From Scilla litardierei (taxonomy: Eukaryota > Streptophyta > Magnoliopsida > Asparagales > Asparagaceae): 64,000 bases of DNA. Each line of letters opens with the position of its first letter. Position 1 is the stretch's first letter. Both the position numbers and the translations under genes were made by a program. Below, piece by piece: positions 1 through 64,000 of the stretch. The DNA is taken from the NCBI GenBank assembly GCA_030789695.1, contig CM061142.1, positions 352,445,486-352,509,485 of the forward strand, read 5' to 3'. The notes beneath the pieces are model-generated. The model searched no databases and had not been told where the DNA came from. It worked only from the letters and a program-made list of their open reading frames with translations.

Positions 1-873
1 TCAACAAGAGATATGGCATAAAAATCAAAATTTGCAAGAGATCAAGACAAACCAATGTCTCCACGAAGCTTCAAAATAGACAATTAAGATCTAATCTTTA
101 ATCTCTAGCCAATACAAAATCTTAACTGGAGCTAAAAACTCAAGAAAAATTATTCTAAGAAGTCTATCTGGTCTCCCTAGCACTGGAGACAAAACTGGGC
201 TTAAATACATGCCCAAAAGAACCAAAAAATATAGACCAAACTGCCCCTGCACCGCCAGAAACCATAGTTTTCCCGACTGGGCATCTGTTCTACTCGGTCG
301 AGTGGGAATCTTACTTGGCCGAGTGAGAATTCTACTCGACCGAGTATGACAGTCTACAGATCATCCCATAAAACAGAGAAGTCGGCCTGGCTTTCTGCAA
401 AATCTTGGCCTCCACTCGGGCGAGTGGAGTTATCACTCTGCCGAGTTGAAGTAGCCACTCGGCCAAGTACATTGTGGTACTCAGGATGGTAGATGTCATC
501 GTGTCAGCTTTGCTCGGCCGAGTAAGCTGCTTCACTCAGGTGACTGAGCTGCTTCACTCAGTCGAGTGGCCTGTTTCAGAGCTCATATCTTCTCCTCCTC
601 GCTTCCTCGTCGATTCCTTCGATATCCTTCTTCTCCCATTCATCCTCCAACGCCATTAACTCTTCGATATGATCATGGGCGATGCTCCGACACGCGTGCA
701 AGTTCTTTAGGCTCCAAATTGCTCCCGATTGCTCCATATCTCCTGAAATCAGACGAAAACAAGAAATAGTGAAAAGTGTCAAAATGTCGTCAAATAATTG
801 TGAAAATCGTGATATGAGCAATCGAAATGGCATGCAAAAATGCAGAAATAAAGTGTAAAATATGAGCCTATCA
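1..873 (-). repeat. ATH-1 3' LTR, truncated by the window start
   Basis: This is the U3 side of the 3' LTR, ending CTATCA at 873. It aligns along its length with the end of the 5' LTR (50894-51786) with scattered substitutions, so the insertion is not recent. It contains the TATA-like box near 200-210 (minus strand TATTTAAG) and the palindrome cluster just beyond. The part with the R/U5 hairpins lies outside the window. Confidence 0.85.
289..569 (-). promoter_or_regulatory. Palindrome cluster (ACTCGGCCGAGT type) in U3 of ATH-1 3' LTR
   Basis: About ten degenerate copies of the ACTCGGCCGAGT palindrome (for example at 291-302 and 555-568), in both intact and mutated forms. They lie immediately upstream, in the element's sense, of the TATA-like box at about 200-210. 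The position fits an upstream activating region; that function is inferred. Confidence 0.6.
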
Positions 874-2754
874 AAATCCTCAAGCATACCTCTTACTCAT
901 CTTCGAGGAAGATGAGTAAAGAGACGAACTTGGCGAATAAAAATAAGGAAAAAGGAATGAAAGAAAGGGAAGGTGAAGTGGCGAAGATGCTAGATTGTTC
1001 TCTCAGAACTCAGGGTAGCATACTCAAATAGCACGAACAATGAATATAAACATGCTAAAGCTTTTCACTTCGATACCATTTCATATAGGTGCTTTTGATA
1101 GAAAAACTAAGAACATCGAATATCATATGAATATGAAATCATTTTAGAATCAACATCGTCAAGGACATGCAAAATGATATACATAATCGTAGATCACACA
1201 CTTTTCAATTGACCGCTTTCTCCTCAGAGTATAAGAGATAACACACATTTCAAATCAATAAGAATAGAAAAAGATGGTTTTCATGAATTTCATGCCAATA
1301 TTCAATTTGTAGACGTCGTTACACTCTATGTAATCTCCCTAAGTATCAAAAATTACCTAGCTTAAGTTGTCATGCACATATAGGTAGTCACTCTCTCACA
1401 CGTCATTGGATCCCCTCCCCCAAGCTTATCTATAAGCGTGGTGGCATCAAATATATAAATACGTCTTTTTCCCAAATTTTCGTAGCTCCAAAAAAATAAG
1501 AAAGAAAGAAAGAAGGAAAGAAGGAATCGTGTATATACAATGGAACTCCTTTTTTTTCTCTTTTCACTTTTTTTTGTTTTTTTTTGTTTTTTTCCATATA
1601 TACAAGAACGATCCTAAATAAGATAGAAAGATATATTATTTTTACTTTTGAGATTTTGTGATTCATGGAGCTTATTCTTTTCAGCATGGGGAAGATGCCA
1701 ATATAGGATTCACCTTGGGAGATTCACCAATGACTATAAGTATAGAAATGATGTTCAAGATATGTGGAGAAAGAAAGATACATAATACTCGGTTCACTCT
1801 TTGTATGTGCACAACAACTTCAGCAGCATAATTTAATCTACTCAGTTTGACAACAAAAAGTAAACTAATCCAATCATATCAAATGGTAAACATTCATTCA
1901 ACCTGGAAGCTCAAAGCACATTTCATGCAAAAAGAAGTGATAATAGAAAGGCAAAGCAGTACTCCAAGTATAGGCAATCAATGCGTAAAGCTTGGTGTGT
2001 TTTCTACGAAGAGTATACAATAATAGTTCCCAAACTCAGTTAACGCTACAATTTCATTCAAATTCATATAGCAGACGATGGAAGTCCTTTTTCTCAAATG
2101 CATATCAATGTATCGCATATGATATCAGATATGAAAACGATAGCATGTCAAGAAAATACGTGCATAAGAGTAAAGCAAACTCCAAGATATAGTCATCATA
2201 GGGAATTCATCTCTAGCAAAGAAAGTAAAAGAAACAAGGACGAAAATAAAAACGAACTATACAAATGCAAGTCACTCCAAAAGTAAAAAACGTGATGCAT
2301 GGCAAGAAAATGAAAAATTGAGTGAAAATGAGTGAAAAACAAAGAAAGGTGAAAAATAAAGGTAAAATGAAAAAAAATAAAAAAGTACGTGTGTGCACTC
2401 ATTCCCATAAGCTAAACATCACATTGTCCTCAATGTGCTAAGTGTGGCACTAGGACGTGTAAGATAGGGGAGGGTGGGTGTGGATGCATGCATGATGCAA
2501 AATAAAAGGGAAAATAAAGAAAGTAAAGTATGGCATGATATATGCAAATGATGAATGCAGCATGCAAGCAAATGATGGATGGATAGTGCAAAATGGAGAC
2601 AAGATGTGGACCAGAAGTGCAAACTCCCCCAGAATGATATATATAATAGTGTCCTGCAAAAGGTGATCAAAACATGTGGGCAAGCAAAATAATGGCAAAA
2701 TGATGGGGCGAGAGGTGGAGCAGAAATAAAATGGCAGGCATCAAGTGTACGTGC
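874..2754 (-). other. ATH-1 3' non-coding region with hairpin-polypurine modules
   Basis: AT-rich and without a credible gene; it matches 28699-30646 of ATH-2. It holds three conserved hairpins: 893-919 (12-bp perfect arms, arm TTACTCATCTTC, loop GAG, next to the PPT), 1424-1437 (arms GCTTAT/ATAAGC beside a G-rich purine tract) and 2420-2437 (arms CACATTG/CAATGTG, loop TCCT). A T-rich low-complexity stretch lies near 1550-1595. The short ORFs here are composition artefacts. Confidence 0.6.
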
Positions 2755-4685
2755 CTAGACTGGTGGTGAAACGCCAGCACCTCCCTGTGGTGGGGGTGTT
2801 GGTGGCGGAGGTGCAGGCTCCTGAGGGATGGGCTGAGGTGCTGGTGGTGGAAGCTGCGACAGGTGCTCAAGGATCTGGTTCAGCGTGTGCTGAATACCAA
2901 GAAGCATGGCAATGCGTGCCTGCGCAGAGCTAACGGTGGCGACGAGAGCCCTAAAATCCGCTCTGAGCCCACTCATTGCCCCCTCAACAGCACGAAGATG
3001 CTGGAAAGGGCGTCAGGAGCGGGAGCATAGGGTCACACAGGAGGAGGACAGGGCTGTGCAGGGCAGTGCTTACTAAAAGACACTCAGCCTCAATGGGAGG
3101 CTGAGAAACAGGAATGCTCTCCGAAGTGTGAGCAGCGGCAGATGAGGCAGCGTGGGAGGAAGAGGCAGGTAGAAAGGTCATGGACACAGAAATGGTGACA
3201 AATGTCACGACGCTCTCGGTGAAAATGGTGGCTGCGGAGACAGACATGTCAATGGCTGGGTAGGTCATGAAAGCAGTAGGGAATGACTCCCCAGGGGTCG
3301 AAAAATTGGTTGAGGACAGTGTCTCGACAGTCGCAAAGGAGGAAGGCGCGCCTCTCTCAAAGGCTACATGGGTGGTGCTCTTAAGGCTTATGTAGGAAAT
3401 GGGATCAACACTCAGTGGCACAGAGGTGGTGATGGGGACAGAAATAGCATCATACGAGCTCTTGACACGAGCAGAGGTGTGGACAGATGTGCCGGGCTCG
3501 GGAATCAGATCAGGTGCAGGCTGTGGGATGGGGATCTCTGAGGCTAGAGGGCCGAGAAGGGGCTCCTACTGGGCACCATCGGGCTCGAGTACATAGGCAG
3601 CTGGGATGAGGAGGTACATCTCTGGTCTCCACACCCCACCTGTGGGTCCAATGTGGGTCCGAGCAGGGCTCGAAAGCACCATGTAATCAACTGAGAATGG
3701 ACCCTATAGCCAAACCCATTGGCGATGTCTATGAGGACGCAGCATCCTCATACGGGCCATAACATCTATGGATAATGAAGTGGGGCCTGTAGGACGAAGC
3801 AAGCAAGTAGGAAGCTCAATCCCACACATGGGAGCTAGCAAGGTGATCAGACCACCACAACATATCGTCGTCATGGAAGTGACAGAGGAAACAATGCGGT
3901 CGAGATACCAGCTAGCTATATCAATCAGAATGGCAGGGACTAAGATGTCCCTGTTGCCCTCGAAGGCGCTCTCTCTCGTCATCGTGTAGAGCATGTAGAG
4001 CACAGGCGTAGACATCATCCCAGGCTTATACGTCGCAAGAATGGTGGTCACCAAAAGGCACTGAGCAATCCGTAGGCAAGGGTGGACGATAGATGAGGCC
4101 GTGGCCCGGCTAGGGTCAAAGAGAAGTGGGGATCCAGTGATCAAGGTATAGAATGTGTGGGAATCAAAGGAAGCAGGGGTGTGATGTGTGGGACCATAGG
4201 CTCGGTCGGGGTCAGGGACAGGGGCCCAATAGAAGTAGGCACGGAGTAGATCGAGAGTGATCTCACACACTCGATCCATCAAGCAAAAGGTGCAGCCCCT
4301 CGGAGTCCAACGAATAGACTCAAGACATCGAGGGTCAGACGGACGAGGTGTCCACTGACACCGAAAGAAAATCATGCCACCCCACATTATCGTACAACTG
4401 GAGTAGCCCCTGAAGTACCCCTAGGCGCTCAAGGTCATCTATGTGTACGAACCTAGAGGGTAGGATCAAACTCTGGGAGAGCCTTTCAAATTTGACGCGG
4501 TGTGTGTCATCTCTGAAGGTAATCACAAATGTGTTGATCACCACGGGCTGTGTCGGTGGGAGTGGAATGGGTGAAGTGGATGCCTGGAGTGCGGGAGGTG
4601 GATCGCTAGGAGGCAGGGAGTCCGCTCTAGAGGAAGAGGGACCAGGGTCGTTGGACCTCTTTCGCTTAGAAGCGGGCTGCCGCAC
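2755..4685 (-). pseudogene. ATH-1 extra ORF2 (Athila ORF1/putative plant transposon protein type), degraded
   Basis: Homologous to the better copy at 30647-32776. The reading starts at 4685 with a basic, NLS-like KRKR near the N-terminus. It changes frame near 4335-4387 and continues to 3704 (the domain with PTSLSIDVMARMRMLRPH near its end). After stops it resumes as fragments to the Pro-rich C-terminus ending at 2755. The family is known from Athila elements and was once called envelope-like. I see no signal peptide or membrane segment, and the basic N-terminus suggests a nuclear protein (inference). It is broken by at least one frameshift and several stops. Confidence 0.65.
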
Positions 4686-5084
4686 ATGAGAACTAGTGCG
4701 TGGGGCATCTTGGTTCCGTGAAACACACAGATAATCACAATGTGCTTAAAATAAATCAGGGAATGAGTGTACCAAGCACAATGCAACTCCTCGTCAGTAA
4801 CCTGAACGAGAGACGCCTCCCATGTAGCTCCAAATCAGCGCAGGATCTCCCCAAGCTATCCTGAAGCACAAAAACCAAAGATTTGTAATGAGAATCGTAA
4901 CATCAAGGGGTTGATCAAGGAAATAGACATAAATAGGGTTCAATTTGGAATTTGGGTTGAATTGGGCTTACGAAATGGTAAGAAGGAGAAAAAGGGCAAT
5001 TTTCGGCTTGGAGGTCTGGCGATCGCCAGCTTGCGGCAAATGGGCGGTGGCGGAGGGTGCTCGGCGACAGGGGTGGTCACGCAG

Positions 5085-5535
5085 CTCGGGCGAGTCGACG
5101 ACAGCTCGGGTGAGTGGAGGAACGGTTCGGGCGAGTCAGGGGAGGGAGAGAGGGGAATTTGGTGTTGTGGGGATTTTAATCCCGAGCTGTCGATTTGATT
5201 TTATACGGTTAAGTCGGTTTGAGTCACTTGGCCGAGTGACGATCATCACTCGGTCGAGTCGCAATTAAAAATTAGAGTCAGGGTTTTTTTGAATTAGCTG
5301 TTACATGCTCCTACTTGGTCGAGTAGGAATAGTCACTCAGTCGAGTGATCTAAGCTGCTCTGCCGAGTAAACAGTCCTCACATAGCAATTTAAGAGCTTA
5401 TGGTGTCAAATTCACTCGGTTGAGTGACGAAGTCACTCGTTCGAGTGGCATATAATTTCCAGAGAAGGGGTTTTCAAGACTTCCATGTACAATATCCTAC
5501 TCGACCGAGTAGGGTCTTCAATCGGCAGATTGAAC
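5085..5535 (-). promoter_or_regulatory. Internal palindrome cluster plus TATA box upstream of ATH-1 ORF2
   Basis: Paired degenerate copies of the LTR motif family (CACTCGGTCGAGT, ACTTGGCCGAGT and similar) lie at about 5225-5515, with looser ones at 5085-5130. A good TATA box (minus strand GTATAAAATC, 5197-5206) sits between the main cluster and the ORF2 start at 4685. ATH-2 has the same arrangement at 33313-33662. Inference: an internal promoter that drives ORF2 separately from the LTR. Confidence 0.55.
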
Positions 5536-5888
5536 AAAGGCACGCGACCAAGTGGGCTGCTCTTTTCAGCTCCAAACTCTCTGTTTTGCGATGATTTCTG
5601 TTTCTTGCTGTCCCGTCAGTTTCTTCCTTCCTTTGGCAGTTAAGCGCATCCCTGGAATGCTCTCCATCGCCATGGCTGTCTACCATTCATATGGACTCAT
5701 ATCATCTTCTTCCTGAAATAAAAAACGTAGCCTATCGTCAGATTCTTCCTAGACTCTTGACTCTATAGACTAATAAAGATCTAAAAAATGAAAGTAAAAT
5801 TCAACTGAAAGCTAAAATAGAACCATCGGGTTGCCTCCCGACAAGCGCTTGTTTAAGGTCTTGAGCTCGACCCCTTAAGATTTAGCAT
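5536..5888. other. Non-coding spacer between ATH-1 protease and internal promoter
   Basis: No gene seen. It contains the conserved gggttgcctcccga motif near 5829, also present at about 33928 in ATH-2, which in Athila-type elements marks the end of the gag-pol region. Confidence 0.5.
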
Positions 5889-7764
5889 TTAACGCATAAT
5901 GTTTGGCGTATAGGAGATGCGCATGTCAAATTTCCAAGGAAGACCGTGAGGGTTCAGATGTAGCGTTAGCTCTTCTTTGGCATCCCTAGTGTGTGTCTCA
6001 TCTCTAAAGGTGTTGAGGGATGACTCCCCCAAGCTTGCGTTCTTAATATCCTTCTTCTTTCCTGGCGTTGGAGATGTATTCGTTGGTGACACTTTCTCCC
6101 TATGCTTCACCGTAGAGAGCTTGCAGAGCTCTCTAATCCTCACGACATCAGCGTCGTCCTTCTCTTCATCGGTGAGCATGATCACTTCCTCAATTAGAGG
6201 AGCCGGTGGTTCTCCATTTGGGATGCCGTCCTCGGTATTTGGGGATCCATCAAGGCTCTCCGTGTGTAAGGCTCCAACGGCTTAAGGCATGGCATCATCT
6301 ATTACCTCATCAAGAAGGTCCTCGTAGTTCGCTTATTCCAGCCTAGGTCTTTGCTTCATTGTCTTGGGAAGATGAAATTCAACCGCAATGTTGCCAACGT
6401 TGAGAGAGAACGTTCCTTCTCTCATATCCACTATGACTTTGGCGGTGGCTAAGAGGAGGCGTCCAAGTATAAGCGGCGTATCTCCCTCCTCTTTTATGTC
6501 CATGACGATGAAGTCGCATGGTACACAAAGACCTTCCGGTATTTGAAGTGGCACATTCTTGGCAATACCCATCGACCCAGTAATTCGCCCATCGGTGAGT
6601 TAGATCTTCATATCAGTGGCTTTGAGGTCGGTCCATGTGTTGAGCTTCTTAAACATAGTGAACAGCTTGAGGCTTACGCTCGCTCCCAAGTCTACCAAAA
6701 CTTTTTGAAGGGGGACTCCACCAAGGGTGCATGGAATCCGAAAACTTCTGGGGTCTTTCATTTTCTTTGGCATCTTCTCCTTGTTGACGAACTAAGTTCC
6801 TTACTCGGCTAGCATGATCTTCTCCGTTTGTTTCTTCCCCGTGATTAAATCCTTGAGGAACTTAGCGTACGTCGGGATTTCAATTATCGCATCCAAGAAC
6901 GGGATGTTTAGGCTAATCCATCGCAAGTACTCCAAAAATTTGGTGAACTTCTTTTCCATCTTGGCCTTCACCAAGCGTTGCAGAAACGGTATGTGTGGCA
7001 AGTAGGTTCGCTCCTTTTTAAGGTTCATCCGCTTCAGATTTTTCTTCGTTATTTGCAGTCTTGGGGCTCTCTTCTTCATTAATTTGCTCCTTTTCAACCG
7101 GAATTTCCTCCCTTGGGTCTTTAGCTTGAACCATAGCGGGATTGGTATCCTTCCCGCCTCTCATAGTTACCGTCACTACCGCGTTGATGCGGTCGGTGTT
7201 ACTCCTCGGGTTTTGTTCGGTTGAGCCGATAATTGTTGTTGAGCCTTGTTGAGCAAAGTGATTTGCTCCGCCAATTGTGCCACAATAGTATTGAGAGAAT
7301 CTTGGCTCGCCGTCAATTTTGCAATGATCTTCTTTTGCTCGGCTATGAACTCCTCAACTCTATCTTCATGCTCGGATCTTGGTGGTACCGACGGTGGGTT
7401 TTGTAGTCTCCATCCTTGATTATATCCGTGGGGTCTATAAGGCCCCGCTTGTTGCCTTTGTTGATATTGTTGTTGTTGTGGCGGTCTTTGTTGATACAAT
7501 TGTTGTTGTTGAGGGGGGCGGGCTTGTTGTTGATGAGGTGGTGGTTGTTGATGAGGGTTAGTCAAGGCTCCCTCATTGTTGGTATAAGAAAATCCGGGGT
7601 GACCATTGGTAGCCAGGTTCACCCAATAACCGTTGTTACCCACACCGAAAATGTATTGCACTTGCTCCATGGCTCCTTCATTTTGCTCACTTTCAACAAA
7701 CATAACTGGGCCTTGGTCTTGCCAATCACTCATGTTCCCTCCGGATGTTGGCGTGTTGGTCACT
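5889..7764 (-). pseudogene. ATH-1 gag C-terminus and aspartic protease, frameshifted
   Basis: The minus strand from 7764 encodes the Gln/Pro-rich end of Gag (to 7176). Protease-region pieces follow at 7097-6801, about 6700-6680 (VLVDLGAS, the catalytic Asp motif), 6572-6333 (CDFIVMD, LILGR flap-side motifs) and 6185-5889. Each piece aligns with the cleaner ATH-2 ORF at 34096-35250. Several frameshifts separate them, so no functional product is expected. The gag reading stops abruptly at 7764, where LARD-B is inserted; the matching gag N-terminus is at 49720-49910. Confidence 0.75.
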
Positions 7765-9326
7765 TGACCGCTCGCCCTTTTGGCACTCAAATCGGGACGG
7801 GGATACTAGGATTAAAATTTGAAACCGCAAGCGCACGGTGTAGAAGTGTGGCTTAGGGGTCAAAAATAGGGAGGCGTGTGTTGTGCTAGTGAACAATTAG
7901 GATCCCGATCACCCGGGTGGGTGAGCTAGCTTAATCGCTTGTTGGATGTCACGATAGAAAATTAATGATAAATGTGTAAGAGATAAAAAGGGCAACCTAG
8001 GACTTTGGATTCCACCCTATCATGAGTTCTCAAAATTACGACCCAAGGATAGGAATGTGATCAGATTCTAGGGTTTAGCGGTGAGACATTGCCTCTAATA
8101 GTGGTACCTAGCGTCCCATAGGCCCGATATTCCGGTCGATACCCAGGATGATACACTAGGTCTACCCGGGTTCGAATGGTGGGCATTCCCATGTCCAGCA
8201 CCGATCGACTCCGGGAGCACTAAGCTCACAACGATTGCTCTCGACATCTCATCCAAGCCGTTCCCACCCGCGAGGAATCAATGTCTACGCTAGGGGTGTG
8301 AGCTGTGGCTAGGGGATCAAACTCCCGTTGTATTTCCCCTTGGTCCGATGGTCAAAAGCGGTCTTTCTCCCGCCAGTGACAATAAAATGCCCCCGTGTAA
8401 CCATCTAAATCCCTATATCCTATCGAATCCCTAATCCTATGGCCGTTCTAGGGAGAACCCACGAAGGGTCTTCCACCAATGTCCCAGCTTTGGGAACTAC
8501 TCACTAATCATGGCATTAGAAGCAAGAAAACATATTTCAGCCATAGAAATTAAAATCAAGCAATAGATTACTGTAGCAATTAGTAATATAAACGTTATAT
8601 TAAAGTATTGAAACGATCAAGAAACTTACAAATGAAAATAAATTCACAGCAGCCAAACCCCTAAAAACAGCTTAAGAAAAATGGGGATTACGTTTTCTGG
8701 GAAACCTAGCCCTATTTATACATTTTGGCAAGGTGTCAGGGAATATTCCCACTAAAAGACAAAAATAGACGTCCACCCGATCGGTTGAAACATCAACCAA
8801 TCAGGCGAGATGATCGTTGGACTTAGTCTTCGGCTCTGATAAATATCACCCGATCGCTGAACCGATCGGGTGAGTCCTTGAATTCTTGAGCATGGAATCA
8901 GCTGCTACAGGTGACCCGATCGGTTGACAAGTCAACCGATCGGGTGAACTTTGGCTCTAAAAACAGAGATCTGTGTCGCATCTACCCGATCACTAAACCG
9001 ATCGGGTGGAATCGTCTCTTCCTCTGGACTGATACGGCCGCATGAACCGATCGGGTGGATCTATCCACCCGATCGGTTGAGAGCTGATACGTGGTTTCTC
9101 TTGATGATTTGCTCTCAGGATCTCGTGCGACACCTCCCGTTGCTCCGGGGACTCATGATGTTAGCTTTGTATGTCCCCTGCACCAACAATATCCTGCAAA
9201 AGCACACAAACAAAACAAAAGTGAAAAGGAACTAAAAATCACAAAAATACGGACTCAAAATAACGAAAAACAACGGGAAATCACGGAGAAGATGTGCGTG
9301 AATATATAAAATATAAACATACGTCA
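7765..9326 (-). repeat. LARD-B 3' LTR
   Basis: The 1562-bp LTR starts TGACCGCTCG on the plus strand and ends ATACGTCA at 9326. A polypurine tract (plus strand aaatcccccaagct) follows directly. It aligns with 13546-14276 and with the solo LTR at 53014-54544. A clean TATA box (minus strand TATAAATAG, 8712-8720) lies inside. Confidence 0.85.
8770..9090 (-). promoter_or_regulatory. Palindrome cluster (ACCCGATCGGTTGA type) in LARD-B U3
   Basis: About five inverted pairs of the arm ACCCGATCGGTTGA. The best is at 8914-8945, with two 15-bp perfectly complementary arms separated by AA. The cluster lies immediately upstream (element sense) of the TATA box at 8712-8720. The solo LTR has the same arrangement, with a 14-bp hairpin at 54120-54151. 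Confidence 0.65.
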
Positions 9327-10910
9327 AAATCCCCCAAGCTGAACCCTTTCTCGTCCTCGAGGAAGACGAGTGAGAATAGGAGCTCCGAGGGAAAAATAGA
9401 AAGAGAGAAACAGAATAAGAAAAGGAAATCCTAGATCACCCGTCAGAGCCAACGAAAACTAACACGCCACACTAAGCAAGTATGCGATAAGCATCGCACT
9501 AAACCCATGAATATGAGTCCCTACTAGTGTCGTGGGTCCACGCGGTGAAGCGCAAGTGAGTGAGGTCGTGAGCTAGCAGACGGTGTAACTATCTAAATTG
9601 TGCAATCAAGCTCCATATACACATACCCATGGAATGACCCAAATATCGAATCAATTCGAGTAAGCGGTGAATAATGGTTCAAGCATGCATGAGAATAGAG
9701 TAAGAATAGAAACATATCATATGTCAGGGACTCTACTCCTAGGAACTAGGGAATCACCGCACGATTGCCTAGATGATCGCTAGAAAGCACCTATGCCAAG
9801 TGTGTATGAACACGAAAGGGGTTGAGTAGGTGTGGAGGAGAGCACTTGGTGCAAATTCTCACCTTCCCTTTATTCTCGGCGGATAGGAGTGATATTCACA
9901 ACGGGAAATTTTTTTTTTGGGTTTTGGGTATTTGTATTTTTTTGGATTTTGGCAATACATATTTTCTTTTTTCTTTCTTTTCTCCATTTTTCCCCTTTTT
10001 TGGTAATATACCCAAGTGGAAGAACACTATACGACTAGGGGATTTGCACCAAGTAAAACAAAAAAGAATTCGGATTCTAAACACTTGGGCAAAAGGAAAA
10101 ATTTCGCGGATCAGAGCGTAAGCAAAATGGGTTATCCTAGTCTTATTGGTAGAGTCCTGACACATACGATTTGAAGCGTAAACATATAGATGATTCATGC
10201 ATAAAGAAGCAGACGGTGGAGGCAATATACAGCATATTCGAAATTGAAGTATGATAGTCTTGGGGTCATCCAAGGACAGGCACATAAAACAAAATCACAA
10301 CGTAGAATCACACCAACTAGCTAGTCACAACACACAACTCACACAAAAGGCAAGTGAACCCACGGAGCATAAAATGCAATAGAACTCGGCTTCCTAGGGT
10401 TAGTGAGAATGATTATCGTAGCTAAGCTAAGTGTGTGTGTGTGGTCCCGTGGCAGTTTCATCATGCGGGGTCATCTCTAGGAGAGGGAGAATAAAAGAAT
10501 GGGAAGAAAAAGAAAAACACGACGAAAACGACTCAAAACGGTGAAAAAGACACGACTGACGCACAAAGTGCGACACCCCCAAACTGAACATTGCATTGCC
10601 CTAATGCAATAGGAGTAAATGTGGGAGGGCAATGAAAGATGGGAGGGAAGTACGTGCCGACAAAGAAACGGGAAAAAGATGAAAACACACAAAAAGAGAC
10701 ATAGAAAAATATAAAAAATAAATACCGATACAAACTGTACAAAAGACATACACACGAACACACACAAAAAACTCACAGCAAACAAGAGACATGACGACAA
10801 TCACAAAAAATTGATTTCCCCCAAGATGATCTCAATAATGTCAGAAAAAAGATGTGAACATGGTGAATCAGATAAAAGGCTAGGGGGAAAATCAGAAAAA
10901 AAAAGGTAAA
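9327..10910 (-). other. LARD-B 3' non-coding region
   Basis: No credible gene. It holds a PPT next to the LTR (9328-9340), a PPT-proximal hairpin at 9350-9370 (arms CTCGTCCTC/GAAGACGAG), T-rich low complexity at 9908-9990, and a second hairpin at 10590-10610 (8-bp arms ATTGCATT/AATGCAAT) beside a cccccaa tract. Another cccccaag tract lies near 10818. These match the modules of ATH-1 and ATH-2. Confidence 0.55.
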
Positions 10911-11591
10911 TCAAGGTGCAGGAGCGGAAGACTCCTCATCCTCCTCGGAAGAGAGTGGAGGGGTGCGGTCGGGAGAAGTGACAGGTGTGCGAAGAAGTGG
11001 AGAAAGGAGTGGAGATGGTGGACCGATGGGCACGGTGGGAATGTGAATGATGGGTGGAGTGTCGGTGGTAATGGAAGGTGGTAAGGATACGACGAATGAT
11101 GAGGATGGTGTGGGTAGTGATCTCGCGCGCATAGCAATCTGTTTCTTGCGACGCGAGTAGGCCATGGTGATGGAGGTGAAGGGTGGTGGGAGGGGAAGAT
11201 CGTCGAGGAGGTGATGGGGGTGGTGATGGGGGTGGAGTGGAGATAGAGGTGGAAGACCGTGGACATGGGTAAGAAGGCAGAGAATGGCGGTGACATTTCA
11301 CTCGAGAGCGAGGAAATGGGGATGTGATAGGAAAGAAGTGGATGGATCCGAGGAGGTGGAGGAAGATGCACCAGCACACAAGGCGGCCATCTCGGCCTCG
11401 AGAGCGAGGCAAGCTGAAGTAGAACGGCGCACGGCAGAGTGTGTGCCGGTAGTGGGCGTGTCGACATGAGAGGCCAGGCCAAGCAGGGCCATGATCAGTG
11501 CCTCGGAAGAAACGATAGCAGCAGCCGGGGTATTGACACCGGGTCCCACCCCGGGGTCTCCTCTAAACTCAGGGATATCCTGCATGCCCAA
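10911..11591 (-). pseudogene. LARD-B unknown ORF (proline/serine-rich), one in-frame stop
   Basis: A single minus-strand frame runs from 11591 to 10911, with one internal TGA at 11298-11300. The second half begins with a basic stretch (SRRKKQIAMRAR) and ends Pro/Ser-rich and acidic. It sits where ATH-2 has the Pro-rich end of ORF2, next to the 3' hairpin-polypurine module, so it could be an ORF2 relic. I see no alignable similarity, and I do not recognise a family. Confidence 0.35.
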
Positions 11592-11809
11592 GTGGACGAC
11601 AGGGGAAGGTGGTCTAGGAGCGTCAGGAAGAACAAACTTGGGTTGGCTTGGTTTATTGAAATGGAAAAATCATGATTCTCGCGTCAGGCAAAGAAATAAA
11701 AAAATCAAGAAAAATAAACAAAAAGACGGATCTCTTGCTGTTAAGAGGATTCATGTTTATTGAAAGCATAAAATTTTACACTATTGCTACACTACTGGAT
11801 TGATATCAC

Positions 11810-12559
11810 CTATAGCAAAGGCGGATCCAGTATCTTTGCCGGTACATGCAACTGCTCCAATTGCTCCTTCCGTGGCTTCGCCAGGCACGTGTGTCCACAA
11901 ACACCTACGAACTCTAGCAATGCATCCTCCAGCATTCCCACAAGGACTCCACATGTACCCTGCAGAGAATAGGATGCATCAGTTTGCTGCAAAAATTTCG
12001 CCCTCATAATAAAAGTATTCCAAAGAGGATCATTTAAAGAAATATATGAAATAAATAGTGGTGGACGATACTTTCCTGGAAATAATTCAATATCATCATG
12101 TGCTGTGATAGATATCTCCGTGGTGTCCTCTCTCAGTTGCTCAGGTAAATCTGGATCATAGGTGTGGACTTCCTCGACGGGTTCGTTTAGATATGACACG
12201 TCCAAGCATACCTTCGATATATAATTGTATGTGTGCTGCAAAAGGTGCGACGTGTCAAGAATACCTGAATCAAAATAAATATCAAATGGAATACATGATT
12301 CAGAAATGGAATGGGTAGAAATATCTCCCTGGGTGGGAGCAGTAAGCTCTGTGGGATAGTCATCGGCGTCAGTGGAAGGATGAGGTGGCTGCGGAAGCTC
12401 TAATGGAGGAGGGCAGTGCTCGGGATCCTCATGAATGGCTGTGTCCTCGTCTCGATGCACGACCTCCTCGTCAATACACTCTGGCTCCGTGTGTAAGGCC
12501 TCCTCAAAAACATGCTCTGGCTCCACATAGTGCTCTTTTGCCTCCTCATTAACTATCAA
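11810..12559 (-). CDS. LARD-B hypothetical protein, acidic, 249 aa
   Basis: An uninterrupted minus-strand ORF of 249 codons, rich in Glu, Asp, His and Pro in its first 85 residues, with a more globular second half (around FISYISLNDPLW). No domain, zinc knuckle or catalytic motif was recognised, and there is no signal peptide or membrane helix. It lies between two other unknown ORFs in an element without gag or pol. Its length in otherwise decayed DNA is notable, but it may simply be a coding remnant; conservation in other LARD-B copies would be needed to call it a gene. Confidence 0.4.
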   Translation of the reverse strand: MIVNEEAKEHYVEPEHVFEEALHTEPECIDEEVVHRDEDTAIHEDPEHCPPPLELPQPPHPSTDADDYPTELTAPTQGDISTHSISESCIPFDIYFDSGILDTSHLLQHTYNYISKVCLDVSYLNEPVEEVHTYDPDLPEQLREDTTEISITAHDDIELFPGKYRPPLFISYISLNDPLWNTFIMRAKFLQQTDASYSLQGTCGVLVGMLEDALLEFVGVCGHTCLAKPRKEQLEQLHVPAKILDPPLL

Positions 12560-12768
12560 TGTAGGCTCTCTCTGGAATGGTGATGCTGGCTGCTTATGTG
12601 TGTCAACTTATGGGGATGTATCGTGTGGATGAGAATGCCCGCAATCAATCCAAAAATGTAGTCTATCCCCCAAAAAATCAAGACTGACATGGATGTCTTC
12701 CTCAATTGTTCCTGCAGCCAAAACATGGTTCATAACAAAATCTGCAAAGCGTAGCTTAAATGCATCGC

Positions 12769-13275
12769 CTATTGTAACGCTAACTGAACCATGAACCTTA
12801 CTGACTCCAAGAGGCCCTCCAATAAGTTCTGAAATGTGTCCTCCTCTGGCGGCGCATATGATTCAATTTCTTCTTCCCCCACTGCCTCTTTGTCCATCCA
12901 CCCTTCATATGCAATAGTTGTATCGTAGGATGTGGGATCGACGATGGCACATTCTGGCTCTGGTAATATGATGGGCGATGATTCTTGCCCGTAAGATGAA
13001 GAAGCAGAACTGATATTTTTGGAAATCATTGCAGCCTTAAGCATGAGTGCATTGAATTCAGGATCTCTCTTCACCAATTCCAATTGAAAATCACCCCTTT
13101 CAATCTTGGCTTGCATTTCAACCTGATGTGCAAACATCTCATCAAGAAGGCGATCTCCTGTCTGAGCATTCTGATCAAAATATGTGGTCCACATGGAAGC
13201 ATGCATCCCATCAAAAGGGTATTCTCCCGTCTGAGCACTCTGATCAAAATCTGTGGTCCATATAGTATAATCCAT
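12769..13275 (-). CDS. LARD-B hypothetical protein, 168 aa, with internal 22-residue duplication
   Basis: The first ORF downstream of the PBS, where gag would normally be. Residues about 6-27 and 28-49 are a near-repeat (each beginning WTT-FDQ-AQTG), visible in DNA as two 66-bp units at about 13149-13263. The middle is charged (AKIERGDFQLELVKRD) and the C-terminal half acidic. No CCHC knuckle or known Gag fold can be recognised. It may be a highly diverged gag-like protein or a captured sequence. The start is the first ATG of the open frame. Confidence 0.4.
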   Translation of the reverse strand: MDYTIWTTDFDQSAQTGEYPFDGMHASMWTTYFDQNAQTGDRLLDEMFAHQVEMQAKIERGDFQLELVKRDPEFNALMLKAAMISKNISSASSSYGQESSPIILPEPECAIVDPTSYDTTIAYEGWMDKEAVGEEEIESYAPPEEDTFQNLLEGLLESVRFMVQLALQ

Positions 13276-13518
13276 AATACCTGATCAACAAAGATACATA
13301 CCTAGAGAAAAATATCAATGGCATAAAAGAATATATAAATGATAGTAATGGTGGCGAGGGTGAAAATTCCCCGGTAATGGTCTACCAACCCTCTACAACG
13401 GATATGTACAATATGTCCATGTAAAATTAAAAAGGGTGAAGAATGTGAAAATTATCACGGGGTAAGGATGTAAGCTAGTCTCAGAGATTACAGGGTCCTA
13501 AATGTAACAAGCACGTTG

Positions 13519-13538
13519 CCTCCCCAGCAACGGCGCCA
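13519..13538 (-). other. LARD-B primer binding site
   Basis: On the minus strand, TGGCGCCGTTGCTGGGGAGG follows the LTR end after a short spacer. This is the Athila-type PBS also present in ATH-1 and ATH-2 and shows the element's orientation. Confidence 0.75.
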
Positions 13539-13545
13539 TAGAGCT

Positions 13546-14276
13546 TGACTTCCCGCCTATTTGACACTCAAATCGGGACGGGGATACTAGGATTAATATT
13601 TGTAACCGCAAGCGCACGGTATCAAAGTGTGGCTTGGGGGTCGAACACAGGGAGGCGTGTGTTGTGCTAGTGAACAATTGGGATCCCGATCACCCGGTGG
13701 GTGAGCTAGCTTAATTGCGTGTTGGATGTCACGATAGAAAATTAATGATAAAGGTGTAAGAGATAAAAAGGGTAACCTAAGACTTTGGCTTCCGCCCTAT
13801 CATGAGTTCTCACAATTACAACCCAAGGATAGGAATGTGATTGGATTCTAGGGTTTAGCGATGAGACGTTGCCTCTAATAGTGGTACCTAGTGTCCAATA
13901 TGCCCGATATTCCGGTCGATATCCAGGATGATACTCTAGGTCTACCCGGGTTCGGACAGTGGGCATTCCCATGTCCAGCACCGATCGACTCCGGGAGCAC
14001 TAAGCTCGCAACTATTGCTCCCGACATCTCATCCAAGCGATTTCCACCTGCGAGGAATCAATGTCTACGCTAGGGGTGTGAGCTATGGCTAGGGGATCAA
14101 ACTCCCGTTTTATTTCCCCTTGACCCGACGGTCAAATGCGGTCTTTCTCCCGCCAGTGACAATAAAATGCCCCCGCATAACCATCTAAATCCCTATATCC
14201 TATCGAATCCCTAATCCTATGGCCGTTCTAGGGAGAACCCACGAAGGGGCTCCACCAATGTCCCAGATTTGGGAAC
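13546..14276 (-). repeat. LARD-B 5' LTR, truncated
   Basis: Aligns with 7765-8490. It begins TGACTTCCCGCC and breaks at ...GGGAAC, where the SIRE-1 LTR begins (TGTTGG). The intact copy continues gggaactactcac, so roughly 0.8 kb of this LTR, including TATA and palindromes, is missing. It is not found beyond the other SIRE LTR. Confidence 0.85.
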
Positions 14277-16151
14277 TGTTGGATATTGGACTCCCCGGAT
14301 TTGGTTTTGGATGATGAACAAACATAAATATAATAAGAACTAACACTTTGTGAGCGCAGTTATGGAGATCGTCGCCAAATTCACATGAATATCTATTACG
14401 ACGTCTCAAGACTTCTCAAAGCACGTGATCGAATGCCTAAAGCTTCGTTGAAGCTTATGGACCTATTTAGAAGTCATGAAGATTCAATTGAAGCTATTGA
14501 AGACGATATCGTCAAGTTTAATTTATAGTCTTTAAGCTTCTTTCGTAGAATGTTAAGCCTTGAGTAGGTCTTACGTTTTAATTCTTCATAACGCTCATAT
14601 CTTAGCTCTAGGATCTTTGTAGAAGTCCATACAATTCTTCCCGAAGCTTCGCGCTTCGATTCGGGACTTCTTGTGCATGTTAGTTGGTTCAAGAAGAAGA
14701 ACTGACCGACTAGATGGTGATCTAGTCGGTCAGCCAAGCTTCTTGGACCGACTAGTTCTTGTCAGTTAATTCATAGCTCTTTACTGTTTACAGTTAGTCG
14801 GTCTAAGTTGACTCACCGACCGACTAGTTTATGAACTAGTCGGTCAGTGATGCTTCTGTGACCGACTAGTTGAGCTTTCCCTGAACATGCACATTTGAGC
14901 TTGAGCTATTGTTTATCATTAGTCGGTCTGTGCTCTTTGATCGACCGACTAGTTGATGAACTAGTCGGTCAACTTTCCTTCTTAGACCGACTAGTTTAGT
15001 TTACTGTACATGCCAAATTTTTCACCATACTTACTGTTTATTGTTAGTCGGTCTATGTTCATTTGGTGACCGACTAGTTGGTGAATTAGTCGGTCAACAT
15101 TTGTTATTGGACCGACTAAGTCTTATTCTTCTCAGACTACAGTTTTATCTGTTAGTCGGTCCACGTTGAGTAACTGACCGACTAGTTGTGAAACTAGTCT
15201 GTCAGCTACTCTTCTTAGACCGACTAGTTCGTTAGTCTGTACTTTGATCTTTTCTCAGTTTACTCATTAGTCGGTTTACGTTAATTGACCGACCGACTAG
15301 TTGATGAACTAGTCGGTCGGTGGTTGTTCTTTGACCGACTAGTTGGGTTCAGAAAAGAGCCGTTGGAGCTTTAATTGAAACATTTTTCTCTCTCTCTCTC
15401 CTCTATCCTATATATACTTGATGGGCTGCATTCATTACTAAAAAGGCTGATATTATTGCAAGTTTAGATATCAATAGAAATCATTCCAAGCTCATTCAAA
15501 GCTCATTCTTTCCATTCAATAATCTCTCCTCACTCTTACTTCCAAAGAGAGATTCATTGAGTGTGAAGCCTTCCAAGCCAAGTGCTTGATTCTAGGTCAC
15601 CAACATCCCCAAAGCTCTCCATCGCTGATCTACATCTTGGAGCTAGGGTTTGGTGCCACTTCTTCCCCAAAATCATCCTTGCCCTAATTCGTAAGCAATA
15701 CTCAAGTCATAGGTATTTTGTTCGGTAAGAAGGTTTCTTATTTCATTTCATATTTGATTTGTAAGTTTCACTCTCGGTTGTGAGAGTGTGGTTGTGATCC
15801 CGGGTTGTGGGAGTCACAAATTACATTTTGTATGATTTGACTTGTGAAGGATTTTCACAAGTATTTCATAGTGGAAATCTTGAGTTAGGGTTTCTAACTC
15901 AAGTATCCGGAGGGGATCCGGGTGGTTGGGACATAGGATCACCGGGAACAAGTCGGGGAGACTTGGGTGGATCCGAACCCAGTAACATCTCTTGTTAGCA
16001 TTGTTAATTTTGTTGTTGTCATTCAATTTAAGCTTCCGCAAATTGATTTGGTAGTTGTTTGCATTATAATTAGGAATTATACTCCTTGTTATTTTTAAAG
16101 TACTATTCACCCCTCCTCTAGTACTTGTGCAGTAGTTTGTAGGGCATTACA
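14277..16151 (+). repeat. SIRE-1 5' LTR
   Basis: An 1875-bp LTR from TGTTGGATATTGG to GGGCATTACA. It aligns end to end with 47846-49719, with scattered substitutions and small indels. The TATA box is at 15409-15416 after a CT-rich tract, and the palindrome cassette lies upstream of it. Confidence 0.9.
14700..15345 (+). promoter_or_regulatory. Palindrome cassette (GACCGACTAGTT type) in SIRE-1 U3
   Basis: Six units of about 110-125 bp. A typical unit has an outer AGTCGGTC...GACCGACTA inverted pair enclosing an inner hairpin GACCGACTAGTT-4 nt-AACTAGTCGGTC. The best inner hairpin (15288-15321) has 15-bp perfect arms with loop GATG. The cassette ends about 65 bp before the TATA box. Palindromic LTR clusters are established for maize Sireviruses; this core is different. 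Confidence 0.75.
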
Positions 16152-16153
16152 TT

Positions 16154-16166
16154 TGGTATCAGAGCC
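16154..16166 (+). other. SIRE-1 primer binding site (initiator tRNA-Met)
   Basis: TGGTATCAGAGCC begins three bases after the LTR end; this is the standard copia PBS complementary to the 3' end of initiator tRNA-Met. Confidence 0.9.
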
Positions 16167-16178
16167 AGATACTTAGCT

Positions 16179-18432
16179 ATGTCTGCCAACGACAACAAGA
16201 CCGTGCGTCCACCTTCCAACTATGACACCTTCAGGAACCGTGAAGGAGCATCTTCGGTGATGGAAGGACATTCCTCTACGAGGCCTCCATTCTTCAACGG
16301 TACCAATTACGGGTACTGGAAATGCCGGATGGAAACCTTCCTCTGGAGTGCATCCTTATGGAGGACCACAATGAAGGAATACATCGAGCCCGACGAAGAA
16401 GACTTTGAGAAATGGACAACTGCGGAGGTCGCCGCGGAGGTAAGCAATGCCAAGGCAATGAACGCCTTGCAATGCGCGTTGGAGCCCAAGGACTTCAATA
16501 AGATATGCACATGTAAGAGTGCATATCAAATTTGGAACTCCCTCCTCATTCATCATGAAGGGACGAGTAGGGTAAGAGACTCTAAACTCGTAGTTGTAAA
16601 CAAAGATTACGAAATGTTTCATATGCAACAGGGCGAGAAGATGAAGGAGTATTACGCTCGCTTCGTCGACATCATAAACGAGTTAGAGGCTCTCGGCAAA
16701 TCCTACACCCAAAAGGAGAAGTGCTCGAAGCTTATCGAAGGACTTCCTTCTTCTTGGGAGAAACGTACCTTCGCCATCGAGGAAGGTAATGACATGAATA
16801 AGTACACCGTAGTTCAACTAATGGGTACTTTAATGTCATACGATGTACGCAAGGATAGCAAGTTCAAATTGCAGGAAAAGATGAAGTCATACCTAAAGCA
16901 AGACGAGCCAAAGAAGAAGGCCATTGCTTTCAAGGCCGCTCCATCCACATCCACATCAACCGATGATGAAGACTCGGAAAACGAGTTGGACTTGGAGTCC
17001 ATGGCACTCATGGCCAAGAAGTTCAACCGTTTCTTCCGAAAAGGTAACTATAAGAACAAAGCTAAATTTGGTTCTTCTAACGCCTCTTCCTCTCCTTTGT
17101 GTTTCAAGTGTAATAAGCCAGGACACATGAAAGCGGAGTGTCCTCTCAACAAGCAAAAGGAGAAGTGGAAGGCGCCAAAATTCGATAAGTCCAAGAAGTA
17201 CAAAAAGGGGTACAAGAAGGGACTTGTCGGAGCAACATTCACCGACTCCGAGGATTCTTCAAGCGGAGAGTCGGACGATGAGCAAGTGGAGCAAGCGCAC
17301 ATGTGCTTCATGGCAAGAGAGGAGCATGATCAAGGATCCTCCTCTTCCGATGATAGTGATGACGAAGGCAACGATGAGATAACTATGGATGATCTTAGGA
17401 ATGCTAACTCTCAATTATGGTCAAAATACACTAAATTAGTAAATAGATATACTAAGGTAAAAGATGACCTAGCTAGCATTCAAACCTCGCCTAAGACTAT
17501 CATCACCAACAACGACACCGTTGTTGAAGAGTTAAGAAATGAGATTGTCAATCTCAAATCTAAACTTGAACATATTAGCATTGATGATTTGGAAGAACAT
17601 AGGATAGCGGATTTAACTTCTCAAAACTCGACTTTGAGTATTGAGAACGAGAATCTTAAATCTTGTGTTTATGTGCTCACATCGCAAGTATCCACTTTAG
17701 ATACTTCTTTTCGTTCTCTCACCGAGAAATATGAGAACACATTAGGCCGAATCAATGAATTCAATAAGGGTAAGGGTCATTTGGATAATATCCTAAGTGT
17801 CTTACTCCCAGCCAAACACCATGTTGGTTTGGGGTATACTTTGGGAAAGTCATCCAAGTCGGTCACTACTTTTGTTAGGCCAACTTCCGGTGACTCTACG
17901 AGTGGTAGCAAACACTCTATTGGTAGTTCATCTACCAATGGTGCTTCCACCTCGTTCACACCCTCTTTCGGAAAGAAACCCACTTTGGGTGGACCTCCAA
18001 AGAAGGGGCATTCTTATATGTACACCAATACCATGCCACGTAGGAACACACGTCCTACTCCACCGGCTCACACATATGATGATTTTTATGCAACACATTC
18101 TCGAGCACGTGCACACCATGTGAGACACCCTCACGCACGTGTTCCCACACATGCATATGTTCACCCACAACATCATATGAATAATTCTCGTCGTGCACCA
18201 TTCCATCATGTTCCTTATGCCTATCCACAACATGCATCACGTAGAAATCAACGTTGAATGCATGCACCCAATAGGATGAGGGCTCCCAAGATTTTCACAA
18301 TTTGGAGCCCAAAGGACACAAGCATGGACGAAAAACAAATGTATATGAATGCTTATTTTTCGGATGTTGTGCATAGTAGAAATTATATGGGGAAGTCTAA
18401 GTCCAATTGGACTTGGCTTCCAAAGGTCTAAT
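16179..18432 (+). pseudogene. SIRE-1 gag, nearly intact, premature stop at 18255
   Basis: Encodes the capsid-nucleocapsid protein that packages element RNA into cytoplasmic particles. Open for 692 codons from the ATG at 16179, 28 bp after the LTR. Residues about 36-225 form the copia Gag (UBN2-type) domain. A CCHC zinc knuckle (CFKCNKPGHMKAEC) is at about residue 308. An acidic Ser/Asp stretch and coiled-coil-like segment follow, and the C-terminus is His/Thr/Pro-rich. A TGA at 18255 interrupts the frame where SIRE-2 has CGC; the homologous frame continues to a stop at 18430. Protease follows in a different frame. A long gag is typical of Sireviruses. Confidence 0.85.
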
Positions 18433-19683
18433 CATTTGGACCCAATGACCTTGGGTACCATGATATGAAATTCTCTATCTTTAGGTACTCAAGGAAAAGA
18501 AAAAGAAAAGGAGCAACAAATTTAAATTTAGCTCCAAGGGAAATTGGATACTCGATAGCGGGTGTTCAAAACACATGACGGGTGACGCTAGTTTGCTCTC
18601 CGGAGTGGTTCCCATAGCAAATGGAAACCACGTCGTATTTGGAGGCAACGAGAGCGGAACCATCATAGGTGTTGGTAAAGTGGGTAACCCATCTAAACTC
18701 TTAATTAGTGATGTTTATCTTGTTAATGGTTTAAATCATAATCTTATTTCAATAAGCCAACTTTGTGACAAAGGTTACAAAGTTAGCTTTGCGAAAGGAT
18801 TATGTCATATTTTAAGAAAATATAATGATAAATTATTATTTTCCGGCACTCGTCATAAAGATATTTATATTTTGGATCTTCCTAAGTCTTATGAACAATG
18901 TCTCGTTGCCAACACAAGTTAACAACACTTATGGCATCGACGCTTTGGACATGTGAACTTTGGAACACTTTATAAGCTTTCAAAATTAAATTCCATTAAA
19001 GGTTTTCCGAAGCTTGTTTTTGAAAAGAAAAGTTTTTGTGATTGTTGTCAACGTGGCAAGCTTCCTAAATCTTCATTTAAACCTAAGAAAAGTATTTCTA
19101 CTAAACGGCCACTAGAGCTATTACATCTAGACTTATTTGGGCCAACTAGAGTTGCTTCCTTAGGAAATGCAAGATATGGACTTGTCATCGTAGATGACTA
19201 TTCGAGATTTACATGGGTATTCTCATTATGTAATAAAAATGAAGCTTTTGAAAACTTCACAATTTTTGTTAAGAAAGTACAAAATCTCTTAGGAACCACC
19301 ATTGTCACTATTCGTAGTGATCATGGAGGTGAATTTGAGAATGAGTCTTTTGAGACATTTTGTGATGAAGTTGGTATTACTCACACCTTCTCTTTCCCTC
19401 GTGCACCTCCTCAAAATGGTGTAGTTGAGAGAAAGAATAGGACGCTAGTGGAGTGTGCTCGCACTATGCTTGATGATAGCCAACTTGGCCATCAATTTTG
19501 GGTGGAAGGGTACACACCGCTTGCTATGTGTTTAATAGAATACTTTTGAGGCCCGGCACTAAACAAACTTGTTATGAATTGTTGTTTGGTAGGTTGCCTC
19601 AAGTTAAACATTTTCGTGTTTTTGGTTCGAAATGTTTTATTAAGAACACGTATGGTAGTTTGGACAAATTCGATCCAAGATTC
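18433..19683 (+). pseudogene. SIRE-1 protease-integrase, broken and cut off
   Basis: The protease active-site DSG is at about 18554. The frame stops at 18920 (TAA where SIRE-2 has GAA), then integrase continues: HHCC zinc region just after 18930 and catalytic core residues in the [17 protein letters not shown] and NGVVERKNR segments. A frameshift near 19503 breaks the core end. Homology stops exactly at 19683 within the region downstream of the core, where the next bases are gag again. RT and RNase H of this copy are absent. Confidence 0.85.
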
Positions 19684-21813
19684 AACGGTACCAACTACGG
19701 GTATTGGAAATCCCGGATGGAAACTTTTCTCCGGAGTGCATCTCTATGGAGGACCACGATGAAGTAATACGTCGAGCCCGCCGAAGAAGACTTTGAGAAA
19801 TGGACAACCGCGGAGGTCACCGCGGAGGTAAGCAATGCCAAGGTAATGAATGCCTTGCAATGCGCATTGGAGCCCTAGGACTTCAATAAGATATGCACAT
19901 GTAAGAGTGCATATCAAATTTGGAACTCCCTCCTCATACTATATGAAGGGACGAGTAGGGTAAGAGACTCTAACCTCGTAGTTGTTAACAAAGATTACGA
20001 AATGTTTCATATGCAACAGGGTGAGAAGATGAAGGAGTATTATGCTCGCTTCTTCGACATCATAAACGAGTTGGAGGCTCTTGGCAAAACCTACACCCAA
20101 AAAGAGAAGTGTTCGAAGCTTATCGAAGGACTTCCTTCTTCTTGGGAAAAGCGTACCTTCGCCATCGAGGAAGGTAATGATATGAATAAGTACACCGTAG
20201 TTCAACTAATGGGTACTTTAATGTCATACGAGGTACGCAAGGATAGCAAGTTAAAATTGCAGGAAAAGATGAAGTCCTACCTAAAGCAAGACGAGCCAAA
20301 GAAGAAGGCTATTGCTTTCAAGGCCGCTCCATCCACATCCACATCAACCGATGATGAAGACTTGGAAAACGAGTTGGACTGGAGTCCAAGGCACCCATGG
20401 CCATGAAGTTCAACCGTTTCTTCCGAAAAGGTAACTATAAGAACAAAGCTAAATTTGGTTCTTCTAATGCCTCCTCCTCTACTTTGTGTTTCAAGTGCAA
20501 TAAGCCAGGACACATGAAAGCGGAGTGTCCTCTAAATAAGCAAAAGGAGAAGTGGAAGGCGCCGAAATTCGATAAGTCCAAGAAGTACAAGAAAGGGAAC
20601 AAAAAGGGGCTTGTCGGGGCAACATTCACCGACTCCGAGGATTCCTCAAGCGGAGAGTCGGACGATGAGCAAGTGGAGCAAGCACACATGTGCTTCATGA
20701 CAAGAGAGGAGAATGATCAAGGATCTTCCTCTTCCGATGATAGCGACAACGAAGGCGATGAGGTAACTATGGATGACCTTAGGAATGCTAATTCTCAATT
20801 ATGGTCTAAGTATACTAAATTAGTAAATAGGTATACTAAAGTAAAAGATGACCTAGCTAGCATTCAAACCTCGCCTAAAACTATCATCACCAACAACGAC
20901 ACCGTTGTTGAAGGGTTGAGGAATGAGATTTTTAATCTCAAGACTCAACTTGAACATGTTAGCATTGAAGATCCGGAGGAGCACAAGATAGCGGATTTGT
21001 TCTCAAAACTCGACTTTGAGTATTGAGAATGAGAATCTTAAATCTCATGTTTATGTGCTCACATCGCAAGTATCCAATTTGGATACTTCTATGTGTTCTC
21101 TCACCGAGAAATATGAGAACACATTAGGCCGAATTAATAAATTCAATAAGGGTAAGGACCATTTGGATAAAATCCTAAGTGACTTACTTCCGGCCAATCA
21201 CCACATTGGCTTGGGGTATACGATGGGAAGTTCATCCAAATCGGCCACTACTTTTGTTAGTCCAACTTCTGGTGACTCAACGAGTGGTAGCAAACACTCT
21301 ATTGGTAGTTCTTCTACCAATGGTGCTTCCACCTCGTCCACACCCTCTTTCGGAAAGAAACACACTTTGGGTGGACCTCCAAAGAAGGGGTATGCTTATA
21401 TGTACACCAATACTATGCCACGTAGGAACACACGTCCTACTCCACCGGCTCACACATATGATGATTTTTATGCAACACATTCACGGGCACGTGCACACCA
21501 TGTGAGACACCCTCACACACGTGTTCCCACACATGCATATGTTCACCCACATCATCGTATGAATAACTATCCACATGCACCATTCCATCATGTTCCTTAT
21601 GCCTATCCACAACATGCATCACGTAGAAATCAACGTCGCATGCATGCACCCAATAGGATGAGGGCTCCCAAGATTTTCACTATTTGGAGCCCAAAGGACA
21701 CAAGCATGGATGAAAAACAAGTTTACATGAATGCTTATTTTTCGGATGTTGTGCATAGTAGAAATTATGTGGGGAAGTCTAAGTCCAATTGGACTTGGCT
21801 TCCAAAGGTCTAA
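19684..21813 (+). pseudogene. SIRE-2 gag, 5'-truncated and frameshifted
   Basis: Begins at the codons corresponding to about residue 38 of SIRE-1 Gag. It has stops near 19765 and 19877, an open piece 20002-20406, a frameshift into 20397-21026 (with the CCHC knuckle at about 20490-20530), and another into 21016-21813, ending at PKV-stop. The C-terminal His-rich region is complete here, and the position of the SIRE-1 premature stop is a normal codon. Confidence 0.85.
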
Positions 21814-21923
21814 TCTTTTGGACCCAATGACCTTGGGTACCATGATATGAAATTTTCTATGTTTAGGTACTCAAGGAAAAGAAAAAGAAAAGGAGCAACG
21901 AATTTAAATTTAGCTCCAAGGGG

Positions 21924-24900
21924 AATTGGATACTCGATAGCGGGTGTTCAAAACACATGACGGGTGACGCTCAATTGCTCTACGGAGTGGTTCCCATTGC
22001 AAATGGAAACCGCGTCGTATTTGGAGGCGACGAGAGCGGAACCATAATAGGTGTTGGTAAAGTGGGTAATCCTTCTAAACCCATTATATGTGATGTTTAC
22101 CTTGTTAAAGGATTAAACCACAATCTCATTTCAATAAGTCAACTTTGTGACAAAGGTTACAAAGTTAACTTTGCGAAAGGAATGTGCCATATTTTAAGAA
22201 AAGATAATAATGAATTATTATTTTCCGGCACACGCCATAATGATATATATATCCTAGATCTTCCAAGATCACATGAACAATGTCTTATTGCCAACACAAG
22301 TGAACAACACTTATGGCATCGACGTTTTGGTCATGTGAACTTTGGAACACTTTTTAAGCTTTCCAAGTTAAATTCTATTAGAGGCATCCCTAAGCTTGTC
22401 TTTCAAAAGAAAAGCTTTTGTGACTCGTGTCAACGAGGCAAGCTTCCAAAATCTTCATTTAAACCTAAGAAAAGCATTTCTTCTAAGCGGCCTCTAGAGC
22501 TATTACTTCTAGATTTATTTGGGCCAACTAGAGTTGTTTCATTAGGTAATGCTAGATATGGACTTGTCATCATTGATGACTTTTCTAGGTTTACTTGGGT
22601 ATTTTCATTGTGTAATAAAAATGAAGCTTTTGAAAACTTCACAATTTTTGTTAAGAAATTACAAAATCTCTTAGGAACCACCATTGTCACTATTCGTAGT
22701 GATCATGGAGGTGAATTTGAGAATGAGTCTTTTGAGACATTTTGTGATGAAGTTGGTATTACACACACCTTTTCATTCCCTCGCGCACCTCCTCAAAATG
22801 GTGTTGTTGAGAGAAAGAATAGGACGTTAGTGGAATGTGCTCGTACTATGCTTGATGATAGCCAACTTGGCCATCAATTTTGGGCGGAAGCGGTACACAC
22901 CGCTTGCTATGTGTTTAATAGAATACTTTTGAGGCCCGGCACTAAACAAACTTGTTATGAATTGTTGTTTGGTAGGTTGCCTCAAGTTAAACATTTTCGT
23001 GTTTTTGGTTCAAAATGTTTTATTAAGAACACGTATGGTAGTTTGGACAAATTCGATCCAAGATCCGATGAGGGGATTTTTGTTGGATATTCTTCGCGTA
23101 GCAAAGCATACCGGATATTCAACAAACGAACCTCAACGATCGAGGAATCGCTTCATGCGTCATTTAATGAAGGATTTGTTCCAACTAGAATTACTAATGA
23201 TGATGACTCTATGGATGTCTTATGTGATTCAATTGGTAATTCTAACTCTAATGATTCTATTGATTCTATTGAGACTAACCCGTCTAATGAAGTTGTTGAG
23301 AATGTTCATAGTGATCAAGGTATTCCCAAACGGCTTCATACCGTTCGTGACCATCCTCATGAGCAAGTCATTGGAAATATCCATGATAGTGTCAAGACGA
23401 GATCGCAAGTGAACTACTTCGCTCATTGTGCCTTTGCCTCCTCGATAGAGCCAAAGAATGTTAATGAAGCATGCGAAGATAGCGATTGGATCTTAGCCAT
23501 GGAGGAGGAACTCATTCAATTCGAGAGGAATGAAGTTTGGGAGCTTGTTCCATTTCCATCGAAGAACCACACCGTCATAGGGACAAAGTGGATATTCAAG
23601 AACAAAACCGACGAAAACCAAGTCGTCGTCCAGAACAAAGCTCGGTTAGTTGCTCAAGGCTACCGTCAAGAGGAAGGTATTGATTTCGAAGAATCCTTCG
23701 CTCCGGTAGCTAGATTAGAATCAATTAGATTATTATTGTCTTTTGCATGCCATAAGGATTTTAAATTATTTCAAATGGATGTTAAAAGTGCATTTTTAAA
23801 TGGAGATGTTGTTGAGGAAGTTTACGTTTCTCAACCTCCGGGTTTTATTAATGAAAAATTTCCAAATCATGTTTTTAAACTAAAGAAAGCGTTTTACGGC
23901 TTGAGACAAGCTCCTCGAGCTTGGTATGATCGCCTAAAGAATTTTCTTTTGGATTTGAAGTTTAAAATGGGAGAAGTTGATTCTACACTTTTTGTTAAGC
24001 ATTCGAATAATGATATAATTTTAGTTCAAATATATGTTGATGATATCTTTTCGGTGCTACTAACTTTGCTCTTTGCGAAGAGTTTTCTAATGTGATGAAG
24101 GAACAATTTGAGATGAGCCACATGGGTGAGCTCAAATATTTCTTAGGTCTCCAAATTCGCCAAATGGACGATGCAATCTTCATCCACCAAACGAAGTACA
24201 CGGTGGAGTTGCTAAAGCGATTTGGAATGGAGAATGCCTCCGGAAAGAAGACTCCAATGAGCACGGCTACGCATCTTGATAATGATACTGGCGGTAAGGA
24301 TGTAGACATTCGTCAATATCGAGTTATGATAGGTAGTTTACTTTATCGTACCGCAAGTAGGCCCGATATTATGTTTGTCGTATGCGTATGTGCTCGTTAT
24401 CAGTCTCAACCTAAGGAGTCTCACTTAGTAGCGGTAAAACGTATTTTCTGTTATCTAAGTTATACACTTGATTTTGGATTACTTTATCCAAAATCTAGCA
24501 CGTATGAGTTAATCTCATATAGTGATGCCGATTATGCAGGATGCAAATCCGACAGAAAAAGTACTAGTGGCACTTGCCATTTTATAGGAAATTCCCTTGT
24601 CTCTTGGTTTTCCAAGAAGCAAAATTCTGTATCACTTTCAACCACCGAGGCGGAATACATTGCCGCCGATGCCGCGTGTGCTCAAGTTCTTTGGATGAGA
24701 CACACACTTAAAGACTTTGGTATAAACTGTGATACTTGTCCTATCATGGTTGACAACTAAAGTGCAATATGTCTTTCCAAGAACCCGGTACACCATTCCC
24801 GTTCGAAACACATAGATGTTCGACACCATTTCTTAGATGATCATGTTGCTAAAAAGGACATCATATTAGTGTACGTTGAAACCCAGAAGCAAATCGCCGA

Positions 24901-25042
24901 TATTTTCACGAAACCCCTAAAGGAGGACTCCTTTGTGCGGTTGGTCGAGAATTGGGGATTATGGGCTAATCCGAGATATAGGATTCATTTTTATTCAATA
25001 TTCTTGATTGCTATTCTATTCGTTATATTTGCTCATGCTTGA
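21924..25042 (+). pseudogene. SIRE-2 pol: protease, integrase, reverse transcriptase, RNase H
   Basis: Copia domain order PR-IN-RT-RH. Protease DSG at 21936. Integrase: H/H/C/C finger at about 22310-22440, then the D-D-E core (segments [26 protein letters not shown]). [12 protein letters not shown] entry motif, and YVDD catalytic site at 24033-24044. RNase H: SDADYAGC and TTEAEY motifs. Long open run 21957-24095, then a frameshift just after YVDD into 24092-24760, and a TAA at 24758 where a Gln codon is expected. The frame continues to 25040. Two lesions make it inactive as it stands. Confidence 0.9.
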
Positions 25043-25206
25043 AGTATTGAAATTTTCTGGATTTTTGTTGAATTTTCGGAATTTTCGCTCGATTTGTGCG
25101 TAATCGTCAAATTTCAGATTTTCGATGTTTAATGGGGTAGTATAATGATTAATGAGAGTATTTTGATGTTTCATCCAAGAGTGATTTGGAGAGAAATCAA
25201 AGTTCG

Positions 25207-25495
25207 TAGATTTTCAATTTTTGGACCTCTTTAGTCGGTTCATGTTCAGTGACCGACTGAATAGATTGAGATCTAGTCGGTCAGTAAATGAACACAGACC
25301 GACTAATTCTTGTCAGTTAACTTGGGTTCTGTCACTGTTTACAACTAGTCGGTTCAAGCTTATTGACCGACCGACTAGATCGTGATCTAGTCGGTCAGTG
25401 CTTGAACTGAGACCGACTAGTTGTGACGGTGGCAATTGCGTCTTTTGGCTTCTAATCGACTTATTTAGTCATCTCGACCGACTATTTTCTCTTTT
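25207..25495 (+). promoter_or_regulatory. Internal palindrome cluster upstream of the SIRE-2 extra ORF
   Basis: Two full units and a partial one of the same cassette as the SIRE LTR (AGTCGGTT... GACCGACTAGAT...ATCTAGTCGGTC... GACCGACTA) lie between the end of pol and the extra ORF start at 25770. No clear TATA box follows. It repeats the ATH-1/ATH-2 pattern of LTR motif plus extra ORF, which suggests regulatory use. Confidence 0.6.
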
Positions 25496-25526
25496 AGTCG
25501 ATCGAAAACCCCGTCTCAGCTCAAAA

Positions 25527-25642
25527 CCCCCCCCCCCCCCGACCCTTCGTCTTCCTCCCTCTCCCATCGCCGTTTTCCGACCACATCTCCGGCCGTTTTC
25601 CGTCGACCTCCTCCTAGGGTAAACCCCCCCCCCCCCCCCCCG
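25527..25642 (+). repeat. Two C homopolymers, C14 and C18
   Basis: 25527-25540 is a run of 14 C and 25625-25642 a run of 18 C, about 130 and 245 bp before the extra ORF ATG. The minus strand could form G-quadruplexes. Run lengths may be unreliable in the assembly. Confidence 0.9.
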
Positions 25643-25769
25643 CTCCCATCTCCTGTTTAGGGTTAGATCATTTCAGTTAGGGTTTCTATTGATTTCGATT
25701 CCTAGGGTTTGCTAGGGTTCCGGCTATCTAGGGTTTTTCCGATCTCTTGCGTCGTGTCTTGCTTCGATT

Positions 25770-26873
25770 ATGGCAAGAACACGAATTCCGATCACTCCCT
25801 CTAGCCCCTCGCCGATGACCATAGAACCTACCCCTATGGTTCCCGATCAACCTACGCGAACCCCTCCTAGACGTCGTTCGAAAACCACCCAACCCTCTTC
25901 GTCTTCGCCTCCTCTTAAGCATAAGAGGACGGCGACTGCGAAACCCCGTGCCCGATCTTAGCCCAAGCCCAAGCCAGTAATTTTTCGTGCTCCCACTCCA
26001 CCCGGTGCTTCGGATTCTGACACCGAGTATTTTCCCGAGCATGAGACTCATAGGGAACCCACTCCTCATACCCATCCTGTGTCTAGCTCCCGACCACGTA
26101 CGTCTACCCGTAAGCCTAAGGGAAAGGCTCCGATGCCGGTAGGCGGTGTCGATATCTCGTTGTGTCGCGACGACCCTTTGTGTCTCGCGGCTTACAACTG
26201 TATCGAACATTGCCTGCTGCTTCTGGAGCATTTCGTCCAGATTAGTGACTTCATAGGGCTAGCAGATCTTCTGTCGTCTTCGGGTCTTATCGATTACCTT
26301 CGATATGATCCTAAGGTGAATCCTCACCCCTACCCTCGTTTAGTAAAACTATTCTATGCCAATAGGATCCGGGGTCAGTACGATGCGACCCACTCTGTTG
26401 AGACGACTGTTTTGGGGACTCCTATAGTCCTCACAGCAGAAATCTTAGGAGAGATTTTGGGTATCTCCTCGTCTGGCCTCCTCCCCTCAGACATTTCTGT
26501 TGATGATATTTCTTCCCTAGATCAGACCATCCTTTCTGAGATTTTCCATCAGATTCCTCCCACCATGATTGGCGTTCCCTCCAAATCCTTTAAGCCTAAT
26601 GCATGGGTCCTGAATTTGATTCTGAAGTCGTGCTTGCTTCCCAAGTACGGCTCCTCATCTCTACCATCCCAGCCCTTCTTGAAGTTGATCTATGCTATTT
26701 TCATGGGGAGCTCGATTAACTGAGCTCGCATTATACTCGATAAGATGGACTCTTTCGAGTGTATTCGCAAGTCCACGAAATCGGCTCATATCTCCTTCCT
26801 GTGATTGTTGACCCTTGTTTTTCGTCACTTCCGTGTCACACTTCCTCGTGACGATGAGCGTCCACTTGGTCCT
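25770..26873 (+). pseudogene. SIRE-2 extra ORF, first part (putative plant transposon protein type), interrupted by ATH-2
   Basis: One frame from the ATG at 25770. The N-terminus is Pro/Ser/Arg/Lys-rich with several basic clusters that look like nuclear localisation signals (RRRSK, KHKR, TRKPKGK). It then has a folded region (about 26150-26700: VDISLCRDDPLC, ANRIRGQYDATHS, ETTVLGTPIVLT, EILGEILGI) typical of the extra protein encoded downstream of pol in Sireviruses and annotated in plants as putative plant transposon protein. Stops at 25959, 26721 and about 26802. ATH-2 is inserted at 26873; the same frame resumes at 46347. There is no signal peptide or transmembrane helix, so an envelope role is not supported here. 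Confidence 0.7.
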
Positions 26874-27238
26874 TGATCGCTCCGGAATGTAACCCAAAAG
26901 TGCAACCGTGTAGTTTTACCGCAAGCGCACGGTGTAGCGGCGAGCGGGTTATCGAACACAGGGAGGACGAATGAAAGTGCTTGCTCCGAACAACCTGGCT
27001 ATTAAGAACGGAAAAGAGAGAATTTGCCTTTGGCGTTCCTGTCACAATCGTCAGACAAAGTACGAAGATATCAAATCAAATAAAGACGTCTAGGGAATGG
27101 GGAATTCCCGCCACTCACCGTATTTCGTCAATGTGGTTCATTGGTATCAAAATTGCTAGAATAAAATTTTGGATGAACTAGTTGCAACTGAATGTAATAC
27201 CTAGCTCACGCTCTCGCGCTGTTGCCGGTCTATAGCTA

Positions 27239-27545
27239 TCCTAGGTTCGGGTCCAATCTCTTGCAAACCCTAGCCTAGGGAAGCTAGCATTAGGATCAAC
27301 ATCATCGTTCAATCGCGCCCTGAGCCCACTTTCGTGCAAACTCGGGCCACGACCTAGGTTGGGATAGTTCCTACCCGTCCAATCTCTTGCAAACGGGTAT
27401 CGGCACGGAATTGCAACCGGAAACCCTAGTATCGGTCCAATCTCTTGTAAACCGATACTACGGAAATTCGATTCCAACCCAATTCGGATTTCTAGGGTTT
27501 CCTATCGAGTTGGGATCCAATCTCTTGCAAATCCCAATCAGTATG
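27239..27545 (-). repeat. Constant-loop hairpin array in ATH-2 3' LTR
   Basis: Same array as at 44888-45185 in the 5' LTR. Four loops are TCCAATCTCTTGCAAA or one base different and one is CCCACTTTCGTGCAAA. Each is flanked by self-complementary but different arms (for example TACCCG/CGGGTA and TAGTATCGG/CCGATACTA). Confidence 0.75.
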
Positions 27546-28019
27546 AATACCTAGCTATCCGTAGTAAATCGATCCCAATCTAAACCTAATAGCAATTCTA
27601 GCAATATTTCCACCAATTCATTACAAATCTGAAATTGGGCTCGTAGGGTTCATCCCCACGCCCCAAGGCGTGTAGACTACTCACAATTCATAGCACTAAT
27701 ACAAAAATAATCAATGAAAATCACAAGAGAATTCATCACAATATTGAGATAAGCAATAAAAATAGTATTTTTAGAGGGGAGAGACACAAACCAATGGAGT
27801 TGTTCCAATAATCCAACAAAAATCCACTTTTGTCTCCTCTCCAATCACAAGAATAAAAGTTAAAAAGTTAATCTAAAAAGCTGCAAAAATTCAAGAGAAA
27901 GGCTCTCTAACCTAGGGTAAAAACAGGGGTTAAATACCCCCCAAAATCGTCCAAAAAACTGTGACCAAAATGCCCCTGCGCAGCCTGAAATCCGAAATTT
28001 TCGCTACAGGCAGCGCGTC

Positions 28020-28405
28020 GCACTCGGCCGAGTGACAAAAGTCGCTCGGCCGAGTGAGAAACCCTGTAAATTTCCAGTAAGTCTGGGTCTTCGGGGGTCT
28101 TCACTTCGGGAGTCACTCGGCCGAGTGAGGTGTCGTCACTCGGCCGATGGCTTCTTAGTACTCGGGCGGTCGGCATTTGTCACTCGGCCGAGTGGGTCTT
28201 CTGAAGATCAGGCAGACGAAAAACAGTAAGTTGGCGATTTTTGACATGCGTCGTCTGAGTGCCACTCAGGCGGACGGGGTCTCGTCACTCGGCCGATGTG
28301 GCTTCCGTCGCTCGGCCGAATGCACACATAAAACGTGTCCGATCCGGTCGGCCGAGCGGTGTCTCGCTGGTCGGCCGAGTGACTCCTTCACTCGGCCGAG
28401 TGAGA
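28020..28405 (-). promoter_or_regulatory. Palindrome cluster (CACTCGGCCGAGTG) in ATH-2 3' LTR
   Basis: About ten copies, several the perfect 14-bp palindrome CACTCGGCCGAGTG, upstream (element sense) of the TATA-like box at 27927-27937. Same content as 45670-46055. Confidence 0.7.
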
Positions 28406-28698
28406 CACCAAAAATGCCCAAACAGCTTGTTTTGGCCTCCTCGTCGCTCCTGCGACGTTCTTTCTTCTTCCTCTCCTCTCCAATGGCAAAATACCCCTCG
28501 GGGAGGTTGTCGGTGACACTCTGGAGTAGGCGTATCTCGAGATCACTCCAAATCGCTCCAAATCACCTGAAATGGGACAAAAACAACAAATCGTGAAAAG
28601 CATCGCAATATCGTCGATATATCGTGAAAAACATGATTTGAGCGATCTAAATGGCATGCAAACATGCGGGGAAAAAAGTGTAAAATAAGGAGTGATCA

Positions 28699-30646
28699 AA
28701 ATCCCCCAAGCTTACCTCTTACTCGTCCTCGAGGAAGATAAGTAAAAGGCGAACCCGGTGGATTCAGAAAACTAAAACGAAAACGGCGAAGAACGAAAAA
28801 ATGAAAAACGAATAAAAACGAATAACGAAATAAAAACAAAGAAGAAAGAAAGAAGCGAAGAGGGAAGCTACTAGATCATTTTCTCAGGACGTGGGTTTTG
28901 CTTGCTCATATAGCATGCACCGAATGAAAAACACATGTCAAAGAATTTTATTTCGATATTATAGTATAATAGTGCAAATAGAAATAGAAAACCCACGAAC
29001 AATGATATAATCATGAAAAACGGAAAAATTTTAGAATTAACATTGTCTGAATCATCTAAAGCGGTATACAAATCGCAGATCACACACTTTTCAATTGAAC
29101 GCTTTCTATGAGGAGTATAAGAATATCACGCCGTAGAATAGAAAGAATAGATAAGCATGGATTTCATGAAATGAGTGCTAGGCATGGATTTCTGGACTTC
29201 GTAAAGCTAAAAATAATCTCACCGAGTATAGAATATTACTTAGCCTAGGTTGTCGTGCAACGTCAAGTAGTCACTCTCTCACACATCATTGGATTCCCTC
29301 CCCCAAGCTTATCTATAAGCGTGGTGGCATAAAAAATATTTACATCCCCATTTTTATAAAGCTCCAAATGCAAAAAAAAACAAAAAATGAGGGAAAGAAA
29401 GAGAGAACATGAGATGGTATCTTTTATTGAGGTTCTTTCCTCTTTTCTTTTTCTTTTTCTTTTCTCTTTTTTTTTCAAAAGCATATATACACAATGATCC
29501 CGAATCAAAGAGAAATAAGGATATACAAGAATTTTTCTTTTTCTTTCTTTGGTTTTGGGAAATTTGGAGCTAGGAATTAATAGCGGGGGAAATGCCATAT
29601 AATAGAATCGGTAAGGGGAGATTCACCAATGATTTTAAAATAGAGAAATGATGTTCAAGATTTGTGGAGAAAGAAATAAATATATCTCTCGGTTCACTCT
29701 ATAGGACGTGCACGACAACTTCAGCAGGGTAATCTAATCTACTCAGTTTCGATCACAAAAAAGCTAAACTAATCCAGATTTATCATAGCTAACATCATTC
29801 AATCATCCTGAAGTGAAATGTACAAATCATGCATATAGAAGTGATATAGGAAAAGAAATCGGTACTCCAGATATAAGCATTCAATGCGTGAATCTTGGTG
29901 TGTTTTCTGCGATAGCATACATATGAATATTCAGACTCAGCTAATAATAAAATTTCATCCATTTTCATGTGGGAAAAGTGTGGGTTACTATCTCTAAATG
30001 CAAGGCAAATCACAGCATATGATATCAGAAATAGAATCTAAGACATGACAAATATAGCATGCATATAGAGAAAGCTAACTCCACGTCGTCATCATCACAG
30101 AAAAGTCATCTCTAGCATGAGATGAAAAAGAAATAAAGATAAAGGGGAAAATAAAACTATTCACAATGCGGCACGCAAAGAAAATAAGAAAAACGTGATG
30201 CATGGTAAAATAAAAGAAAAAATGATGAAAATAAGTGCAAAAGCGGAAAATGGCGTGAAAAAACTAAAAACAAAGGTGGTAAATCGAAAAAGAATGTGAG
30301 AACTCACTCCCCCAACCTAAATGGCACAATGTCCTCAATGTGCAAAGTGTGGCACACCGAGAGACAAGTAATGTGAGGGGTAAGGGAGGATGCATGCATG
30401 AGGAAAGATAAGAAAATAAGGAAACGAAAAATATGATGCGGACATGATGCATGCAGATATAGGAGTGATATAGATATAAAGGTGTGACACCAAAAACTCG
30501 CCCTCTCTCCCAAAAAAGATATATAAAGATATGTAAAGAAGATGTGTACCCAAAAACAGTGAGGGGAGGGGGGTGCGCAAAATAAATCAGGACCCAACAG
30601 AGACGGGCAGCACAACGGCAAAAAGAATCGATGGCATCAAGAGTGC
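28699..30646 (-). other. ATH-2 3' non-coding region with three hairpin-polypurine modules
   Basis: No gene. In sense order: hairpin 30324-30343 followed by a TTGGGGGAG tract, hairpin 29307-29320 (arms GCTTAT/ATAAGC) fused to a TTGGGGGAGGG tract, and hairpin 28719-28745 followed by the PPT (plus strand aaatcccccaagctt, 28699 on) that abuts the 3' LTR. T-rich low complexity lies at about 29450-29475. Short ORFs are not credible. Confidence 0.6.
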
Positions 30647-32776
30647 CTAAGAAGGTGGGGCTGCGCCGTCTCCGTCCTGAGGCGGAGGTGGTGGTGGTGG
30701 TGGTGGGACAGGCTGCTGAGCGGGAGTGGGTGTTGGGGTGGAAGTGGAAGCAGGCTGGGTATGGGTAGGAGTGGGGGTGGTGACCTGCTGGGTGGGTGGG
30801 GATACGCGGGAGAGACGCTCTAGGACCTGGGTAAGGCAGTAGTGAATGTGCGGGAGCAGGTCGAAGCGGCCAGCCATCGCGGTGACGGTGGCAGACAGGG
30901 TCCTAAGGTCGCCTCTGAGGCCACTCACCGCCCCCTCGAGAGCACGAATGCTCTGAAGTACAGTGTCAGGGGGAGGTGGTGCAGAGGGACGCACCGGTCT
31001 GTGCTGTGTAGGGCGGGGCTGGCGTACTCGGGTGGCGTAGGTGATGGGCTCAGCTGGTAGGTGTACGAAAGGTGCTGCGCTCGCAAGTGTGGGCCTGGCC
31101 TCAGTGTGAGGCCGGGGCACCGGCTGGTAAGAAGTGGAGGCAGCAGCAACGAAGGAAGAATACAAAAGTGGCAACGAGGCGGCCAGAGAGGTCGGTGACA
31201 CAGAAGTGTGGACAGACGCCACGACACTCTCAGAGAATACAGCAGCGGTGGAGACAGAGGTGGAGACCACGGTCTCAACGGCGGTGGTAAAAGAGGGCTC
31301 TCCGCACTCAACTATAGTCGGCGGGCGCTCGGGTGGGGCAGAGGAAACGGGCTCGGCAGACAGAGGGCCAGTGGTGGTGGTGGCAGGCGTGGAAGCAGTG
31401 GAGGTGGGCTCAGCTAGGGTACTCCCGACACCGACAGAAGTGTGGACAGAGGTGTCTGGAGCAGCAGAAATATCAGGGATAGGCTGAGGGGCCACGGGGT
31501 CAACAGGGGCAGCAGGCTCAGCAGGTGCAACAGGGTCTGCGGGAGCAGCGTGGGCAGCGTGAGCCTGCTCGGCCTCCTTGGCCTCGAGCACGTATGCGGC
31601 TGGGATCAGAACATCCATCGCAGGGAGCCAGTCCACTTGGGCCGGTGCAATCTGAGTCCGAGTTGGGCTCGGAAGAATCATGTAATCGGCACCGAAGGGG
31701 CAGTGCAGCCAGACCTAGTGTCGCTCACCGTGCGGACGCAGCATCTTCATCCGGGCCATAACATCAATGGACAGTGAAGTGGGGCCCGGTGCTCGTCGCA
31801 GGTCATCTGGAAAATCCTCGCCGGTCATAAGGGCGAGCAAGGTGATCAGGCTGTCGCAGAATATCGGTGAGCGAGTGCCCACCGATACGATGATGCGATC
31901 CAAAAACCAAGCCGTGACATCAATCACGACGGCGGGGACCAACTCATCGCCCTCCCTAGATAGAGCTCTGGGCCGTGTCATTGCATAGAGCATATAGAGC
32001 TCCGGCGTGGACATCGTACCCGGCTCATAGCTGGCCAAAAAGGTAGTCGCCATGAGGCGATGTGCTATACGGAGGTAAGGGTGGACGATGGCCGAGGCCT
32101 TGGCCCTACTAGGGTCGAAGGCAGCATGAAGACCCGTAATCCGGGCCCAGAAGGCGCCGGCGTCGAAGGAAGGCGGGGGGATATGGGTGGGGGCGTAACC
32201 ACGGTCGGCCCCGGGGACATCGGGCCATGAGAAGAAAGCTCTCATCATACCGAGAGTGACCTGGCACTCTCGGTCCATGAACCGAAACGAGCATCCCTCG
32301 TCGGTCTGGGAAATCGAACTAAGAACCTCAAGTGTCGGACGGATAAACGTGTCCGCCGACACCTGGAAGAAATCTCGCCAGCCCACTTTGTCGTACAACG
32401 TGAGCATCCCCTCGAGTACCCCCAGGCGTCCTAGGTCTGCAAGGTGTGCGAACCTGGAGGGTACGATCGAGCGCTGGGAGATACGCTCGAAAGCGACGCG
32501 GTGTGCGTCGTTCCGGAACGTGATCCCCAGCGGCCCGATAAGTGGAGCCGGAGGTGGTGGCTGTGGAGCGGTAGGGAGTGGCTGTGCGAGGTGTATGGGC
32601 TGTGCGGGCTCTACAGGCTGTGCGGGGTGTGTGGGGCCTGTAGGCCGTGCTGGGTGAACGGGGTGTGGTGGAGAAGGCGGAGGAGAGTCCTCCACCTCGT
32701 GGGAGGGGCCGGCATCATCCGACCGCTTCCGCTTGGCGGAAGCTCTCCTCGACCCCGGCCATGTTCGGGGCGGCAT
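30647..32776 (-). pseudogene. ATH-2 extra ORF2 (Athila ORF1 type), one nonsense codon
   Basis: One minus-strand frame of 709 codons from the ATG at 32776 to 30647, broken only by a TAG at 31715-31717; ATH-1 has Trp (TGG) at the same site. N-terminus: basic NLS-like cluster ASAKRKRS (residues about 13-20), then a Pro-rich spacer. Residues about 85-345 are the Athila-family domain (LGITFRNDAHRVAFE ... MARMKMLRPH). The C-terminal third is low-complexity Ala/Pro/Ser/Thr with a short possible coiled coil (AVSGLRGDLRTLSATV) and a Pro-rich tail. No signal peptide or membrane helix. The role is unknown; a nuclear, possibly DNA-binding function is inferred from the basic N-terminus and its promoter. 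Confidence 0.75.
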
Positions 32777-33312
32777 TTGGGCCCCGAGCGCTCACCAAAA
32801 CCAATAAAAAAGCGGCGTGCGTAAAATAAAGGAAAGAATATACCATGACATGCCGCGAGTGCAAAGCTATGGAAGCGTGCGAAGACGACGCCTCCACGTA
32901 GCCCAAATCAGTCCCTGGAAGCTCCCTTGGGCTCCCCTAAGCTCCCAAATATAACCTGCGCATGAAACGGAGATATCAACGAGTAATATTCAAAACGTAT
33001 GGGGCATTAGGGGTATAATAGATAGAAATGGAAATTAATTTGGGTTTGGGGTTCGTTAGATACATGGATCCTCGAAAAATACACAAAAGAGGAGAAAATA
33101 GGCTAAAATGGGGTTACCGGAGTCGGCCGGAGCAGTGGCCGCCGGCGGCGACTCGGGCGAGGTGTGGCGGCGGCTCGACCGGCGGTGGGTGGCCGAGTGG
33201 CAGCGCAGCGTGAGGGATCAGGCGAGCGAGGGGGAGGTTCGGGCGCTGGGAAGTCTAAGAGTCGGGCCGTTGCGATTTGTTTCGTTTCGAAAAACGAGCC
33301 CGACCCTCGCCC
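32777..33312 (-). other. Leader between the internal TATA box and ATH-2 ORF2
   Basis: About 540 bp with no conserved ORF, GC-rich at 33110-33300. If the TATA at 33313-33322 is used, this is the 5' UTR of the ORF2 transcript. Confidence 0.5.
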
Positions 33313-33662
33313 CTATTTATAGTAAAAGTTACGACTCGGCCGAGTGACTGGGTCGCTCGACCGAGTGATCTTTAAGGAAAAATTCCTCCCCGCTACGCTT
33401 CGGCCGAGTGGCCTTGCCACCCTCGGCCGAGTGGAGTAAGTCCATTCGGCCGAGTGGCTCAAGCTACTTGGCAAGACTCGCCCTAGGAGCGTATCAGTTT
33501 TACTCGGCCGAGTGAACATATATACTCGGTCGAGTAGCAGTTATACTGAAATCAGGAAAATAAACATAGAGTTGGGTACAGCAGACTTCCCTCGTTCGTG
33601 AGCGGCTCGGCCGGATGAACTTGTGTGCTCGGCCGAGTGACTAGTATGCTCGGCCGAGTGAG
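33313..33662 (-). promoter_or_regulatory. Internal promoter of ATH-2 ORF2: TATA box plus palindrome cluster
   Basis: Minus strand CTATAAATAG (33313-33322) is a textbook TATA box. Directly upstream in the sense direction, 33332-33662 holds about ten copies of ACTCGGCCGAGT and close variants, the same motif as in the LTR of this element. The order cluster-TATA-ORF mimics the LTR promoter and points to separate transcription of ORF2. Confidence 0.65.
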
Positions 33663-34095
33663 CCTTGTTTTCTGCTGTTTGTCTTCGTTTGGGCTCTAAA
33701 CTCTGTTTTTCTTCCTCCAGTCGATTTCATCTTCCTCCTAAGCATCGAGCGCCTTCCTGGGGCGCTCCTCGTCGCCTCGTTCATCCTCTTAATGATGCGT
33801 ACCTCGTTCTCCAATCCTGTCATGGAAAATAGGACCCGTTATCACAAGATTTTTGGGCGAACGACTCAAAACACTAAAAATTTCTAAAACAAAAAAAAAG
33901 AAAAGTAAAAATAAAGCTATAACCGTCGGGTTGCCTCCCGAAAAGCGCTCGTTTAAGGTCGTGAGCTCGACCCCCTTTGATTTTCAATTAATGCGGGATG
34001 TTTGGTGCATATGAGATGCACCCGTCAAATTTTCCGGGGAGAACGCTTGGATTCGAAAGTTGCGGCGACGTGTTCTCCCTCGGTGGTCTCTCGTC
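33663..34095 (-). other. Spacer where pol should be in ATH-2
   Basis: No RT, RNase H or integrase sequence. It contains the gggttgcctcccga motif near 33928, also found in ATH-1 at about 5829. Protease therefore leads almost directly to the post-pol region, so the pol deletion is shared by the family. Confidence 0.6.
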
Positions 34096-36756
34096 TCAAA
34101 TAGTGTTGGGGGGTGGCTCCCCCAAGCTAGCGTTTGCTCCGGTCCTCGGCTTCACCGGTGACGCCGATTTCCGTGCCGGCGGGGCTTTCTTCGGAGACTT
34201 TAATTTCGAGAGCTTGCAGAGCTCTCGAATCCTTGCGACATCAGCGTCGCCTTCATCAATTTCAGCGGAGAAGTCGGGGGAATCATTTATCTTCTCATCT
34301 TGGCCTAAATCCGACCCTTCCTCGAAATCCTCCTTGAATAGAGCGCCGATCGAATGGGGGATCGCCTCCTCAATTACCTCGTCAAGGAGGTCCATATAGT
34401 CTAGCTCCTCGTGATAAGGCATGTGTTTCATTGCCTTAGGAATGTGAAGATCCACCTCGATGTTGCCGACGTTCAATGTTAGGGTACCTTCTCGCACGTC
34501 GACAATGACTCCGGCGGTGGCGAGGAACGGGCGTCCAAGTATCAATGACGTATCTCCCTCCTCTTTAACATCCATGATCACGAAGTCACATGGCAAACAT
34601 ATGCCCCCCGGGACTTGTAGCGGGATGTCCTCTGCGATCCCTACTGGCCTTGTGATCTGTCCATCGGCTAATTGTATACGCATGTCGGTGGGCTTCAATT
34701 TCGTCCCGGTGTTTAGCCTTAGGAACATGGAGAGAGGCATGAGGCTAACACTAGCCCCTAAATCCACCAACGCCTTTTGTAGAGGGACGCCGCCCAAGGT
34801 GCAAGGAATTAGAAAACTCCCCGGGTCTTTGAATTTAGCCGGCTCCTTCTCTCTCTTGGTGAACCAAGAGCCCTCCTCGGCGAGCATAATTTTCTCCTTC
34901 CTCTTTCTCCCCGAAATCAAATCCTTTAAAAATTTAGCATATGTGGGGATTTCCACGATGGCGTCGAGGAAGGGAATGTTGAGGCTAACCCCTCTCAGAT
35001 ACTCGAGAAATTTTGCTAGCCTTTTCTCCATTTTTGCTCTAGCAAGCCTCTGGGGGAATGGGACCGGTGGCATGAAGCGCCTCTCCTCAATCAATTGCTC
35101 CGCCCTAGATTTCTCCTTTTCTTGAGGCTCTTTCTCCCTCTCAACTTCAACTACCGGCTCAATTGGCTCTACATTCTCCTCCACGGGCTCCTCAGTAGGA
35201 ATCATGGCGGGGGTGGTGTCCTTCCTGCCTCTAGTTGTAACGGCAACCACGGCATTGATGTGGCCGGTGTTGCCCTGTGGGTTTTGCTCGGGTTAAGCCG
35301 GCAATTGTTGAGTATTTCGATTGAGCATTGCCAATTGCTCCGAGATTTGTGCCACAATGGTTGTAAGGGAGTCTTGGCCCGCCTTCAAGGAAGCATTGAC
35401 CTTCTTTTGCTCGACCATGAACTCCTCCACTCTAGCTTCGAAGTCGGATCGTTGTTGAGCTTGTGGAGGGTTTTGATTTCTCCACCCTTGATTGTATCCG
35501 GGCGGCCTATAGGGTGGAACTTGTTGCTTTGGTTGGAAATTTTGTTGTGAAGGCCCCCTCGGTGGATAGTGTTGTTGTTGGGGTGGTGGTGGTGGTCGAG
35601 CTTGTTGAGGTGGTTGTTGCGGCGGGTTTAAAGCTCCTTCATTGTTGGCATAAGAGAAACTGGGATGGTTTCTTGTGGCCGGATTGGCCCAATATCCTTG
35701 GTTCCCCGCGACATATTGAACTTGCTCAAAGGATCCCTCTCCTTGCTCTCCTCCCAAATACATAGCTTGAGATTGGTCTTGCCAATCACACATTTGATTC
35801 GTTGGTGCGGATGTGGAAGGGGTTCCTTGGGGCTCCGTGATAAACTTCTCCAGTCTCTCCACTACCTTGTGGAGAGAATCAAACTTGCTTGTCAGCTCCG
35901 CTACGGCCTTCGCCTCGTAGATGCTAGTTGGCTTCAAGGAGGACGTAGAGTGTCCTCGCTCATCGCCCCATTGTTGATTGTTTGAGGCCATCTCCTCAAT
36001 TAGGGCCGTAGCTTCTTCGGGAGTCTTTGATAAGATGGCACCATTCGCCGCGGCATCAATAATTTGCTTGGTCCCCGGTTGGAGACCATTGTAGAAGCTA
36101 TGAACTAGCTCCCAATCTTCAATGCTATGGTGCGGGCACTGGTGCTGCAGATCTTTGAAACGCTCCCAAGCCTCATAGAGCGTCTCTTGGGGTCCTTTCT
36201 TGAAGGACATAAGAGCGCTCCGAATCTTTACAGTCTTGGAGGGCGGATAGAACTTGTCAATGAATGCACTCGCCAACTCGTCCCATGTGGTAAAGACTCC
36301 CTCAGCTTGCGTCCTCAACCAATAAAGTGCCTTGTCCTTTAGTGTGAAGGGGAAGAGACGCAGTCTGATGGCATCGATGGAGACCCCCGTCATCTGAAAT
36401 GTGGCGCACTTCGACAAAAATAGCTGGATGTGGTAGTCGGGATTTTCATGGGCATTCCCATGAAATGGATCCTGCTGCATCAGAACCACTAGTCCAGTCT
36501 TCAGCTCAAAGTTCTTGTCAGCCGCCAACTCCGGTATGGCAATAGATGAAGTCGTAGAAGAGGTCTTAGGCCGGAGCCTATCTCGAATAGAAATAATCCT
36601 CGCCATTCTTGCCGCTAATTGTTCCGCAGTTTCCGGGTTGGTCATAAACCTCCCTTCCGGATCTTTTCTTCTCTCCGCTCTGATTCTCCACGCAGTACGC
36701 TCAATCTCGGGATCAAATAATATAGCTTCAGGGTCCGCCGTTGATCTCATGTTCAT
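34096..36756 (-). pseudogene. ATH-2 gag-protease, one in-frame TAA
   Basis: The 36756-35293 gag piece (487 aa) begins MNMRSTADPEAILFDPEIE. It contains the gypsy retrotransposon Gag domain at residues about 110-250 (core ALYWLRTQAEG and FKKGPQETLYEAWERF) and a Gln/Pro-rich C-terminus with no visible zinc knuckle. A TAA at 35293-35295 separates it from the protease part in the same frame (35250-34096). That part has the retroviral-type aspartic protease site ALVDLGASVSLMPLS and the downstream motifs CDFVIMDVKEEGD and LILGRPF. If the TAA is suppressed or recent, the two could be one polyprotein. TAT-C is inserted 7 bp upstream of the ATG. Confidence 0.8.
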
Positions 36757-36763
36757 GCACGGG

Positions 36764-37720
36764 TGATACGTCTATTTTGCAAAGGCCCAACAACATAGGC
36801 CCAGAAGCACAGACCACCGAAAGAAGCCCGAAAGATACGAGCCCGGATGCCCGACCGCCGATCGGAAGCCCATCTGCGCGGTCAGGCCCGCCCGGCAAAG
36901 CCCCGTAGGGAGCCCCCAAATATCGATCCGACCCGGCCCCAATAACGCACGAGTCACTCACCCACTCCAGCGATAACCGTTCCCCCGATCCCGTTGCCAC
37001 TTAATGGCTATTATGGGGAGGTGCTGGTATGGCGCAGGGAGCGGCGACGGGGGGGCGGATTGAGGGGGCACGATCGAGGGCAGACAAGCGACGTGGGTCG
37101 GGGGCAATCACGGCGGGAGGTCTATAAAAGGGTTAGAAGGACGACTGGACAAGGGACCGCATCTCAGGTATCTAAAACCTAAGGTACTCCATCAACGACC
37201 TTGTTCCCCCATTTCATCTCCTTCCTCCCCCGATCGCGCCGTGAGACGCCGTTCCGATCTCCTCTCGAGTCGAACCATCTCCGCCGGGCCTCCTCTTTCA
37301 GATCACTGTCTGACTTAGGCATCGGAGGGGATTTGGCCGGAACCAAGGTCCGGCCCCCTAACGAGCGTTCTCGTCTACGCAGGAGGACATCAGATCCACG
37401 GGCCGAGGCTTCCTCTCCGCCCCATGCCGACCACGTAACCAGCTGGACGAACGAGGCTACCCCTCGTCGTCCGACCGCCGAGGCCGAGCACGTCTGACCG
37501 AGGCCGAGCGTCTCAACCCGGGCCGAGGCTTCCCCTCGCCCAACCGACGACCGAGGACCCCGATTCGACCCAGCCGACGCGCTCCACGCAGTCTGCAACT
37601 CCGACTCGCGCCTCGTCTGCACCGACTCGACACACCCGAGGGACCCAAGCGGACCCCTTGACCACGTTGACCGGGTTGCCCACGGTCAACGCTTTTGTAG
37701 TAAGAAAACACTCTGAAACA
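36764..37720 (+). repeat. TAT-C 5' LTR
   Basis: 957 bp from TGATACGTCTATTTTGC to CTCTGAAACA, GC-rich. The TATA box is TATAAAAG at about 37123-37130. Repeated GAGGCCGAGC-like motifs occur near 37400-37530. Confidence 0.93.
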
Positions 37721-37722
37721 TC

Positions 37723-37740
37723 TGGCGCCGTCTGTGGGAA
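37723..37740 (+). other. TAT-C primer binding site
   Basis: TGGCGCCGTCTGTGGGAA, two bases after the LTR; this is the typical PBS of Tat-lineage plant gypsy elements and fixes the plus orientation. Confidence 0.88.
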
Positions 37741-37778
37741 CGACAAATTGTCCCACGAAGAAGCAAACCACACCCGTA

Positions 37779-39413
37779 ATGGCACGAGCCAGCAACGAAA
37801 GGAAACGCATGCCCCCCATCCCGGAGGAGGGGAATGGCGCTTCCAACGGCAACCTCGAAGGCACGCCCGTCAACAATCACCCCGCCCCCACAACTGAAGA
37901 GATTGGCGGGTCAGAACTGGCCACACAGGGACAACTCCGTGCCCTGGCCCAGGACACCAACGCGAACATCCAGACGCTGGTCGCGGCAGTACAGCAGCTC
38001 GTCAGCACTGCGCCAGCTAACGGGGGCGCATTGGGCGACGACCATCGTTGGGCGGGGGGTCCCCCGCTCTTACGATCCGCTGTGGTCGACGACCACGGGA
38101 ACCAAAGACCGAACGCGGAGCGTCGGTTCACGTTGTCCGGCTCCCGCCAGGCGAGATCACACGCCTCCTCCCCTCATCGTGAGAGGAGCCGAAGAGAAAC
38201 TGAAGGCATGGGGGACGAATCGGTGACCGCGTCGTCTCGTCGACCACGGTCACCCCACCGCAGGAGAAGCAATCAACACCACTCGAGAGACCGATCGCGG
38301 CGGAGCGGGAGCTCCCGCCGGAGGAGCCGGGAACGCCGGGTCTGCCCGTCCCCCAGTGTGGCGAGGGCCGTGGAGCCAGCCCCGCCGGCGCCTGTGCCCC
38401 CTCCACCACCGAACGAACCGGAGGCAGACGGGTGTCGAACCCCCGGAGGCATCCACGGAGACCGGTGCCCCCTATCACGGAGGATAACCGACACGCGGGT
38501 CCCCTCTCAATTCAAGCTCCCGGCGCTGGGGAAGTACGACGGGATAGGGGACCCGGGAAACCACGTGATGGACTACGTGGGGGACATGTCCTTCCAAGGA
38601 GCCGACGATGACCTGCTCTGCCGAGGCTTCTATTCTACTCTCAGGGGAGCGGCGAGGACCTGGTACCGCAGCCTACCCAGCCGCTCCATCAACAGCTTCG
38701 AGGAACTCACCCAGCTGTTCTGTAAACAGTTCATGGCAGGGAGACAGGTAAAGCCTGATGCTGAACATCTGTTTAACATAGTGCAGGGCCCAGCCGAGCC
38801 GCTCCGACAGTTCATGTGCCGCTTCAACGCGGAAAGGCTGAACGTGAACAGCCCCCCCGACCTGGTTGTCCAAACGGCCCTTAAGAAAGGGCTACGCCAT
38901 AGAGGCCTTAAGAAATCTCTTCACAACGATCCCCCGAAGGACCTCCCAGGGATCATGGCGAGGGCCGAGCGCTTCATGTTGACCGAGGAGACCTTGGCCA
39001 TTGAGGCAGGAAAGGCCCCTCGGGGGACCAAGCGCGGCGACAGCGGGCGAGGCAGCCCCGAGGGGTACCGGACCGAGAAGAGGCCGAGAAACAGGCAGCG
39101 AGGAGAGGGTACGAGGGACGCCACCCCAGACGCCGTCCTCGCTCAAGTACAGAAGGAAGAGCGCGTCGATCGCCCCCCACCGAAAGCAAAAAGAGGTGGG
39201 AAGAATGGGTAGAAGTACTGCAAGTACCACAAGGACAATGGCCACGACACTGAAGACTGCTGGCACTTAAAGAAGGACATTGAGAAGCTGATGAGCCGGG
39301 GGCACGCCAGGAGTTTAGCCGACGAGCCGGCCCACGGAGAAGGGACCTCCATGCAGCCGGACAAGGGGAAGAAGATCAACACCGTCCAAGGACCCCTCCG
39401 CATCATAGAGTGA
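37779..39413 (+). pseudogene. TAT-C gag, TAG before the zinc-knuckle-like tail
   Basis: Gag of a Tat-lineage element. The ATG at 37779 is preferred because the upstream in-frame ATG at 37734 overlaps the PBS. The N-terminal third is charged and Arg/Ser-rich. Residues about 250-390 form the retrotransposon Gag domain (FKLPALGKYDGIGDP, GAARTWYRSLPSRSI, FNAERLNV). A TAG at 39210-39212 interrupts the frame. After it the same frame gives the C/H/H/C zinc-knuckle-like segment (CKYHKDNGHDTEDCWHL) and a stop at 39411. Whether the TAG is read through is unknown. No protease follows. Confidence 0.8.
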
Positions 39414-39640
39414 GCGGGCGAGGACTCTCCCCCCAGTCGTAGCCTAGTCCGAGGGGATTATCTAGGTTTACATCCCTCTGTCTAGCCTTATTTCCTTTTT
39501 CCTTTCCTCCAAATGTACTAGTCCGACAGGACTCTTAAGAGTACAATTGCATTCCCTTTTGTCTTTGCTTAATCTTCGACGGAATCAACGTTTCACTAAG
39601 GGTGCAAAAGGATGAAGACCGCCGCCTCACTGGAAGGGGA
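39414..39640 (+). other. Spacer between TAT-C gag and tandem array
   Basis: About 230 bp with no gene, C/T-rich near 39470-39560. Confidence 0.4.
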
Positions 39641-40449
39641 GGGGGAGCTTCGCCCTCGCCGACCAACTCCTGCGCTCATAAGTCTGGGGGCAATTCCCCC
39701 CACCAGCGCGGACGCCGACCGGTCTTGAGCCGAAGAGCTTCGCCCTCGCCGACCAACTCCTGCGCTCACAAGTCTGGGGGCAATTCCCCCAGCCAGCGCG
39801 GACGCCGACCGGTCCTAATTCGAGGAGCTTTGCCCTCGCCGACCGACTCCTGCGCTCATGAGTCTGGGGGCAATTCCCCCAGCCGGCGCGGACGCCGACT
39901 GGTCCTAAGCCGAGGAGCTTTGCCCTCGCCGACCAACTCCTGCGCTCACAAGTCTGGGGGCAATTCCCCCAGCCAGCGCGGACGCCGACCGGTCCTAAGT
40001 CAAGGAGCTTTGCCCTCGTCGACCGACTCCTGCGCTCATGAGTCTGGGGGCAATTCCCCCAGCCGGCGCGGACGCTGACTGGTCCTAAGCCGAGGAGCTT
40101 TGCCATCACCGACCAACTCCTGCGCTCATAAGTCTGGGGGCAATTCCCCCAGCCAGCGAGGACACCGACCGGTCCTAAGCCGAGGAGCTTTGCCCTCGCC
40201 GACCAACTCCTGCGCTCGAAGGTCTGGGGGCAATTCCTCCCGGCCAGCGCAGACGCCGACCGGTCCTAAGCCGAGGAGCTTTGCCCTCGTCGACCGACTC
40301 CTGCGCTCGTAAGTCTGGGGCAACTCCCCAGCCAGCACGGACGCCGACCGGTCCTAAGCCGAGGAGCTTCACCCTCGCCGACCGACTCCACCGCTCGGGA
40401 ATTTGGAGGCAATTCCCCCAGCCAGCTCGGGCGTCAACCAGTCCTAGGC
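39641..40449 (+). repeat. Tandem array in TAT-C, 9 units of 90 bp
   Basis: Each unit begins gagctttgccctcgccgac and contains tctgggggcaattcccccagcc. Units start at about 39641, 39731, 39821, 39911, 40001, 40091, 40181, 40271 and 40360. Because 90 is a multiple of three, long frames stay open on both strands, but these are not genes. The unit carries a self-complementary tgggggcaattccccca core. Tandem arrays between gag/pol and the LTR are common in Tat-lineage elements. Confidence 0.92.
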
Positions 40450-40835
40450 CGAGGACGAGGCAACAAAGCAAAATACGCGAAAAGTCCGAGTAAGTCAATT
40501 TCATTTATAACAGTTAACCAAGGTACAAAAGTATGTCTTATCTACAGGGAATCGAAGACTGAGGGAACCTCTCAGCAAATAATCCACTCTCGACGGACAA
40601 CAAAGTTCGTCACCAACAGAAACTAGGGCGACACCGACAGAGCGAAATTTGTTGGCTAAGGACCCAAAGTTGCCGGCCTCAGCGAACATCCATGCAACCA
40701 GCAATTATTGGCTCTGAAGCAGGGAGTCGATAGCGAAGCCGAAGGAGATGGCCGGGGCAGGGGTCCATTTCAAGTAGACTGGCCCAAACCGAAGCGGATG
40801 CTAAAAAATTGGAGGATAAGGCCAGAGGGGACGAC
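40450..40835. other. Short spacer after the 90-bp array
   Basis: About 390 bp between the array and the inferred stop of the antisense gene. It holds no credible gene; the annotated open frame here is the shifted tail of exon 3. Confidence 0.4.
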
Positions 40836-42987
40836 TTAGGGAGCCCGGGCTCGAGAGGACACATCCTCGGGCGCTTCGCCCTGCTCGGAGCGAGGGGGAT
40901 CGACAAACGGGGGAGCTTGCCGAACGCGCTCCGCACAATCCCGGAAGGAAGACTGGACGACTTCGACAATCCGAGGGGCGATGAGGTCTTCATACGTACC
41001 GAAGGCCTCCCTGAAAACCTTGAAGATCTTCTCCCCAGGGTCCCGACGACACCCCTCTCCACCTCCTCCGCAAGCCGTGCCACCTGACGCCGATCCGACA
41101 GTTCCCTCTGAAGCTCCTCCCTCTCTAGGCGGAACGACTCCGCCGCCTCCTCGGCTGACTGCCGAGCGTCCTCCAACTTTCCCTGGAGGTCACCCACTCG
41201 TCCCTCCAGCTCGGCAACACGAAGCTTAAGATGCCGAGACTCCATCTGAGCCTCCGTCATAGCTACCTCCGCCGCCCCGGCCCACTCGTGGGCCCTCACA
41301 GAGGACTCCTCCAGCTCCCTCAAACGGACGGCTCGACGTTGCAACTCAACAGCGAGCGTTGAACCCTGAAAGACGAGACATGAGCCAGGAAGAGAGTGAA
41401 AGGAAGGGAAGGACTGTAGAATAGCCGAACCTGTTGGAGGGCCCAGACCAAGGAGTCCGACACCTTGTCGGCGGGGATCTTCTCGAGGAGACTGCGGTCC
41501 CGGGGAAGGACGGAGCCCTCAGCAACCTGCTGGGCCAAGGCTCGGTCGACAAACACCGAACTCCCGGGGGTGACATCGAGGGAAGCCATATTGCTCGCCA
41601 ACAGGGTTCCGATCCCCGGTGATATAGGCAAGGACGCTGCGACGGGGGTGGTTGTCAGGGCCACCAGAAGATCCCCAGTGGTCGCCGCCGGGGGCGCGGA
41701 GCACACCGGACTGGAGGGATCCACATCTCCCTTCCTCCTTTTCCCTCCGCGAGGCTCGGCAGGCACCGAAGGGGAACGTTTCCGCCCCGCACCATCTCCA
41801 CCCTCGGGGACGAGAGGGGAGACGCCAAGTGCAGGAGGGATTGCACCGGTCCCGTCGTTACCCCCCGCCACTTGGGCTGGAGGGATGGATACGGCCCTCG
41901 CGACCCCCCCGGGGAGGAGATCGCCAGAAGAAGAGGCGGGAGGCACGGCCACCACCCTGCCCACGGGGGGCTCGGCTCGGCGCACCTCCTCCTCAACTGT
42001 TCGCCGAGGCGCCCTTCCGGAGGTACTGCACCGGTTCCGAGCGACTCTGCGACGGATCAGCTCATCAACATCACGGGTGAACTCGTGACCAGCCATTCCT
42101 GCAAGGGAAACCGAAATCAGGGTAAGCTACGGGGCAACCCAGGACTGAAAAAGCGACCTACCCGGAGACCACAAGACGGCCTTTAAGAGTAGGTCGTCCA
42201 ACAAAGACCAGATGGATTTCGCCTCCAGGGGGAGGGTCGACAGCAGCTCGGCGGCCGCCTGATCCGCCTCATAGAGGGGTAGCGCTGAGTCGGGCCGGAC
42301 CGACCCGCCCCAGCCTGTCAGAATTTGGGCACCCTCCAGGAAGATCACGAAGACATAATTCGAGCTCCAATTCCCCGACCAGCGGGGTAGCCCGATCAGG
42401 CATTCCCTCCTCGAGCGGGCTCGAATTTGCAACCATGACCCCGGGCCGACCGTCTGGATATGATAAAAGTAGAAGAGAAGGGGGAGAGACGGCTCCAGAC
42501 CACGGGTATGGCAGAGCATCGCGAAGCCCGTCAGAACTGCAATCGAACAGGGGGTGAACTGGCAAAGGGGCACCATGAGATACTCCATGACCTGGATGAG
42601 GAAGGGATTGAGCGGGAAACGAAGACCCAGGCGGAACATCTCGACATAGACGCCGACCTCATTGTTCCTCGGAAGGCAGATCCGCTCATCGACGAATGGA
42701 ACTCGAACATCATACGGATAGCAGAGATACCCTTCCCGACTCTCCGTGGACACTGAAGGAAGGGTCCCCGACGGCGTTCGGAGGATAATCGGGGGTACAT
42801 TAAGCCGCACGGCAGCCGATGCCACATCGACGTCGACGAAATCCGGGAAGAGCTTCCCCTTTCTCTTATCTCGAGGGGGACGACTCCCAGAGGAGGAACC
42901 TGATCCCACAAGCCGGGTCTCGCCCCGCCTCAACTCAGGAGGATCCCTCGCCCCTTGGCCTAAACCACCTATCCTAAGAGCAGCCAT
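40836..42987 (-). pseudogene. TAT-C antisense gene (putative gypsy-type transposon protein), 3 exons, one frameshift
   Basis: Runs opposite to the element. Exon 1 is 42987-42162 (286-codon frame with the putative gypsy-type transposon domain, e.g. VPFVDERICLPRNNE, FRLGLRFPLNPFL). Intron 1 is 42161-42099 (GTAGGT...TTGCAG). Exon 2 is 42098-41431 (GRKRSPS and GGKRRKGD basic NLS-like clusters). Intron 2 is 41430-41366 (GTTCGG...TTTCAG). Exon 3 begins at 41365 with a long coiled coil (about 41340-41060). Both junctions keep the frame. Near 41045 the reading shifts: the alternative frame encodes a conserved-looking tail (VFREAFGTYEDL) ending at a TAA at 40836-40838, so one small indel breaks it. 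Function unknown; nuclear location inferred. Confidence 0.72.
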
Positions 42988-43130
42988 AATATGGGAGTAA
43001 GAAAGGAGTTACCTTTTTTGATTAATTTGGAGAAGACAAGGAAACGAAGGCGGCGGGAGACTCCAAGTTGCGGAAAGCCTAGGACAGAGGGAAGAGCGAG
43101 GAAGAAGTGGGATCCACGCAGCTGGGGATC

Positions 43131-43138
43131 TTATATAC
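43131..43138 (-). promoter_or_regulatory. TATA box of the TAT-C antisense gene
   Basis: Minus strand TATATAAG, about 145 bp upstream of the exon 1 ATG at 42987, at normal plant promoter spacing. It lies inside the element, between the antisense gene and the 3' LTR. Confidence 0.6.
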
Positions 43139-43359
43139 CAGACTCAGGAGCGAATTCAAAGCGCCTGACAGGGACGCGTGGCAGGCCTCGAAGAACCGGC
43201 GGCGTTTCGAAATCGGCGCCAAAGGAAGTCCAATCGATCCGCCTCATCATTACCTTCATTTATAACCGCGCCTCGACTGACGCGCCACTCGGAACCCCAG
43301 GAGTCACATCGGTCGAACCGAACCGGCCAAGGCCGATCGGCCCCACCGATGGGGGCAAT

Positions 43360-44322
43360 TGATACGTCTATTTTGCAAAGGCCCAACAACATAGGCCCAG
43401 AAGCACAGCCCACCGAAAGAAGCCCGAAAGATACGAGCCTGGATGCCAGACCGCCGATCGGAAGCCCATCTGCGCGGTCAGGCCCGCCCGGCAAAGCCCC
43501 GTAGGGAGCCCCCAAATATCGAACCGACCCGGCCCCGATAACGCACGAGTCACTCACCCACTCCAGCGATAACCGTTCCCCCGATCCTGTTGCCACTTAA
43601 TGGCTGTTATGGGGAGGTGCTGGTATGGCGCAGGGAGCGGTGACGGGGGGGGCGGGGGCGGATTGAGGGGGCACGATCGAGGGCAGACGAGCGACGTGGG
43701 TCGGGGGCAATCAGGCGGGAGGTCTATAAAAGGGTTAGAAGGACGACTGGACAAGGGACCGCATCTCAGGTATCTAAAACCTAAGGTACTCCATCAACGA
43801 CCTTGTTCCCCCATTTCATCTCCTTCCTCCCCCACTCGCGCCGTGAGACGCCGTTCCGATCTCCTCTCGAGTCGAACCGTCTCCGCCGGGCCTCCTCTTT
43901 CAGATCACTGTCTGACTTAGGCATCGGAGGGGATTTGGCCGGAACCAAGGTCCGGCCCCCTAACGAGCGTTCTCGTCTACGCAGGAGGACATCAGATCCA
44001 CGGGCCGAGGCTTCCTCTCCGCCCCACGCCGACCACGTAACCAGCTGGACGAATGAGGCTACCCCTCGTCGTCCGACCGCCGAGGCCGAGCACGTCCGAC
44101 CGAGGCCGAGCGTCTCAACCCGGGCCGAGGCTTCCCCTCGCCCAACCGACGACCGAGGACCCCGATTCGACCCAGCCGACGCGCTCCACGCAGTCTGCAA
44201 CTCCGACTCGCGCCTCGTCTGCACCGACTCGACACACCCGAGGGACCCAAGCGGGCCCCTTGACCATGTTGACCGGGTTGCCCACGGTCAACGCTTTTGT
44301 AGTGAGAAAACACTCTGAAACA
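43360..44322 (+). repeat. TAT-C 3' LTR
   Basis: 963 bp, same ends as the 5' LTR, with scattered substitutions and a longer G run near 43645-43660. TATA at about 43724-43731. The PPT atgggggcaat precedes it. Confidence 0.93.
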
Positions 44323-44437
44323 ACGGGAAAACAAAGTTTCAAAGAAGTGATTAGCACAATGGAAGGGTTAGGTAAAAAATAATGGAATAAAAACAAAAAG
44401 AAAGAAATAGCTAGGGTGGTAAGATCAAACGCAATCG

Positions 44438-44457
44438 CCTCCCCGGCAACGGCGCCA
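44438..44457 (-). other. ATH-2 primer binding site
   Basis: Minus strand TGGCGCCGTTGCCGGGGAGG, six bases inside the 5' LTR end; Athila-type PBS. Confidence 0.8.
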
Positions 44458-44887
44458 AAAACTTGATCGCTCCGGAATGTAAACGGCAAAAGAAAATGTT
44501 GCTAAATTGTCATCAAATCATCGAAATTGTCTACTTACCTGTCACACTCGCGACCGTGTAGTTTTACCGCAAGCGCACGGTGTAGCGGCGAGCGGGTTAT
44601 CGAACACAGGGAGGACGAATGAAAGTGCTTGCTCTGAACAACCTGGCTATTAAGAACGGAAAAGAGAGAATTTGCCTTTGGCGATCCTGTCACAATCGTC
44701 AGACAAAGTACGAAGATATCAAATCAAATAAAGACGCCTAGGGAATGGGGAATTCCCGCCACTCACCGTATTTTGTCAATGTGGTTCATTGGTATCAAAA
44801 TTGCTAGAATAAAATTTTGGATGAACTAGTTGCAACTGAATGTAATACCTAGCTCACGCTCTCTCGCTGTTGCCGGTCTATAGCTAT

Positions 44888-45185
44888 CCTAGGTTCGGGT
44901 CCAATCTCTTGCAAACCCTAGCCTAGGGAAGCTAGCATTAGGATCAACATCATCGTTCAATCGCGCCCCGAGCCCACTCTCGTGCAAACTCGGGCCACGA
45001 CCTAGGTTGGGATAGTTCCTACCTGTCCAATCTCTTGCAAACGGGTATCGGCACGGAATTGCAACCGGAAACCCTAGTATCGGTCCAATCTCTTGCAAAC
45101 CGATACTACGGAAATTCGATTCCACCCCAATTCGGATTTCTAGGGTTTCCTATCGAGTTGGGATCCAATCTCTTGCAAATCCCAA
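44888..45185 (-). repeat. Constant-loop hairpin array in ATH-2 5' LTR (R/U5)
   Basis: Five hairpins, each with a 16-nt loop: 44900-44915, 44973-44988, 45026-45041, 45084-45099, 45164-45179. Four loops are identical (TCCAATCTCTTGCAAA) and one is CCCACTCTCGTGCAAA. Stems differ completely but pair: CCTAGGTTCGGG with CCCTAGCCTAGG (10 of 12), CCCGAG/CTCGGG, TACCTG/CGGGTA, TAGTATCGG/CCGATACTA (9 bp) and TTGGGA/TCCCAA. They lie about 390-690 nt downstream of the TATA box, so they are transcribed. Confidence 0.78.
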
Positions 45186-45669
45186 TCAGTATGAATACCT
45201 AGCTATCCGTAGTAAATCGATCCCAATCTAACCCTAATAGCAATTCTAGCAATATTTTCACCAATTCATTACAAATCTGAAATTGGGCTCGTAGGGTTCA
45301 TCCACACGCCCCAAGGCGTGTAGACTACTCACAATTCATAGCACAAATACAAAAATAATCAATGAGAATCACAAGAGAATTCATCACAATATTGAGATAA
45401 GCAATAGAAATAGTATTTTTAGAGGGGAGAGACACAAACCAATGGAGTTCTTCCAATAATCCAACAAAAATCCACTTTTGTCTCCTCTCCAATCACAAGA
45501 ATAAAAGCTAAAAAGTTAATCTAAAAAGCTGCAAAAATTCAAGAGAAAAGGCTCTCTAACCTAGGGTAAAAAGAGGGGTTAAATACCCCCCAAAATCGTC
45601 CAAAAAACTGTGACCAAAATGCCCCTGCGCAGCTTGAAATCTGAAATTTTCGCTACAGGCAGCGCGTCG

Positions 45670-46055
45670 CACTCGGCCGAGTGACAAAAGTCGCTCGGCC
45701 GAGTGAGAAACCCTGTAAATTTCCAGTAAGTCTGGGTCTTCGGGGGTCTTCACTTCGGGAGTCTTTCGGTCGAGTGAGTTGTCGTCACTCGGCCGATGGC
45801 TTCTTAGTACTCGGGCGGTCGGCATTTGTCACTCAGCCGAGTGGGTCTTCTGAAGCTCAGGCAGACGAAAAACAGTAAGTTGGCGATTTTTGACATGCGT
45901 CGTCTGAGTGCCACTCAGGCGGACGGGGTCTCGTCACTCGGCCGATGTGGCTTCCGTCGCTCGGCCGAATGCACACATAAAACGTGTCCGATCCGGTCGG
46001 CCGAGCGGTGTCTCGCTGGTCGGCCGAGTGACTCCTTCACTCGGCCGAGTGAGAC
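45670..46055 (-). promoter_or_regulatory. Palindrome cluster and TATA-like box in ATH-2 5' LTR
   Basis: About ten copies of CACTCGGCCGAGTG and close variants, including perfect copies at 45670-45683 and 46038-46051. The TATA-like GTATTTAACC is at 45577-45586. Inferred U3 enhancer. Confidence 0.7.
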
Positions 46056-46346
46056 ACCAAAAATGCCCAAACAGCTTGTTTTGGCCTCCTCGTCGCTCCT
46101 GCGACGTTCTTTCTTCTTCATCTCCTCTCCAATGGCAAAATACCCCTCGGGGAGGTTGTCGGTGACACTCTGGAGTAGGCGTATCTCGAGATCACTCCAA
46201 ATCGCTCCAAATCACCTGAAATGCGACAAAAACAACAAATCGTGAAAAGCATCGCAATATCGTCGATATATCGTGAAAAACATGATTTGAGTGATCTAAA
46301 TGGCATGCAAACATGCGGGAAAAAAGTGTAAAATAAGGAGTGATCA

Positions 46347-46873
46347 GTCCTTCCCTGAACGCGACGGCCGTCAAGAAGTCTCTTGCGGCGCTCCGTCACG
46401 TTAAGAGGACGACACCTTCAGCGTCTGCCTCTGCCTCTGCCTCAGCTGCTCCCTCTACCACTCTTGCAGATGTCGTTCATTCGATCCGTCGTTTGGAGTC
46501 TCGTCAGGCTCATTCTGAGGAGATTCTCTGCCGTATCGCTCGACACCTTGATATTGAGGTCCCTCCGTCTTTCTCTGACGAGGATGAGTTGGATGAGGAG
46601 GACATTGAGGAGCTTTGTCGTATTTCCACTCGTGCCCCCGAGGGCACTTCTGGTGCTGCTGCTGCTGCTTCGTCTGCTGGTGCCCCCGAGAGCACACCTG
46701 TTGCCACCGCTCCTGCGGTGGATGCTCCGACTGGTGCTCCCGAGGCCACTACTGTTGCTGCTCCAGAGATTGCCACTTCTGTCGTCGCTCCCGCTAACAT
46801 TCCAGATGTTCCTGTGACCACCACTTCTCCTGTAGAGCCTTCTACTGCTGCAGATCCTGCCGCTTCCTCTTGA
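46347..46873 (+). pseudogene. SIRE-2 extra ORF, C-terminal part
   Basis: Continues the frame broken at 26873 once the ATH-2 insertion and one TSD copy are discounted. It begins basic (AVKKSLAALRHVKR). A short amphipathic/coiled-coil-like segment follows (VVHSIRRLESRQAHSEEILCRIARHL), then a strongly acidic patch (DEDELDEEDIEEL) and a long Ala/Pro/Thr/Val-rich tail ending at a TGA (46871-46873). A basic N-terminus, a folded domain and an acidic patch resemble a nuclear regulator more than an envelope; this is inference. Confidence 0.7.
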
Positions 46874-47845
46874 GCTTCCGTGAGGACTCTCCGATGCTCC
46901 TTGGATGATACATCTAATGTGAGAGTGTTTGGTTAGGATAGTGTGGGTGGCTATGATTTTTGGATCATTTTGATGATGTATTTTGATGTACTTTGATGAT
47001 GTTGTATGTTATGTGACACTCGGATATCTGTTTGATATGATGATGTATTTTATGCCACGATCGGTGGATCGATGTTTTGTATGTCAGTGATGTTTATTTT
47101 TGATGTACTCTGGTTCATATTTTTTATATATATACATCGACGTTGACATTTCATTCTATTGTGCACAATTTATAATTTCTTTTATGTCTCTGATGTTTGA
47201 TTTCGTCGCTCGACGATATTAACTTGGTTTAATAGAAATTTCTTCTATGGAAACATAGAATTGTTTTCCATGCACTAAATTAACCAAGAATGTTGATATT
47301 GGAGAGTATATTCCATAACTCAATCTGTAAAAATGATTTGAGTTTTGATGAGTTCGTTTTACGATTTTCGACCATGGTTTCATTGACACGCCTTGATTTT
47401 ATTCGTATTTTTTTCTTCGGTGTCACTTGATCCGTCGTCGTATTCTACGACTCCCGTGCTTTTATTTGAGGCCATTGTTGTTTTCGTTGTTCTCCTCCCG
47501 CTCTTTTTGCTTATGTCAAAGGGGGAGAGATATAATAATAACGATGTGTTAAATGATACTTTAAAGCAGTATTCCAAGAATCTAACTTGATATGTTAGAT
47601 TCAGGGGGAGTTAAGATATATAAATGGATTTTCAAATCCGATATTTCAATAACCTACATTTGGTATTCGATATTTCAATAATCGATTTTCATTTTATATA
47701 CTTCACTCGTCTGCTTGATGCGTATTATTATTGTTTAAATTGGAATTAACGTGTCATCAATGCAGGGGGAGTAAGTAAATTTCATTTGAATTATTATTTT
47801 TGATTATTATTTATGTTGGTTTGTCATCACCAAAAAGGGGGAGAA
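46874..47845 (+). other. SIRE-2 3' untranslated region with multiple polypurine tracts
   Basis: AT-rich, no convincing gene. A small open frame at 47393-47590 has a hydrophobic stretch but is probably chance. Four GGGGGAG-type purine tracts occur at about 47517-47530, 47602-47612, 47763-47773 and 47832-47845; the last abuts the LTR and is the functional PPT. Multiple PPTs are an established Sirevirus trait. Confidence 0.7.
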
Positions 47846-49719
47846 TGTTGGATATTGGACTCCCCGGATTTGGTTTTGGATGATGAACAAACATAAATAT
47901 ATCGTGAACTAACACTTTGTGAGCGCAGTTATGGAGATCGTCGCCAAATTCATATGAATATCAATTACGACGTCTCAAGACTTCTCAAAGCACGTGATCG
48001 TATGCCTAAAGCTTCGTTGAAGCTTATGGACCAATTTAGAAGTCATAAAGATTCGATTGAAGCTATTAAAGACGGTATCATCAAGTTTTATTTATAGTCT
48101 TTAAGCTTCTTTCGTAGAATGTTAAGCCTTGAGTAGGTCCTACGGTTTAAATCTTCATGACGCTCATATCTTAGCTCTATGATCTTAGTAGAAGTCCATA
48201 CAATCTTTCCCGAAGCTTCGCGCTTCGATTCGCGACTTCTTGTGCATGTTAGTTGGTTCAAGAAGAAGAACTGACCGACTAGATGGTGATCTAGTCGGTC
48301 GGCAAAGCTTCTTGGACCGACTAGTTTTTGTCAGTCATTTCCAAGCTCTTTACTGTTTACAGTTAGTCGGTCTAAGTTGACTCACCGACCGACTAGTTTG
48401 TGAACTAGTCGGTCAGTGATGCTTCTGTGACCGACTAGTTGAGCTTTCCCTGTACATGCACATTTGAGCCTAAGCTACTGTTTATCATTAGTCGGTCTAT
48501 GCTCATTTGGTGACCGACTAGTTGATGAACTAGTCGGTCAACTTTCCTTCTTGGACCGACTAGTTTAGCTTTACTGTTCATGCCATTTTTCACCTAACTT
48601 ACTGTTTATCGTTAGTCGGTCTATGCTCATTTGACGACCGACTAGTTGGTGAATTAGTCGGTCAACATTTGTTCTTGGACCGACTAAGTCAATTCGTGCT
48701 CAGACTTCAGTTTTATCTGTTAGTCGGTCTCAGTTGAGTAACCGACCGACTAGTTGTGAAACTAGTCGGTCAGCTACTCTTCTTGGACCGACTAGTTCCT
48801 TTTGTCTGTGCTTCAATCTTTTGGTTGTTCCTCTTTTAGTCGGTATACGTTAATTGACCGACCGACTAGTTGATGAACTAGTCGGTCGGTGGTTGTTCTT
48901 TTACCGACTAGTTGGGTTCAGAAAAGAGCCGTTGGAGCATTAATTGAAACGTTTTTCTTTCTCTCTCTCCTCTATCCTATAAATACTTGATGGGCTGCAT
49001 TCATTGCAGTCAAGGCTGATATTATTGCAAGTTTAGAGATCAAGAGAAATCATTCCAAGCTCATTCAAAGCTCTTTCATTCTATTCAATAATCTCTCCTC
49101 ACTCTTACTTCCAAAGAGAGATTCATTGAGTGTGAAGCCTTCCAAGCCAAGTGCTTGATTCTAGGTCACCAACATCCCCATAGCTCTCCACCGCTGATCT
49201 ACATCTTGGAGTTAGGGTTTGGTGCCACCTCTTCTTCCTCAAAATCATCTTTGCCCTAATTCGTAAGCATTACTCAAGGCATAGGTATTTTGTCGGTAAG
49301 AAGTTTCTTATTTCATTTCAATTTCATATTGTAAGTTTCACTCTCGGTTGTGAGAGTGTGATTGTGATCCCGGGTTGTGGGAGTCACAAATTACTTTGTG
49401 TATGATTTGACTTGTGAAGGTTTTTCACAAGTATTTCATAGTGGAAATCTTGAGTTAGGATTTCTAACTCAAGTATCCGGAGGGGATCCGGGTGGTTGGG
49501 ACGTAGGATCACCGGGAACAAGTCGGGGAGACTTGGATGGATCCGAACCCAGTAATATCTATTGTTAGCATTGTTAATTTTGTTGTTGTCTTCAATTTAA
49601 GCTTCCGCAAATTGTTTTGGTAGTTGTTTGCACGATAATTAGGAATTATACTCCTTGTTATTTTTAAAGTACTATTCCCCCCCCTCTAGTACTTGTGCAG
49701 TAGCTTGTAGGGCATTACA
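47846..49719 (+). repeat. SIRE-2 3' LTR
   Basis: 1874 bp, TGTTGG...ATTACA, with the same six-unit palindrome cassette (about 48270-48910) and a TATA box TATAAATA at 48978-48985. It differs from 14277-16151 by scattered substitutions and indels, and its flank is ATH-1 gag. Inference: it is not the original partner of the 5' LTR. Confidence 0.9.
48270..48912 (+). promoter_or_regulatory. Palindrome cassette in SIRE-2 3' LTR
   Basis: Six units with inner hairpins GACCGACTAGTT/AACTAGTCGGTC and outer AGTCGGTC/GACCGACTA pairs, ending about 65 bp before the TATA box, as in 14700-15345. Confidence 0.75.
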
Positions 49720-49910
49720 AGCATGTCCCGGATGGAGATAAGCCTAGTGGTCTGCTGCAATCACTCATTACTAGTTTCCTCCGCCATTTGGTTCTCCTCT
49801 AGAATTGATCTCTTTTCTTCTCTCAGTTTCCTTGCCGTGTGCTCGATCTCAGGATCAAATAGTATGTCTTCTTCGGATGCCTTCAACCTCGTGTTCATGC
49901 ACAGAATAAG
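49720..49910 (-). pseudogene. ATH-1 gag N-terminus (cut by SIRE-2)
   Basis: The minus strand from about 49899 reads MNTRLKASEEDILFDPEIEH and continues to SIRDML at the SIRE-2 boundary, with one stop. It aligns with the first ~55 residues of ATH-2 Gag (DPEAILFDPEIE, IISIRDRL). The next ~265 Gag codons expected from ATH-2 are absent from the window; gag resumes only at 7764. Confidence 0.75.
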
Positions 49911-50011
49911 AGAAACTAGAAAGATTCGTTAGCGTAATAAAGGAATAAAATAAAATAAAGATGAAATAAAGAAAGAAAAATAGCTAAGTAAAGAAAAATA
50001 AAATATCGTCG

Positions 50012-50031
50012 CCTTCTCGGCAACGGCGCCA
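50012..50031 (-). other. ATH-1 primer binding site
   Basis: Minus strand TGGCGCCGTTGCCGAGAAGG, next to the end of the 5' LTR; Athila type with two or three changes from ATH-2. Confidence 0.75.
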
Positions 50032-50393
50032 AAAACTTGGTCGCTCCCGAATATACACCCAGAAAACAATGTAGCTTTACCGCAATTGCACGGTTAAGTG
50101 GCAAGTGAGTATCGAATCACAGGGAGGACGAATGACGGTACTATATTTCAATTACTAAGCTATTGGGTGGAAAAATCGTTTTAGAATGGATGGTGTAACG
50201 ATCGTTAGAGTATTAATGCAAATTCAATTTAATAAGGTCGTCTAGGGCTATGGAATCCCCACTATGGATTTTCAAGTTATGAAAGTGAGTTATGAACAAC
50301 CATGCAATCAAACTTGGTTAAAGGTGAACTTACCGCAACTCTATGGAGAACCGACTCATGTTGTACGCTTTTGTATATCTATTGCAATCAAAA

Positions 50394-50684
50394 TTAGAGC
50401 CTCGCTGTCGCACAAGCCTAACTCAAACCACTAGCATTAAGATCGACAATTATGTCCAATCCCAACTCAAAGCTCGCTGTCGCGCAACTTGAGTTCAGAT
50501 CTACATCGTGATAGTACGTACTCGTTCACTGTCGTGCAACGAGTATGAGTATAAGAGAACAATAAAAATGCTAGCTTTGGTCGATGTTGCACACCAAATC
50601 TAGGAAATTTCGATTGTAATCCTAAATCGAATATCTAGTGCTTTCCTTGGATCAAGATCCTCTGTCGAGCTCATGAGATCCAAG
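50394..50684 (-). repeat. Constant-loop hairpin array in ATH-1 5' LTR (R/U5)
   Basis: Five inverted repeats with different stems. 50394-50421: TTAG(A)GC/GCCTAA. 50464-50495: AACTCAA/TTGAGTT. 50519-50545: TACTCG/CGAGTA. 50576-50598: TTTGGT/ACCAAA. 50646-50684: CTTGGATC/GATCCAAG. The first three loops share the core CTCGCTGTCGCGCAA or TTCACTGTCGTGCAA, clearly related to the ATH-2 variant loop CCCACTCTCGTGCAAA. The last two are degraded. Position relative to TATA (about 400-700 nt downstream) matches ATH-2. Confidence 0.72.
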
Positions 50685-51179
50685 ACAAATCCATATCTAT
50701 CCATAGTAAATTAATCAAGATCTAACCTTTCTAACAAGTCTAATATCATGGCAATTCAATAGATCTTACAATTCAAACATTAAATCCATAGGGTTCATCC
50801 CTTTGCCCTAGAGCAAAGGAACTACTCGCAAATCATATTAAAAATCGATAGAGATACAAGATCAACAATAGAATTCATCATGTAAGCAAGATTCAACAAG
50901 AGATATGGCATAAAAATCAAAATTTGCAAGAGATCAAGACAAACGAATGTCGCCACGAAGCTTCAAAATAGAAAAATAAGATCCAATGTTCAATCTCTCG
51001 CCAATACAAAAGCTTAACTGGAGCTAAAAACTCAAGAAAAATTATTCTAAGAAGTCTATCTGGTCTCCCTAGGGCTGAAGATAAAACTGGGCTTAAATAC
51101 ATGCCCAAAAGAACCAAAAAATACAGACCAAACTGCCCATGCGCCGCCAGAAACCCTAGTTTTCCGACTGGGCGTCTGC

Positions 51180-51482
51180 GCTACTCGGCCGAGTGGGAAT
51201 CTTACTCGTCCGTGTGAGAATTCTACTCGGCCAAGTATGACAATCTGTAGATCATCCCAAAAAATAGAGAAGTTGGCCTGGCTTTCTGCAAAATCTTGCC
51301 CTCCACTCGGGCGAGTGGAGTTCTTACTCGGCCGAGTGGAAGTCACCACTTGGCTGAGTACAATGTGGTACTCAAGCTGGCAGATGTCATCATGTCAGCT
51401 ATGCTCGACCAAGTAAGCTGCTTCACTCGGGCGAGTGAGCTGCTTCACTCGGGCGAGTGAGCTGCTTCACTCGGCCAAGTGG
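51180..51482 (-). promoter_or_regulatory. Palindrome cluster in ATH-1 5' LTR
   Basis: About ten ACTCGGCCGAGT-like copies, including a short tandem of cactcgggcgagtgagctgctt near 51424-51470. TATA-like box at 51092-51100. Confidence 0.65.
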
Positions 51483-51786
51483 CCTGTTTCAGAGCTCTTA
51501 TCTTCTCCTCCTCGCTTCCTCGTCGATTCCTTCGATGTTCTTCTTCTCCCACTCATCCTCCAGCGTCGTTACCTCTTCGATATGATCATGGGCAACGCTC
51601 CGGCATGCGTGCAAGACCTCTAGGCTCCAAATTGCTCCCGATTTCTCCATATCTCCTGAAATCAGACGAAAACAAGAAATAGTGAAAAGTGTCGAAATGT
51701 CGTCAAATAATCGCGAAAATCGCGATACGAGCAATCGAAATGGCATGCAAAAATGCAGAAATAAAGTGTAAAATATGAGCCTATCA

Positions 51787-51864
51787 ACCACCATTAAGGG
51801 ACAAGCTATGGCCAACTTTGTGGTAGAATATACCTATGATCATGGGTTCGTGCTTCAAAACCTT
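51787..51864 (+). pseudogene. Fragment of gypsy pol (RNase H region, Tat-like) at the ATH-1 insertion site
   Basis: A 26-codon open stretch beginning TTIKGQAMANFVVEYTYD, which resembles the IKGQALADF motif near the RNase H domain of Tat-lineage pol. It ends at a Tekay-like LTR terminus at 51865. Too short to be certain. Confidence 0.4.
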
Positions 51865-54800
51865 TGTCATGCCCCGCTTCCCATTCTGCATAAGAGCAAG
51901 GATGTGAGCAGGGCTATGGTGTGCTTAAGACAATGAGGGAGTACTTTTTTTCTTTTCCTTCCTCATTCACCTAAGCACACTAAGCGTCTATGGATGCTCA
52001 CAGGTTCTTACATGCATACATAAAATCAACACCGATAATCATTATTATTGCAATCCCAAATGTCTCAGAATGTATTACAATGAATGAAAATAGAGGGGGC
52101 CTTATAGACCATGCAACATTGGGTCTAAACATGTGGTAATATAAAGGACGGGACATGGAGCAACAACTTGAAACTGGTCTTCTAAAGAATCCTGCCACTA
52201 ACGGAATCATGCAGCACTGGATCAGGAGCTGTGAAACTACCCTTAGGACCTGACAGACATTGCATTATAAACATAAATACAGTGTCTGTCAGTAAGGGGC
52301 ACTCATGTAGGTTCCCAAGCATCAATTTCATTTAAACAATTATTAAAAGGAATCTAGTAGTGCAATAACATTGTCTACTAACAGGATATAACTCTAACAA
52401 CATGATATAAAGGAAAATTAATAATACTAACATGTGTATAGAAGTAACTATGCAACCATCTAGTCTATTATCAGAATATAAACATGATACATAAGAAAAT
52501 AAATAATTTCTAACACATACGCATATGTAAACAAATTATGAGCAAACCCAAGTCCAATGAAAATGGAAATCATGTGAACGCTTTAATATGTTAATAAACA
52601 TGACATGAAGGAACTAAAGTAACTATCATGGACAGTGGTAAACTAATCATGAACATTGGTAAACTAACTATGATCAATCAATGTCCAAATGGTCATAGCA
52701 ATCCTGCAGATAATTTTAACATATTCCAGCATCAAAAGATGTATTGTGTCAGTTCAATGCAATGGTCCTAGGCTAATGCTTAACTCATTTTCCGAGGGTA
52801 TGATGTCTAATTGTTGGCATAACCAGTGCCGCTCACCCAAGTATCCCCAACCCCGTCTCCATGTCTGAAGACAGTGAAATGATGAACCCCACCATATATC
52901 TAGAGGGGTATGAAATGATAAACCCCACCCATTAAAAGAATGTAGTGAAATGATAATTAATAACCAACCACTACCCCGTACCCACGTCTGAAGATGATGA
53001 AATGCATGATAACTGACGTCCCCTAGATTTGGCACTATGTGCAGTAAGATCAGGGATACCAGATTTAAATATTTGTAACCGCAAAGCGCACGATGTTGTA
53101 GTGTGGCTTGGGGGTCGAACTTAGGGAGGCGTGTGTTGTGCTTGTTTTCAAGAAGGAACCGGATCACCTGGGGGGTGAGCTAGCCCTATAACGAGGTGGG
53201 TTGTCACGAAATAGAATTACGAAGGATGTAAGATATAAAAGGGAACCTAGGACTTTGGTTTCCACCCTATCATGTGTCCTCTCTATTACGACCGACGGAT
53301 AAGAATGCGATCGGATTCTAGGGTTTAGTGGTGAGACGTTGCCTCTAGGAGTGATACCTAGCGTCCCATGGGCCCGATATTCCGGTCGATGCCCAGGATG
53401 ATACGCTAGGTCTACCTGGGTTCGGACGGTGGGCATTCCCATGTCCATTAACACCGACCGACTCTGGGAGCACTAAGCTCTCAACGATTACTCCCAACAT
53501 TTTATCCTGTCGTTCCCACGCGCTAGGATTCAATGTCTATGCTAGGGGTGTGAGCTGTGGCTAGGGGATCAAACGCCAGTTTTATTTCCCCTTGGCCCGA
53601 CGGTCAGTGGCTGTCTTTCTCCCGCCAATGACAATAAAACGCCCCGCGTAACCATCTAAATTCCCAAATCCTATCAAAATCCTAATCCTATAGTCGTTCT
53701 AGGGAGAACCCACGAAGGGGCTTCCACCAATGCCCTAGATCGGGGAACTACTCATGATTCATTGCAAAAATAGCTACACAACAGAATTTAACCATTGGAA
53801 TCAATCAAGCAATAAAAACACGGAGCAAATAGTATTAAGAACGAAATGTTAGAGTATCGAGACAATCAGAGAACTTACAAAACAAAATAAAATTGCAGCC
53901 GCCAAAATCCCAAAAAGACAGTCTGAAAAATGGGGATCCGTTTTTGGGAAAACCTAGGGCATATATATAGATAAGCGTCCACCCGATCGGTTGAAGCATC
54001 AACTGATCGGGTGAGACGGATGTCGACTTGGTCTTCAGCTTTGGAGATACATCACCCGGTCGCTGAACCGATCGGGTGATGTCGTCGGGTCGTGAGCTGG
54101 GAGAATTCTGCTACAGATGAACCGATCGGGTGAGATGTCACCCGATCGGTTGGAATTCAGCTCCAAAAGACATAGATCACTGTCATTTTTACCCGATCAC
54201 TGAACCAATCGGGTGAGCTCTTCTTCACTGCTTCTCCTGTCCGGGTTGGATACGCGTGCACGAACCGATCGGGTGGGTCTGTCCACCCGATCGGTTGAGG
54301 GCTGAAATATGGTATTCTTCGACGTTTGGCCCTCAGGATCGTGTGTGGCACCTCGCGTTGCTCTGGGGACTCATGATATCTGCTTAATATGTCCCCAATG
54401 CTGGCAATCTCCTGCAACGACACAAAAACACAAGGAAAGTGAGAAGATACAAATAACCACAAAAGACTAGATACAAAACAACGAAAAACAACGGAAAATC
54501 ACGAAGAAGACGTGCGTGAATATATAAAATATAAACGCACGTCAATAACCGCACCCTCATCTCTGGAGGGTGGTGAAATGATAAAGACATGGTTGCTCAT
54601 GCACCCTCGTGGCAATGAATTACCCCACCCCAAATGTCATGTGGCAATGAATTACCCCACCCCAAATGTCATGCGTGTCTTACTTCTTGTGACAATACAA
54701 ATCATGAGTTTTCAACATGATTCATCCTGCATTTTCCACGTATAACATATCTCAATTCTTATCATTGTGCAACATGTATCCATTTCTCATGCACAACATG

Positions 54801-54990
54801 TCATTGTTAGATGCAATCATGTCCTGAATATTTCTTCTAATGCAACAAGAATTTAAACCCAAGTCATTGCATAATAACACGCGGATTTCCTATTAACTTA
54901 TAAGCTGGCACACGAATGCCAGAACTTTTCTTCATGGTCCCAAGTAACAACCGCAGTGGCTTCTCTCATCGCTCGCCACAGATAATAATA
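51865..54990 (-). repeat. Tekay-like LTR (degenerate), split by a solo LARD-B LTR
   Basis: Starts with TGTCATGCCCCGCTTCCC, the same 18 bp that begin the TEK LTR at 59764. It has the AT-rich, repetitive body of that LTR type, including a hairpin at about 52249-52297 (CTGACAGACA/TGTCTGTCAG type) and a 32-bp direct repeat at 54612-54675. The right boundary was not found and the given end is approximate. No internal genes are visible, so it may be a solo or truncated LTR. Confidence 0.45.
53014..54544 (-). mobile_element. Solo LTR of the LARD-B family, TSD ATAAC
   Basis: 1531 bp from TGACGTCCCC to CACGTCA with 6-bp inverted ends TGACGT/ACGTCA. The TSD ATAAC is at 53009-53013 and 54545-54549. It has TATA-like ATATATATAG (53961-53970), a palindrome cluster at 53980-54300 (14-bp perfect hairpin 54120-54151), and a 9-bp perfect inverted repeat ACCTAGCGT/ACGCTAGGT at 53356-53411. 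No internal sequence: intra-element LTR recombination. Confidence 0.92.
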
Positions 54991-55265
54991 AATCTCTGCT
55001 TTAATTTCCACATTAAATAATTAACAATTAATAATAATGGCATTGAATAATACAACATGGCTCGGATCTTGACCCAACATGGAGCTAATAAGTGTCGAAT
55101 AATACCAAAATTAATTTTGAATTAATGTCAATATTATTACGCTCTAATCATGAGAAAAGATTAATAATTATAAAGAAATGTAAAAAGGGAAAAAATTAAA
55201 ACCAACAAAATTACAAAAAAGAAAAGCTGGTAATGACTAATGATAATGTTAATGATAGCCTCAGC
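54991..55265. other. AT-rich sequence downstream of SCL8
   Basis: No gene. It probably includes the 3' UTR of the GRAS gene (minus strand), with AATAAT-type polyadenylation-like hexamers, but no site can be fixed. Confidence 0.4.
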
Positions 55266-57068
55266 CTAACGCCACGCAGATGCCACAGTTAACACGCGAC
55301 CCATCCAACCGAACCCGAGCCCGACGGATTCTTCTCTGTATGTGAACCCTGGGTTCGCTTTCATCGAACCAAACCGCAACTTCACCGGTTCGGATACTTC
55401 CGGTCCGAAATGAACCGGCTTGAACCCGGCCATGCTCATGCGGGCCCGCCACTTGCCCAGGACTTCCGGCCTCTCGACCCGGTCCGCTCCTTCGCGGGCG
55501 ACGGAGTTCGCGGCCTTGCGCGCGAGGCCCGACTCGATCTGGAGCCGGTCCGAGTGATCCCGGTTCATCGTCACGTCGAGCGAGTCGAGGATGGAACCGT
55601 AATAGCTGCAGGCCTCGGTGAACCGGGCGGCGAACGGTGCGGTGTTGGCGTTCATCTCTTGCTCGACCATCGTGACAACGTTTGGCTCCAGAGACTTCAC
55701 TCGCCGTAGCAATTCATCTCGTGGGTTCGCCGGAGAGACGCTCTCGTCGGCGATTCTCGAAAGGACGAAGGCGAAATTGACCGCCAATGCTTCACCAGGC
55801 TCGCAGCCGAGCGCTGCACGGTCCAGCTCCGTCGTCCTCCTGTTCACGATGTTGAACCGGACAGTGACGCCAAACCGCTCGGCGAGCCGGGTGATCTTGT
55901 CGCCGATGATTTTAAGGTTGTTGACGGTGCTGAGCGTGTTGAAAGGGAAACTTGGGTCGCATACCGCTGTGATTTTAATGAATGGAGACGACTGGATCAG
56001 GGATGAACTTTGACGGGACCACTCGGCGACGGCGTTGATCAAAGAAGCGTATTGCCATCCCTGGCCCAAATCGAAATCAACGATGTGGATCATCGATTGA
56101 TCTCTTGTGGCGTCAATAATGGCGAAATTGGCGGCCATGAGGCCGAGCTTGAAGCAAGGAGAGATCTCGTACAGCATCTGCGTAGAGTTCTGGTGCTCAG
56201 GGCTGCATAGATCGGTGATAGGTGAGGTTCCCGTCACTCGAGGTGGGTTGATGCGCGTGACGAGAGCGGATACCATGATCGCCGCTAGCCTCTGATCTGG
56301 ATCGCCTCGCGGATTCGTCGTCCGCTTGAGGACTGCGATGTTGGCCGCGGCGGCGTCGAGATTTCCTTCGGAGATGGCGGCCGCGGTGTGGAGAAGCAGC
56401 TGCTTCGTCGGAGCTGAGGGAGCAGTTGGGGTGCAAGATGCCGAAGAAGAGGTGGAGGACGACGTTGACGTCGTCGGAGAAGAGGAAAGAGGATTCTGAG
56501 GCGGTGGTGGAGACGGCGACGGGGAGATTAGCTGCTGCATCGCCTCGCCCCACTCGCTCGTGGTTACCGCAGAGCCGGTGACGCTGACGTCAGCGTCGTC
56601 GTCAGCGTCGTCCAAAAGGAGCTGCCTCTCTAATTCTTGGAGCTGGCTCTTGATCGCACAGGGCTTCTTCTTGAATTCAACAGGCGGAGCGACGAAAAAG
56701 AAATCTGCACCAGGCTTCAAAATTTGATGTTGTTGTTGATGCTGCTGATGCTGCAGCTGAAGGCCTCTAAGGAAATTGAAATTGACTCCAGAGTTGGAGG
56801 AGGAGAGCGAGGAGGAAGACGAGGATGCAAGATCAATCGGAGAAATAGGAGACATCGGCGAGTTGAGATGCGTCGCCATCGTCCGCTGCTTCACCGATCG
56901 TAGATACAGCGTGTGCTGTATCTGCTGCTGCCGCTCGAGCTCCGTTAACGACCGCTTCAGGAGGCCGTTTCCTCCGTCAGATCGCTGCTGGTCAGGGAAC
57001 TGGAAGGAGGATCTGACGCCGTAACCGTACGAGCCGCGCAGATCGCGGCCGGGGTAACCGGCAGCCAT
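55266..57068 (-). CDS. SCL8: GRAS-domain transcription regulator, SCARECROW-LIKE 8-like
   Basis: An intact, intronless 600-codon ORF, typical of GRAS genes. The first 220 residues are low-complexity (Gln, Ser and Pro runs) with LTELERQQQ, LYLRSVK and SPISPIDL segments characteristic of SCL8. GRAS domain: leucine-heptad I about 221-280, VHIID as IHIVDFDLGQGWQYA (327-341), heptad II about 385-420, PFYRE region about 428-500, and SAW about 518-600 with RVER (530-533) and the end SAWR. GRAS proteins act in the nucleus, usually through partner transcription factors. The start is the first ATG, preceded by a C/T-rich strand (GA-rich in sense). It is GC-rich, unlike its neighbours, and the only clearly intact host gene here. 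The subfamily assignment rests on the N-terminal motifs. Confidence 0.93.
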   Translation of the reverse strand: MAAGYPGRDLRGSYGYGVRSSFQFPDQQRSDGGNGLLKRSLTELERQQQIQHTLYLRSVKQRTMATHLNSPMSPISPIDLASSSSSSLSSSNSGVNFNFLRGLQLQHQQHQQQHQILKPGADFFFVAPPVEFKKKPCAIKSQLQELERQLLLDDADDDADVSVTGSAVTTSEWGEAMQQLISPSPSPPPPQNPLSSSPTTSTSSSTSSSASCTPTAPSAPTKQLLLHTAAAISEGNLDAAAANIAVLKRTTNPRGDPDQRLAAIMVSALVTRINPPRVTGTSPITDLCSPEHQNSTQMLYEISPCFKLGLMAANFAIIDATRDQSMIHIVDFDLGQGWQYASLINAVAEWSRQSSSLIQSSPFIKITAVCDPSFPFNTLSTVNNLKIIGDKITRLAERFGVTVRFNIVNRRTTELDRAALGCEPGEALAVNFAFVLSRIADESVSPANPRDELLRRVKSLEPNVVTMVEQEMNANTAPFAARFTEACSYYGSILDSLDVTMNRDHSDRLQIESGLARKAANSVAREGADRVERPEVLGKWRARMSMAGFKPVHFGPEVSEPVKLRFGSMKANPGFTYREESVGLGFGWMGRVLTVASAWR

Positions 57069-57927
57069 TGCAAGTTCAAAATTCTCTCTCTCTTTTCCAA
57101 GTAGATTTTTTAAACCCTCACTGCTCAGATCAATTGGAATCCGAATCTAAATTCAAAGAACTCAATAATGTCTCTCACCTTCTCTCGTCTCTCTTCTTTC
57201 TTCTGCAAAGAGAAATGGGAGGGTTTTCTATTTACGATCTATTCCGCCGAACCCCGCAATAAAAGGCGACCACTTTTTCTCATTTTTTTAGTAAGTTGTT
57301 TTTCGACTTCCTCTCTCTTCTCTTTCTAATTTTCGCATTAAATTATTTCAGATAATTAGTATAATAACGAAGGGAGAGAAGAAGGTGGAAAGGTTTCTTT
57401 CTTGATTTGTTCCTCCCTGTCGACTTGGTACATGCGCTGCGTCCAATCGTTGCCTTCCGCCTGTATCGACAACAGGCTGTTGCCGGTAGCAGCGACCTAC
57501 ACTTGGCGGTCGTAGAAGGCAGCAAGCAAATCCCGTCAGCTATTCCAACTGGTTTCAAATATTTGGAAAGTGGAGGCGACGTTGGCGAGGTCCTCGCCAC
57601 TCGAAACGAATTGCCCTCGGCCTACCCTTTTTTAATCTATATCTCTTTTGAACATGTTGGGCTGGATGACGAAAATACCCCTCCGATAGCCACGGAATAA
57701 GTTGAAATTGGGGAATGGGTCGAGGACAAATTTGGGGTTTTGAGCAAGGGAGTTGCGTGAGGGGGATGAGAGCAGGGAATTGGTTAGCGAACCGAACAAA
57801 TCCAACCACCCCCTATAGCACCCGTTTTCGTTACATCCTGGCCACCGCGACCGACACGTGTACATCCAACGGGGGAGACGAATGTTCGCTTCGTGGGGCC
57901 CGCAACGGGTTTTGTGTACTGCTAGTT

Positions 57928-57966
<39 letters not shown>

Positions 57967-58463
57967 GCCTGATAAGCACACGCCAAGCACGCAGAAAGAA
58001 CACGTCGGTGCCGCGATGTTTAGAAGTCGGCCGTTAAGTAAATCTTCACCGTCCATCATAAAGATAAAAAGTTTAAAATGGTTTTGAACAGAAATTGAGG
58101 GTTCTTGATCCAATAATCAAGCAACGGGTGTGCCGGATGCCAATTTTGGAGGGTGTCTTCGCTTGTTTGTCTTCTGGGGTTGTGCTGTATTTTTTAAAAT
58201 TAAAAAATTAAAAAAGTGGCAGATGAGAAGGGAACAGCTAGCATTGGGTAAAGGATTTTGCATTGTTTCACACTGTTAAGAAACATATTAATAAACTTGT
58301 TTGATGCTCCATTAGAGAAGGGGAAGGGAAGGAAGAGGTCCACATAAATAAGTTTTATATCATGTCTTTTTAATGTAAATGTAGATGTAGATCAATAGGG
58401 TGCCCATCAGGGTCACGGCCCAGTTGAGCTGGACAGACGGGACCTGTAAGACACCACGTGCAC
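57069..58463. other. Upstream region of SCL8; no other gene
   Basis: Contains the 5' UTR and promoter of the minus-strand GRAS gene. 57069-57200 is pyrimidine-rich on the plus strand, and no unambiguous TATA box was found. Open frames at 57407-57700 and 57343-57600 overlap on opposite strands and have no recognisable domain. An A/T-rich stretch is near 58190-58225. REI begins at 58464, about 1.4 kb upstream of the ATG. Confidence 0.5.
57930..57962. repeat. C33 homopolymer upstream of SCL8
   Basis: 33 consecutive C (G33 on the gene's sense strand), about 860 bp upstream of the SCL8 ATG. It has potential for G-quadruplex formation. Length may be an assembly or sequencing artefact. Confidence 0.9.
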
Positions 58464-59079
58464 TGTTAGAACCCGATTAGATGAAGTGCTGATGGAGAAG
58501 AAGAAGCAAGCAGCTGTGGGACTGAAAGAAGGAGAAGAAGGCTACGAAGAGGAGGCAGCTAACAGTCAAGAATTAACTGGAAAGAGTTTGGACCGTTTGA
58601 TCGACGCCTAATGAAGATCGGACCGCTTGTGGGGTTTAAATGAGAGTCGTCCATTACAATGGAAGTTTAAATGCTGGTCGTAGATCTATACCTAATAGTG
58701 GAGCCCACCAGCTAAAGGAATCTCAACGGAACAAATAAATACGAAGGTTGTACCTCAAATGTTCGGCGAGAAGTTCAAGCACCGCCTCGTCTCCTCACCT
58801 CCGCTGCTGCTATTCCGACAGAGTTCGCCAGCCTTGCAACTGCCTTGACGTGGACAGCTACCTAAGTTTGTTAGTTTGTTAGAAAGTTTGTTAGCTGAAG
58901 AGTCTTTAAATACAACTGGTTCTATTGTTGAAAGGATTGTATGGAATCAATGAGAAATTTCTCTCTAGTTTTCGTTTTTAATTCATTTGCTATGTAATTC
59001 TCTTTCTTTTAGTAATAAATTTCTTGTTAATTTCGCCATTGTTGGCGAAATCTCCTTGGTGAACTTTTGGCTTGCATCA
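58464..59079 (+). repeat. REI 5' LTR
   Basis: Starts TGTTAGAACCCG, ends GCATCA, followed by the PBS. TATA-like TTTAAATAC near 58902. There is no second copy in the window, so the boundaries rest on TG/CA ends and the PBS. Confidence 0.6.
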
Positions 59080-59108
59080 ATTTGGTATCAGAGCTCAGCT
59101 ACGCTACT

Positions 59109-59763
59109 ATGGGAGGAAAGAAGAAAACGAATGCCAAAGCAATCCTTAGGGCTGAACGAGGACAAGGACAGAGTTCTAACCCTGATCCACCACTCTACGA
59201 CGATTATGAGGATGATGCTAATGCGTGGCGATTATGACAAGAAGATAGACTCTATCACATCCAGTCTCAACTACAGGCACTCTGGTGGATTCACAAAGAC
59301 AATCAAATGAGCACATGACGGCCCAAATCCAGATAATGTTAAACAATCAAAGCAAAAATGAGGAGAGGTTCAACCATCAAGAGGTTCAAATGCAAGTGTT
59401 GCGGAATAGTCAGATCAGAAATGATGCATGCATGAGCAATCAGGAGTTTGGTTCACGCAACCAAGGTGATGAAAGGGGTGGAGATCTTAATAACAATGGA
59501 GAGAGAGGCTCAGATAGGAGGGGAGTACAAGGGGAAACCTTATCTCATGTACAGCCAAGGGTGCTTAAGCCAGAGTTTCATACTTTCAAGGGTGATGAAG
59601 AGGTCTTGCTGTGGTTGAGCCAGGTACAACAACTCTTTGGCTATCATTCAACTCCTTACGCTACTTGGGTGAATACTTGTTCATTTTATTTGAGGGGGGA
59701 TACGTTGCATTGGTTTAAATGGGGAAATGTTAACGTAGCTAATTTCATGTACTGGGAGACATT
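59109..59763 (+). pseudogene. REI gag, frameshifted and truncated
   Basis: The ATG at 59109, 30 bp after the LTR, opens a frame (MGGKKKTNAKAILRAERGQG) that stops at about 59236. The homologous gag continues in another frame, 59285-59763, with a charged, Gln/Asn-rich region (possible coiled coil) and then the Gag core (VLKPEFHTFKGDEEV to FMYWETF). It ends exactly at the TEK LTR. Confidence 0.7.
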
Positions 59764-62216
59764 TGTCATGCCCCGCTTCCCTAAAATGGAGGCGAGACGT
59801 GAGAAGGTCCGCACGAGAGTGGAGCTGTGAAGCTCCAAACCCGATAAGCGTCAATAAAACATAAGCAGGTCCCCGTAACCACAAACGGAACAACATTAAT
59901 AACACAAGGAGAGACAGAAATAAAATCTCAAATCTCAGAAATTGTCCAACATTAAAGTTAAGTTCAACATCCAGAAAAGCCACCAGGCTAAAAGTAAGAG
60001 TCTAAAGGCCCAGAACAAGGCCAACAAAAGGAACAACGTAACCAAGTATAGGTGCTACGCACCGACAACAAAACAACGGTCTAAACAAAAAGGGAAAGCT
60101 CAACGAAGACACTAGGACTGGTCCCCAATGTCCAAGTACTCCTAGCCAAACACAAGCTCGGGCTCGGCGTCAGCAAACACCTCGTCCTCTACAATGTACT
60201 CAGGCTCCGGATCTAACATGTGTCACCCAAAAGAGTAAAGGGGCACATGTCAGCAAGTCTAAAAGACTTGGGCAAGGAAACTGAAAGTAAGGCAAACTAA
60301 CAACCTAGCCGTTATAGTATGCATGACATGGCAGTTATAACATGAGTGCACAAGCAAGACATGGTGAAACAATAAGTACAAGAGAACAATTATCGGGACA
60401 AGTCAAGAATAGCCAAGCTACTAACAATCTCAATCTTTTCACTAGTCACGTTTCAAGTTGTTTGTAGATGTTTTCGCCTTACAGCTGAACGGTTTGGCAT
60501 TCACACTGATTGGCCGCTTAACACTACCCCAGAACCCAGAGTTTACGCCTTACCACTACAGTTACTGATCGGGCAGACTCCCAGTTGATTGGCCGCTTAA
60601 CCCTTACCCCAATACCCACATGTGAACGAGCCAGGGTCCCTGTACATGAGCTCAGTAAATGAGCCAGGGTTTTCCCGCACAAGAGCTCGTTTCCTGGATC
60701 ACAACCAGGAGCGTATTTCATTTGGCATAGGGGTGCACCTAGCCTCAATCATTTCATAAGATGTAGCGAAGCTACGCAATCACGGAAACACTTAAAGAAT
60801 GCAATGACATGACAATTAATTCGCGTACCGTTAATGAAAATTAAACATGACATGGTAGTTGTGCAACATGATAAATGTCGGATCTAGCTTCGTTGCCAAG
60901 CTAGTTCCTAAATTTGCGCCTAGGCGAGTATCATTTCGTCGCCTAGTCTCTTTTACGCCTACAACAAGCAAATGGCCTAAGACATGGCCCAAAACCCTAA
61001 GTGGCAAGTTTCACTTGCCTAGCACCGAGGATGACGATCAACGAGGGTTCGTCCCACGGACGCTAATCTACGGGGAGGTCGCTGTTATGGAGAAACAATC
61101 ATCAAAACAGCATTCATTTCATTAGGGTTTCACAAAAACACAACGGGTTATGAAAACATTAAAAGATCGATTATTACCGTATCGGAAGCGGAAGAATGAT
61201 GCCGAGCAAGCACGGCAACGGAAGAAACGCTCCAGGGAACCTAGGGTTCAGATCTGGAAGGATGGGGAAAATCTGGAGAAATGGGGTTTTGGGGATTTTT
61301 GGGGGTTTGATGAAGGTTTGAGGAAGGTGGAAGGTGGAAAGTGTTAAGTGAGGGTTTGGATGATGGAGGATGAGCTTGGAATGAAGGTTTGAGGGTTTGG
61401 GGAAGATGAGAGCTCAATGGGGGAGAAATTAGGTTTAGATTTGAAGAAGAAGAAGAAGAAAACGTTTGGGAGGGGTATTTATAGGGTTTGATGTCGGCTA
61501 GGGCAAAATTTGTGTTTACTGCACTGATTAGTCGGTCAAAGAACAACTGCTGACCGACTAGTTTGAGAACTAGTCGGTCGGTTGACCAACGCAGACCGAC
61601 TAAGTGTAAACAGTAGCTCCTGACGAAAACCTGAACTAAGAGTTAGTCGGTCAAAGAACAACTACTGACCGACTAGTTTGACATCTAGTCGGTCGATGAA
61701 CATTCTTAGACAGACTAAAAGTGAACAGTAACTGGTACCAAAAATAGTTAATGAGTTAGTCGGTTAAAGAAGCATTGCTGACCGACTAGTTTGTAACCTA
61801 GTCAGTCGACCAATGTTCTTAGACCGACTAACGATAAACAGTAACTCCTGAGAAATTAACAAAGCAAACTAGTCGGTCCATGAAGGTTTGCCGACCGACT
61901 AAATCGTCATCTAGTCGGTCGGTTCCCCTTCTTGTACCGACTAACGTGCACCAAAAGTTCCGAAATGGAGCGCGAAGCTCCGAGATCGATTCCTAAGACT
62001 CCTAGGCTTGATCTAACAATAAGATATGACCGATATAAACCTCGTCACGAATGACTTACTCCAAAATCGACGATTCTAAGGAAGAAGCTAGAAAATCACG
62101 ACGAAACGATCGAAAACAAAAGCTACGGAGACAAAAACCACACATGAGGAGAAAATCCACCGAAACACATATATATAAAATATAATAATCCGGATACATG
62201 AAAACCAGTCATTACA
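59764..62216 (-). repeat. TEK 3' LTR
   Basis: 2453 bp from TGTCATGCCCCGC to CCAGTCATTACA. TATA box TATAAATA (61476-61483, minus). The palindrome cassette lies at 61528-61950. No gene inside; the ORFs at 60859 and 61241 are chance or U3 leader. Confidence 0.82.
61528..61950 (-). promoter_or_regulatory. SIRE-type palindrome cassette in TEK U3
   Basis: Four units of about 113 bp with the same four-part layout as in the SIRE LTR: AGTCGGTC - GACCGACTAGTT - AACTAGTCGGTC - GACCGACTA. The best inner hairpin is 61552-61579 (12-bp arms, loop TGAG). It lies just upstream of the TATA box at 61476-61483. Confidence 0.75.
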
Positions 62217-62262
62217 TCCTCCCCAACTTAAGAAAAATTCCGTTCTCGGAATTTCCCAACAC

Positions 62263-64000
62263 TCACGTGTCCAGAAACAAAAGTGGGTAGCGCTCTCGCA
62301 TCTCATCCTCATTCTCCCAAGTAGACTCTCCAGGCGAGCTGTGTCACCACATCACCCTCACAAGATTGACAACCTTGTTCCGAAGTGACTTCTGACGCCT
62401 GTCCAGAATCTGCACTGGCTGCTGATCATACGTCATATCAGGGCGAACGGTAATCTCCGAGAAATCCACAGCATGAGATGGATCGCTAATGTATCGACGA
62501 AGCTGCGACACATGGAAAACATTGTGAACTCCCTCCAAAGATGGCGGCAAGGCTAAGCGGTAGGCTACCTCGCCAACTTTCTCCAGAATGTCAAACGGTC
62601 CAATGTATCACGGGCTCAACTTCCCTCGCTTCCCAAAACGAATCACTCCACAATTCGGGGAAATCCTCAGAAACACATGGTCGCCCGGCTGAAACTCCAA
62701 AGGACGACGTTTAGCATCCGCCCAATGCTTAAAACGGTCCTGAGCAATCCTCAACCTCTCCCGAATGTTCCTGACAACATCCACGGCCTCCACGATCATC
62801 TCAGGTCCCAACAGCTCCCGATCACCAACGTCATCCCAACTCAACGGCGATCGACATTTCCTCCCATAAAGAGCGGCGAAAGCCGCCATGCCAATACTCG
62901 CCTGGAAGATGTTATTGTAGGAAAACTCTACCAGATGTAGATGGTCCTCCCACGAACCCTTGAAATCCAACATGCACACCCTCAGCATGTCCTCCAAGAT
63001 CTGAATCGTCCTCTCGGACTGGCCATCCGTCTGCGGATGGTACGCCGTGCTGAAACTCAGACGCGTACCCAAACTCTTCTGCAAACTCTGCCAGAACTGA
63101 GATGTGAACCTCGTGTCTCTGTCCGACACGATACTCACGGGGACTCCGTGAAGTCGTACGACCTCCTGCACGATTCACGTTACATCACTATCCAAACTAG
63201 GAAAAGGAAATAAAAACGGAGAGTAAAAGAATTTACCTCCATATATCTCCTCGCTAGCGCCTCAGTGGACTGTCCCACTCGGAATGGAATAAAGTGCGTG
63301 GATTTGGTCAATCGATCTACGATCACCCAAATCGCGTCATTCTGCTTCGGACTCCGAGGTAGTCCAGTCACGAAATCCGTAGTGATGTGTTGCCACTTCC
63401 ACTCCGGAATCGGAAGCGGTTGTAGCATCCCGGTCGTACCCTGATGCTCCGCCTTCACTTGCTGGCAAACCAAATACTTGGCTACACTCCGAGCCACACT
63501 CCTCTTCATGCCATGCCACTAATAGTTCAGACGAAGATCCTGGTACATCTTGGTGCCACCAGGATGCACAGAATACAGCGAACTGTGTGCCTCCACCATC
63601 AACTCCTCTCTGATATCCCCAGCTGGCACACACAACCTGGCTCCAAACCTCAACGAGCCATCCTCATGAATCAAAAAGTCAGTCCGCAGACCGGCTTCTA
63701 CCTGCTCCCGAATCTTTACCAGCTTCGGATCTCTAGCCTGGCCAGCCTTGATCCGATCCACAATCGTCGACTGTATCTGCATACACATCAACGAAGAAGC
63801 CTCCCCAGGAAGAACAATCTCAACACCAGACTCGCAAAAATCCTGCTGTAATCTCCACTGCGAGGTCAAAATCATCACCGCTGGGAGTCTACTCAGCGCA
63901 TCAGGAACCACATTCACCTTGCCAGGGTGATACTACAAATCAATCTCATAATCCGCAATGAGCTCCAACCATCGACGCTGTCGCATGTTGAGCTCCTTCT
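62263..64000 (-). pseudogene. TEK pol C-terminal part: RNase H end, integrase, chromodomain
   Basis: In sense order: end of RNase H (RRWLELIADYE, then DALSRLP), integrase zinc finger region, DDE core ([39 protein letters not shown]), a GPY/F-like linker ([21 protein letters not shown]) and a chromodomain-like tail ([25 protein letters not shown]). Stops at about 63945, 63519, 62608 and 62344, plus a frameshift near 63175. Several stops look like C-to-T decay on one strand or the other (CGA to TGA, TGG to TAG). Typical Tekay order; inactive. Confidence 0.85.

Follow-up and report, generated by a model that had tools for sequence, protein, structure and literature searches.

A covarying array of hairpins with a conserved tip in the predicted leader of an Athila-type retrotransposon of Scilla litardierei

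The predicted RNA leader of an Athila-type Ty3/gypsy retrotransposon present in the analysed window, a stretch of 64,000 nucleotides of Scilla litardierei DNA, carries an array of five, probably six, hairpins whose pairing on the RNA-sense strand is conserved although the letters of their stems change. This array structure is well supported. The explanation of its function that we favour, and to which we would give an even chance, is that the hairpins are copies of one RNA recognition element, probably for the element's own Gag and its packaging or dimerisation. The carrier (element A) lies on the minus strand of the window, and the LTR with the array under study is its 5' LTR. Its main features are the following:

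44464..46346, minus strand: 5' LTR of element A, with TGATCA...TGATCA ends and GTCCT at 46347-46351
26874..28698, minus strand: 3' LTR of element A, with GTCCT at 26869-26873
44445..44457, minus strand: PBS TGGCGCCGTTGCC, starting at 44457, directly past the 5' LTR end
45579..45585, minus strand: TATA-like TATTTAA, a candidate promoter box with a counterpart in element B too
35296..36762, minus strand: Gag frame of element A, PF03732, E 1.5e-19
31715-32776, minus strand: ATHILA ORF-1 family, PF03078, E 2.6e-07, which exceeds the curated cut-off

The two LTRs are about 98% identical (98.2% over 1798 bp; 1789 of 1828 aligned bases) and the target duplication GTCCT is present on both outer ends. 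Between them, on the minus strand, lie the gag and a protease domain (PF13650), while the PBS, which we take to be of the tRNA-Asp type, follows the 5' LTR; together with the PF03078 match these features characterise an Athila-type element. Since the PBS, gag, protease and ATHILA ORF-1 are all on the minus strand, this is the RNA strand. No match to reverse transcriptase or integrase was obtained in the four reading frames scanned (28700-36762), and between 34099 and 32791 there are only stretches shorter than 100 aa, which is why element A may be non-autonomous. A single stop codon at 35293-35295 divides the adjoining in-phase Gag and protease frames. The region between the PBS and gag holds a nested LTR-like pair of 97% identity (36764-37720 and 43360-44322), and within this nested element there is a PF03732 gag match on the plus strand (37734-39212) and a tandem repeat of about 90 bp (39644-40455).

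On the RNA strand the hairpins in the leader are as follows, with fold z calculated against dinucleotide shuffles:

45304..45321, minus strand: H0, an upstream hairpin, ACACGCC/GGCGUGU, its stem wholly replaced in element B
45158..45185, minus strand: H1, stem UUGGGA/UCCCAA, core UUUG CAA GAGA UUG GA, fold z -1.6
45075..45108, minus strand: H2, stem UAGUAUCGG/CCGAUACUA, core as in H1, fold z -5.2
45020..45047, minus strand: H3, stem UACCCG/CAGGUA with one C-A mismatch, core as in H1 and H2
44967..44994, minus strand: H4, stem CCCGAG/CUCGGG, core UUUG CAC GAGA GUG GG, fold z -6.1
44888..44927, minus strand: H5, two-part stem CCUAGG..GGG/CCC..CCUAGG, core UUUG CAA GAGA UUG GA, fold z -2.6
44847..44877, minus strand: H6, a probable sixth GAGA hairpin, outer stem ACCGGC...GCU-A-GGU, longer internal loop, weaker
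27240..27537, minus strand: the five-hairpin array in the 3' LTR of element A

The initial annotation described a 16-mer present four times with one variant, and we find TCCAATCTCTTGCAAA at 44900, 45026, 45084 and 45164 and a variant with three mismatches at 44973. It placed the array in both LTRs, which is in accordance with the copies of TCCAATCTCTTGCAAA in the 3' LTR at 27252, 27378 and 27516 and a one-mismatch copy at 27436. Matches to the 16-mer with up to three mismatches number 12 in the window, nine of them in the two arrays, compared to 0.93 expected and at most four in 100 shuffles. The position given for the array, about 390-690 nt past the TATA box and before the PBS, is also correct, as TATTTAA lies 394 nt ahead of it and the PBS after it. 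Two points were in error. The quoted loop sequence is the complement of the RNA, as the transcribed strand is the minus one according to the PBS, gag, protease and ATHILA ORF; for the same reasons, and because the wobbles are G-U on the minus strand, a plus-strand reading of the hairpins was rejected. Furthermore, the supposed open loop of 16 nt is closed by RNA folding into a bulge, three base pairs and a GAGA tetraloop atop the variable stem: in the constant 16-mer, which as RNA is UUUGCAAGAGAUUGGA, CAA pairs with UUG around GAGA, UG is bulged, and an outer U-U stands opposite purines. In H4, the variant copy, both sides of the inner stem have changed (CAC-GAGA-GUG) and the stem is retained. 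H3 of the 5' LTR, with its C-A mismatch, folds otherwise when taken alone, and H3 of the 3' LTR (27372-27399) has a perfect stem and folds (z -1.8). H6 has a mutated inner stem in the 5' LTR copy, whereas that of the 3' LTR copy is intact.

A second Athila-type array in the window, in the 5' LTR of element B, allows a comparison of hairpins that have diverged considerably:

50038..51786, minus strand: 5' LTR of element B, with a PBS-like site at 50031
50646..50684, minus strand: H1 of element B, stem CUUGGAUC/GAUCCAAG, tip CUC GACA GAG, longer inner loop
50571..50603, minus strand: H2 of element B, stem CUAG.UUUGG/CCAAA.CUAG, core decayed, no inner stem
50519..50545, minus strand: H3 of element B, stem UACUCG/CGAGUA, core UUG CAC GACA GUG AA, covariance model E 0.034
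50464..50495, minus strand: H4 of element B, stem AACUCAAG/CUUUGAGUU, core UUG CGC GACA GCG AG, fold z -4.3
50394..50421, minus strand: H5 of element B, stem UUAGGC/GCUCUAA, core UUG UGC GACA GCG AG

A partial LTR of element B at 1-874 is without the array. The LTRs of A and B share 1007 of 1679 aligned bases (about 60%), and the five hairpins of B are found at homologous places, with alignable spacers between them and with stems differing from those of A; folding did not recognise H6 as such in B. Four of the B hairpins (all but H2) have a GACA tetraloop and three (H3-H5) a single bulged G. Over ten folded hairpins, five each from A and B (H3 of A being the 3' LTR copy), fold z ranges from -1.5 to -6.1, with H4 and H2 of element A lowest, so that several single hairpins are unremarkable by energy alone. 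The claim that arms pair only within their own copy was right as a tendency and too strict as a rule: cognate arms form on average 5.2 of 6 pairs, non-cognate ones 2.54, and none of 20000 permutations of these ten hairpins reaches the cognate total, but as many as 5 of 6 pairs also form in 11 of the 90 non-cognate combinations. In a plain MAFFT alignment, B has both partners changed in 17 pairs of the A structure, of which 13 remain paired, compared to 4.3 in shuffles (none of 500 reach 13) and at most 3 with slid partners; further pair types between A and B were not above shuffles (131/500). An alignment of the A and B hairpins in 28 columns misregisters the B stems by one base and was excluded from the pair counts. 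Identity between A and B is 67/118 in stems, 82/138 in spacers and 13/18 in tetraloops, which indicates that stems are conserved as pairs and not as letters, while conservation of the bulged G and of the U-U beside the inner stem equals that of the loop (8 of 8 aligned A/B hairpins). Compensation of pairs changed on both sides was 17 of 25 in the array and 20 of 46 in the rest of the LTR.

To extend this comparison we used further copies from the same assembly (3.68 Gb, 7266 contigs), in which the exact 16-mer occurs 69,281 + 70,207 = 139,488 times and its reversed control not once; an 18-letter pattern of the LTR end gives 17,750 + 17,670 copies, again with none for the control. All arrays thus come from one genome. 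Loci were sampled as 20 stretches at 16-mers, 20 evenly placed 10-kb stretches from two contigs, six further stretches at 16-mers, and 19 LTR ends chosen with preference for places without the 16-mer among the matches listed. The evenly placed 200 kb held two arrays, L202 of type A and L194, which is 77% identical to B. The 19 LTR ends divided into four A-like, two C-like, one L194-like (type D), 11 of a separate family E and one fitting none. The covariation set of 23 arrays consists of the 5' and 3' LTR of A, element B and the 20 stretches around 16-mers; L194, L202, L208-L213 and the 19 LTR-end loci, fetched later or of another type, were left out of this count, and a set of 38 arrays adds L194, L202 and the array-bearing later loci.

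Covariation was the check that the initial annotation had proposed for its structure, and the array passes it. Among the 23 arrays 96.0% of 1395 cells pair, compared to 91.4% in shuffles, and there are 20 double-change pairs and 72 double-change cells compared to 8.8 and 23.6, each value being reached in none of 500 shuffles; slid structures leave at most 53.1% of cells paired. A tree was built from unpaired columns; of the 24 double changes on it with a pair as starting state, 20 lead to another pair. Single changes starting from a pair retain the pairing in 37 cases and break it in 36, as expected of many dead copies. Neutral evolution simulated along the same tree yields 75 +- 3% paired cells, 7.0 +- 2.6 double-change pairs and 16 +- 9 such cells, and none of 300 runs matches the observed values. 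With all 38 arrays, 2186 of 2303 cells are paired, and double-change cells are compensated in 136 cases and uncompensated in 37. The earlier interpretation of changing stems with kept pairing as selection for structure is thus borne out by the A/B comparison (13/17), the 23 arrays, the neutral simulation and the strand of the wobbles. The array is not the only part of the leader with this property. Covarying hairpins are also situated outside it, at 45304-45321 and about 44700-44760: the hairpin spanning H0 has 38 of 59 both-changed cells paired, and another, near the LTR end, 45 of 46. This indicates that the array does not stand alone but belongs to a structured leader, in which it is the most regular portion; conserved RNA structure may extend over the leader as a whole.

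Arms of this kind are inverted repeats on either strand and other palindromes are present in the LTR, so one could suppose that the array acts as DNA, by cruciforms or inverted protein sites. The wobbles make this very unlikely. When six constant U-G positions are set aside, the minus strand has 87 G-U cells and 16 C-A cells, the latter corresponding to G-U on the plus strand, and over the whole structure these 16 C-A cells compare with at least 39 (mean 95) in unconstrained simulations. Such an excess of G-U over C-A on the minus strand points to selection on the RNA of that strand and not on DNA.

The tips themselves vary little. In the 38 arrays a GAGA tip is found in 29 copies of H1, 26 of H2, 32 of H3, 34 of H4 and 33 of H5, and no motif was recognised in 5, 10, 1, 1 and 3 of them, respectively. 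This constancy is inflated in A and C, as the 16-mer led us to most of these arrays; it was not the basis on which B, L194, L202 or the 19 LTR-end loci were chosen. L194 has the tips GACG (H3) and GGGA, and L224 the tips AACG and GAGG, while three other cores of each are without the motif as aligned. The core alleles CAA-GAGA-UUG and CAC-GAGA-GUG occur in 6 and 31 of the 38 arrays at H4 and in 25 and 8 at H5, and these swaps among copies make conversion between hairpins likely, besides selection. It is conceivable in principle that the whole array arose as a side effect of repeats duplicating or converting one another, pairing not being under selection, and near-identical cores and swapping alleles are what this would predict. 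We nevertheless regard it as the least probable of the explanations, barely credible, because the flanking stems differ, the copies of the TCCAATCTCTTGCAAA repeat (direct-repeat family D1) are irregularly spaced (126, 58 and 80) and double-change pairing is far above the neutral simulation. The case that the initial annotation had itself named as fatal, a tandem repeat with shared flanks, fails on the same irregular spacing and differing arms, and on pairing that survives double changes. Conversion may be how identical tips are maintained; as the source of the pairing it is refuted.

The motif is also specific in searches. A strict descriptor gave six matches in the window, all on the minus strand in arrays, where they account for 6 of the 15 hairpins of A and B, and a looser one nine, six in arrays and three elsewhere, compared to 0 to 5 (mean 1.75) in 20 shuffled windows. 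On 159 public control loci (1.26 Mb) the strict descriptor matched twice, in both cases at the 16-mer by which the loci had been selected. A covariance model built from the five A hairpins was run on the window, the 20 evenly placed stretches and the 19 LTR ends (277 kb) and gave 49 matches at E up to 1, of which 46, the five training hairpins included, are in arrays and all in RNA sense. It reached only H3 of element B and none of the hairpins of L194 or L224. The other three matches (L189, L203 and L206; E 0.5) are in another repeat with a different context, a dispersed one containing GCACGAGAGTGGAGC, close to the H4 core (L189 9066-9093, L203 308-335, L206 480-507). Rfam gave no match at gathering score in the window and one sub-threshold match in the LTR, outside the array. 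Exact matches to the 16-mer in public viral contigs (29 stretches) and genome contigs (at least 118) occur once per listed stretch, which is about chance, and were not accepted as relatives. Other Athila patterns gave 5, 7 and 0 stretches in viral contigs, and these too were set aside, parts of two of the five looking bacterial or phage; a Gag search of the viral contigs found none.

A hairpin of similar plan occurs in part of the 11 loci of family E (L214-L220, L222, L225, L227 and L228), which have the conserved LTR end in common with the LTRs of the arrays and whose leaders went unmatched in BLAST with the leaders of A, B, C and D as queries. Six of the 11 contain one sense hairpin with a bulged G, three pairs and a GGGA or GGAA tip, its inner stem varying between CGC/GCG and CGU/ACG. 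The motif of bulged G, three pairs and GNNA was found in no antisense instance in the 19 LTR ends, and shuffle means are 0.015 to 0.065 per locus. On account of these six loci, the device may be general to the lineage. When nine of the 11 loci were aligned and folded, 12 of 195 pairs had double changes (at most 4 when slid), which is a lead only, the structure having been taken from the same alignment.

From these results we propose that the replaceable outer stem would present the conserved tip, i.e. U-U, bulged G (UG in A), three base pairs and GAGA (A, C) or GACA (B), in the transcript, where the array should be present judging from its place after the TATA-like box and before the PBS. The tip would be read by a trans-acting protein, with several copies acting together; several equal tips on replaceable stems between the TATA-like box and the PBS suit repeated protein sites. 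The likeliest reader would be the element's own Gag, selecting or dimerising full-length RNA for particles. We place Gag first among the candidates since the tips vary more from one coexisting element to another than inside a single element: near-uniform tips within an element type, different between A/C and B, are expected if the sites follow their own Gag. Speaking against Gag, the Gag frame of element A is without a CCHC knuckle (the pattern CX2CX4HX4C was looked for in the frame), and the motif is missing from the H2 core of B and from several D-type cores. The Gag of element A differs in this from that of Diaspora, an element of the Athila lineage whose Gag is described, in the available part of the source, as having a CCHC knuckle.

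The missing knuckle would be no difficulty if the hairpins bind a host RNA-binding protein, or serve translation (entry, shunting), export or stability of the element's RNA, and the leader position and the structural evidence fit this equally. We find it doubtful, although not far-fetched, because tips that differ within one genome, GAGA in A/C and GACA in B, are awkward for a single host reader, with B being one copy. Contacts between RNAs are another matter. GAGA, GGGA and GGAA are GNRA loops, and GNRA-type loops could dock into helices or kiss, folding the leader or joining two genomic RNAs with no dedicated protein; in the available text on gammaretroviruses GACG loops are said to join in loop-loop contacts (PMC5874298, PMC516450). 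The GACA of B is not a GNRA loop, and the bulged G and U-U, kept like the loop in the 8 hairpins of 8, suit protein contact, so we consider this explanation unlikely. Recognition by the element's own Gag, in turn, could be extended to a multivalent, lineage-specific packaging code, in which five or six equal tips act together, tetraloop and bulge changed together as Gag specificity diverged, and co-resident families package their own RNA. The pairing of GAGA with the UG bulge in A and C, and of GACA with the G bulge in B, agrees with such a code, which we put forward tentatively, as possible but rather improbable.

In form the Athila hairpin resembles the operator of the RNA phage MS2, in which a bulged purine (A) lies under a short upper stem and tetraloop and is bound by coat protein; the MS2 operator is single, with an A as bulge and another loop. 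Gammaretroviral leaders contain hairpins with a GACG tetraloop (SL-C and SL-D), also present in alpharetroviruses and Maedi-Visna virus, which according to the accessible parts of two papers act in packaging and dimer stability (PMC5874298, PMC516450). The Athila hairpins may be likened to SL-C and SL-D in being short, in having a GNNR-type tetraloop and in their predicted place in the leader of an LTR element. However, gammaretroviruses have two hairpins and the Athila array five or six, which have a bulged G and a 3-bp inner stem under GAGA or GACA and are sited before the PBS inside the LTR; the tetraloop is GAGA in A and C and GACA in B, and GACG in one D-type hairpin (H3 of L194). The parallel is one of plan, with no homology claimed, and the Athila array may have a similar function. 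The initial statement that there is no described counterpart thus stands for plant LTRs, where we found no array described in open-licence full texts, of Athila or any other, and needs qualifying for the retroviral GACG hairpins, which the accessible text shows to resemble it in plan (PMC5874298, PMC516450).

For the barley copia element BARE packaging and dimerisation signals have been proposed (PMC3735527, available part). BARE and the Athila array both concern proposed cis signals of plant LTR retrotransposons, BARE belonging to another superfamily; a hairpin array does not appear in the available text of that paper, in which “hairpin” and “stem” have 0 occurrences. The main text, as available, of a 2025 review of the plant LTR retrotransposon life cycle likewise has 0 occurrences of “packaging signal” and “dimeri”. 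Judging from these partial sources, cis packaging signals of plant LTR retrotransposons are little characterised. The array is a compact, covarying and very abundant candidate signal whose tip can be altered without touching the stem, and it makes Gag-RNA recognition in plants, as well as self versus non-self packaging among co-resident elements, directly testable.

Sirevirus LTRs, according to the available text on them, have clustered palindromic repeats that lie upstream of the TATA box and are built on an invariable CGG-CCG core (PMC2829016). The U3 of both Athila LTRs (45660-46060 and 51170-51490) has many palindromes of the CTCGGCCGAG type (CGG-CCG), also upstream of the TATA-like box; these Sirevirus-like palindromes are separate from the hairpin array. 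Elsewhere in the window we noted a repeat pair of 93% identity (14277-16151 and 47846-49719) and matches to copia-type gag, integrase and reverse transcriptase at 16179-24095. An intact-looking GRAS-domain gene of the SCL8 type lies at 55266-57068 on the minus strand, and its closest named matches (among the best 120 of 439), which place the host with the monocots, are from Musa, Iris, orchids and palms, with 55-62% identity.
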